Part shown: in pieces, positions 1-64,000 of the stretch
Numbering within the stretch: the first letter of the stretch is position 1
Layout of the letters: each line of letters opens with the position of its first letter
Source: Tubulanus polymorphus
Lineage: Eukaryota > Nemertea > Palaeonemertea > Tubulaniformes > Tubulanidae
Reading direction: 5' to 3'
NCBI RefSeq assembly: GCF_964204645.1
Contig: NC_134027.1
Location: 2,282,485 to 2,346,484 of the forward strand
DNA: 64,000 nucleotides
Position numbers and translations under genes: made by a program
The notes under the pieces: generated by a model
Database searches by the model: none
Seen by the model: only the letters and a program-made list of their open reading frames with translations
Told to the model about the DNA's origin: nothing

Positions 1-287
1 CATCAATGATTCCTGTGCCTGCTTACGCTATCTACAAGTTTGTCGTCACAACTGGAACATTTAGAGAGGTGAGTTATTACGAGCGAACCCACGAATTACG
101 TCATTGAAGGTCAAGGTTAGAGCGAAGATCGTAAGTTTTGGTTTCAATTTTTTTCCAGCGATGCCAAAAGTTGTTCCGTCCGGCTGGTGAATTTGGACGA
201 CCCACAAAAGTGGAAGATGGCGAGAAACCGCCATCATATTCGGAGATCGAAGGCGTAGTCAACTCAAATGACGTAACAGCTGTGTAG
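1..287 (+). CDS. SLC6-family Na+/Cl- dependent transporter, C-terminal end (partial)
   Basis: Two exons, 3..68 (frame from base 3) and 159..287, joined across a GTGAGT...CCAG intron in phase 0. The first ends the last membrane segment (SMIPVPAYAIYKF, then TTGTFRE); the second encodes the cytoplasmic tail starting RCQKLFRPAGEFG and stops at TAG 285-287. The IP-YAIYK segment followed by a basic linker and an LFRPA-type motif is typical of the SLC6 neurotransmitter/amino-acid transporter C-terminus. Substrate cannot be told from this fragment. The tail carries KPPSY, a PPxY-type WW-domain (NEDD4 ligase) motif, and ends VTAV, a class I PDZ ligand; both are known ways to control surface residence of plasma-membrane transporters. 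The rest of the gene lies upstream of the window. Family call is fairly sure, subfamily not. Confidence 0.72.
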
Positions 288-365
288 AAAACATGGATGT
301 GAACATTCCTTTCTAACAAAACGAGCGCATCACAGACCAGTAATCGGTGAATTGAGACGAAGTTA

Positions 366-970
366 AATAAAGGTGATCGAAAGGTTGGAAGATAGAAATA
401 TGCGTTGTTTGCTTGGTGAAACGAAAAGTCGGCAGATAGGCCTTTAATATCGAGTTAAATCCCAAGCAAACATTTTTAAATGTGTCTTATCGTAGAACTA
501 TATCGTAACATGCATGTACGTGTGTTTCCCATAGTCAAATATATGATATAAATAGTTATTATACCAGCGCGTGGATATTGTTGCGTTTTGTGGTTCCTGC
601 TTCGGGACTCACGAATTCACGAAAAAAAAAACAAATCATCTACTGAAAATTCTACATGTTTATCTATAAATTACTGTGTATAGATGTATATCTTATATTC
701 TCGTGTAAATTTTATCATATAACCATCGCAAACTTTTTCAGAAGTTCTTTAGGAAGAAAAATGATTTTAAAATGAAAGCTAAGGTTAAGTTACTCAAAAC
801 GATCGGATATAGATATGATGTAGGCTTGTTATATACTGATGATAACCAGTTCGTTCGACTCTCTTGTTCAATCTAGAATCTGTATTCACAAATACGACAT
901 GTATCAAAGTATGTAGATTTATATAGATCGGTTTCTGTATATTTGTAAAATAAAATGTATATAGAATAAA
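366..970 (+). terminator. SLC6 3'UTR and candidate poly(A) signals
   Basis: AATAAA hexamers on the plus strand at 366-371, 949-954 and 965-970 follow the SLC6 stop at 287. The close pair near 950-970, followed by a T-rich stretch, looks like the main site and would give a 3'UTR of about 680 nt. The first hexamer could give a short isoform. No coding signal is seen between. Confidence 0.5.
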
Positions 971-2280
971 AATACATGTTTACTGTCTTTTAATCTTATA
1001 GAATGATATAACGATAATTCCTCGAAAATAAGTATATATACTAGATAAATATGTATGTACATCTACTATGTATTTTTTTCACTACAAGTTCATGTATGTT
1101 TCAGAACGTACGTTATTGTATCATATTCTATAATTAGCCAATCAACAACGAATAATCATTATATTATCAAAGTTAAATTGATTTTGTTATAATCTAACAT
1201 AGATTAAAAAAACAGCTTAGATTAGATGATAAATTTACTAATGAACTAATTCACTAATTTGATGAATAGTTTCTGTGCAGATATCTAAAAAACCAGTCGT
1301 TAATCGTAAGAATGAACCCGAGCTCTAGATAGCTATTACCTACGTATCTTCGTGAATTTTCGCTAAAACTGAAAGTTATAATCATAGATCGTTTTTACAG
1401 CCTATTTCGGGCTGTTCTCGCTCGTATAATAGAGACTTGTTCGTTTAGATAATTGTATTTGAAATAAATAATTGTATCATATACGAAGAAATGTACGTAA
1501 TAAAGGCATAAGTGTATACAATCAATTATTCTTTTTAGTAATTTTGATTTTGAAAATAGTTTTAATCGTCGTACTTGTTTTCGGCGAGTGTGCAATCAAA
1601 AAAGTGTTTACGTGGAATAATTTATAGTGGTTACAAGACATTGAATGGGCGTGTCCGAACACCTTCTTCAAACCCTGTCGATGTTATTTGTAAAAAAAAT
1701 TAAAATCTTGAGTGTATAAGTCGAAATATTGAGGCCGAACAAAAATATCGCTTGTCTGTCTGTGTCTTGCATTTACAGCTAAGTGAGGTGACAATGTATT
1801 TCGGAAATAAAACGAGGCGTGCTAATTGAGTTTAACTGAGGAGTGTCTGGAAGCGAAATGACTTGCAACCTACAAAATGTATTATATATGTATATATAAA
1901 ACATAGCGAAGTCACTGATGTTTATCTTATTGCCGCTTCAGCTTTTTCATCAGAGATTCTTCGAAAGGTCACTTGAACCGATTTCTCATACTTGACCTGT
2001 CCAGTGATTAAAGGATTAGATTTAATTTCTAACACATATATGAACTCTGACGATAATCCCTTACGTCTTGTTGACTAAAACCGTATAGAGTAGTTCGTAT
2101 AACGGTCACTGTTCAGGTAGACAAACTTTCTGGACAAAACCATATCAATTTTTAGCAACGTGAACCATTATTATTACTAACACGTATTGAATAGTGTGAC
2201 CCGAACACTGCAGGCAGTAAACGATCGTGATATGACAACATACTGTTAATCGTTCAACCGGATGAAGGCGTTAAAAACAC
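971..2280. other. Non-coding AT-rich interval
   Basis: Between the SLC6 poly(A) site and the next promoter. Only short random ORFs without splice sites or recognisable protein signatures are present on either strand. I see no RNA gene or repeat array. Confidence 0.5.
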
Positions 2281-2282
2281 CG

Positions 2283-2324
2283 TTTTATATTCATACATTA
2301 AACTCGTGGCGGTATAGTTCAGTT
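2283..2324 (+). promoter_or_regulatory. Candidate core promoter: TATA-like box plus initiator
   Basis: TTTTATATT at 2283-2291 and a perfect TCAKTY initiator (TCAGTT) at 2319-2324 lie about 35 bp apart, immediately upstream of the ORF starting at 2341. The transcript leader would be about 20 nt. Confidence 0.35.
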
Positions 2325-2340
2325 AGATAAATTTGCGAAA

Positions 2341-2703
2341 ATGTCTACAGCAGAAGAAGATAAGACAATTCATCCATCTCTGGAACGTTTGGCTAGTATA
2401 CCATCCCCAACAAGGCGCACAGGAACAGCACCTGATATCGGAATGACAGGGTCCAAGATCGGGGCAGATGCGGTTCGACCTAGGACTGTAAATAACGGAG
2501 AACTGCGAGGCATTCTACGTCGAGTATCCCGACCGACTCTTTCCAGCAGCGCTCGAACATCCAGACCATTTGCCATGGAATCGTATCTTGATGGTGGTAA
2601 ATACGCCTGGCATAAAATGCCATTAATGAAAGACAACCACAGCATTCTATGGACGAATTCGGGATGCGTAAAATCCTCGTGCCGATTAAAGGGTTGCTCC
2701 TAA
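2341..2703 (+). CDS. Small basic hypothetical protein (120 aa), family not recognised
   Basis: Single-exon ATG ORF (2341-2703). The start context is GAAAATGTC, with a TATA/Inr pair upstream and an AATAAA at 2940-2945 about 240 nt after the stop, so it has the outline of a complete small gene. The protein is rich in Arg, Ser, Thr and Pro in its first 80 residues (for example SPTRRTG and RRVSRPT, the latter an RRxS-type kinase site). It then has a denser aromatic segment (YLDGGKYAWHKMPL) and a Cys-containing end (GCVKSSCRLKGCS). There is no signal peptide or membrane segment. I do not recognise the family and assign no function. The opposite strand also has a 91-codon frame; the promoter and poly(A) evidence favours the plus strand. 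It could instead be a chance ORF or one exon of a larger gene. Confidence 0.45.
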   Translation: MSTAEEDKTIHPSLERLASIPSPTRRTGTAPDIGMTGSKIGADAVRPRTVNNGELRGILRRVSRPTLSSSARTSRPFAMESYLDGGKYAWHKMPLMKDNHSILWTNSGCVKSSCRLKGCS

Positions 2704-2980
2704 ATACTCACATGAACAGTAGGGCTATCAAAACCCTGGTGAACATTTGCAGTTGATTGTTGTGTGATAGTTTACATTAACTGGTGACGTGATAAAAGGA
2801 TCTTATTTCTATGAATTATTCAGTCAGGACTGTCATTTAAAGCTGAATTGATTGGAAAGTAATGAAACAACTCGAATGATATGATAAATAGTACATGTGT
2901 ATATTTGCTTTTAGTTCTTTCGATTACAAAAAATTAAGAAATAAAAACGTAACGTCATTAAGTGTCATATTTGTTCGTTT

Positions 2981-4324
2981 TTAATGATCGGCGTTTCTAA
3001 CTGGCGTCTCATGACATGAAATTCTACTGTTGTGGCTTTCCTCTTCGACCTGTTTCACTGTTATTCGCAATGTGTTTGTCACTGTATGAGTTATGTTCTG
3101 CGGATTATTGTTATTTTTGATTGTTGTTATAGCATGAGACGATGTGCGGCTCTCCCTTGTAAACGTCTGCGAATGTGGCGTCGATGATCCAGCCGCATTT
3201 CTCAAGAACTGATAGAAATCGACACTACTTTGTTCGAAAGCTTGTGATTCCTCTCTGGGCAACGAGCCGGTTTTAACGAACGACTTCACTTTATGGCAAA
3301 TGTGGATAAGTTTTTCCCGTATCGCTACATTTTTAAGTCCATATACTAATGGATTTATGGCGAACGACATGAACGCTATCCACGTAAGAATCATTTCTAC
3401 ATATTTCGATGATACATTTATAGACGACGTTGCGAGCACAAGGTTCATAGTAAAGTACGGACCCCACAACAAGAAATATGCCCCTACAATCACAAATAAC
3501 GTCACGATTGCACGTTGATGCGCAAAAAGTGAAGTATTTGCCATCGTTGTGACTGTTCTACTGGTTTCCACTAAATCACCGCTATTTTCCCCTTGGGATA
3601 CCGTCTGCGAAATAGTGGGTATGGGATGAACTTGTGCGGCAGAGCGCCTCGCAATTCGATAGACCTGTAAATACATAACTAGGATGACAATCCCCGGTAT
3701 GATGAACGTTAAAACAGTACATACGATAACGAATCCATCAACGTGTCCGGTGGATGTCCAATTGAATGTGCACTGATAGCGTTCTTTTCGGTACTCGTAA
3801 ACATTCCACACAAACATCGGAAGACAACAAATTATTGATGACGTCACCCAGATTAGTATCACGATTATTGCTACTTTCTTCGGCGTCATCGCTACAGAAT
3901 GGCGCATAGGTAATTTAATCGAGAAAAACCGTTCAATACTGATGATACACGTACTGAAAATAGATGCGGTAACCAGAAAGTTTATCAGAAAACCGGCAGC
4001 TTTACAGAAATCGTCGCTAAATGTCCATTTTCCGTGGTAGAATGTAGTTATCGATAGCGGCAAAACAGTTCCACCGGCGATGATATCAATAATACACAGG
4101 TTTAAAACGAACACATTGCTGAGGTTGTTCCGTAGTAACTCATTTCCAATAACAGTCGCGAAGACAGTGATATTTGTGAAAAATGTTGTAAAGTTTATGA
4201 TTACAACAAAAACGAACAATACCCAGTCTTTACTGTATTCCAAATGGTCGTGCATATTGGTTCCTTTTATACTACTGTGGCAAACGGTGATGAAATTGTT
4301 GATGATAAATAAAACTGAAGTCAT
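2981..4324 (-). CDS. Class A G-protein coupled receptor, GPR161-like orphan
   Basis: Intronless seven-transmembrane receptor. The frame is open to 4369, but the first ATG is at 4324 (447 aa); a second ATG at 4255 directly precedes TM1 and is an alternative start. Visible hallmarks: TM1 with IGNELL (N1.50), TM2 LNLCIID, an extracellular GKWTF..DFCKAAG segment with the disulfide Cys, ERF replacing DRY at the end of TM3 (about residues 131-133), CLPMFVW in TM4, WGPY in TM6 and NPLVYG in TM7. The TM5 exit RIARRS..QVHPIP and the TM6 entry RAIVTLFVIVGAY resemble vertebrate GPR161, a ciliary receptor that restrains Hedgehog signalling, but its basic intracellular-loop ciliary motif is not evident here. 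The tail is long and Ser/Thr-rich. Membrane receptor: sure. GPR161 relationship: moderate. Confidence 0.85.
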   Translation of the reverse strand: MTSVLFIINNFITVCHSSIKGTNMHDHLEYSKDWVLFVFVVIINFTTFFTNITVFATVIGNELLRNNLSNVFVLNLCIIDIIAGGTVLPLSITTFYHGKWTFSDDFCKAAGFLINFLVTASIFSTCIISIERFFSIKLPMRHSVAMTPKKVAIIVILIWVTSSIICCLPMFVWNVYEYRKERYQCTFNWTSTGHVDGFVIVCTVLTFIIPGIVILVMYLQVYRIARRSAAQVHPIPTISQTVSQGENSGDLVETSRTVTTMANTSLFAHQRAIVTLFVIVGAYFLLWGPYFTMNLVLATSSINVSSKYVEMILTWIAFMSFAINPLVYGLKNVAIREKLIHICHKVKSFVKTGSLPREESQAFEQSSVDFYQFLRNAAGSSTPHSQTFTRESRTSSHAITTIKNNNNPQNITHTVTNTLRITVKQVEEESHNSRISCHETPVRNADH

Positions 4325-4430
4325 TCCATTCTGTCCACTGTGGCTGACCTGTTTGATCCCGATACTCACTCTTAGTCGCTAGTGTGAGAATTAAGTAGCA
4401 ATTTACAAGAAATTATATTTCACCCGACGT

Positions 4431-4440
4431 TTATATATAA
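4431..4440 (-). promoter_or_regulatory. TATA box for the GPCR
   Basis: On the minus strand the sequence reads TTATATATAA at 4440-4431, about 107 bp upstream of the ATG at 4324. That places a start site near 4400 and gives a leader of roughly 75 nt. Confidence 0.4.
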
Positions 4441-4800
4441 GACGGTTGTCTAGCGACCGATGATAAACAATTAAATATTTGAAGTGTGATGGATGGAGTT
4501 ATGATAATGGGTTTCACGATATTGTAACTATTTTGGAACTATATGAAATTAGTTTATAACAAAATAGAATGATGGTGGTTTGGTGGTTACGATATTCAAC
4601 ATCGTAATTCGTACATTGATCACAATCATCTCCTTGGATACTTAACTGGTGATGCGTAACTGAAAGCATTTAATATATTGACTCTTTATCGTTGGAAGAA
4701 AAGTCATAGGTCTAATTATTTACAATTAGTTAGCAGCTCGACGATCAGCAGTGAGAGATGGACAGCAGATGTATAGAATTCTGAACATTGGAAATATTTC
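4441..4800. other. Divergent intergenic region between GPCR and PAN gene
   Basis: No coding or RNA signal seen. The two flanking genes are transcribed away from each other, so this stretch probably holds both upstream regulatory regions. Confidence 0.45.
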
Positions 4801-4810
4801 TTTCATAAGA

Positions 4811-4820
4811 TTTATAAATA
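4811..4820 (+). promoter_or_regulatory. TATA-like box of the PAN-module gene
   Basis: TTTATAAATA at 4811-4820 lies 55-65 bp before the ATG at 4875, so transcription would start near 4845 with a leader of about 30 nt. Confidence 0.4.
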
Positions 4821-4874
4821 TGTGTGGATGCAACTTTGTCCTGTAGTAGACAAGATTTCTTTAATCTATTCGAA

Positions 4875-7800
4875 ATGCCTGTAGAGAAGTGTCAGATAAT
4901 TTGTTTAGTTTGTGTTATGGGTAAGTAAGCTTTTCTCATTTTGTCAGTGTTGAAATATTTTTTTCTTGTTCGTTCAAATGAAATGAGCATAGGAATAATT
5001 TGAATTAGAATTGTTATTCACATAAATTCCAACTAATAAGACTAACACAATTATTTCTTACCAAAGATTGCTTTTGACTTCAGCAAAACATTGATAGAAA
5101 TTGCCAGTTTCGGAGTAGGAATGATGCTCGATGTGTTTTTTCAGCAAAAATTTGCTTCGCTTTGGACGGTTACGCGATGCGACCATCAACTGCTTGTATC
5201 AGCACTCGTGGTCACAACAAGATATACAATACTTCACTGTTACAATCGTGTAAACAACTATGTGACGATGAAAAAGAATGCAACAGTTTCTACTTTTCGT
5301 CAAATCCTTTATTACTATCAAATTATCACGTTTGTCAGTTGTTACTCGGCAGTTTGTGTAGTTTCCCTCAGTTAAACCAACAATACAACGCCTACTACAA
5401 ACTTGGTACGTATCTCTAAATACCGTCGAAAGATTGTGAAAATGATGACGCTATACCGAATACATCGTCCTAGCTATCTTTTCCAGATCGCAGAAATTAT
5501 TTTCGGCTTGCAAACACGACTTGCCAATCAAATGCCAAAGCGTACGTTGAATATAATGTTGGCGAAGGTCCATTTGAGTGTAAACCTGCGAACACTTTAG
5601 TCTATACGACAGATTCTTATAAATGTACCAGTTTTAAAAATTGTTTTCCTGCTCAAGCCAAGCAAAATCATCACTTATACATCAAAATAGGTAATCGATA
5701 TGATCGCAAAATAACAAACTAATTTCTACCCACCCGATTGTTTTATCACCTTATACAACTGTTTTAGATAATATCCGTTACAAAACTATGTACGGAGAAT
5801 GCCAACGAAATGATTCAAATGAAGATATCATAACAATAATGGAGGACGTCGTTCTTTACAAACAAGAACCATTTTCTACACTAAGCTATGAATGTGAGAC
5901 AGAAGAGAACTGTGTCGCTGTCGAAATAAGAGATGTTAATATTAAGGCTGATGGAGACTTAGAAGCAACCGGTGTTTTATTATCAAAAAAATGCGATATA
6001 ATTAAGAAACCTGATTCTATTCCGTTCATTCGCATCCTTAAAAGTATGTAAAACAAATAATTATCGGGAGAAACCTTTTATTTAAACGATGTCTTTACGA
6101 CGGAGAGCGTTGGTTTATGATTCTCTGTTTTTGTTAATCAAGGTACTGCCGCGCGTAACTACTTCCTAATGAAAAATCTTCACTGCGGAAACACTGTAAA
6201 TAGAGGAAATAAATGGCCACTCGATTGTAAAAGAATTTGCGACGAAACCCCTGGATGTTTAGGTTTTAGGTCTAATTATAACAAGAAAACGATGAGCCAT
6301 TCATGCAGCCTGTTACATATTGATGATAGCGATTCGTGTAACTATCAAACTTGGGCAAACGGTGGATTTATGATCAAAGGTAGTAACAGAAATGAAAGAT
6401 TTGGTCGGTCCGTATGTCTTTCTATGAACAGATTTAGCTTAAACTTATTTCTATCAAATAGGTCAACCACGATTCCAACTTGTTTTTGGTGCTTGTAATG
6501 GAATCTTTAAGACTCAGACAGAAAATATGAAAGAATGTTCGGAATCTTGTCAAAATGATGAAGACTGTCAATCGTTTACGTATGAATCGATAGAAAATTG
6601 CACGATGTGGATGAACTTGTCCGACTGTCAGGAAAAGCAAAACACTACGTCACTATTTTATGTCAAAGCGTGTATGTTAACTTCATTTTACCAATCAGAA
6701 CACGACAAATTTCGGTATACATTTTAACCTGTTATATATGTTTCAGTGACGAGTGATTTGTGGGAGTATTCAATACACAGTTTCCACGTTGATATCGTAA
6801 CAGCTGATGTCATATCGGTTAATGTTAGCAATGTTACTGAATGTGCCACAGAATGTGATAATACAGTTCGTTGCGAAGGCTTCATATTTTCGTTCAGGCA
6901 AAGGCAATGCAAGCTCGCATATTCTGACCAGAGACAATTAACTGGAAAATTCATATTTCGAATGAATAGCTTTTATTACATTAAAGGTATGATTTGAGGC
7001 TATATTCGATATATATGATTCGAGGTCTATACCCGTGAAATTTTGATAACTTGGTGGTAATTAATGGAGTTTCATGTTTTAGATGCAAAAAACTTTTTTC
7101 GAGTGAGCAGAACTTCTTGCAGCCAGAACTCCTTCGACGGAGGTGAAATACTCAACTTGCAGTCATGTTCCGAGCAGTGCAAAAAGTCCAAAAAGTGTCA
7201 AGTCTTTCGCCAAATAGAAGGAATCTGTCATATGTACGAAACATGTGAGCCCACTGCAGGGGAAGGAGATCTATATTTTAAAATAGGTAGCTAATTATCT
7301 TCAATTAACTTTTCTGACGAGATGAAAATTTAATGATCGAATTTATCATAAATGCGCATACAAATGAATTCAACAGAAAACCAATTATGTATAGTTTTTT
7401 GTATTGTTTGGTTCTTGTTGCTTAGCGAATAGAAATTCATGAATATAAAGTAATGATTCAATTTCTATATCGTATTTTCTTTATGATAACATAATAAGGC
7501 GACTTCCACGGCTTTACTCGAATCGAATTGCCGCTAATTGGTGGTGAAAATAATGAAACGTCGATGTGCAGCGCTATTACAAACGCGACTACCTACAATA
7601 TTACTGAATTGATAGAAGAATGCAGCTCAAATGTGGATTGTGAAGGAGTCTGGTTCACTAGAGATCTCAGCAGTCAAATAAGAACCGCACAGAGTAGCTG
7701 CTTCTCACCGCCGGCCACAGAGCGAGGATTCCTGTTCGAAAAATTAGGTTAATATATCAAACGGAGATTTAGTTGGCAAAGGCGGTCTTAATAACTAGGC

Positions 7801-10659
7801 CTTTATGACGCTTTCATCCACCAGCTATTGATTTAGAATTATGGAAGCGTATAATCGTATAATGATATTAATTCATTTATCAATATATAAAACATGGACC
7901 TCTAACAAAATTGGATTGATTGGTGAAACTGTATCTCATCATATTGATGATGATGGTTTTTATTGCAATCTATAGATTACATTGTTCGGAACGGCGGTTA
8001 TACGTTATTTGAAAATGCGATACTAGAAAAACAAGGCAGAAAAGGCATCATTTCAAGTTTCAAATCAGATCTATCTGAATGTCACACAGTTTGTAACTCC
8101 AACTCGTCCTGTAAAACATTCGCCTTTGATCCGCCATCACAGAGCTGTTCATTGATCGACAAGTTTGTAATTTCGCCGGCATATTATAGAGTGAAATCAT
8201 CAAGAAAAGACGTGATTTTTACTCGCTGTAAGTATCATATTTATTTCATACTTTCGAGAAATATAACAAATTGAAGTGAAATGTGTCCACTTCATGCTTT
8301 AACATTGATTATGTTAAAATCTCTTTCTAAATTGCTCCATTATCCTGTAATGTTTTTATCTCTATGTTTCTCATTTGTCTTAAGTGAACTGTCTATCCAA
8401 TAATGTATCTGTTTTACATTAAGTTATTTTGAAGTTTGAATTTGTTCTCGACTCAATCCACACAGTGAAGAGTTAGGGGGATTTGACTCCGAAAATGAAC
8501 TTATACTAACTCTGAGATAACTCTTACCCACAGCTGTGGAACTGAATATACTGCTTGACAAAATGTAAATTGTTAAACATATGATTGTTTTTATTGCAAG
8601 ATGTGAAGGGATATGTTCTAAGGACAAACTACGATTGTGGTGGCGATTCTAAGAAGAGAGTTACTAGTATTCAGGAATGTTCTACGCGCTGTGATCAGTC
8701 TGAATTATGTTCTACATTCGATTGGCAAAACTCATCCGAGTGCGCTATCAACCCCTTCGAAAATGCGACTTGCAACATCATGAAATATTCGTACTCATAC
8801 TGGAAACAAAAGAGTAAGTATAGTAAAACTTCATCGACTAGATTTGGTTGCGGTTGGTGATGTATGCTGCCTGCAGCTCATGCTGAGGGACTTTCATGAA
8901 TTTCAGATATCAATGGTTTTATAATCAGACAAAAACCGTTTAAAGCGGATTCGCTGATGAAACAACGAGCAAGTAATTCATCAAAGATCGAGATGTTGAA
9001 ACAATCCGATGTCGATTCTGGAAAGGCTCGTTGTGATGAGAAATTCCATAACGAATCGGAGTCATGTGTAGGGTTTGCTGCTGTGGTACGTGGTTCTGGT
9101 GTCGACGTAATTCTCGGCGGAGACGTTGCTGAAAACGACTGGTTAATTAAAGTGGAAAACCTGCGAGGACAGCGAAATGAAACGACGTATGGAATTGTGT
9201 ACTACGAAAACATCGGTAGGACAATTCTATGCACTAGAATATTCCCTTAGTTATTACTTTAATTTCGATCGCTCGGATACAAAATTATTAATCTTATCCT
9301 ATTCCCTCTAATTTCAAATTTCTATTCTAATTCGTTATAAAATATTATCAGATATTAATGGTAAATCAAATACTTTATCTATGACGTTATTTGTTTTTTA
9401 TTAGAATTACAACACTACATAAGAATAAACAATGTATTAGAAACGTGTGAATCACAAGTGAATGAAATACCGATCGCGTATTCCGATCAATCGCTGATAG
9501 ATTGTCAACAGCTGGCGCAGATTTCCCATTCGCGAGGATTTATATTCGATTCAAAGACGCAGAAGTGTGAGTTTTTCTACCGTTACGATATTCGATCAAC
9601 GACTTGTCGCGAAGCATCAATTTTTTCATATACCCGCGGTAGGTTACAAGGTTATGTAGGTTCGAATTCGATCAGGTTTTGAATAAAGAATCAAATCATA
9701 GTTCAAATAATATGAAAATATTCTTAGATACAATACGAAATGTTCTTTTTCAAAATACTACCAAAAAAAAATTATTCCTTACTTTTGAAATTGTTGCCGT
9801 GTCCTATTTTAAGATACACCAACTCACGGCGTGCGAATTGGATCATGTTTAACCGACAACGACAGGTTATCTGTCGAGTACGAAAAAATGTCTTTGACAA
9901 AATGTGCCCAGAAGGCTTTAAACAGCGAAGCAAATTTTGAGTATAGTTTTCAACAAGGATGTTTACTTCAAGTCTCTAAAGAATGTTCAACCACGGATGG
10001 CAGTTCACAGCAACTTACGTATGATCTACTTCGTGAGTTCGTGCATAATTGATATCCTCGTGTTTTTGTTGTTCGCTCCATGTTCGTGAAGGTTTCACCG
10101 AATCAAATTCCAGATCAAGACGGATTCGTGCTTAGAAAGGGGTACTGCTGTCTACCACGTGATATTTCCACCATCAGAAACAGAAATGAAAACTGCTTGC
10201 AAGTGGGCTGTGCATACGGGTATGGAATGAGAATTGACTATGCGGCAGGCACGCTGAGTACTTGGGATTACGCAGAATCCAACAAGTGCTTTAAAGCGCT
10301 ACCGATGTCAGACTGTCATTCTTACAATATGATCGGTACGTGTTGTCAGTGGTGACTGGTGTCTTACCTCGTAAATGAGAAATTGTTTATGTAAGGATAA
10401 GATGTCTAACAACATTTATTTTTTAGCTGTAGATGGTTATGATTTTTTTGCCGAAAGCGGTTGCCGAAAATATGCAATACTCGATAAGGAGATCCCGTAC
10501 GGACCGAGCTCCTGTGCTGAGAAGTGTAACGACAACTCCAGATGCACTGCGTTTGTCGTGCGATATTCAAGTGGTGAAATCTTCTGCGAATTGTTTAAAA
10601 CCTGTAAATTTACATCTGATAAAGTAGAAATGTCATACGTCTATACTTTAAGTAAGTAA
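4875..10659 (+). CDS. Secreted multi-PAN/Apple-module protein (about 1,202 aa)
   Basis: Sixteen exons. The first (4875-4920) encodes a short hydrophobic signal segment, MPVEKCQIICLVCVM. The other 15 are 5145-5405, 5487-5690, 5768-6043, 6143-6379, 6462-6671, 6747-6986, 7083-7286, 7499-7747, 7976-8227, 8601-8813, 8907-9215, 9405-9638, 9814-10032, 10114-10335 and 10427-10659. Every internal exon is a multiple of 3, starts and ends in phase 1, and encodes one module of about 68-103 residues. Many show the PAN pattern CxxxCxxxxxCxxF...C, for example ECSESCQNDEDCQSF. Some modules have lost cysteines (8907-9215 keeps only two). PAN/Apple domains bind glycans or proteins outside the cell, so a secreted or matrix adhesive role is inferred. 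The last exon either stops at TAA 10657-10659 or is spliced at a GTAAGT at 10652 to further exons I could not place. No membrane anchor was found. Confidence 0.78.
8450..8547. mobile_element. Degenerate copy of a ~100-bp inverted-repeat element (family C)
   Basis: Lies in an intron of the PAN gene. Its core (GAAAATGAACTTA..TAACTCT) and right end (ACAGCTGTGGAACTG) match the element at 44253-44354, whose two ends are inverted copies of one another. The left end here is eroded. Confidence 0.4.
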
Positions 10660-13290
10660 CCCTAGACCCCCTGCTGATAATCTGTAGAGCAACATCTGAT
10701 ATATCTTCGGTAGAGACCTGAGATTCATGTAACATTTAAGCTTATTTCCAAATTAGTAAGCAATATTCAACAAGACGAACATTTGCGGGAACAAATCTTA
10801 TGTAATTATGTTAAGATTTATAGATATACAGATACCGATAAGTTATCCATTTTGGTCACTTGTAATCTACCTGATGAGGGGTATCTTTCCCGAAAACGTT
10901 CTTCTTAATTGCTATTGCTTAGACTTTTGGAAATGAGATTCATTGTGTTGACGCTCTTATAGATTTTATCTATCAAATATGTACTCATTTCTAACGTAAG
11001 TGGTTCGAAAAGAATTTTCCTCATTTTTCACATGCACATAATTCGTATGCAACAAGGTAAGAACAAGTGTTTAAAACATTGACATTTTCCAGGATATATT
11101 TAAATGATTTTGTATTTTTCCTAAAATTCGAAGGTGTTTATCGGACAATGATTTTCATTTCAAGGTAAGAGTTAGTAGTGAGTGTGACGTCTATGAATAC
11201 GACAAACACCAATCACGAAATGACGTATGTTATGAAACAATTTAATATCTTCGGGAGCAACAATGGTTTTTTTTTCATTCGCGAAAAATTCAAGGAAAGA
11301 TTTACATGAAGATTCATCATTGTTCAATTCTTTTATTGCGTCTTCCTTTTTTAAGAAATACACAAACAGACAACATTCAAATATAATGTACGGTAGTATA
11401 TAAACACATTTTATTCTATATACAGCGTGTCGTACAAATCATTCAATCTAACACAAAAAGAAATATTTCAAATTGCAATAATTAGATTTTCCAAAATCAC
11501 GGATGCACTTAAAATTACTATATTTACGTTCCATGGTAACGTAGTAAACATTGTACCGACGGCGTTCGATTTACGTCAATCCGCCCTGACGTCATTCGTA
11601 GAGTTCCTCGACCTCAAGTATTATCACTTCACACATAAGCATTACGTAAGTTCAATGTATTTACACCAATTAATCATTAATCAAATTATCTACATATATA
11701 CATATATTAGTAATAAGCAGATTTATTGTGTCCTATTGTAGCCATAGTTATTGGTTCATAATATCACGTGCAATCTATAAAAAGTCACTACCAGAAAACC
11801 GGCAAAGGGATATAACGTTAGTGCTATCCTTGTCGAAATGGCAGAATTAATAGAATATTTCGAATTGTTTGGCTTGTTATAGGCTCTTTTTGTCGGTGAT
11901 GTGAGTACCCTCGGCTTCTGAAAGAAAAAAACAAATATTCGTTCGTAGTAAGATAGCCACACTTAATCGTGTAGAAGAGATAACACCAGCCATATACAAA
12001 TTCAACAAGAGATTAAAAATAAGATTAATCCATCAAAATTATTCTAGCTATCAAATCAGTCCGAAATGTCGTATCTTTCAACTTAAGATTCTAACTAAAA
12101 CTAATTCTAACTATCTGATGAATAGATTTTGTTTTCAATCTTTCAGATTTATATAGAGCGTGGGATTCAATTCTATTGGGCTGATTAATGATTATATATG
12201 ACTGCGCGATCCGACAGTCGTTTCTATAGCGCTTACCAGTGGTCGCGGAGTTGTTATTTTTAGTGACAAACAGGCGTGTGATATTTTAACTGCGGGCATT
12301 ACCAGATCACTGACCAGTTTCGTGGCTTCGTGTCCGCACGTTTTTCTTATATTTTCTTTCAAACATGAAACTAATACATCGTAATTTCTGCAAAGAAATA
12401 ATGAGTGACATTTGTGATCGTCTATAACGGTTAACGAAGGGTTTCACTCAACACGCTGTAAATCAATTAGAGATTCAAGAAATCCTACAAATTTAACGAG
12501 GTTTTATTTACTAAGGTTTCCTTTAATTAGAATTACGATGCATCATACAGCTGAGAGTACACGTAATATGTACATGAATCACTGCATGTGCTACGAATTT
12601 CCTCGGGTTAGAAGTCACTTATCAACGCCCCGAATACACATAGGATCGGGATAGAGCCTTCATTGAATAGATGCATAATCGCTACCGACAAGGGGTAGTC
12701 GAAAATAGTTGTAAGTTGGCACTGCAAGCGGGTAAGCCGTCGGTAAAATGGTGAACACGCCGCATCAGGTGCTGAAAGCATCCGAAAGCTGCAGATTCAC
12801 AAGAGAACATCTCATTTATAACTGATATCTTATTATTAACCGAGTGATACAGACAGTTAAATAGCGGCCGCGAGTTAGGATAATTGCTTCTTGGCAGCGG
12901 TTAAGTAAACTTGTTTCGAGTTCAGAACAAACAGGTAAACTAAAAAAACAAGCGCGCTCGCTCGTGTACATGTGTTTCGCCGTCAACAAAACGGTGCTAG
13001 TTCGTAAATCCGAACCGATGAAATTTAAACAGAACATTTTATCAGACTTATCAGGTGAAGATAAAGGTAAACGGAAAGCGGTAGGCGACGGAAAATGACT
13101 CAGGATTCATTGTGCGAGAGTTGAAAAGTTTTAAATATTTCTTGACCAATTTTGGAAGTCATGACTCACATTACAAGTTTCAGAAAAATGATTCAGATTC
13201 TTGCAACGTTCGCATTGCAGAGAATCGTATGATTTTTCATGGTAAATTTTACGAAGAAATTTCATCTATAAAGAAGGTTATCGCACACTT
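10660..13290. other. Non-coding interval after the PAN gene
   Basis: Mostly AT-rich sequence with short random ORFs. Two small items are described in the findings: a hammerhead-like CTGATGAG...CGAAAA motif at 10871-10896 and a possible stray cysteine-rich exon on the minus strand near 12840-12960. No complete gene was found. Confidence 0.45.
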
Positions 13291-13564
13291 CATACAGAGC
13301 TTCTTCCAACAGAAAATCCATTAGTGTGATTATATAATGATTTATTAACGATATTTATAGATGAAAGTGCCCGTAGATTAATGCCGAGAATGAACAGCTC
13401 CGGTAAATTTAGACCGAAAAATCCATTAACGTTGATAGCTCGAGCCAGATCGCTGCAGTGACTAGACACTGCGAATTTCTGTCACTGGCTGTGACTTTTC
13501 AGTTGCGAGGGCTCAATAACAAACAACCGTTATAAGGAAATCGTTTTGGGAAATTAATATAAAA

Positions 13565-13740
13565 TCTCACTCTAGGAATAAAAAGAATCCGAAATATTTC
13601 TTTGAGCTAATAATTTATTCGGCGTTTCGACAATCAGCCATCTTCAGGAATACACATAGCAATATTCATGAAGATGGCTAAAGTCGAAACATCATGAAAA
13701 CATCTGGGATTCTTTTTATTCTCAATGTATGATTTTACTC
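13565..13740. repeat. Fold-back element with ~75-bp arms (family D)
   Basis: Left arm about 13571-13651 and right arm about 13664-13740 are imperfect inverted copies. Shared blocks are GGAATAAAAAGAATCC (in inverse GGGATTCTTTTTATTCTC), TTTCGACAATCAGCCATCTTC and its inverse, and a short loop. The arms contain the string CATCTTCAGGAAT / TGAAGATGGCTAAAGTCGAAAC also seen in the larger fold-back at 29665-29922, so both belong to one dispersed family. Confidence 0.7.
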
Positions 13741-13844
13741 TATTTTCAACACAACAGCGTTTCCTCAATGGCTAGCTCTGGGAAGCTGTAAATTGATTAT
13801 TCTTTTTAATACACATCAATCGTCACATTATGGATAATACGTAC

Positions 13845-16239
13845 CTGCAAACGTTTTTCAATGCTTTGTTTCGTCCATCGACCGCTTCCACCCAATTAGA
13901 ATCAGATTTTACCCTAAAATCGCTGTAACACTGACTCGAAATTGTGCTAGTTCTGATGTAACAGTTCTGCTGTAACGCGTATACTGTAAAGATAGAATAA
14001 AAACCTGCATTGAACTACACAAATATTCAATGTTTATCTTAATCATTTTAGAGCCTTTAATTTTCCATCATAGAATTTCATGCAACTTGTACCACAACAT
14101 TTAGATCTGTTGACTTGTTAATCTATATTTGAATGTGCGACAAAATTCATATTTGATTCACGTCAAATCATTGCATTGCAATATCATATACATGTTATAT
14201 AGATACGACATGCTGCACATTATCTAGAAGTGATGACGCCGAGGGGATCATATGCGCTGAATTCAGCGAAGGAATTGTCACTTACAATCGAATAAATCTC
14301 TCCTGCTACATAACTCATCCAATATCAGCATATGATCGGTTTCAGCGTTGATCTGTTTCGTAGCTCTTGGACATTCAATTCTTAAACGTGTCAGACACAT
14401 CGTAGCCGGTCTGTATGTACTGAAGAATATATCATTCACGAATATCAAAATCTTAATCATCAGATAAAAACTGAAATATCGTTCCCTTATCCGACGTTAA
14501 CATGATAGATAAACCTCTCAAAGGATTATCTTGATAATATCACAAGAATAAAACATGTCGTATCAATTCCATGGTAACATATCGAATAACAATACCATAT
14601 ATACATATATATTTGTTAGCTTGAAATTTACTGTTTTTCTTATCATCAGAAGCTCATCGGTTATTCGAACGACATTTTTTCTTCTCCCAGAAGAGGGTTC
14701 GAATTGCAGCAAAATGAGATAGGTTGTGAATTATTGAACAAACTCCGAATGGCTGTTTCCGCTATTCGTAGATCGACCGAATGCGAGTGCAGGAGGACGT
14801 GTTTTTTCACAATCTTGTAATTGATGAAACGACAGTCGTTCAATAATTCAATGTAAGACAATGCGTGTTAGGCGCCATGTCTTAAAGTGCTCGAGGATAC
14901 CATTTCAATCCTGTCATACTTTATCTTGTAGTTCTTGTCAACTTAACTCGAAATTCGAATACTAGTACTTTTCATACAGACATGCATGATTTGGAATATT
15001 TGACAGATATACCCAATAAGAATTCTCTATTTGAGGGTTATTCATATGAAATTGGTTTTTCAATAAGTAATTTTGAAATATTTCTGCTTGGACTTTAAAA
15101 TCATTCGCTATTCCAAATCCGCAGATAAACCTGTCTACGAAATGGGCTGCTATTTTATTAGTTACCGCGAGGGTTTTGTAAATATTGCATTTTGCCTGCT
15201 TCATTACGATTAGAGTGTTCGTCTCTCGGCATTCTCGGACCACGGGGTTTGTAATAGAATTCTTATCGTAAATAAAAATCTATTCCACGATTTATGAAAA
15301 TGTCGCGTCGCGTCAAGAACTGAGAAGGTGCATTCAGATAGAACACAGGTTTTTCGTCACTATTGATGAATTACTGGAGTTCGTGGTGTTGCATAAATTT
15401 TCCTTCGCTAAAACGAAAACGATTTGAAATGTATATCTAGCCATCGGTAAGCTGTTGAGGAGCGCTTTATGATTCACGAACGTGGAAGAATCGGATCGGT
15501 CGAATCTGGAGAGAGTATTCAGATATCGCCGTTTCAACTGGCCAATGTGTGCAGATAATTAAGAAAGATAACAACGCTTCTAACCCCTGTGTACTGCATG
15601 AATTACATAAATAGAATATGAGGAATTATTGCTAATTATCAACCGATCAAACCTATTCATTTGATGAGGTTAATGATGAATTTGAGCGACGATTGGTAAC
15701 GCGGTAATTTCCATTGGCGTCAAGAAAATGTCATATAAATGCTGTTGATCCTACAGCGGAACTGTGTCTATTCCTATAGCAAAATAGCGCGATAAATTAG
15801 TCATTTATGGCCTTTTAACGGCTTTTGAAATGCAACAAGTTTCCAGAGGGAACTGTGTGACTTTCTAAACAACAAACACCAGGCAAACAACAAATGTCTC
15901 GTGAATTACGTTTAAATTGGATGATGCCGGCAGTCAAAAATAGACCTGTGAAATATTTCATATTCAACCCTTAGATTATCGTTTATTGACAAACTGTGCT
16001 TTTGACTTGAAATATCAGCAATAAAAGAGACACGTTTTAAAGGGAGACAACGTGATCGATGTCGACGATGTCTAGAATTACTTACGCGCATAAATAACGG
16101 AGGACTTCGACATCAACCCCGGTGAATAAACGAGTCGGTTGCTCTGTTATCACACGACTGAACGTATTGTACTGCGTTAAACACGTGCTAACTTCCATCG
16201 AAATGTTTGCCGGACACAGGCCAGTGACCTTTGCCACTC
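13845..16239 (-). CDS. Cysteine-rich, probably secreted protein; three internal exons (DUF19-like pattern)
   Basis: Three minus-strand exons with good splice sites and matching phases: 16239-16086 (enters phase 1, leaves phase 2), 14410-14286 (phase 2 to 1) and 13983-13845 (phase 1 to 2). They join to an open 140-residue frame. Key segments are GLCPANISMEVSTCLTQY and VLRYLCA, then MCLTRLRIECPRA and LDELCSRRD, then QQNCYIRTSTISSQCYSDF and KNVC. There is no stop and the cysteine spacing is regular. This resembles DUF19-type extracellular domains of invertebrate secreted proteins, but the resemblance is by eye. The first exon with a signal peptide lies somewhere above 16.3 kb and was not found. 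A possible last exon runs from about 13462 down to a stop near 13291, with a weak acceptor. Function unknown. Confidence 0.52.
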
Positions 16240-19200
16240 CTAGAAAACAACAAATTGGTGTAAGATGCACGTTTGGGTGTGGTTTTTCTAAAAAACAAAA
16301 AAACAAATCTACAAGAATGTCTTCATCATTTTATGTCGTTCGCAATCCGGCTCCGATGGAAACTATACTCCATCCATCTTATCCATTGCTCACATCGTGT
16401 ACTTACAAGTGCCATCGAAACCTGATTTCACGCAAACGATTATCCAGGCAACTTTTCATTTTTTATCATAAAGTATGAAACGATCACTTCAAACTGGTAA
16501 CGGCGTGGATAGATAAATAATCTCGAGCATTTTTATTCATATATACGGGTTACGAGTGAAGCGATCCAATAACGATATTTTGATTTTATCGTTAGTACAA
16601 AATTACTGCAAGTCGGTTGAGCTGAAGGAAAACTGAAGTATCAATCCTGGTAGTCTATACAGATTTCCTTATCATGCGATACGATCGAATAAGTTACCAG
16701 TCCATATCGACTGTATTAGAACAATTTTTTCAAAGAGGAAGAGATTTAATGTAAAGTGAGCATTTTTGTTTATTTTGTGACTGGAAATCGTGTGTTATGC
16801 AATACAGGTCGGGGTATATTAACGTTAAACACACGTAGCTCGTTTAAGCGACACATAAATCGTTTAAAACAAGCCGATCATGTCGATTTTACCGCATCGA
16901 AAATGATTGATGGTGTCGCCAGTCTGGAACCGCGTGGAAAAAGTCGCAGTCGCGGTATTGAGAATAAGCAAATATTAGCCAATTCTTACATCATCATCGC
17001 TGGCATATGGCGTTGATTTAAGAACTCCCATCGACTTCATCATTTAAAACTCACGAAAACCGGTGAATTTTAAGGGAGTACATGGGTGTAGTATAAGATG
17101 ATATGTAGAAACTTGTAAGTTACACTTTTACTGATAGACACTGCAGCGTACATCGCTTAGGAAACACGTAACTAGGCGTTATCTCGATAGTTTACACGGA
17201 TTCACCATCAGAATCATATCTCTTACCAGCTAATTTATGATACCCGTGTAGTTAAATTCGCAATATCACTGGCGATGCAACTCGCCACAAGCATTTTGAA
17301 AACCCAGTATGTTAGAATTGCCTATAACTGCTGTCACTGAAGAATATTTATCTCGGGGGTGGATTTAGGGGGCAGGGAGCCCACCTATCTTTGCCAAGAT
17401 AATTTTTTCACAGATTGGCAAAAGAACCTAGAAAATATCAACAGCTGAAAATATACCATCAAACCATGGACTCTAAAACTCTATTCGTCCTTGATTAAAC
17501 CAGTCGGAATCATTTTGCAAGTCATTTCTGTGAACAGCTGACTTGAAGTCCTGTCCAGAATGAAGCCTGGATCATTTTGATTTAAAATCACTCTGGATAC
17601 TCGGAAAATGGTACATTTTCAAAATTATTTTGTATTGAACTTGATTGGAAAAGACGAATTCACTGAAACAGGTGTCTAAATCATATATACACTCATACAT
17701 ATTCTACTAAAATGGCAGAAATGGCAGTACGAATCTAAACATTATTAATCTAAACATTATTGGAATGTAGAAACCGTTAAACCGGTGCGGAACGAGTTTC
17801 TTTAACAGAATATACGCGGTTAGCTATTGTTCTGATATTACAATCTTATCATCAGTGCCATCTTTCTGCCGCGGGGAGTCCTTTCAAAACTTAAAGTTCA
17901 CGTCGACTATTTTCCCTAAGCTTTTGAAAGAATTTTCAACGTTCTGGGTTAAAAGTTTCCTCGCATAATATGATATCCATTGCCGACTTGGTCGGTTTGG
18001 CTTCTTATACTTCTCGGGCCTTAAGAATATATCCGATGAAAGCCGACTGACGAATGTATTGCCAACATTTTGCCATATGAAATACACTACGCATTGAAAA
18101 GACCAATTCGGGACGTTTTGTTTAGTCTCTGAAAGGAGCTGCAATTTGTAACCCGATAGTTTTAAATGGATGAAGCCAAATAGATTTGGTGGAATCTATT
18201 CGACAAATCACAACAAAAGCAATGATATTCTTCGATTCATTGAGAAGGCGAGTGCCAATGCTTCAACTTTTTAATTAATGCTTGATTTCAAATATTGGAC
18301 ATCAGCAGAATCAATGAAATGTCAATTTGTCCACAGAGAAAATATTTCACCCTTACGACATACTTCCTCAAAATATTTTGTCAATAGGTTCTTATTGTTG
18401 TAAGATTGTTTTGACTGATTTTCCACAACCATAGACCCTACCGTTATATATGACTGGGTCACAAGGACTGTGTGGCGTTGAGGTAAAGATTATAGCCCGT
18501 CTAAAGCCGCTACCCTATAATTTTCTTAAAGAACTGTCGTCAATTCATCTTCAGTTAGCTTTTGTTAGATTAACAACCATGTACGCGCATAGTAGAGCCG
18601 AATACCCGGCATATAGCTGCTAACAACTTGATATATTTAGATTTTTAAGAAAGGCAGTTACTTAAAATTCATTCTTCGTCGATAGTTTTTCCTGAGTATT
18701 GTGCGGGTTGGAAAATATATAAAAAGCGTATCTAACTTAACTTGCAGACGATGCATTATTTACCAAGGCGATAAAAGGCAGCGAATGAACATTGAATGAT
18801 AATTTTTAACGCATTGTTAAATAATTATGGTCCTCGATAAATACCCCGGGGCGATCGAACGGGTCCAATACTCGTGACATACGGAGACGATCTGTTAAAA
18901 ATAAGGTTTTTTTTCCGCACGTATTTAATGGTCGGATGAAATTTCGACTGCTTTCGTATTACAGCTAACAACGACCAATGCATAATTGTATATATATACA
19001 CATCAGATTTATGACATCGGGGACCTGAGAGTGGTAACGATGAAGGACACTTTACCCCCGTACAGAGTCCAGACATGCAATTTACTACCACTCATAAATT
19101 GATGTACCTCCAGTTTATACGAGACATTTATATCAATCTATATTTGCGCTGATGTCTGTGGCCACTAGACATTAAACTGTTTGTACGTCTATTAAGAACG

Positions 19201-20330
19201 ATTAGATCCGATATTGTTTGGAATTTACCTCCTGTTCAACTGCGAAAAAAACCGGCTACGATGATGGGCAAATGATAATTGTTTTGACATCGACGCCAAA
19301 CGCGCTCATTTCCTAGAATAACACAAATGTTCATTATGTTACGAAACGTCAGATATACCAGTCGTGTATATGTCTACGATATATTTATGGGCATATTTGC
19401 GAGGGTATCTGTATAAATACACCCTGTACCACACAAAAACGAAAAGCAAAGTTAAATGCTTCGACGGGAAGGAAAAGCTGATTGGGACATTTCGAGTAAT
19501 TTTCTTAAGGATATCTAATTCCTTCCTATCAGGGAATAAAGATGCGACTGAATTGCGAGAAAATACCAAAGCGCTTTGGGAGAAGTATTGGCGTCAGTAG
19601 TCTGGGAGGCGACTATCAGATATTAGCTCTTCACTGAATCTCTTGGTATTCTTGAGATGAATTGATAAAATGCCGCCAAATTATTAGAATAACTGCACAA
19701 ATCGAGTAAACACATCATAACGCTGAGTAGGACCTATATCACGAATCAGTGAAATCTGTACATGTGAATATAGACATAGAAGACGAAAAAATGAAAATCA
19801 GAAGACTTAAGAAATATTTTCCGCTCAAGAAGCGAATGTAACTTTGTAAAGAAATCTAAGTTATAACTGATCACGAGTTATAACCTTCAAAGCTTCATTA
19901 TAGAAATCATTCTAGTTTATTGAAATTGTAATACCTGTTAGGATTAACAATGTCCATATCTTAAATAAATTTCCAATCTCCATCGTTAATCCTGTTTTAA
20001 TAATCCATGTCGGTTGTTTCATTCTTGTGTCGGAGGCGCGAAGAGCGCGAGGTTCATGTTTATTCCGCCGTGTTGCACAGAATAGTAAATTTTACAACGG
20101 GTCGACTGTTCTTCGGAAGCTCGCCGAGTTGTCAGCGGCTTTCATCGTAAACGAAGGGGCGGACTCCAGTTCACTGGCACGTAATGATCCACCGCACCAG
20201 CGATCTCTACTAGTATAATTGCTCTTACATGGATGTAACGAGACAAAGGCCTATTAATTGCATAAAAGAGAACTGAATGAAATATACATATTCATTTCAG
20301 ATTTTATTTCACTATATGTAGACAAATAAG
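16240..20330. other. Long interval without a recognisable gene
   Basis: Both strands contain only short ORFs (up to 118 codons) with no domain signature and no consistent splice sites. It may hold the missing 5' exon of the cysteine-rich gene below 16.2 kb. No repeat array, RNA gene or element with clear ends was seen. Confidence 0.45.
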
Positions 20331-21093
20331 CAAAATGAAAAACGACATAATTTACACCCAGTTAATGAAATGAGTTAACAGTTTTGTGAAATCTTCAACA
20401 TAGTTCGGACTGACACAGGTGGATCTAGCAGGCATCCATTACATCAATCAGTGTTTAAAAGATAGAATTGACAAACGTTAAAATGATATAAATTAATATA
20501 GGTTGATTACTCGAATAAATAATCACATTAACCGCTTATATAGAGTTACGTTCGAGTGATTTATAGATATCAATTTTCCGTCCACCACAAAAAAATTAAT
20601 TACCACCACCGCCATCTAGTAGCAAGTATTCAATATCAACTTGTAACATCTTGAACAAACACATATACCAAAACACGACGGGCGCCGCATACTAGAATAG
20701 ACGGCAACTGATTCTATCAGTACCGTATCCCCGTATATTCATGACGCCAGATGCATAAGTTATGAAATTTTGTTATTTTTGAGATAAAAATCCTGTCGCT
20801 GAACATTTTATAAAAGATTTGGTAAACAATAAAAGTAAAATAAAGTAAAGGAATTTCGAGCAGTTATTGACCATCCAATCGGTCCCGCAGCTTAAGTTTA
20901 CAATCAGGGACACAAGTAAGCAGGACACGGATGCCCGATGCATTTTGTTCGTTCTCGACTCAATGGAGATTATCTCACTTTCAACCGTTTCGATAAGTTC
21001 CAGGCGTGCTTCAAGACATTTACAAATTTTCACACAAATTGTTGCTTCGCTCAAAATACAAGTACCGCGCGTAACATTCTAATTGATATTTGA

Positions 21094-22119
21094 CTAACAT
21101 GTATTTTTGCGGTATTTCCACGAATGCAAAATTTCATCGTCGATTTTGAGAATCTCTGTCACATGACCCGCATGGCAAGATCGCTGTACAAACGGAAATA
21201 CACCCTGTAGATCGGCGCATTTTACTGAAACGACGCGTTTCATTTCCCAGGTTGTATGAGATACGTTATGGGTAACACACATTGTGTTAACATCACCATA
21301 CGCCGTTTCCATAACTTTCTCTTTGTTTTTCGGTGCTGGTAACCATAAACCCATAAATGGCACCTTCGATAACGGAAAAATATCATCGCGCCTGTGATTG
21401 AACGGACTTCTAAAAATGCTGTCGTATAATCTCCCATCCGCCTCCAAATACGGATAGACGTCAATAAAAGGCCACGATTTATTCTTGTATGAGATTTTCC
21501 ACGGCCTTTTCTTCGGCATTTTGATTTTTAGTTTCGTCACCAGCGCGTCATTCCTCTCAAACAAGTCTCTTATGATCCGAAAAGTGGCCATCGGTGACAA
21601 AACATCGAAATCATCGTCCCAAGGTACAGGTCCGTGGTGTCGATAGGCACCGATCACTGAGCCGGCATTCAGAAAAAATGTAGCGTTGATTTTATCCATT
21701 ATTTGAGTGAATAATCTAATGAGGTTTTTGTACTTCTTCCACACGCGTGGAGTCAACTCATGTTCCGTAAAACTCTTCACAGTTAAAGTATGTTGTTGAT
21801 TCGTTTTGATCCAATTATTCCTCACGCGATCAATAACCTTATAGTACATGAAAGTATTGAAGTCAGAACAGCATTCGATTTGTCGAATTGGTCGCGAAGT
21901 GTTCAGAAATTCTCGGCGCAATTTCTTCTCAGATCTATAAACTGTAGTCCCGGTAATCGTGTGATCTGAATTGTTGAGAAATCCTCGACGGAATGGTATA
22001 TTCTGATGTTTGTAAAGTGATGTAACAAAAACTTCCCAATAACGGATATAAGCTACGAATAGAACAGTTACCAAAATACAAATAAAATATGCGTAATTTG
22101 CGTTTCCGGCGATCATCAT
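21094..22119 (-). CDS. LicD/fukutin-like type II membrane protein, copy 1
   Basis: Intact 341-aa single-exon frame starting MMIAGNANYAYF. A single N-terminal membrane segment (about residues 9-25) makes it a Golgi-type type II protein. A stem region with CC at 83-84 follows, then the LicD core: INATFFLNAGSVIGAYRHHG with PWDDDFDVL at about 141-174, then KSWPFIDVYPY. The G-S-x-x-G-A-x-R...WDDDxD block is the nucleotidyltransferase-fold signature of the LicD family, which includes fukutin and FKRP (ribitol-phosphate transfer to glycans) and bacterial phosphocholine transferases. A phosphosugar or phosphocholine transfer to glycans is therefore likely; the real donor is unknown. All signature acidic residues are present. 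Family sure, reaction not. Confidence 0.85.
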   Translation of the reverse strand: MMIAGNANYAYFICILVTVLFVAYIRYWEVFVTSLYKHQNIPFRRGFLNNSDHTITGTTVYRSEKKLRREFLNTSRPIRQIECCSDFNTFMYYKVIDRVRNNWIKTNQQHTLTVKSFTEHELTPRVWKKYKNLIRLFTQIMDKINATFFLNAGSVIGAYRHHGPVPWDDDFDVLSPMATFRIIRDLFERNDALVTKLKIKMPKKRPWKISYKNKSWPFIDVYPYLEADGRLYDSIFRSPFNHRRDDIFPLSKVPFMGLWLPAPKNKEKVMETAYGDVNTMCVTHNVSHTTWEMKRVVSVKCADLQGVFPFVQRSCHAGHVTEILKIDDEILHSWKYRKNTC

Positions 22120-23853
22120 GCTTACTAAACAGAGACTTCAGAGAAAATATGTTCAATATGTCACTTTCATTATACAACCGTGCAGTACGAATAGTTACGA
22201 CGACTGGACAAGGGTAACATTTACACAATATTACATGGAGGATGGTCACCATATCAGCTGTAGTTGCCCAACAGCTGTAATTCTGTTATGCGTTATGGTC
22301 ATCGAAGCAAGTACCGCCCACAGTGCCACGCTGCACTGCGTATTCGTCCTTGGTATCAGCGTGGTGAACTTTCATTCAGCAAGTGAATTTTCAGGCGTAA
22401 ACCCCCTTTCTCGGGTTTTTCCCTTGAGAAAATAGAAATTCAGAAAATTCCCAGGGGGTTTTCAATTCCGCTTTAGCGTACAGAAAGGTTTTATGGAAAA
22501 TCTTATATTTGCAACGAAATTATCGGGTGAAAGTGGTGTCTTACATTTTCCGGATAGGATATCAAGGGGCTAAAGCCCCTAAAATTTTAATACTGCATGA
22601 TATCATTGTAAACATAAGTTAATGGGTAAACAGTTTTGTGAAATATTCAACATGGTTCGGACAGATTCAGCGGTCATCCATAACATCAATCAGTGTTTAA
22701 AAGATAGAATTGTCAAAAAGGCTAAATTGGTATAGGTTAAATACTTGTGATAACAGAGTCTTTTCTGGCTCAGATGTAATGAAATATCTACAACCATTAT
22801 TGCAGTATGATGTTGATAGATGTTTTTAACCGAATGTTCAGATGAGAGAGAGAGAAAAAATGAGTACATGTGCTTATATCGCCACCTGGCCAGTCCGGTA
22901 CTGATAAAAAGTCTTTAATACCCAGAATAACCCTTTAGAAATATAAAATGAATACACGTAGAGCGTTTCATAAAACTGGACCCTCGGAGAATGTTCCATA
23001 ACTCCGGTTGAAGGTCGGTGTTGGAAGCTGGTTATTTATGAAATTGCAGAGGGGGTTGGGAAGCTATCTGCAGAAAATGATCGGTGTGTGATAAACCAGT
23101 AAGAAGAAACATAGCTTGACTAAACACACTTACTAATTCCTAATTGCGCCTAACTGACCACAAGTGGATTGAAAGTAAAATCAACTGGATTCAGGCCTAA
23201 TTAATTCATTGCGCATTTTGCATTATGAACTTAAAGAACACAAGAGATCATAAGAAGACAGTTCACTGTTTCGAGTCCATATGACTAAGTTAATGATGCC
23301 CCTCTGCAACCTCAATGAAACTTGTCTTCATATATTGACTGCCACTGACGTTTTGGGCCATTTCTGGTTTTTTAATGCTCTGTTAACAACAGCCAAGCAT
23401 GAATATTATCAATTATAAAGTAATTAAGTTATTTTAGATATATTCAAGTTATTAGAACTAATGACTAAAATCAATAACATCTTATTCCAATCCTCTGAAT
23501 CACTCGGATAGATATAATAATCACATTAACCACTTATATAGAGTCGCGTCCGAGTGATTTTATTAATTTTCCGTCCACCGCAAAAATGTCACATGTGCCA
23601 AAAATTCAATATCAACATGTAACATCTTGAACAAACAACGTTTATACCAAACACAACGGGCGCCGCTTACGAGATAGATGACAACTGGTTCTAAATAAGC
23701 CGCTATATCCCGGTATATTCATGACGCCAAATGATGAAATTTTGATATTTTTCAGATATAGATCCTGTAGATGAAAGTTTAGCGTAAGACTTTTTTTTAA
23801 ATTTCCAAACAAATTTTTGCTTCGTTGCGCATGATGTCCTAATTGATATTTGA

Positions 23854-24879
23854 CTAACATGTATTTTTGCGGTATTTCCACATGTGCAAAATTTCATCGT
23901 CGATTTTGAGAATCTCTGTCACATGACCCGCGTGGCATGATCGCTGTACAAACGGAAATACACCCTGTAGATCGGCACATTTTACTGAAACGACGGGATT
24001 CATTTCCCAGGTTGTATGAGATACGTTATGGGTAACACACATAGTATTAACATCGCCGAACGCCGTTTCCATAACTTTCTCTTTGTTTTTCGGTGCTGGT
24101 AACCATAAACCCATAAATGGCACCTTCGATAACGGAAAAATGTCATCGCGCCAGTGATTGAACGGACTTTTAAAGATGCTTTCGTATACTCGACCATCCG
24201 CTTCCAAATATGGATAGACGTCAATAAAAGGCCACGATTTATTCTTGTATGAAATTTTCCACGGCCTTTTTTCGGGCATTTTAATTTTCAGTCCCGCCAC
24301 CAGCGTGTCATTCCTCTCAAACAAGTCTCTAATGATCGGAAAAGTAGCCATCGGTGACAAAATATCGAAATCATCGTCCCAAGGTACAGGTCCGTGGTGT
24401 CGATAGGCACCGATCACTGAGCCAGCAGCCAGGAAAAATGTAGCGTTGATTTTACCCATTATTTTAGCGAATAATCTAATGAGGTTTTTGTACTCCTCCC
24501 TCACGCGTGGAGTCAACTCATGATTCGTAAAACTCTTCACGGTTAAAGTATGTTGTTGATTCGTTTTGATCCAATTATTCCTCACGCGATCAATAACCTT
24601 ATCATACATGAAAGTATTGAAGTCAGAACAGCATTCGATTTGTCGAATTGGTCGCGAAGTGTTCAGAAATTCTCGGTGCAATTTCGTCTCAGATATATAA
24701 ACTGTAGTCCCGGCAATCGTGTGACTAAAATTGTTGAGAAATCCTCGACGGAATGGTATATTCTGATGTTTGTAAAGTGATGTAACAAAAACTTCCCAAT
24801 AACGGATATAAGCTACGAATAGAACAGTTAACAAAATACTAATAAGATATGCGTAATTTGCGTTTCCGGCGATCATCAT
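23854..24879 (-). CDS. LicD/fukutin-like type II membrane protein, copy 2
   Basis: Intact 341-aa paralogue of the gene at 21094-22119, with the same length, no gaps and roughly 30-35 substitutions by eye. The catalytic block is kept (AAGSVIGAYRHHG, PWDDDFDIL). Most changes fall in the stem and mid-core (for example EEYKNLIRLFAKIMGK; EKRPWKISYKNK). The 5' leader up to about 60 bp before the ATG is also nearly identical to copy 1, so both probably share promoter architecture. Nothing indicates decay; conservation of frame and signature suggests it is expressed. Confidence 0.84.
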   Translation of the reverse strand: MMIAGNANYAYLISILLTVLFVAYIRYWEVFVTSLYKHQNIPFRRGFLNNFSHTIAGTTVYISETKLHREFLNTSRPIRQIECCSDFNTFMYDKVIDRVRNNWIKTNQQHTLTVKSFTNHELTPRVREEYKNLIRLFAKIMGKINATFFLAAGSVIGAYRHHGPVPWDDDFDILSPMATFPIIRDLFERNDTLVAGLKIKMPEKRPWKISYKNKSWPFIDVYPYLEADGRVYESIFKSPFNHWRDDIFPLSKVPFMGLWLPAPKNKEKVMETAFGDVNTMCVTHNVSHTTWEMNPVVSVKCADLQGVFPFVQRSCHAGHVTEILKIDDEILHMWKYRKNTC

Positions 24880-26156
24880 GCTTAGTAAACAGAGACTTCA
24901 GAGAAAATATGTTCAATATGTCGCTGTCACTTTCATTACAACCGTGCAGTACGAATAGTTGCGGGACGGTTAAGGGCGAAGCTTTTTTATATGGAATATA
25001 ATTGGCGAATACAAGAAAATTGTAACTTTTGTTGGCCACCGTTGACAGCTGTGATTCTATTGTGCATAACGTTTATAAAACAATGCGACTCGGCGCATGC
25101 GTACTGCGCATCGGCCTTGATATCAGCTTGGTAAACTTCTGTCAAGCAAGTAAATCTTCACACATACGTCCATTCTCTGAATTTTTCATCTGAAGTACAA
25201 TTGAGTGTATTCAGTTTCCTTGAAAAGAAAGGGAAATAGAAATTCAGAAAAATTCCAAAAAGTAAGAGATCCAAGAGTGTTTTTAATTCCACTTTTGCGT
25301 ACAAAAGGTCTGATGGCAAATTTCTATATTTACAACCAATTTATTGGGGGAAAGTTGATTCTTACATTTTTCGTTTTGGGAATTAATTCAAAATGAAAAA
25401 CGATATAATTGTAAACATGCGTTAATGGTAAACAATTTCTGGAAATCTTCATATGATATATAATGTGATAACATTATCTTTAATTTCCTTTTCAATTTCG
25501 ATTACATATATGAAAATCATTATTGATACACTGGTATACATGAAGATAAATACAGATATATATGAATGAATATTGATATAAATCACGAAGTGGATACATT
25601 TCATAATGTATATAGCTGATCAATCGAAGAAGTTAGGACAGTAAAAAGCCGAGGCTTGTATGAAAGTGGCCCCTACGTTTTCATAGCCGTACAATTTAAT
25701 CACCAACAATTCTCAATTAATGTTTATTGTCTTTTAAATCAATATTACATGACCATAAGTGACAACACGATCACATTTTCACAACGCGGTCTCTCGTATG
25801 TATAATTCATGTATGAATATAGGCCTGAAATTCGAATCCAAATCAAAGTTTGATAAGCATATAGTCCATTTTTTCTATTAAGTTGAAAGTTAACTCATTT
25901 TTTTGCTGTACATAATTTTTAGGAATTTCGATTAGTTATCGGCATGCATGCAATAAGTCCCGCAGCTAAAGTTACGATCTGGGACACTGCATAAGTTAGC
26001 CGGACACGGATCTCCGATGCATTTTGTTCGTTCTCGGCTCAATGTTGCTCATCTCAATGTTCAACCGTTTCGATAAGTTTAAGACATTTTTCAAATTTCC
26101 AAACAAATTTTCGCTTCGCTCGAAATACTGTGCGTAATATCCTAATTGATATTTGA

Positions 26157-27185
26157 CTAACATGTATTTTTGCGGTATTTCCACGAGTGCAAAATTTCAT
26201 CGTCGATTTTGAGAATCTCTGTCACATGACCCGCGTTGCAGGATCGCTGTACAAACGGAAATACACCCTGTAGATCGGCACATTTTAATGAAACGACGGG
26301 AATCATTTCCCACGATGAGTGAGATACGTTAGGGGTAACACACATAGTGTTAACATCGCCGAACGCCGTTTCCATAACTTTCTCTTTGTTTTTCGGTGCT
26401 GGTAACCATAAACCCATAAATGGCACCTTCGATAACGGAAAAATGTCATCGCGCCAGTGATTGAATGGACTTGTAAAAGTGCTGTCGTATAATCTCCCAT
26501 CCACCTCCAAATACGGATAGACGTCAATAAAAGGCCACGATTTTTTCATCTTCTTGTATGAAATTTTCCACGGCCTTTTTTCGCGCATTTTGATTTTTAG
26601 TTTCGCCACCAGCGTGTCATTCCTCTCAAACAAGTCTCTAATGATCGGAAAAGTGGCCACCGGTGACAAAACATCGAAATCATCGTCCCAAGGTACAAGT
26701 CCGTGGTGACGATAGGCTCCGATTAATGAGCCGGCATCCAGAAAATATGTAACGTTGCTTTTATCCATTATTTGAGAGAATAATCTAATGAGGTTTTTGT
26801 ACTCCTCCCTAAAGGGTGGAGTCAACTCATAATGCCTTATTAAACTCTTTAGATTTAAAGTAGGCTGTTGATTAATTTTGATCCAATTATTCCTCACGCG
26901 ATCAATAACCTTATCATACATGATAGTATTGTAGTCAGAACAGCATTCGATTTGTCGAATTGGTCGCGAAGTGTTCAGAAATTCTCGGCGCTTTTTCTCA
27001 GATTTATAAACTGTAGTCCCGGTAATCGTGTGATCTGAATTGTTGAGAAATCCTCGACGGAATGGTATATTCTGATGTTTGTAAACCGATGTTACAAAAA
27101 CTTCCCAATATCGGATATAAGCTACGAATAGAACAATTAACAAAATGCACATAAAATATGCGTAATTTGCGTTTCCGGCGATCAT
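26157..27185 (-). CDS. LicD/fukutin-like type II membrane protein, copy 3
   Basis: Intact 342-aa copy starting MIAGNANYAYF: the first of the two Met codons of copies 1 and 2 has changed to GCG. It differs from its neighbours by small in-frame indels: one residue lost in KKRREF, one gained in LIRHYELTPP, two gained in KKMKKSWPF. It also has the more distinct substitutions SNVTYFLDAGSLIGAYRHHGL. The acid cluster PWDDDFDVL is complete. The indels avoid the catalytic block, which argues for continued selection. It is probably the most diverged functional member and could have a shifted substrate range. Confidence 0.83.
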   Translation of the reverse strand: MIAGNANYAYFMCILLIVLFVAYIRYWEVFVTSVYKHQNIPFRRGFLNNSDHTITGTTVYKSEKKRREFLNTSRPIRQIECCSDYNTIMYDKVIDRVRNNWIKINQQPTLNLKSLIRHYELTPPFREEYKNLIRLFSQIMDKSNVTYFLDAGSLIGAYRHHGLVPWDDDFDVLSPVATFPIIRDLFERNDTLVAKLKIKMREKRPWKISYKKMKKSWPFIDVYPYLEVDGRLYDSTFTSPFNHWRDDIFPLSKVPFMGLWLPAPKNKEKVMETAFGDVNTMCVTPNVSHSSWEMIPVVSLKCADLQGVFPFVQRSCNAGHVTEILKIDDEILHSWKYRKNTC

Positions 27186-28357
27186 CGCGCTTACTAAACA
27201 GAGACTTCCGAGGATTTATGTTCAATATGTCGCTGTCACTTTCACCATACAACCGAATAGTTGCGGGACAGGCAAGGGTGAAGTTTTTTATATAGAATAA
27301 TAATACATGCAATAACTTTTGTTGGCCACCGTTGACAGCTGTGATTCTATTGTGCATAACGTTAATAAAACAATGTGACCCAGTGCACGCGCACTGCGCA
27401 TCGGCCTCTGAATTTATCATCTTAGTACAATTGAGTTAATTCGGTTTCCCTAAAAAAGGAAAATAGTCATTCAGAAGATCCTAATAGTAAGAGAGCCCAA
27501 GGTTTTTAATTCCACTTTGATTACAAAAGGTTTGACGGCAAATTTCTATATTTGCAACCAATCTATTGGGTGAAAGTGCTTTCTTACATTTTCGTTTTGG
27601 GAATGAAGGATTAAGAGGCCAGGGCCCCTCAAAATGAAAAACGACATAATTGTTAACATACGTTAATGGTAAACAATTTTCTGAAATCTTCATATCATAT
27701 ACAATGTCATATCATTATCTTTATGTTCCTTTTCAATTTCAGTTACATATATGAAAATCATTATTGATACACTGGTATACATGAAGATAAATACAGATAT
27801 ATATGAATGAATATTGACATAAATCACGAAGTGGATACATTTCATAATGTATATAGCTGATCAATTGAAGAAGTTAGGACAGTAAAAAGCCGAGGCTTGT
27901 ATGAAAGTGGCCCCTACGTTTTCATAGCCGTACAATTTAATCACCAACACGATCACGCTACATTTCCACAACGCAGTCTCTCGTACGTATAATTCATGTA
28001 TGAATATAGGCCTGAAATTCGAATCCAAATCATAGTTTGATAAGCATATAGTTCATTACTTCTATTAAGTTGAAAGCAAACTCATTATTTTGTTGTACAT
28101 AATTTTTAGGAATTTCGATTAGTTATCGTCATCCAATAAGCCCCTCAGCTAAAGTTACGATCTGGGACACTGCATAAGTTAGCCGGACACGGATCTCCGA
28201 TGCATTTTGTTCGTTCTCGGCTCAATGTTGCTTATCTCAATGTTCAACCGTTTCGATAAGTTTCAGGCGTGCTTTAAGACATTTTTCAGATCTCCAAACA
28301 AATTTTTGCTTCGCTCGAAATACAGGGACTGTGCGTAATATCCTAATTGATATTTGA

Positions 28358-28995
28358 CTAACATGTATTTTTGCCGTATTTCCACGAGTGCAAAATTTCA
28401 TCGTCGATTTTGAGAATCTCTGTCACATGACCCACGTGGCAGGATCGCTGTACAAACGGAAATACACCCTGTAGATCGGCGCATTTTACTGAAACGACGC
28501 GTTTCATTTTCCAGTTTGAGTGTGATACGTTGCGGGTAACACACATTGCGTTAACATCGCCGAATGCTGTTTCCATAACTTTCTCTTTCCATATCTTTCG
28601 CTTTTGTACTCCTCCCTCACGCGTGGAGTCAACTCATGATTCGTAAAACTCTTCACAGTTAAAGTATGTTGTTGATTCGTTTTGATCCAATTATTCCTCA
28701 CGCGACCAATAACCTTATAATACATGAAAGTATTGAACTCAGAACAGCATTCGATTTGTCGAATTGGTCGCGAAGTGTTCAGAAATTCTCGGCGCAATTT
28801 CTTCTCAGATCTATAAACTGTAGTCCCGGTAATCGTGTGATCTAAATTGTTGAGAAATCCTCGACGGAATGGTATATTCTGATTTTTGTAAAGCGATGTA
28901 ACAAAAACCTCCCAATAACGGATATACGCTACGAATAGAACAGTTAACAAAATACTAATAAGATATGCGTAATTTGCGTTTCCAGCGATCATCAT
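28358..28995 (-). pseudogene. LicD-like copy 4, internally deleted
   Basis: The 5' part (28995 to about 28600) matches copies 1-3 up to HELTPRVREEYK, near residue 131. The 3' part (28576-28358) matches from METAFGDVN to the end. Between them about 380 bp are missing, and a short unrelated stretch (GCGAAAGATATGG) sits at the junction, which also shifts the frame. The lost part includes the whole GSVIGAYR...WDDDFD catalytic block and the WPFIDVYPY region. The result is either a pseudogene or a 163-aa membrane-anchored stub ending in a frameshifted tail. The flanking sequence is still very close to unit 3, so the deletion is recent. Confidence 0.85.
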
Positions 28996-29417
28996 GTTTG
29001 CTAAACAGAGATTTATTCAGAGATTGTTCAATACGTCTCTGTCAATTTCATCACAACCCTGCAGTTGCGACGGCTGTGGGTTATGAGAGTTTTATGGGTG
29101 TTATGGGCAAATGCGATAAAAATCATAGCAGTTGTTGCCCAGCGTTGACAGCTGTGATTCTGAAGTATGCATACGTTTTACGGCGACTGAATTTTCAAAT
29201 CTTGCGTCAATTCTCTGAGTTTTTTATCCGAATTACAATTAAGTTACATACATAATTCCTACATCTTCTGGTGCCACGGAGTATGCTATATTTTTCTATC
29301 GCAAGCAAAAATACCAAAAAGAAATGAAATTATTGTTTTAGTGCAAAAGGGTAAGCCTAAAAATAAACATTAATTTGTCCATCAGAACTATTCCGTTATA
29401 GTTCTATTTGTCCATCT

Positions 29418-29640
29418 GTAGACTGGTTACCGGTCAACCTTCAACCATAGAACTCAAATCAATTTTGATTTGAGTCTTTGCTTCGCTACTGCGAATTATC
29501 ATAGAATTCAAATCAAATTTGATTAAAATGCGAATGCAAGTGTGCAGAATTGGACAGGCAACCAGTCTATTTGAATATGAATAGCGGATATCATTATAGA
29601 CTGGTCGCCTGTCCAATTCTGCATCACCCGCATTCGCAGT
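29418..29640. repeat. Nested inverted repeats
   Basis: GCGAATGC..GCAGAATTGGACAGGCAACCAGTCT at about 29529-29567 is inverted at about 29601-29640 (AGACTGGTCGCCTGTCCAATTCTGC...GCATTCGC). A third AGACTGGTTACC lies near 29417, and a small palindrome around CAAATCAATTTTGATTTG near 29456. It looks like the remains of an inverted-repeat element with another inserted. Confidence 0.55.
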
Positions 29641-29664
29641 CACAGGGCCAAATTCGGTTTTCGT

Positions 29665-29922
29665 GAGGAGAAAATCCCACAATGATAATAAAAAGTCCGA
29701 AAATGAAACTTCGAGATAGTGGTTTATTTCAACGTTTCGACTATATCCTAATAGTCATCTTCAGGAATAAGATTATAAGACATAAGGAATAATAAGGCAC
29801 ATAAGGAATAAGACATTATTCCTGAAGATGACTATTAGGATATAGTCGAAACGTTGAAATAAACTACTATCTCGAAGTTTCATTTTCGGACTTTTTATTA
29901 TCATTGTGGGATTCTCTCCTCA
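29665..29922. mobile_element. Fold-back element with ~107-bp arms (family D)
   Basis: Arms 29665-29771 and 29816-29922 are almost perfect inverted copies around a 44-bp spacer made of AATAAGGCACATAAGGAATAAGA-type direct repeats. Each arm contains a hairpin of its own (GACTAT...ATAGTC) flanked by CCTGAAGAT and CGAAACGTTG. This resembles the CTGA(A/T)GA...CGAAAC termini known from Penelope-like retroelements, whose ends carry hammerhead ribozymes. The shorter family member lies at 13565-13740. Confidence 0.75.
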
Positions 29923-30267
29923 TCGCGTCAACACGGATATAGTGTTCTACCAATCGTGATCGGTTTTCGTATCTAGTCGACTAGTGGTCGGATCGAACTA
30001 ATTAACCGAATGCGCTTGATTTTCGAACTATTTCCGGAAAATAGTTCCGACTAATGGACATTCGGTTTCGTTCAGTTCGACTATAGTCGACCAACTCATT
30101 CCTTATTCTCACATGACCGGACCTGGGTGAAGATAACGAGAAAAACCGGATCCGGAATATGAAGTGACGCCATCCAGTTCAGCGGCGAACACTGACACTA
30201 ACCCGGAAACACTTTCATCATACAATCTTATTCACGTGTGAAACCGGCTCTAAAAAACCAAAACGAA
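29923..30267. other. Upstream region of KARS
   Basis: No gene is seen. It contains repeated TAGTCGAC/GTCGACTA and TTCGAACTA-type motifs (29975-30090), giving several short palindromes just before the KARS leader. A functional promoter is expected here, but no TATA box is obvious. Confidence 0.35.
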
Positions 30268-35356
<5,089 letters not shown>

Positions 35357-36039
35357 AGCAGTCTGTTCATTAATAAGTCACCTTTTAGTCATTCGTCAAC
35401 TTTTTTTTGGTCTTTTAGAGTTTCGGTTTTCATTATCTCAAATAGACTTAGAGAATAAATCAAAAATAATAGAAATTCATCTTGGTTTTGTTCCTTTGCT
35501 TAAAGGAGTTGTCTCTAACAGATAAATTACCGGATTCCTGATAGTCCTGAATTTAACCCATAAATGAGAACAATATTTGTTTAATATCACAGATCCATTA
35601 TACTTTATTTATTGCATAATATCTGTACATCAAAATTTCTTTAAATCATAAAATGCAAGCTTCAATTTATAGACTTTATTGACTGGCGATAGAAATAAAG
35701 TTCAAATGGCGATAAAGGCTTTCAGCGAGAAATCAAAAGAGGCCGTTGGAAGGAGAAATCGTGGCATGTATTTAAGCCATATTTGCAAGAGGAAAATAAG
35801 CTTCGGGTACACGGCAATACACAAAAAAAAAGATATTGTATGTTTAGCTCTGTGCAATGAGTTAATTGTGGAGCAATAAACTTAACTCAGAATCAATCAA
35901 CACCACTACAAACTCAAGTAGAAACAACATAAATTCTAAGCATACAATAAGTGAATTATTGTAGCTATAAATCTATAAATTTTATACTCCTAATTCAAAC
36001 TATTGTTCACTAAAGTTTCTGATTGGATTTAACCAGTAA
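35357..36039. terminator. Convergent 3' ends of KARS and ferrochelatase
   Basis: KARS has AATAAA at 35454-35459. Ferrochelatase, on the other strand, has AATAAA at 35609-35604. The two transcripts therefore end about 100-150 bp apart, and read-through would create overlapping antisense 3'UTRs. Nothing else is seen here. Confidence 0.5.
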
Positions 36040-38259
36040 TTAAGATGTAATTGATGCTCGCATCAATTTGTCTTCTTTCTGATCTTTCAAAGCGTCCAAT
36101 ACTTCTTGTTTTTTGGCAAAGAATGTTTTCATGTCGGCACAAGTTTGATTTACGCATCCGGGACATCTACTGGTTAACTGTTTTGTGCATGCGATGTTCT
36201 CATCTAAATGAGTCTTTACTGTGTCGGCTAATGTCTGAAATTACACATCATCTCAATGATTAAACAGATTTAACTGATCAGAAACCCTGACTATCATTTT
36301 GAAACCATTGAATACCTGTATAAATATAGGATGGTCGTTAAGGGCTCCAGCTCTACGTACATTTTTCACATCGAGCTAGAAAATGAAAAATATTTTCAAT
36401 AACACATGAGAAATTATTGCTTCAAAGCTTTCGCGATATCTATCAAATGCGATTTTGCAAGAATTCAACAACAACTTGTTTTACCTCGCTAGCCAAATTT
36501 TGAGCATATTCCAAATCCAGTTCGTATAATGTTTCAATATGGTCACTTGTAAATGCAATAGGAACAAGTAATAGATTCTTTCTGCCGTTCTTTGCCAATC
36601 CTTTCATTGCCTCATCAGTTTGAGGTCCGAGCCACGCTTGGGGTCCAACCTTCAATTCATGATCAATGTTAAAATATTGGTTTAACTCCATTCAGATATT
36701 CGCAGAACATAAACACAACTGATTCGTACCTTTGACTGCCAAACTAATCTATATTGATGACTGTACTGTAATTCTTCCATGACTTTATGAACAGTATAAG
36801 CGACCTCTGATGGATAGGTATCCCCTCTTTCGACTACTTTCATCGGTAACGAATGAGCCGAGAATAGAATAACGACGTCATCTCGATCTTCCTCGGGAAA
36901 TCTCTCGATCTCTGCTCGGATCAGACTCGCGAATGCCTGCAAAAAATTTACATCAAAATTAAGCAAATGCAATCGGGTAGGAATCTACAGGGTGCTGCTA
37001 CTTTCTGCTCGTTTACAAATCCTCTTGAGTTTCCATGTGATTCAGGGAAATTTAATTAAGTTAAACATGTTACAATTCATTTATTTTTCATTGAATCACG
37101 AACTGATAAAGAAACATGCGGTCATTTACATTATCTAGTTTCAAGGTAAAAATTTGTCAAATTCCCAGTTTTCCCTTAATTTTCTGATTCCCTCAGTTTT
37201 CCGGCCCTGTACCTACCTTCGCTAATCCAGAACTACCAGGCCATCGATCTATTGCGCTCCACACCATTTTACTGGATTCACTGCGTTTAGCATAAAACCG
37301 ATAAAGTTCATTTAAACTACTTCCTGTTGTTGAACAACTATACTGCGGATATTGAGTGAATGCGATTGCGCGTTCGATTCCATCTCTTGAATATAAAATC
37401 AAAAACATTCAATAATCAACTAATAAAGTGTGAATGGAAAGAATTACACCGGATCTGATCGTAGCAATAACTTACGATTCCATTTGTTCTAAAGCCTCAT
37501 GAGTCAACGGGTGCACGTATCGAAAACCAATATAGAATTTATGAGGAGCTGTTTAAAAATAAATGACACCTGAATTTTTGATAACAAACAACCAGTATGA
37601 GGATAGTGAGTTCGGTATGTTACCCGTTTCAGGTGAAATCTCATCTAGTAATTTCACCATTCCTTCTCCCTGTTTCTGAGTCCATTTTCCTATAGGAGAA
37701 CCTCCACCTATTTGTCTGTACTGTTCCATTATACTCGGAGTGCGTCTTCTCGCAATATATTTTGACAGTTGACTGAAGTAAACAAAAATACAATGAACTG
37801 ATGGTATCGTAATGATCCAATGATGGATGAACTGGGAAGGGTTTTACGAAAAGTTTAAGCCGTTAAGTTTGACTTATTCTCAAAAAAAAGAATTAACCGA
37901 AAATTTGAGTATAAATTCTTCGTGAATTTGCATCCAGTAGTTGTCTATCTTTGAAATATCTAACCTCTGAACTGGAAGTTTCATCAGATCTTTATCAGAA
38001 AACAGTCGTAAAAGGAAACCGTGTACATCATCGACTGTCTCTGGACCACCCATGTTCAACATTAAAATTCCAGTTTTCGGTTGGCTGAAAACGAATAACA
38101 AATTATCATCGAGACACTTCAAAAATATTCAAACTTGATCTTCCACAATTTACAGGTTTATTTGAAATAGTACCTTCCGAATGCAGTTTGTGAAGTGTGA
38201 AATAATCTTCTGACATTAGGCCTATGTGAAGACAACCTACAACACCTTGAAGTCAACAT
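36040..38259 (-). CDS. FECH: Ferrochelatase, mitochondrial
   Basis: Terminal enzyme of haem synthesis, inserting Fe2+ into protoporphyrin IX at the matrix side of the inner mitochondrial membrane. Nine coding exons (minus): 38259-38174, 38084-37965, 37772-37624, 37548-37476, 37385-37217, 36936-36730, 36649-36485, 36375-36316, 36234-36040, with continuous phases, 407 aa (human 423). The first exon is a presequence ([20 protein letters not shown]). Then come [52 protein letters not shown], and the active-site His in [10 protein letters not shown], followed by [17 protein letters not shown]. The C-terminal exon has [10 protein letters not shown], three of the four ligands of the animal-type [2Fe-2S] cluster; the fourth is C in the STTGSS segment. 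Its 5' exon is non-coding before an acceptor near 38270. Confidence 0.96.
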
Positions 38260-38270
38260 GTTTTATAATC

Positions 38271-39704
38271 TGAAAAAAGGAAAGGCCATTTACTCAATGC
38301 ATCCACCCACAGCCAAAATTACTTAATGCAACAGTTTGGTCTTTTGGAAATTATGTAACTCATGTAAATAATGCTAAATTAAATAAGTAGAGGGCTTGGA
38401 AACAATATGATAACACGTTACTCATGAGAGTTAACAAAAAGCAGGTGCTCCTTTTTTCATTCTTAATTAGACTTGACAGGCACTGTCAGCTGTCAAAACT
38501 AAAAATGAATGGTTACGTAACTTGACCCAATTTCAATTGGCAATCTAATCTTAATTTAACCCAATCTTTAGACATGTCGTCGATTGAAATCATTAGAATC
38601 TCCACAGGGAGACATTTTTCTCACTCATCCACAACGAAACAGATTAATTACCTCCGATTTATCCTGAAGAAGAGGTGCGCAGAGCCCGTAAAAATCCCTG
38701 GAACAACTGAACCATGAACCGGTGTTCCGGATGTCTCCACAATGACCAAGTGCGTACCCGTATCACTAATATTAGGATTTGGACTCGTATCCAGATTAGG
38801 ACTGTTGTTGGTACGTAGAGATCACGAGTTGGTCAGATAGATTAGTGTCCGCTTCACATGACTGCTCTGCTACACCGGCGCGTGAGAGGGACCCACGCAA
38901 GCTGAGGTAATTACCCGTCAACGCTTTTACAACTAATTTTCAGAATAGATCCACTTGAACCATTCCATTCAGCCCCGGCCCTGTGGATCACAGGGACTTG
39001 TCACAATTTAGGTAGTAGTGAACGAAGTAGTTAGTTACCTAATCGTTGGTGGTAAGCTTTTTATAATCGGATGGGCTTATACCAACGTGGTATAAGTGGT
39101 TTGTGAAAATATCCGATCGTGAAACTAAACCACAGACAGGTTACTGACTATGAACGAAGAACAAGTCAAGCCCAGTATACTCAAATGGATCCAGTAACCC
39201 TGTGTAGTATTATGATACATACGGGGATACTCTGGGGTGTTGGTCATTGATACTCGTTTTATTCCTCCTCATTCAGTCTGAATACCAGTCGTTTTTACGG
39301 TTCCCTACAGCAGTTGTTTGTAGAACGACGGCTAGGTACTAGACTACCTCATTCACTATCAATTGTACACTAAAGGTCATTCTCTGAATCTTTTTTTAAA
39401 TAATGAAATCCGAAATAAATTGGCCAAAAATGGCATTCCCTAATATGCCTATTAATAGAGCCCAGCAATCATTGATCTGTCATGTGATGTGAGAAGGAAG
39501 CAGTCACACTATTAGCAGTTTGTCGCAAGTGTTTTAAGTTCTCTTCCAAGTCAATAAAAACTTGAAATTATCCCTGACTTTGTCTGAAGAGGTAGAATTA
39601 GCTGCTGTCGCGGCAGACAAGAATCAAACTTTGACTTCACCTGGTTCCATACTATTTCCTTTATTTTAGCTGCATCCACAAATTAATGATAATCGGGATC
39701 AAAA
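38271..39704. promoter_or_regulatory. Shared divergent upstream region of FECH and NRAMP
   Basis: About 1.4 kb separates the two start codons. It contains a candidate non-coding first exon for FECH (minus, ending ...CGGAG at about 38652 before GTAATTAA). There is also a possible non-coding exon for the transporter: CAAGCTGAG before GTAATT near 38908, with an acceptor TTTATTTTAG just before 39670. A family E element lies at 39028-39150. No other coding sequence. Confidence 0.4.
39028..39150. mobile_element. Short TIR element with 9-bp target-site duplication (family E, copy 2)
   Basis: A 123-bp element with the same 13-bp inverted ends as copy 1, bounded by the 9-bp direct repeat TGAACGAAG (39019-39027 and 39151-39159). 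Compared with copy 1 it has 22 extra bases that complete a perfect 21-bp palindrome (39076-39096, CTTATACCA/TGGTATAAG arms). Internal ATCGGAT/ATCCGAT and GTGGTTT/AAACCAC pairs suggest a folded transcript. It sits between FECH and NRAMP. Confidence 0.87.
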
Positions 39705-42700
39705 ATGGTGAACGACGATCTGAACAATGATGAAAAACAGTCTCTTCTTGTTCAAAATAATGAACCATCGACGAGTAACAGTAGCAGAGTGCACCAGTCT
39801 CCGCAGCAGCAGCAGTACGGTGGAACAACTAATAATTCAGAAAATGATCCCACTTTTGAAATAACTCCAGGACAAATTCCAATTCCGGACTCACCAGAAC
39901 ATGAAGTACGCCAACCATTTTCCTTGGGTGTTATCATAAAATGTAGGTATGGTATATCTAATTCCCAAACTCTAATTTCAGGCAAGTTTTAGTTTCCGGA
40001 AATTATGGGCATTCACTGGACCGGGATTTTTGATGAGTATTGCATATTTGGATCCAGGAAATATAGAATCTGATCTTCAAACGGGCGCGATCGCGAAATA
40101 CAAGGTATTTTCGCCTTATAGAATTCGGAAACGGACTCTAATTCTAGCCTTGATCAATCAGATGTGTAGATTATCTGTCATTTTTCTGTTTTAGTTGTTA
40201 TGGGTTCTTATGTGGTCTACAATCATGGGTCTAGCTTTACAGCTACTAGCTGCCAGACTTGGTTGTGTTACAGGTACATTTCTGAATGAATTACCTTCAT
40301 TATGAGGTTCCCGCAATACTGAGAAATTGCGAAAACTTGGGAATTTCGAAATAAAATTAACTGGTTCCTTTTAATGGTCAATTATCTTTCATGTGTAAAA
40401 ATGTAGATGTATTTGTTGTAAGGTATGAATTTGGCTGAAGTTTGTCGCAAAGAGTATAAAATCGGGCCTCGTATAGTACTGTGGTTAATGATGGAAGTTG
40501 CTATTATTGGCAGCGATATACAAGAAGTTATTGGTTCAGCAATAGCTATCAATTTACTCTCATATGATAAGTAAGTTCTCTCAATGATAAATTAGAGTTC
40601 TGTCACTTTGAAAGCATGTAATATTATATGTTCTGATGTAGGATTCCGATATGGGCCGGGGTACTGATTACCGGTGTCGACACTTTCACATTTCTCTTCC
40701 TCGAAAATGCCGGTTTACGTAAATTAGAAGCATTATTCGGCGCTCTTATTACGACCATGGCTGTCGCATTCCTTTACATGGTAAATAATATCCTTGTAGT
40801 GTCAAATAATATCGATTACTGAAATTGATTATTTGTATATTATATTCTTGTTTATTTTATAGTATATAACAGTTAAACCTGACCAGGGACAGATTCTGAT
40901 TGGTTTATGGTTCCCCTGGTGTCAGAATTGTGATTCAGCCGCGATACAGCAGCTAGTTGGTATTGTAGGAGCTGTTATTATGCCGCATAATATTTATCTT
41001 CACAGCGCTTTAGTTTTAGTAAGTATCGGTCAGAGTTTCGAATAGCGAAATTGTCGAAAGAGCACTTTAAACTCGAAACAGTATAAGGCAACAATGGTTT
41101 AACCCCTGGATCCATGTGTCTAATTTCAATCGATGTTGATAACGCTTGCGAATTTTTCAGTCGAGAATCTTGGATCGAAGAGATGAACGTAAAGTAAAGG
41201 AAGCCAATAAATATTATTCCATTGAATCAGGTAAATTTATTCATATCTTTAAGTGTTAACAATTTTTTACACCAAAACCTTGAACTTAATTCAACTGATT
41301 CGATATGATTTATTTCAGCTATTGCGCTGTTTGTGTCGTTCTTGATTAATTTATTTGTCGTCGCTGTTTTCGCGAAGGCTTTTTCTGACCGAACTGACGC
41401 AGCAACACTAAGAGTAGCTGTAAGTTTACAGTTCATCTCACATCGCAGATCTAGATATCGTCGTTATTTGTGTGTTCATTGCTTTGTTTTCTAGGGAGAA
41501 TGGATCAATGAGAAATACGGTTTGGCAGCAAAAGTAATTTGGGGTATCGGTATTCTCGCCGCTGGTCAGAGTTCAACAATGACCGGTACTTATGCTGGAC
41601 AGTTTGTTATGGAGGTAAATAGATTCTACGAAATTCGTGTTCATTGAAGAGAAAAATTGAATATAATTGTTGGTACTAATTAGTAAATTAATATTACAGG
41701 GTTTCCTGAAGATGCGATGGGCAAAATGGAAGCGTGTTTTATTAACGCGTTCTATAGCTATGGTGCCGACCATTTTAGTTGCTTTACTCGCCCATCAATT
41801 CCTCGATTTACTCAACAGTTGGTTGAATGTACTACAATCCGTGCAGTTACCGTTTGCTTTGTTGCCGGTGCTTCATTTTACGAACAGCGAGCGTATCATG
41901 GGTGACTTTAAAAACGGACGGTAAGTACTTCGCATATAGATCAAAATTGAATCGTACATTGTCCCCAAATCTAAGTAGGGTATTGTCTAGTCAGCGATAA
42001 AAACATGTGACAGCCTTTATCTAATAATAAATCATTCACGAAAGTTTTAATCATGTTTTTTTAGAGTGACACGGATTGTAATGTGGGTTTTGGCTTTACT
42101 CGTCATGTTTATCAATATGTACTTGCTATACATTTATTTGGTAAGTGTATTCATTTAGAAAATCAATAGCTTTCATCCCCATTTACATAACCGCTGCGGT
42201 AGTAATTACCTTAGAAAATTTAACGTATGTCTAAACATTGTTCATCTAACCAGTTGGTCAGTTCAAGAAGTAATTGAAATGCTACCTATTCAAGGAGGCG
42301 TTAGTAATGTATGTGCGAAGCGTTCTAAGCAATCTGTCTGGATTTAACGCGCGATGTTTGAATAAATATTAATAATAAAAATATCATCCCTTACCATAAT
42401 AACAGTGATTTATCAATATTTTCTTGTTTTATATCATAAAGGATGTAGGTTTGAAATGGTATGTGTATTTGATAGTTTCGGTCGTACTTATAGTTTATCT
42501 GCTGTTCGTTTTCTACCTCGTAAGTTTCTAGTATTTAATTGAAAGAAGATATTGATGAAAATAAGAAATATACAAAATCAGTGAACATGCATACTTTGTA
42601 TCTGAATTGCAGGCAATTGGAATCAAACAGTGGATGTATTTACAGGTAAGTCATGTTTTGAATTAATTGTTGTTGATTTCCGCATAAAGCTTTATGTCGA

Positions 42701-42895
42701 ACTTAGAATTGTATCTATTTTCTATAGATTTGGCTGTACGGAAAGTTGAATATAGATACAACTTCAGCTTATTTGGAACTGGAAGAATACTTAGAACGCC
42801 AATACTACCCTGATATTAGAAGTCTGCACAGAACTCAAAGTATTGTTCATCCAAGCGGTATCGATTTGGAAACCTCAGCCAATGAAGGCTATTAA
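39705..42895 (+). CDS. NRAMP/SLC11 divalent metal (Fe2+/Mn2+)-proton symporter
   Basis: Fourteen exons: 39705-39946, 39993-40104, 40195-40273, 40423-40570, 40642-40780, 40863-41018, 41161-41230, 41319-41419, 41495-41614, 41700-41920, 42065-42140, 42442-42519, 42613-42645, 42728-42895, giving 580 aa with continuous phases. The Gln/Ser/Asn-rich cytoplasmic N-terminus is followed by [29 protein letters not shown] (TM1; D and N bind metal). TM6 contains [12 protein letters not shown] with the M-P-H metal motif. The consensus transport loop is [20 protein letters not shown]. The family imports ferrous iron and manganese across plasma or endosomal membranes with protons. It is closest in layout to animal SLC11A2/Malvolio. 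The C-terminus has acidic LEEYLE motifs. I saw no iron-responsive CAGTGN hairpin in the short 3'UTR (AATAAA about 43257). Confidence 0.95.
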
Positions 42896-43768
42896 AACAA
42901 TCACTTCATATCATGAACTATCCTACATATTGTTAATTACAGGCTAATTAAGGCAGCCTCATTTTTGAGGACTATTCAGTAATATCAATCACTGCCCGTG
43001 TGTCCGATGAGAGAATCTCGACTGCGGTAAAGTTTACACATATTTTACTCGTGAAACTCTTGCCGTATTTCCGTAGAAAGAATCTCGATTGCGGTTTGAG
43101 TTTTCTTGGCTCTTCCACATGTAATTCAACGTTCATACATATATACTACTGGTATTTTGTAAGTTTTACAATATTGTGCGCTCATGAATTATGGATTGAT
43201 CAAGTGAACTATTATTATTATGATGTGATATTGGTGCTATATTTATAGATTTGAAAATAAATGAATAATTATTCTGTTAATATTTAAGTGTATTCATTTT
43301 CATTTTGACTGCTGTATTGTGTAATTGGAGGGATTTACAGATGAAACACAGTCTGATTTTTTTTTCGAGTGGCATTTGAGCACTTATAGGGATTATTTCT
43401 CTGAAATTTCCCCAAAATAGTGCTACTTTTTTGCAAGTTTACCAGAAAATTTTTTCACAACATTTTATGAAGTGATACAAACTATTGTTAAAAAATCAAT
43501 CATTTCTGGATGAATGATGTCATCTTGGAAAGTGCGAAATACTGTGTTTCAATCATTATCTTTAACCTGGAAATCTCGGAAATAAAATTTAATTTGCTTT
43601 AGATTCTTCCCCTAGCATGTGAGTTGCAGGTGGCGCAGGCAGCCGTGAGATCCCATTTTGTTGGTCAGCCTTATAACTCCAGTTTGGAATCTAACCACGT
43701 GATCAATCCGGAACAGTCAGTAGTAGAGTAGAGTGCAGATTGACTAATGGAATAGACCATTTGACAAA
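42896..43768. other. NRAMP 3'UTR and STRIP promoter interval
   Basis: The NRAMP 3'UTR runs to an AATAAA at about 43257-43262. The rest, up to the STRIP ATG at 43769, has no recognisable coding or RNA feature and must hold the STRIP promoter and leader. Confidence 0.45.
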
Positions 43769-46700
43769 ATGGACGGGAATCCCGGAAAACGGGGTTTGCC
43801 TAAATTAAGAGAGCTTTTACGCCGTCAGAGAAGAGATTCTGAGGTATTCTTATTTCCATGTAATTCCTTTGAAGCTCATTGATTTATCGAATGAATAAAA
43901 TATTCATGTTAGACAGGAGAGAGTGACATTAATCATTGAAACTAAATTTAGTCTGTGTGTTTACCTTGTTTAATGTATTATTATATAGCTTGCTCACTTC
44001 TTGATTTCACCTCACTTCACTGTGACATTCACTTCTCAGCCTTCCTTCTTTAACCTATACATTTTCAGACTTTGAGTGATTCTCCTGATATAGATTTCGT
44101 ATATGATGATGCGGATGATTATCAAACTGAAATAGCAGGTAGGGCCTGAAAACGCTGGAAGAAACTCTTTTTTCAGTCTTTTGTAGTAGAGACTCGAGAG
44201 CTGGCCCAACCAGCCTCATACATTAACCAGCAACCACAAAAACAATGAGCCTGGGTCCAGTTCCACAGTTCTTCTGAGTTAAGATTTGACTCTGGGTTAA
44301 AACATTGAAAATGAACTTACTTTAACTCTAACTCACAACTGTGGAACTGGGTCCTGCTCTGCTGGCAGTAGCAATAGTTTCAATGCCTGCTCTACCTGCT
44401 GATATCCCCTCTCTAGGCGGATGTCGTCCTAATTCATTTTAATGAATTATTTCTTTTACAGAATTATATAGTTACACGGAAGAACCTGAATTTGAATTAA
44501 ATCAGCAATGTTTTGAAGAGGTTCTCCAGCAATACTGTAAGATATTTCCGGAACAACTTTTTATCTTTGAAATGATGAAAAAAGAGAAAAAAACTTGGCA
44601 ATATGACAAAGTTATTTTTATGTTTCAGGTCCTGGTAAAAAATGGAAGGACATGGAACACAGCGATCAGATAAACCATATAATGCGTTTACAAGATCTTT
44701 TTGAACAAAGTGATCGAGATAAAAGAATGAAAACAGTCCGAGCCGCTTTATATCTGGTTCAAGGTACATTTCTTTCTTAATTTCATGAAAATGGGAAGAA
44801 CTATTCTTCAAATTCAATTGTTGGGTATTTCAGGAATTTTTGGTGAATGTGAAACTGAAGAAGATCAGTTCAGATGGACAAGTTATAACGTGATATTACT
44901 GTATGAATGTGGAACGCTCATGTCATTTGTCGAGTTACTCAATATGGAAATGGAGTAAGTGAATCGACTCTGATTGATTGAGAAGCTCAGGGTTTATCAG
45001 GATTCTTACAGATCATAGAAAATCAGGGAATCCAGGGGCTGCATTTGACCAAAAGTTGTCACTATGAACTTTTAATTGTCACTATGTCAACTATTCCACT
45101 GGTTAACTCTAACCAACCTTTGACTGGCACATCAAAGCTCTCGATAATAAAGAGATATCACTCTTTTAGAATTCAATCAGTGAATTTTTGGTCAACAGTC
45201 GACGAATATCAGGGAAATTTGGATTCCCTGGTCTGTACAAACCCTCTAGATCAAACAATTCCTCAATGGGTTTCATTGATTTCATTTTATTTACAGAAAT
45301 GCGACTGCAACATCTTCCGCATTACGTAAACCAGCAGTATCTCTAGCTGATAGCACTGATCTAAGGTATGTTTCTGATTCCGGATTAGGAATGCAATGTT
45401 GTTTCCTCGAGTCTTAATGATTATTGTCAATATACTTTTCATTCAGAGTTATATTGAATATCATTTATTTGATGGTCGAAACAATGAGATTTGAAACTGA
45501 AAATGAATCAGATGAATGGAAAAATGTGAGAGAAAACTTTAGGAATGAATTAGGTAAATATTGCTTTATTCGATAAGCTTTAATGCGACTTTTTATAAAA
45601 CCTAATTGATATTTGACTGGTTCTCTCATTTTAAGCCGCACCGATGTTTGGAGAGGAACCTTTAGCTGTAATATTGTTCAGCATGGTGACTAAGTTTTGT
45701 AGTGGCAATGCTCCACATTTTCCGATGAAGAAAGTTCTGCTCGTGCTGTGGAAAGTGGTTCTCGTAAGCGTTTATGTTGCGTCGTTTAAATTTACAAAAA
45801 TATAAACCGAGGAAATCGCGTATCAAGAAGAAATGACCGATCTGTAGAGACCATGTTTTGTAAATATGAATGATATGTTTCTATGACAGCTTTCACTCGG
45901 TGATCTGCGTACGTTTTACCACAAGAAGAATGAAGTACGATCGACGTACGACCTGCGACCGATTCCTGAAGATACGCATGAAGTTTGTAAAGCAATGCGA
46001 GCGGCATCACCTCCCGCCTCGGCAGCCGACCTCATCGAACAACAACAGATGCCGCGACGTGGACGCATGAAAAAGGTACCGCTTCGATAACTGATGTTTA
46101 TATAAAAAGTTTGTGGAAGTTTATTCGAATGAAATACTAGTAGATTGTCGACCCACAATGAAAACAGTTTTGAAACATCGGAGAATTATATTGAAAAGTC
46201 TGAATTAGCAGACAAACAGGGTCCCTATGGCTCCTTGATTCCTAATTCTAAACAGAAAATGTGGTGCTTGAAACTTCTTTAATTTGAGCAAAATGCTCAA
46301 AACTCTGTATTTCTAAGGACCCTGATCAAAAAGCCATTTTCTAGGGAAATTTTTGGTTTTTTCATTGTGGGTTTGACACTTAAGTCTTCATTCACAACAA
46401 ATCATGAATTTCGAACTCTTCATGAATGAAATACTATCAGCATACTGCTCTCTAATACTTTTCTTTTACTGCGAGAAATATTGCTTATCTACAATATAAC
46501 ATATCTGAAAACAATAACTAGGCCTATATTGTAAACCTTTCGCTTCCTATCTGGCTTCTGATTAGGATTTTAAAACAACATTCGCGATGAGGAGATTTAG
46601 TTTCATGTGAATTGCTTACTAATTGTATATCATACTACTGCTTGCTACTGGTCCGGTAGCTCGCGCATTCTACACTAAGTTTGATGGTGAATGGAGAAAA

Positions 46701-49700
46701 AACGATTAAGGGTAACACGGAGTCACAATAATCTTAGAATCTTGTGCGCTTTACTTCAGTGGTCAATGCTTTATACCCTTTATGTTCAGTAAGATTCATA
46801 ATAAGTCTAGCTATAGATATAAATGCATTTGAATAAAGTATTCCTTAGTAGTCTGGAGATGATTGAAAATGCATGTCTGAAGTTTTGAGTTAAATGCACT
46901 AGCACGAGCATAACCAGTGCTATGGTACGTTAGAGCTGACAAAATTGGATGAGCTTGAAAATTTCTTTACAAATATTTAATTTAATGGTCCTTTATGAAT
47001 AGTTACAAGATATTTGCATCAGTTTGCTAATGTTGGATCCTACTGCCTGGTAAATAAAAGAAAATTCTTTATTTCATCTATGACTAACAAACTGCTCATG
47101 TAGATCTATCTACATCTTGATTCATTCATTTATATACAGCTGGGTTTGTGTTTAAAGAGACAGTCAGACTCCTCTCTTTCCTGCTAAAAGAGAAAAGTCC
47201 CTACCTTCATTGATCACAGGGTTGATATCATTCTGAATACACTACAGTCAGAGTCAGTTAAGTCGTTATCACGTCATTAAAGTCGCAGTTGCAAATTCTC
47301 AATATGTTTTATGTATGTACCCGTACTTAATGAGTGGGTGATATTAATATGAGTTAATATGCAAAATCCACAGTTAGTTAGTTAGGAGGAAGGAGTCTAC
47401 TGTTTGTTAAAAACCCACTCGGATCCAGCCTTGGTACACGGCAGCTTTTCGTTTCCTCGCTTGCTCTGCTTGAAAGCTTTAAAGCTGTCTTATACCAAGA
47501 ACGTAACTGCATCTCTGCCCTAGGGCCTCGTTAAACAGAGCAGCCTCGAAGATCCGTTTGAAAACGGCGATGATGAAATCAGTCGCGAGATCGAGAACAG
47601 TCGTAGTAGCGATGATGAGGTAATGCCACCAGGTACACCTCGTCCTGGATCTCCCGTCGAAAGTAAAGCTCTACCGTGGACTCCAAAAGTCAGGTTAGCA
47701 AATCAATACTTCATTTTGAATTGAGCGCTGGTTAATTTCTTTTTTTCTCATTCATTTTTGTTCGTAATCTATCTTTCTTTAGACAACGAGACCTTGAAAA
47801 TTTCCTCGAACACACGAGAGCGAAATTCGTAGGATTTCAAGTTCGAAATGACCAAGAATCACTGGCTGGAATGCCTCAACCGATACACGAGGGTGTTAAA
47901 GTTCTTAAACAGGTCAGTTCACTCAATTTGCTTTTATAAGTGAAAAAAATCTCTCGAGCTTAAATGAGTCTTCATTGAGTCATTCATATTTTCAGCATTT
48001 GTACGTTTCACTAACTGAAATTCAAATAAAGAGAGAGGAAGATATAGCTAAGAATCCGCTGTCACAGGTCAAGTATTCAGTCAATAACCATTTATTAAAC
48101 ATCTCCTGAACGTTCAGTGTTATATTTTGTATGTGAATATTTTTACAGCCGGAAGTAGATATAGCGGAAACACCCACTGAAGTTCTGTATAAAGCCATGT
48201 TGCCAAATCTTCCTCAGTATATGGTAAAAATCATTACATTTCAGCTGATATGGTGTTTATTTTTCATTCTAGAATATTAATTCTCACGTTTTTATCGTTA
48301 TTGTTAGATTGCTCTTTTGAAAATCTTGCTGGCAGCTGCGCCGACTTCTAAAGCGAAGACTGATTCGATTAACATATTGGCTGATGTACTTCCCGAGGAA
48401 ATGCCGTAAGTGTTGAATCTTTTCCGGAAACGTCTTCAAGATTCACTCGATGTATCCGTGTTTTCTATGTTTGTGTGTATTATAGAACGACTGTGCTACA
48501 ATCGATGAAATTAGGAATCGATGTAAACAGACACAAAGAGACAATAGTGAAGGCGATATCTGGAGTACTGTTGTTACTACTTAAACATTTCAAACTCAAT
48601 CATGTCTATCAGGTACATATGAAATTTTAATCATCTACCGTCAAAAGTTATAACGCCTTCCTTTTTGATGCTACTGCTCAGATAAAGCCAACATTTTTCA
48701 GAGAACAAATTTACCCAATGTAACTCGAATTCAATGGAAAATACCATTTATTATAATGCTGCCAAATTTGTTGTTGCTATGTCATGATTGTCATAGATCA
48801 AAATAGTGGCATTATAAAAAACTTATACTGTATTGTGAGTTAATAATGATTTATGAATCAATTTACCTCTTTTCTTTTCAGTTTGAATTTATGAGTCAAC
48901 ATCTAGTGTTTGCTAACTGTATACCGTTAATATTGAAGTTCTTCAATCAGAACATCATGTCATACGTGACTGCTCGTAATTCGTGAGTACTGTTGTATTT
49001 GGTACATTCAACTGAGCTGAAGCTCTCATTGGATAAGTCATTGTATTTCTCATTTAATTTACGAAGTGTGAATTATTGTTTGTTTGTCATTGACATAATA
49101 ATGTTGATAACTATGATGATTTGAGCAAGTTTCACTGTAATATGGAATTCTTTGATACTTAATTCAATCAGTGGTCACTGGATTTAATGTAAAGGATTTC
49201 TTAATTTTAGGATTACTTTGATAGACTTCCCAGCATGTGTGATCGGGGCTCAACCTGAATTGACTGCTGAGAATTTGGTCAGTTTCGCCGAAATAAACTA
49301 TCAATAAATATCATAGCATTAATAATCAATAATTGAAGCTTTCTGTTCTGTTTACAGGAGGCCGGTGAAACTCAAGCGTACTGTTGGAGAAATCTATTTT
49401 CTTGTATAAATCTGCTAAGAATCCTCAATAAACTCACGAAATGGAAGCATTCACGTACAATGGTCAGTATTCGTATTGTGATTCATCATACAGCGTAACT
49501 TCATTACTACAAACTTCAGAGGGCTGAATATTTGTTCGTTGATTAGATTCTTAGCAGATAGCCACGGAAAACAACTTGCATGTCAGGGAAAAAGCAAGTC
49601 AAATAAAAGTGGCCACCCTGATATTTTGTTCATGACAAGCGATAGTTCATTTTATCCAGTATGAAGTTAATGAAACTGTCTTATTTTAGATAAAACTTTA

Positions 49701-50655
49701 AGTGTATTGTTTGTGATGAATCGTTTCATCTGAATTCATTACAATCAGGTTTCACTGTATCATCGTATAACGTGCTAACATTTTTTTTTCTTCAGATGCT
49801 CGTCGTGTTCAAATCGGCACCGATTCTAAAACGCGCGTTGAAAGTGAAACACGCCATGATGCAGCTGTACGTGCTGAAGCTGTTGAAGATGCAGACTAAA
49901 TATCTCGGTCGTCAGTGGCGTAAAAGTAACATGAAGACAATGTCAGCGATTTACGCGATGGTTCGACATCGTCTGAATGATGATTGGGCTTATGGAAATG
50001 GTATGTTACATTTTTTCAATTCAAGGATCTTGAATCACCTCTAAATCACCTTTGAAAAATTAGCCTTAAATCCTTCAATTTTGGAAATATCTAGGGGAAA
50101 TCGAAAATTATGGAAACATTTCCATCCATTTAAGCAGTCCAATATAAGAATGTAAACCATAAAACACCTCGAAATTTTTAGTGGCTCAAGAGACCTCTTG
50201 AGAAGAAACAGTTACCACTAAGCATATCTTGTAATTTAATCAGGAATTTTTGGTCAAGTCCAGGGACCATCATGGAATTTTGGATTCCCTGATATTAATT
50301 TATGAAACTCTGATTCTAATAAAATGTTTGAGTTAGTATGAACTTTAACACTTTGTATTCATTAGATGAATAAACTGTGGTTTGTTACGTTGTTTGTGTT
50401 GTAGATATGGACGCGCGACCGTGGGATTTCCAAGCCGAAGAATGCGCGCTTCGTTCGTGCGTAGATCGCTTTAACAATCGTCGCTACAGTTTGGATTATT
50501 ACGATCCGGATTTCCGGCCTGTGAATAACTGTATCACAAGTTTACTCGGTCAGAACATCGAACTGAGCGACGAATTCAAACGTAATTACGAGAAATGGTT
50601 AGAAATGGAAGTGTTCACTACACAAATCGACTGGGACCAAGTATTGTGTAGATGA
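43769..50655 (+). CDS. STRIP: Striatin-interacting protein (STRIP1/2, FAM40 family)
   Basis: Core scaffold of the STRIPAK phosphatase/kinase complex, which restrains Hippo kinases and shapes the cytoskeleton. Twenty exons in agreeing phase: 43769-43843, 44069-44138, 44462-44536, 44629-44763, 44834-44954, 45297-45365, 45447-45553, 45636-45763, 45890-46075, 47524-47693, 47783-47912, 47996-48067, 48149-48223, 48308-48405, 48486-48612, 48882-48982, 49211-49277, 49358-49462, 49796-50000, 50405-50655, giving 788 aa. The N-terminal half (N1221 domain) has [20 protein letters not shown] and [15 protein letters not shown]. An acidic linker follows [18 protein letters not shown]. The C-terminal half (DUF3402) has [36 protein letters not shown] and [23 protein letters not shown]. 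Very close to both human paralogues, so a single pre-duplication gene. AATAAA near 50722. Confidence 0.96.
44253..44354. mobile_element. ~100-bp inverted-repeat element (family C, copy 2)
   Basis: Left end GGGTCCAGTTCCACAGTT and right end AACTGTGGAACTGGGTCC are inverted copies with two mismatches. The element sits in a STRIP intron and has no ORF. A degenerate relative is at 8450-8547. No clear target duplication was read. Confidence 0.65.
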
Positions 50656-52222
50656 TGCCACGCCCCCTTCAAGGGTTAAATGGTTTTAACATCTTAACCT
50701 ATAGCTCTTGAAGTGGACCTTAATAAAATATGTAGTGCTTCGTTATTCAGTAAACCGTGCCTAACTCGGACGGGACCAACTCAAGACTTTTGACTAATGC
50801 GGGCAAATTATTTTCCCATTTCCTGCAGTAGACTCCATTTATTATTTACCCCAGTGTCAATTGCCTCAATATATTACTTATTTTCTGACTATAATTCATT
50901 GTGAAAACAACCCATCCCTGATCTAATTTTCAGAAGCAAACAGAGTCTACTGTATCTTATTTTTCCAAACTTCAACCTATCACAGCTTATTTACCGGTCC
51001 CAGTTTATCCGAGTTTAGTGAGGTTTACTGTTGTATGTTTTTCAATGGTTAAAATATCTATCTACCTAAAATAATTGGCTCGAAAAAATCATGAAATAAA
51101 ATTAACCATTAATAAGATCAACAATAAACAATTCTGTTGTAGACTATGATTACTGTGGAGTCTATTGCCTTGGATTATCACATGGATATATGTTATATCG
51201 TACAAATTTTGTAACATCAATTTGTGATAAACCAATCCCTGCTCCAGCTGCCCCAAAATCTGCAAACATCGGACAGATTGATGCCACGAGTTCCGAGGCA
51301 GCAGTGTCTACTGTATGTGGAAATTTAATGACTTAGGTGTTGAATAAATGAGTTGAAGAGAGCCATTAATATTCATGGAAAGATCTCTAGTTACGTTCGT
51401 TGAAATATTGGCATTTTTGCACGAGATGCAAAAGTTTTATTAATTGCCGATTGAATGCGTGCACAGCCTGTAAAAATGTAGATCAATTTAATGTATTTAT
51501 TCGTTCTGTTCAATGCAGTTATAGCTGAATTTTGTATAAAAACAATTTTATTTATATGTATTATATATTCATGCATGCGGTCCATATGTACCTAGTGTTC
51601 AATAAAAAGATTATTCACAATACGCAAAATCCTCGCTTCATTCCTTTTATCTCTCGCTTACGACGGACAAGATTTCATCAACGCAAGATTGAAATATCAA
51701 AGATTTATTCAATATAATAATAATATATGTGTATAATACATGTTTTAATACATGAAATATGTATGGCAACCATTAACATAATTATTAAACTGTCAAATTC
51801 ACTTTTTGACGACTAATGACTTAAACCAGTTTGACTAAAAGCAACTATACCAGAGTACAAACAGTAAGACTGCTTGCCTCATCTCACGGGGACCTAAGTG
51901 GCTGGAGTAGGATAACTAATATTTTGGTTGGAGTATGCGTTAATGGGAGGCAAGCGCAGTCTACTGCATAGAAAATGTCGAATCTGCATTAATTTCTAAT
52001 CGGTAATCATTTGAATCGATGGTTTATGAGGGATGGACACAAAACCTAAGAATTAAATTCATATAAAACAAGCAAATATCCAATATAACTGTACCAGGGT
52101 CGCTACAGATCTGTCCTTCCCGGATAGAAGGAGTTTCGAGCACCTTTAAAACATAGATGTAGGGACCCCGTGTACATCTGTTTCACCTAGCAAAAACCGC
52201 CTATCATTTCATAGGTTACTCA
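50656..52222. other. Convergent intergenic region, STRIP and BTB zinc-finger gene
   Basis: STRIP poly(A) signal AATAAA at about 50722. A minus-strand AATAAA near 51711-51706 could end the zinc-finger transcript. The remaining ~1 kb shows no gene, only AT-rich sequence. Confidence 0.45.
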
Positions 52223-55200
52223 TTAAAACAACGCCATAAATGCACTCAAACCACCGATATCAGTCTGAGGAGGATACTGACTCGCGTTCGATTGTTGCTG
52301 ATGTTGCATAGCAGCCATAGTCTGTAGTCTTTGAAAAGCAGTATTCGCGTTAGAAACCGACGGGTCGATGAGTATAGGACGGTGCGAATCGGTAATGAGA
52401 TCTGATTCGTGCGGCGTATGAGGCAGACACATCGCTGTCGCTCGTTGATCGTGTACGGGTAACGCGACCGCCGCGTCTAATGAAACCAGCGATTTATCGC
52501 TGAAATCGATTCCTTTAACGATGCCTTCGTAATCGTGAACCGCGATACTAGAGTTCAACGCTGTCGTCGACGGCTGCAGATTCAGATACGTATGACCGCC
52601 TTCGATTACCGCTGAAAACGGCAGAGAATTCGTCGGCGATTGTTTACGCGATTTACGTTTTTTATACGGTGATTTGACGGTTGGATTGTCGCCGTGGTGT
52701 TTGATGATGTGCTCTTTTAATTTGTCCCTACGCGAACTGCCGTAGTCGCACATTTCACATTTGAACGGTTTATCGTCTAGATGAATTCGCTCGTGACGCA
52801 CGAGATGACTCTTCTCGACGAACGACCGTCCGCAGTGACTACAGATATAGCTACGTATGGCGCTGTGTATTCTCATGTGAGCGTTCAACTGACTGCGTTT
52901 AGGCGTGAAATATTTACAACCGGCAAACTGACAGGTGAACACATCCCCTACAAATAAAAACACTTCATTAAATAACAGGGTGAACACTAACCGGGAAAAG
53001 TCGAGAAAAAATCAGGGAAATCGACAAATTTTACCAAAAATCAGGGAAAAATCCGGGAAGTCGGATATGCTATTGACCATGTATTTCTCATGTAAGAGGA
53101 TTTATCATACGCCCATACGTGAAATGAGCAATCAGAATCATACCTGAATGTAATCTTTTATGTGAAATTAGATGCGATTGATATTTAGTCGAGAATCCAC
53201 AAATATCGCAAAGAAATGGTCGATTATTGCTGTGCGTCGCTTGATGTTGATCTAACGTACTCTTCGTAGCGAAACTCTTCTTGCACTCGACGCATTGAAA
53301 AGGTTTCTCTCCTGAAATGAAAATATTTGATTGAAGCTTACATAAATAGATCGTTTCTCTCTATTTCACGTAGGCCTGGTTCGTAAATAACTTACCCGTG
53401 TGACATCTCATATGAGTCATCGCATTGTTTTTAGTGCGGAACCTCATTCCGCAGAGATTACACGGGAACGGACGTTCGTCTGTGTGTCTCATTCTGTGAT
53501 ACAATATCTGTTGAATTCGCTCAGTCGTGTATTCACAAAAATCAAAATCGCATTTAAACGGCGGACCTTCGAAGTGTGTTTTCATATGTCTGTAGTAACT
53601 GCGACTCCATTGCGACGTGAAACTGCACACGTTGCACTTGAGAGTTATAGAATGATTGATCTCCGTGTGACGCTGTAAACCTTCCTCATCGACTGATTTA
53701 AACCGGCATATCTCGCACGTAAAGAGTTCTTGATGATTACCGGCAGCGTTCTCAATCACGTCTGGCGCTTGTTCACATTGCGAATCCAACTTCAACTTTT
53801 TCTTTTTCTTACTTCCCGCAGACTTAGAAACGAGCGTTACATCTTTCTTAGTTTTCTCGGGGCTTAAAGCGATTCTTTTCGATATTTTCAGTTCGTTGGT
53901 TCGTTGTTTTTTACTCGGCCGAGCTGGCGTGCTGATCCTCCGCGGTTGGATGCGTTTTCGTCGGTTTTTCGACAACGGCGAATATTTCGGCACGTTTATT
54001 ATCACGTGATCAGAGCCGTTTTCTTCGTTCTCCGACGGACAGTAATCCGGATCTTTTCCGACGGTGACATCATCATCATCATCATCATCATCTTCATAGT
54101 TCGATTCATCATCACCGTTATCTTCATCCGCTGGTCGTTTCTTTTCGGTAATTTCATCACTCGGTTCATCGTTGTTCTCATCTACACCGAGTCTCGGATT
54201 TTCATCGGTAACTGAAACATCGCGTTCGATATCGGTATCAGCTACATCCGTTTGTTCCCTCGTTAAATCTTCTTCATCGTTGTTTTCAACATTTTGATCT
54301 TCGATCGATTCTAACTGCTCCGTGTTTTCTTGCATTCTCACCATTTCATCGGGAATACATATCTTACTACCGGTACTGGTCGTCGAAGGGGCTTTCAGTC
54401 GAACCTGCTGAAAGTGACCGTCCGTCACGTTAGACTCTGATTTCGTATTAACGAGTTGAGTAGGGGTTGACTGCACGACCGCACCGTTATCATTGATAGT
54501 AGAATTCATCGCCATGTCTAGAATATCCGCAGCCGCTTTAGCGCTTTCGTGTTCGGCTAGTTTTTCCGATAAAGTCTGGTAAATGTCGGTAAAAGCGATC
54601 AACTGGGCACCGGCTCGACGAAACAAATCCAGAATATAAAACAGACAAGCTTCGCTTCGTTGAAACAGCGGTTCGTGTTCGATGATTTTTGAAACGATTT
54701 GAAGCTCGATTTCGTTCGGACGAAGCAAATTCAGAAATAAATTAAAGGCACTTTCTCTTTCTTCGAGTTTATAAGCCGTCCATTTCACTAGCAACTGTAA
54801 CTTTAACGAAGCGGGCATGTTCAGATTTCTATTCGTTATGAAACTCTCCAACTTCGCTTGATTGTATTCCAAAATCTCGTTCTGTTGAAGAATTATGTAC
54901 AAATTAGTCTGAATAAATTGAGACACGATCAACGATAAATTAAACAACGCGCATTTATCAGCGATTTCTTTCATACTCAGACAGTTCACGACGCTGATGT
55001 TTCTCTCTAAGAATTCCGCGCAATAATTCTTCACTTTCTCGAGTAGAAAACAATTCGACAACATCAATAATTCTTCGACGTTGTTCACGCTGATCGAAAT
55101 GATTCCCGTGTAGAAATAATCGATGAGATCTTTGACGACTTCGTGATTTGAACTGTAAACGCTGACGTGTTCTTTATCCGTTCGGTTGGATTTCAAAATC

Positions 55201-55415
55201 GAATCGAAATACGGACTCAAAGCGGCGAGCACGTTTTTATGGGCGTAAAACAGGACGCTCTTCGACGGATCGTTCGGATGCTGTACGTGAAATACGACAT
55301 TACAAAATCGTTGGTTGTCTCTTTGGATTTTTAGTTTTTCGAGTAGCGCAGAACCGGCGAGTTCCTCCGTGTAGATATCACTTACACAACTATTCATTTC
55401 ATCTCGGAATTCCAT
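52223..55415 (-). CDS. BTB-BACK-C2H2 zinc-finger transcription factor (ZBTB type)
   Basis: Three exons: 55415-53396, 53311-53144, 52947-52223, joined in phase 1 both times, 970 aa. Residues about 20-135 form a BTB domain ([54 protein letters not shown]) and about 140-290 a BACK-like helical region. A long disordered acidic part follows, including a seven-Asp run encoded by GAT repeats, then a basic KKKKKLK patch that may be a nuclear signal. Nine C2H2 fingers follow: four in exon 1, two in exon 2 (joined by GEKPF linkers) and three in exon 3. The tail is Gln-rich (MQHQQQSN). Nuclear DNA-binding regulator by family; the human orthologue is not clear to me. It shares its upstream region with SMKR1, which is transcribed the other way. 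Confidence 0.92.
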
Positions 55416-56252
55416 GATTAATGATTGATTCTACTTCTACTTAAGCTAAATTATTTAGAATCTAGGTAGGGTCCCATAATTACGATTAATTTAATAATAT
55501 TGAAATGTTCTTTCTTGTGCTTGTTGGATGACCATTCCATTCCATTCTCACAAGTCAGTTCCAGTTCCAGCCAGGCGCAATCAATAGATTTTACTAGTAA
55601 ACTGCTTCAGGTGATCACGCACACCCTCCACATTAAAAAAAGATGTAGGGCCAACGGTACAAATTGAAAATGACAGCGGAAGATTTTCTTGAAACGCTCC
55701 CCCTTTCTCTTCCACCATTTTAGGGAATCCCTTGCACTTCCAAATGTAGGTCAAATATTTTTTGCTTTAATAATATTAAATTCATATCTAGCTAGGTCTA
55801 ACGTATTCTAATAGAAATGTGAAATTTTATATTTTTTATGCAATTTATTAAAACTTCGTGAGAATTCATGATATATTTATGTTTCTATGACGACCGGGAT
55901 TCCGCGTTCTGAATGTAGGTCACTCACTGCTGGGAAACAGAGAAATGTTTACGTTTTACAACTTAATTTAGATGAATATATGAAATTTTAGTGAAAATGG
56001 ACATGTTTGCAACTCAAGATATCGGTAAAATTGTTAGAACTTGATTGGTAATTGCTTACGATACTTAAAATACTGTAGATTCACTATTACAAAAAAAGTA
56101 GAAATAATGGAGAGTAGTCTGTTGGTAATCCGTTCAGATTCAGTCCATTTTGATAAAAACAATATTTCTGTTTTAGGAGAAATATGCTAAGAATTTTTTT
56201 CTGACAACGATGAGTGGTTTTTCATGATATGGACTGCCAACCTTACTGAAAC
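55416..56252. promoter_or_regulatory. Bidirectional upstream region, zinc-finger gene and SMKR1
   Basis: 837 bp separate the two start codons. The right part (from about 55900) probably contains non-coding first-exon sequence of SMKR1. A short ATG frame at 55996 (MDMFATQDIGKIVRT) ends after 15 codons and would be an upstream ORF if transcribed. No TATA box is evident on either side. Confidence 0.35.
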
Positions 56253-56675
56253 ATGGTAAGAAGGCTATTCAAAAAATGAAAGGATTTCAAAAAGGCACTT
56301 AAATTAATTAATCTTCGTCTTCATGAATAATTGATATTTCATTATTTTCATTTGTTTATCATATAGCCAGGTAAAAGCAAGTCTGCTAAGAAAGGAGGCA
56401 AAAAGAGTGGGCGAAAATCAAAAAGCGCCGGTGCTAAAAGTGGTAAAAAGAAGGGAAAGAAGTCTGCAAAGAAATCACGCTCGGCGCCGGCTTCGGCTAA
56501 AGCTGCACGAACTGAAGTCGATATGATGAATCCAGATGCGATGGCGAATCTATACTATATAGCCCACGGACCAGTTGACGCCCTGACATTACGAGGTTTC
56601 GGTTGGGATACCGGCGGTGCTGGTGGCGGTAAAAAGAAAGGCAAAGGAAAAAAGGGGAAGAAAAAGAAGAAATGA
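56253..56675 (+). CDS. SMKR1: Small lysine-rich protein 1 (SMKR1-like), 103 aa
   Basis: The ATG (56253-56255) is the only coding triplet of its exon and is followed directly by the donor GTAAGA. The rest is in exon 56367-56675, after acceptor CATATAG, in phase 0: [20 protein letters not shown] and so on. A lysine/glycine/serine-rich first half is followed by a conserved core, [20 protein letters not shown] then [10 protein letters not shown], and a [15 protein letters not shown] tail. The core matches vertebrate SMKR1 (EVDxxSPAAMxNLYYIAHN...LRGFxW), and the split after the Met codon fits its MPAKGKKG-type start. Function is poorly known; a strongly basic protein of this type could bind nucleic acid or microtubules, but that is a guess. 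It lies between STRIP and AHCYL, as in human. Confidence 0.88.
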
Positions 56676-57451
56676 TCGATGATGATAGATTCAGTTTGTA
56701 TAAAGTGTAGTGCCATCGTAGAATCTCCTCACATATACTTTATATAGAGACTTATTCCATTTACAACTGCTGGAATTTGAAACAGTTCCCGGTGCTGGAT
56801 GCATGTAACTACGTAACTAGTGGATATTGATTCGAGCTTGGGCTCACCAATTTATAACTCATTAAACAGATTAGTAATAATTTGCGCTACAGCGTAGTTC
56901 GACAAAGGGAGTGAACTACTGGTCACTATGCAGGTATCAATCTTACAGCTAAGAGTCACTGCTGTTAGATGTTCACCATTCAAGTGCGAAGACCATCACT
57001 TTTTTCAAGTGTGTTGATGAAATTTTTGAATGTCTGGTATCTGTGGCTTCTTTTTCAATTGATAATGTCTCAAGTGAAGTCCAGAAAACACATGAAGTTT
57101 GATGAATGATGATATTGCATCAAATTTACCGTACTGTCTTGAGGACTCTCTAGTGACCAGGCAACCTATTGATACCTGCATGAGGGCATCATGACGAATG
57201 CGATATTTTTGAATTGTCTGTGTGAATATTTCTCTTTCAAATCTAACTATTCCGAAAGATTTGAAATATGAAGTGTGTGTACAGTGATGTATACATGTTT
57301 GTGTTAAATGTAACAGATATCTATAACAGTGATGCATGTATTAAACCCACATGCCACAAACCTACTCGTCCAACAGCTGTGTCAAACTGTATATTTCAGA
57401 GAATTTAAGATGATTTCAAATACAGGTCTAATTTCAAGATCAATTCAGAAG

Positions 57452-57609
57452 GGGGTCATTCATTTATTACATACATATTAGTGGAGGGGTCAATGCAGTG
57501 GCGTACTGTAATGCTTAATGTATATGAAAGAATGGCCGATTTTGCGCACAGAGGGGGAGGGGGGTTGAAAAATTCAAATCTTATGCATATGTAATAAATG
57601 AATGATCCC
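57452..57609. mobile_element. MITE with GGGTCATTCATTTATT ends (family B, copy 2)
   Basis: 158-bp relative of 32749-32908 with the same inverted ends and the internal GGCGTACTG...AATGTATATGAAAGAATGGCCGATTTTGCG block. It is more diverged, with CpG-type changes in the ends, and its flanking bases no longer form a matching duplication. Confidence 0.75.
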
Positions 57610-58300
57610 GAGGTTCATAATCAGATAGCATATAGACCAGCTGATTAAAGGAATGGTCTGAATATTTCTGTATCGGGCTATTTGCATGTTACAAATAGAT
57701 GAAGTTGTGAACATATAAATCATTGCCTTATATGGGTACCATACACATCAATTCATTTAATATAGATTGTTTATGTTAGCTCTATGCCTACACAAGAGTC
57801 TCAATGTGACAGGTATCATCTGTACCCTGATATGTGGCTGGTCGTTTTATATAGCGGTGTATGATACCTGTTGCTATTATTCCCAATGTTGAATCTTTTG
57901 TTCTTTCCAAATGTTATCAATGTCATTATTTTAAAGCTGAAGGTGACTAGTTTTAAAAACCGATACTACATATTCATTTCTTCCTGGTTTGAATTGGTGA
58001 TTTATTCAAATGAGTTGATTTGGAATGTTTTTCGTTGAGCTATATGTTTGTTTAGAGACAGAAGTTTTTATGTTTGCATATTATCTACATAGAATTTAAA
58101 TTTTTTTGCTATCGAAATGTGATAAACTCATAGCTATCTGTTGTATCGATATAGGATATTTCAAGAGGTTTTTTTTCAGTAAAAAAGAAAACTATAATCC
58201 TATATAGTAAAGGTAGCTATAGCTCTCTGCTGTGATATTTTATATGGTATTTGAACACTAGTGCAGTTCTGAAGCACACAATCATTTGTGGGATTAAATT

Positions 58301-58523
58301 AGGCCAAAAAAAAATTGATACCTTGTTTCTCTGCTCTGCTGAGCTTAAATGTTGACCCGGCCGGCCGCCTATCTACCCTATATATTACTTTTTTTAAAAT
58401 TGTGATCAATTTCACCATAACAGACCCGGCCGCTATAGAAATGAACTGTTTATAAATTTTATCATATTTTACAAAAATGACCCGGCCGCTGCGGAGAAAC
58501 AAGGTATCATTTTTCTTTAGCCT
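58301..58523. mobile_element. MITE, Harbinger-like (family A, copy 2)
   Basis: 223-bp relative of 31665-31875, flanked by TTA on both sides. It carries an additional GGCCGGCC stretch compared with copy 1, and T-for-C changes elsewhere. No ORF. Confidence 0.8.
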
Positions 58524-58943
58524 TAGAGATGTATTTCTTAAGGGACACTGTACTTCATCGGTCTTAGTTAATAAAAGACAAACAGCTTATGTGTTAGAAT
58601 TGTATGTACATACATTTTGAGGTTTCCGAGTTTGTAGTTCTTTGTACTGTGTAGTTTATCAATTTTTTCAATTTTAATGACAATAAAAACATTATTTATG
58701 ATCGATTTGTTAGCTTTAAAGCTAGTTTTGGTCCTATTGTCTGGTGTTCTATCACCATGCTGTGGGATGCTTCAACTGTCGTTTTGCGGTCTATCGAAAT
58801 ATAGCACGATCGCATGAGTGACCAGGCCTCTGATTTTCGAGGAATCATGGTGATACCGATGAATTGATTCGAGGAATGTATTTCCAGGAACCGCTGGCGC
58901 ACTTTGACCCAGTTAGTAATCGGTCACATGGTCTATGACATTT

Positions 58944-58955
58944 CAAGATGGCGGA
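58944..58955 (+). promoter_or_regulatory. TISU/YY1-type element over the AHCYL start codon
   Basis: CAAGATGGCGGA overlaps the ATG at 58948 and matches the TISU consensus SAASATGGCGGC in 11 of 12 positions. Such elements drive both transcription (YY1) and scanning-free initiation on very short leaders, so the leader here is probably very short. Confidence 0.55.
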
Positions 58956-61564
58956 GGCGGCTGTTTCACCACGCTCTCGCGTTGTAAGCCTTCCCAGCCG
59001 GCCGTCTGAACACAAGTTTCAGGCGTCATCACGGGTTAGTATGTTTTTCATATGATTTCGGATGAACTACAGTATTTTCTGCTGTAGATATTTATGTGTG
59101 GTCTGTTTTGAAAAACGATGAATTTGGCAAGTTTTAAAGTACGAGCCACGCTGCGCGGTAGGGTCTAACGAATGTACGGAGGCCCGAAGTTGCATACTGT
59201 ACACACAAACAGCTGATCGGCGATCGATCCTAATTCAATAATATCCTCATCTTTGGCTTTTAGTGAAAGACAAGATTATCATCATGAATTGATCCATTCG
59301 TTAACTTAAAATTGAATCTTAAGAATGAGATGGCCTTAGTTGAGAACCAAATAAGTTGTTTTTTAATTGAAGTAGATTCCTTTGGCTTTGTGTTTACACA
59401 AAATAGGTAGGATTAGATTTAGGTCTATGGTAGAATTAGATTTTTAGACCAAATCACTTGAGGTAACATAAAAGGGATAAATGTTGAGATGGAAGATCTA
59501 TTTCATACCTGTGAACAACCTTTGAGGTTTGTCTCGGGTCAAACCGTAATGAGCGAGAGTGTTATTGTCTTAGTAATGGATGCATTGACGACAAGCGGGA
59601 GAAACCAGTGTTTGAAATCAATTGTATTGTTTACATCTATTGATATATAGATACCAATACCCCATACACCGTCCAACTTATTACATATGGTCATACGATG
59701 ATTCAGTTCTCGACTGTTTGAACTGTAACTACATTTCTGAAGTGATGTCCGTCTGTGAACAGATCTCTAATTCTAGGCAGTTTTATGCCGGTACGTGTCA
59801 CAAACCAGCTCTGAAATCCATGCAACTCAATAGAGAGACATGTAAGGTATATTTCTGTAGGTAGATTGTTTATTTGAGAGGCGCAGACCTGATCAAGGAA
59901 TGAATTGATGTAGATATTTTCAGAAGATCATTAGTGTATCATTTAGACAATATAATATTATTACTTATAACATAGCTGTAGTTATAGCTGATCAGATTTT
60001 ATCTTATCGAATGAAGTGAAATTTCTTTGGTAGGCCTCTATTTAAAAAGTAAGAGAATAACATAACACACAGAAGCAAGACTAATGTCTATTTATTAATG
60101 GATGAGACCTGTTTTTCTGGGATATTTTGCTTACTTTTTAGGATACATACCTCATTTATGTCTTAACAGAATGCCCAAAATCGCGGACAACAACTGAATA
60201 TCCGATATTATTCCAGTTCTGTACCAATTAGATGGATTGGCAAAAAGATTCCTTAAGTCCAGTTGAATGAGAGAGAAAATCCTCCATTTTGTGAAATTTC
60301 TTGAATTTTTACATTGTCACCATGCCTACAAATGAAGTTATTTTTCTTGTGGGGTCTCAACAACTAAATCAGGGTGGCGTAGGCATGGTAACAATGTTCA
60401 AATCCAAGAAATTTCACAAAATGGAGGATTTTCTCTCTCATTCAACTGGACTTAAGGAGTCTTTTTGCCAATCCATCTAATCGGTACAGAACTGGAATAA
60501 TATCGGATATTCAGTTGTTGTCCGCGATTTTTGGCATTCTGTTAAGACATAAATGAGGTATGTGCCCCAAAAAGTAAGCAAAATATCCCAGAAAAACAGG
60601 TCTCATCAATTAATAAATAGACATTAGGTTACGTAGAATCAGGTCAGCTGTCGCAACTGTCTGATTTTTTTTTTCTTCTTTTGTTAGAGAGAATAACAGC
60701 ATGCATGTATAGAATACCTATAGTGTGGAAGAGTATTTTGATTTCCTTGCTCACTTGAAAATGTGGTAAATGATATAAGTTGCTTATTCAAAATCATTAG
60801 TCGACATATAGGCCTATGCAATTAAGCTGTGTATTTGCCTTATAGAGCTTGCCTATATATATATACCTCACTGGAAAAGTCTTTGTGATGGAAAATGATT
60901 GCGACTTTGTGATACTGACTGAATGCTATTTATGTGTGCACTGCTATTTCTGTCAAGTACCGGTAGAAGTAAACAAGTCGAGAAAACTAACTCAAAAGTT
61001 TATTGACGCCTTGAAATGTAACGCATATATTGCTTGATATTGTCAATAACGAATCATGAATATACTATAGATTCAAAGAAAATATAGATTATACTATAGA
61101 TTTACATTACATTTTAAGATTAATAAAGTTTGGATTCGATAATTGAATTAGATAGACCGGCAACCAGTCTAGCCCCGATATATTGAGGATGTACTGCACA
61201 TCCTCTCAAGAAATAATGAATAGAATTTATCAAAAATAAGATAAGGATTATGAAATATATTTGATGCAAAAATTCATAATTGTAATTGTTATTTTGAAAG
61301 GCCAATATTGATGATATAGTGCACATCGACTCATACAGAAACTTTAAATAACGCGTAGCCGTTATCGATGTATATAAACATTATTGTAATGGTTTTTACG
61401 GTGTCAAAAAGATGTTAAGAATGAATAGCACTTGACGCACAGTTTCAATGTTGATCTTTTGTTAGCTCAGTATTTTACAATTTTTTAGGAAAAATTGACT
61501 TCGATACGAAATCGTGTTAGAACTCGAACTATTTCACAGTCATCCACCGATAGCTACAGCTCAA
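58948..61564 (+). CDS. AHCYL: AHCYL/IRBIT (S-adenosylhomocysteine hydrolase-like), first two coding exons (partial)
   Basis: Exon 58948-59034 encodes MAEAAVSPRSRVVSLPSRPS..., leaving in phase 0 at GTTAGT. Exon 61489-61564 encodes EKLTSIRNRVRTRTISQSSTDSYSS and leaves in phase 1 at GTAAGT. The segment SISQSSTDSYSS is the diagnostic Ser-rich region of AHCYL1/AHCYL2, the IP3-receptor binding proteins (IRBIT and long-IRBIT). There it is phosphorylated in steps to control IP3-receptor and Na+/HCO3- cotransporter binding. The catalytically altered SAHH-like domain must lie beyond 64000. The 2.45-kb intron contains a large fold-back element. Identification rests on the Ser-rich motif and its neighbours STRIP and SMKR1. 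Confidence 0.85.
59035..61488. other. AHCYL: AHCYL intron 1
   Basis: GTTAGT donor at 59035 and TTTTTTAG acceptor ending 61488. Apart from the fold-back at 60082-60627, only short ORFs and AT-rich sequence are present; no nested gene was seen. Confidence 0.6.
60082..60627. mobile_element. Fold-back element with ~248-bp arms
   Basis: Arm 1 (60082-60329) and arm 2 (60379-60627) are inverted copies with only a handful of differences around a 49-bp spacer. It lies in AHCYL intron 1, has no ORF and no relatives in the window. A transcript would form an almost perfect 250-bp hairpin. No flanking duplication is obvious. The high arm identity suggests a recent insertion or arm homogenisation. Confidence 0.88.
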
Positions 61565-63042
61565 GTAAGTATAAACATTCCGCTGCCCTCTTCCTCTTAT
61601 CGTTATGTGTTAGTCAACCTGTATTCTGATAGATGTCGCCAGCGTTGTAATGTTTGCAAGTTCAGTTACACTTCATGTTGATAGGAGTCGCCACTAGACG
61701 ATCTCATCCAAGAAATGTCCCTGATATAGTTATGTACGGTTTTTGAATAAAACTGGTGTTTTCATAACGATGATAGTTTAACGATTTAATTTCTGACAGT
61801 TTCGAAGTTTTGACTAAACTTCATCAACTCTAAATACTGTGACTAATATCAGTCCTGATGTTTTGATACGTAGAATATCGTTCGTGACCATCCTCATTTT
61901 AGTTGTTTTTCGCTTTCTCAATTAAATGTTATTATCTTGTCAGAAAATGTTCTAAGACTGAATGCTCTCGAGGTGTTTTGTCTGTCACGTTGAGCCTCGG
62001 ACATTTTAGAAAATTTGCAATATCCAGAATTTCTTTTCTTGTTGACTCGACGGTATAAGGTGTCTGTCTAATTAGCGCTTGTTCTCTTGTGTTCAGATCC
62101 AGATCAATGCGTGTTAGTCGAGTCATAAATTACTGGAAATGTCATCCATTTGAATCAGAAAATCAATCAATATTTCTCGAGAAGATCTGCAAGATAAAAC
62201 TAACTAGACTTTGAATAATGAAGACCGAGGGGAAGGTAGAATTCCTGTCATTGGGGTAAAATCTATCACACTAATCAATAAATATTTATTGATCCGCGTT
62301 GTATGGTCTATAAGAGTAGAAACTTTATTCATAGCTCACAATGTATTTTCTCTACATACATATTATGCGCCAGGCCCTAATTGACGAGGTCCTAATTATC
62401 GTCCATCAAAGCTGGGGTCGGTCATGCGGTTATATTCATAGCTAATTTGATCAGTTATATATGTTGTGAGAGGATCACCGCTGCTACTGCTGCTGGGTTT
62501 CGATAGCATCCACACTGATTATAGTATCTATCATCAGAGAATTGTGAGATATATGCGTAGTCGGATTGCTAGAGGCAACTACCAACAACATGACACACAT
62601 GACACACGTTATATTTAAAATGCATATATTGGCCACAACAACATTGAAATAAGAGTCCTATTAAAATAAAGGATATCTATTTATATCTAGTTTACTATAT
62701 ATTTTTCATGTGATATAACCTTGAATTAATGCCTCGAGGCGTTCGCTCGGATCTATAAGAATGATAGTCTTTGATAAATATTGCTATTCATTTAATTGAC
62801 TGTTATGTTTATGGGACAGTGATGAGCATTAATACTTCACACCCGACCGACGAGAGGATTATTGTTATGAATTGCTGAAAATTGTAGCAATTTATATTTG
62901 ATTTCCGTAGCAGATTTCTGTCAAGGTCATTCGAATGATTAATAAGTCTTTATAGAAGAGAAAATTCGAGCGTTATTACGATTGAAGGACCGAGATACAT
63001 GATGTACAATCATTAATTGAATGAATCGCATAGTTCAATACG

Positions 63043-63066
63043 TATATATATATATATATATATATA
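63043..63066. repeat. (TA)12 microsatellite
   Basis: Uninterrupted TA dinucleotide run. Confidence 0.9.
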
Positions 63067-63379
63067 GCAGCACGAAGGAGCACCTCTAATGCTGTGGTGG
63101 CAGTAGATCGGTTCATTCAATCGGTGGAGAATGATTCGTTCTCCGGGTTCAACTCATTCACTACTCCTCATTTTATTGTCTGACTTGGTTCTCAATAATG
63201 CCGCTATGGTAACTGTGCTACAACCTTCCTCCGGTCTGTTCGTAGTTGCTAATTAATAATCATTTACAAACACCACGATGATGATGCAGTCCGTTCTTAT
63301 TCGCCATCGGGAGCCAATTATCGCATTGACGAAATTTTGAAGATTTTATCCGTTTAATCCGTGAGGTGACCGACTACGG

Positions 63380-63381
<2 letters not shown>

Positions 63382-63416
<35 letters not shown>
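63382..63416. repeat. (TA)17 microsatellite
   Basis: Uninterrupted TA dinucleotide run of 35 bases, followed by CGATATATG. Confidence 0.9.
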
Positions 63417-63420
<4 letters not shown>

Positions 63421-63523
63421 ATATGCGGTGCGTGTGCTTACATGTGGAGCTAACTACAACTCAGTGTTCTTGACACTTACAAAGTTTTAAACGAGAGGAG
63501 TCCTCGTCGAATTTCTGGCGAGA

Positions 63524-63530
63524 TATAAAT
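63524..63530 (+). promoter_or_regulatory. TATA box of the 63.58-kb first exon
   Basis: TATAAAT at 63524-63530 lies 52-58 bp upstream of the ATG at 63582, so transcription would start near 63555 with a leader of about 27 nt. Confidence 0.45.
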
Positions 63531-63581
63531 CGTTTTTTTTCTTATCGTGAATTCTCGCGCGGAGAGACGTCGGCCTCATTG

Positions 63582-63783
63582 ATGATGTCATTAAAGAAAT
63601 TGTTTGTAAAGAATTCGCTCGACAACAATCTTAAATGCAACGACTTGGATATACCGCATAAGATATACGAACAAAATCCGTTCAAAGAAAATCAGCGACG
63701 AAGGAGTAGTATAACTATTGATAAAAAATATCGCGACGATCGCAGGATAAGCATTGTCAGTTCAGGTGGAACTTCGGGCGATT
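63582..63783 (+). CDS. First coding exon, probably an alternative AHCYL N-terminus
   Basis: ATG at 63582 (MMSLKKLFVKNSLDNNLK...), open for 67 codons, ending in phase 1 at a GTAAGT donor (63784). It has its own TATA box. The phase equals that of the AHCYL exon ending at 61564, so both could splice to the same next exon beyond the window, giving two N-termini as known for mammalian AHCYL2. The peptide is rich in Arg and Ser with RRRSSIT and RRISIVSSGGTSG, both RRxS-type kinase sites, which suits IRBIT-type regulation. It could equally be the first exon of an unrelated gene nested in or following AHCYL. Confidence 0.5.
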
Positions 63784-64000
63784 GTAAGTTTTCTCTTCAT
63801 TCTTATCAAATATTGATTCCAGTTGTTTTTGGCCCACGCACTCAATTTTCAGGATTCTAGATCCTTGGTTATCAGTATCCCAGGTTTGCAGTCAATAAAA
63901 TACAGGAAAGCCCTGACATTTGTTTCTTGTCTAGGTGTTGTTTATTTAGTTGTATTTATAGATTTGTTTAGACACTGTGGTTAATTGCTGTTTTGTTAAT

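Follow-up and report, generated by a model that had tools for sequence, protein, structure and literature searches.

The window analysed here, a stretch of 64,000 nucleotides (bases 2282485-2346484 of contig NC_134027.1, below C3), belongs to a 268 Mb assembly of an animal, Tubulanus polymorphus, and C3 makes up 10.4% of that genome. No COX1 turned up in a search of this assembly. The genes STRIP, SMKR1 and AHCYL lie in the order STRIP - BTB zinc-finger gene - SMKR1 - AHCYL, all three on the plus strand and within 48 kb (Table 1). An earlier note on this DNA had described the three as plus-strand neighbours, and the exon chains, domains and similarity scores agree with that description. The BTB zinc-finger gene that the note had named as the only one intervening does lie between STRIP and SMKR1, but its Pfam matches (52223-53011 and 53361-55421) place it on the minus strand.

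Table 1. Features of the STRIP - SMKR1 - AHCYL neighbourhood, in window coordinates.
Feature	Position	Strand	Structure and basis
STRIP (striatin-interacting protein)	43769..50655	+	20 coding exons, 788 aa; complete in window
BTB-BACK-C2H2 zinc-finger gene	52223..55421	-	Open reading frames; Pfam BTB, BACK, zf-C2H2
SMKR1 (small lysine-rich protein 1)	56253..56675	+	Two exons by splice sites: exon 1, ATG alone (56253-56255), and exon 2 (56367-56675); core motif match
Putative AHCYL first exon A (MAEAAVSPRSRVVSLPSRPSEHKFQASSR)	58948..59034	+	Predicted from open frame and donor
AHCYL, 5' part in window	61489..64000	+	Gene runs beyond window end
AHCYL serine-rich exon (RTRTISQSSTDSYSS; EKLTSIRNRVRTRTISQSSTDSYSS)	61489..61564	+	Phase-1 donor
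Putative AHCYL alternative first exon B (MMSLKK...RRRSSITI...RRISIVSSGGTSGD)	63582..63783	+	Predicted; phase-1 donor
Putative AHCYL first exon C	75604-75871, beyond window	+	ATG-initiated, phase 1
Putative AHCYL first exon D	84520-84769, beyond window	+	ATG-initiated, phase 1
AHCYL common exons	85132 to about 91650, beyond window	+	13 exons encoding the AHCY-like domain

All 20 STRIP exons have GT-AG borders and, when joined, form an open frame of 788 aa. The predicted protein falls within the STRIP family, with near full-length similarity to human STRIP1 (7k36_I; residues 12-786 aligned, 1108 bits, E = 0) and both of the defining Pfam domains, N1221 (PF07923) and DUF3402 (PF11882). The gene is compact, with 18 of its 19 introns measuring 70-404 bp and the largest 1.4 kb. 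A Pfam search of the whole genome gave no match for N1221, nor for ST7, since such a search misses long models whose match is divided among short exons. STRIP was subsequently located genome-wide by its own protein, the exons of which match no other place, indicating a single STRIP locus. Viral contigs, searched for stray STRIP sequence of animal origin, contained none.

The SMKR1 family is recognised as small lysine-rich proteins with an LYYIAH...LRGF core. Over the 31 residues of this core, the predicted protein is identical at 20 positions to the human sequence, and the core has a BLOSUM score of 108 compared to 29 at the next best place in the 164 kb scanned. Searches with SMKR1 against Pfam, NCBIfam and PDB gave no match and, with no public family model to match, the identification, though strong, is provisional, as it depends on the human core sequence used for comparison. 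One SMKR1 copy was found in the genome search.

The joined AHCYL protein scored almost equally against human AHCYL2 (860 bits) and human AHCYL1 (859 bits) and no higher than 561 bits against any AHCY, and by this comparison of predicted sequence is clearly an AHCYL and not an AHCY. The assignment to the AHCYL (IRBIT) family, whose members carry a phosphorylated, serine-rich stretch at the N-terminus, is in keeping with the serine-rich exons (RTRTISQSSTDSYSS-TSYTGSSSDEEDINPREKEQ), and the serine-rich exon within the window resembles the serine-rich stretch of human IRBIT. No second AHCYL copy was seen in the genome search, and the copy at 9.52 Mb on C3 appears to be AHCY itself. Single copies of STRIP and AHCYL fit a non-vertebrate, as expected before the vertebrate duplications, with the caveat that missing matches are no proof of absence.

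The earlier note had the block end at position 63783; this position is the splice donor of putative exon B and not the end of AHCYL, which, as the following 30 kb of sequence show, extends about 28 kb more. The serine-rich exon is joined by its phase-1 donor to the first common exon outside the window, and the phase-0 donor of putative exon A matches the serine-rich exon. The ATG-initiated exons B, C and D end, like the serine-rich exon, in phase 1, as the first common exon requires, and each encodes an RRxS motif. When 28 kb were scanned mechanically for exons of this kind, only five candidates emerged, two of which have one common start. Together, these features point to at least three putative alternative first exons, and probably to a fourth. 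The 5' intron spans 23.6 kb and the whole 5' region about 26 kb, and this long region appears to carry several alternative promoters.

The three families are also linked in mammals. NRF1, SMKR1, STRIP2 and AHCYL2 occupy a single 0.58 Mb interval in goat (chr4, 26.37-26.95 Mb; PMC11874128), and a single linkage region in human lists NRF1, ZC3HC1, TMEM209 and ATP6V1F together with AHCYL2, STRIP2 and SMKR1 (PMC6834745). AHCYL and STRIP are likewise adjacent at the vertebrate 1p13-type locus, with human AHCYL1 and STRIP1 in one contiguous block with CSF1 and coelacanth AHCYL1 close to STRIP1 (PMC7717901). This locus differs from the present one in that no SMKR1 is mentioned and that AMPD2 and EPS8L3 flank it in human, whereas AMPD of this genome is on another contig, C6. 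AHCYL1 lies away from STRIP1 in the ghost shark (PMC7717901), implying that the linkage is dispensable. Occurrence in this genome, in goat and, for AHCYL and STRIP, at the ohnologous locus of human and coelacanth makes it well supported that the linkage predates the vertebrate genome duplications, as the earlier note had proposed, and argues, from linkage, that AHCYL1/2 and STRIP1/2 arose through genome duplication.

Compared with the mammalian AHCYL2-STRIP2-SMKR1-NRF1 locus, the same three families are adjacent, STRIP is followed by SMKR1 and the strand is shared (human 7q). AHCYL, however, precedes STRIP in mammals but follows SMKR1 in this genome, where a BTB zinc-finger gene that is not known to belong to the mammalian neighbourhood has been inserted and NRF1 is 5.2 Mb off on the same contig. 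The arrangement is therefore not collinear with AHCYL2-STRIP2-SMKR1 (goat list; human order), and the claim that the gene order had been kept is not supported, AHCYL sitting on the opposite side of STRIP-SMKR1. The microRNA cluster miR-183 adjoins NRF1 in goat; when the window was compared with Rfam for this cluster and other microRNAs, there was no match.

As the gene order is not conserved, an independent regrouping is a remote possibility, in which unlinked genes came together by chance in this lineage. The order unlike that of mammals and the foreign zinc-finger gene are compatible with such an event, and some three-gene blocks also arise in shuffled genomes (45-56, vs 256 new blocks inferred in the bilaterian ancestor; Robert et al. 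2022, PMC8851819). Under uniform placement, though, the probability of finding three given genes inside one 48 kb span is 9.6e-8 genome-wide, and because it is still about 9e-6 (8.9e-6) with all three confined to C3, a chance arrangement is unlikely. Markers of the matching human region also occur on this contig, with four of six (NRF1, ZC3HC1, TMEM209 and CAPZA, CAPZA2 lying on human 7q31) on C3 (binomial p = 0.0015, from a small and author-chosen marker set), while the remaining two, ATP6V1F and AMPD, are on C6 and count against inheritance. The C3 markers are spread over 3.1 to 26.2 Mb, from which it follows that genes were reshuffled along the chromosome even as the trio remained inside 48 kb. 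On balance, chance regrouping is considered very improbable.

Further genes are found within a few kb downstream of AHCYL, namely SEC13, SPG7 (minus strand; 128 bits to paraplegin vs 83 to AFG3L2) and an ankyrin-repeat gene, which we take to be ANKRD11/12. On human chr16, a gap of 0.6 kb separates SPG7 from ANKRD11 (PMC6598621). Retention of this pair as well makes the trio less special, as old linkages are then not peculiar to it, and the presence of two old neighbourhoods in 90 kb suggests a genome that rearranges slowly. For this reason, inheritance with slow scrambling is favoured over a dedicated regulatory block, albeit with low confidence as to the cause.

An inherited microsyntenic block is thus probably real. 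Linkage exists both in this genome and in mammals, and we infer its descent from one ancestor, common to this animal and the vertebrates, in which STRIP, SMKR1 and AHCYL would have been close neighbours on one chromosome and from which both lineages would have inherited the linkage. A later internal reordering would have moved AHCYL to the other side of STRIP-SMKR1 with its strand kept, leaving the BTB zinc-finger gene in between in this genome; such a rotated order could arise from a tandem duplication of the whole block followed by opposite losses, or from a pair of inversions. Retention would be mainly ordinary, the most likely, if tentative, cause being that a slowly scrambling genome is seldom rearranged locally. 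A possible extra pull may come from the roughly 26 kb 5' region of AHCYL, whose apparent alternative promoters would be damaged by any breakpoint. This account of common inheritance, later reordering and retention by low rearrangement is, taken together, likely to be correct.

The earlier note had suggested shared regulatory DNA. Retention could accordingly reflect a genomic regulatory block, in which STRIP and SMKR1 would be bystanders, with enhancers of AHCYL, or of some other gene, located within or past them and selection acting against breaks. The long 5' intron of AHCYL and its putative first exons, at least three and probably four, do have the look of a complex promoter; vertebrate Long-IRBIT splice variants differ at the N-terminus, in their properties and in cell-type expression (PMC7966362), and the AHCYL-STRIP linkage survives at both human ohnologous loci. 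The compactness of STRIP, however, leaves little space for enhancers in bystander introns, none of the three genes is a classical developmental target, and AHCYL has switched sides, so any element must act from a new position. Moreover, the blocks that fit regulatory blocks in the survey of Robert et al. 2022 are vertebrate-novel and mostly gene-poor, whereas most bilaterian-novel ones are gene-dense and co-expressed above random blocks (PMC8851819). A regulatory block is accordingly regarded as unlikely. The co-expression of bilaterian-novel blocks in that survey, along with the same orientation of all three genes here, would fit another explanation, that the trio sits in common open chromatin and is co-expressed, favouring togetherness. 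With four genes in 48 kb, the region is not clearly above the average density for a genome of such size, and a co-expression domain also seems rather doubtful.

In a stronger proposal, the trio would already have formed a regulatory neighbourhood in the bilaterian ancestor, kept intact by the multi-promoter 5' region of AHCYL, and the first exons would be an old means of diversifying IRBIT. Were it true, alternative first exons, each with a serine motif of basophilic-kinase type, would make IRBIT variants with different targets; at present the proposal is speculative and quite unlikely. Common inheritance with retention by low rearrangement is kept as the preferred reading.

Ancient bilaterian microsyntenic blocks were reportedly described by Irimia in 2012, and ancient microsynteny as a kind is well known. 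The newness of the STRIP-SMKR1-AHCYL trio itself is unproven, the search having covered open-access papers, among which none was found that names the trio outside vertebrates and none on Drosophila CG11526 with CG9977 or under FAM40 names. As 84% of bilaterian-novel blocks have been lost in vertebrates (PMC8851819), the trio, retained there and with AHCYL-STRIP at both duplicated loci, is among the fewer surviving blocks, and with this retention the reason for keeping the block can be probed in mouse or zebrafish.

Among known systems, the trio resembles genomic regulatory blocks such as IRX-FTO and RUNX2-SUPT3H (PMC5585340) in that unrelated genes are held in long-lived linkage, but differs from them in the tiny STRIP introns of this genome; such blocks are marked by conserved non-coding elements that run across them and serve one target gene. 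The closer likeness is to the ancient bilaterian microsyntenic blocks, defined by Robert et al. 2022 as three or more orthologues, collinear or not, with no more than five other genes in between (PMC8851819). In a comparison of one invertebrate-type genome against vertebrates only, the three orthologues are linked both here, with one intervening gene, and in goat, in agreement with that definition. The trio is a neat but ordinary case of ancient gene neighbourhoods, whose linkage probably goes back to a very distant animal ancestor.

A candidate second ancient gene pair lies beyond AHCYL and SEC13 on the downstream side: the paraplegin gene SPG7 and an ankyrin gene of ANKRD11/12 type are divergent neighbours there. 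In human, SPG7 and ANKRD11 are separated by 0.6 kb on chr16 (PMC6598621). Tandemly repeated DNA of 1.2 kb (window coordinates 121528-122697), whose open frame encodes MTPGVYN units, is probably a minisatellite inside an intron of the ankyrin gene. On C6, another contig of the assembly, ATP6V1F (2.53 Mb) and AMPD (2.83 Mb) lie within 0.3 Mb; their human counterparts belong to the 7q32 (PMC6834745) and 1p13 (PMC7717901) neighbourhoods, respectively, and this segment is possibly a piece split from the same ancestral chromosome.

Three genes occupy the interval directly upstream of STRIP, and further 5' the LicD/fukutin-like array includes a copy (28361-29016) that by eye appears broken.

Features around STRIP and AHCYL (window coordinates; values above 64000 lie beyond the window end on the same contig)
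Feature	Coordinates	Strand	Remark
PAN/apple-like exon series	5000-10660	+	repeated cysteine-rich units; by eye alone
LicD/fukutin-like open frame	22000-29100	-	tandem copies; by eye alone
Lysyl-tRNA synthetase	within 31400-42000	+	
Ferrochelatase	within 31400-42000	-	
SLC11/NRAMP-type transporter	within 31400-42000	+	by eye alone
Putative alternative AHCYL first exon	58948-59034	+	
Same, ATG-initiated	63582-63783	+	phase-1 donor, RRxS
Same, ATG-initiated	75604-75871	+	phase-1 donor, RRxS
Same, ATG-initiated	84520-84769	+	phase-1 donor, RRxS
SPG7	~98700-103000	-	
ANKRD11/12-like gene	~118100-132600	+	

A phase-1 donor and an RRxS motif are common to all three ATG-initiated putative AHCYL first exons, and the putative first exons are a possible invertebrate counterpart of the Long-IRBIT N-terminal variants.
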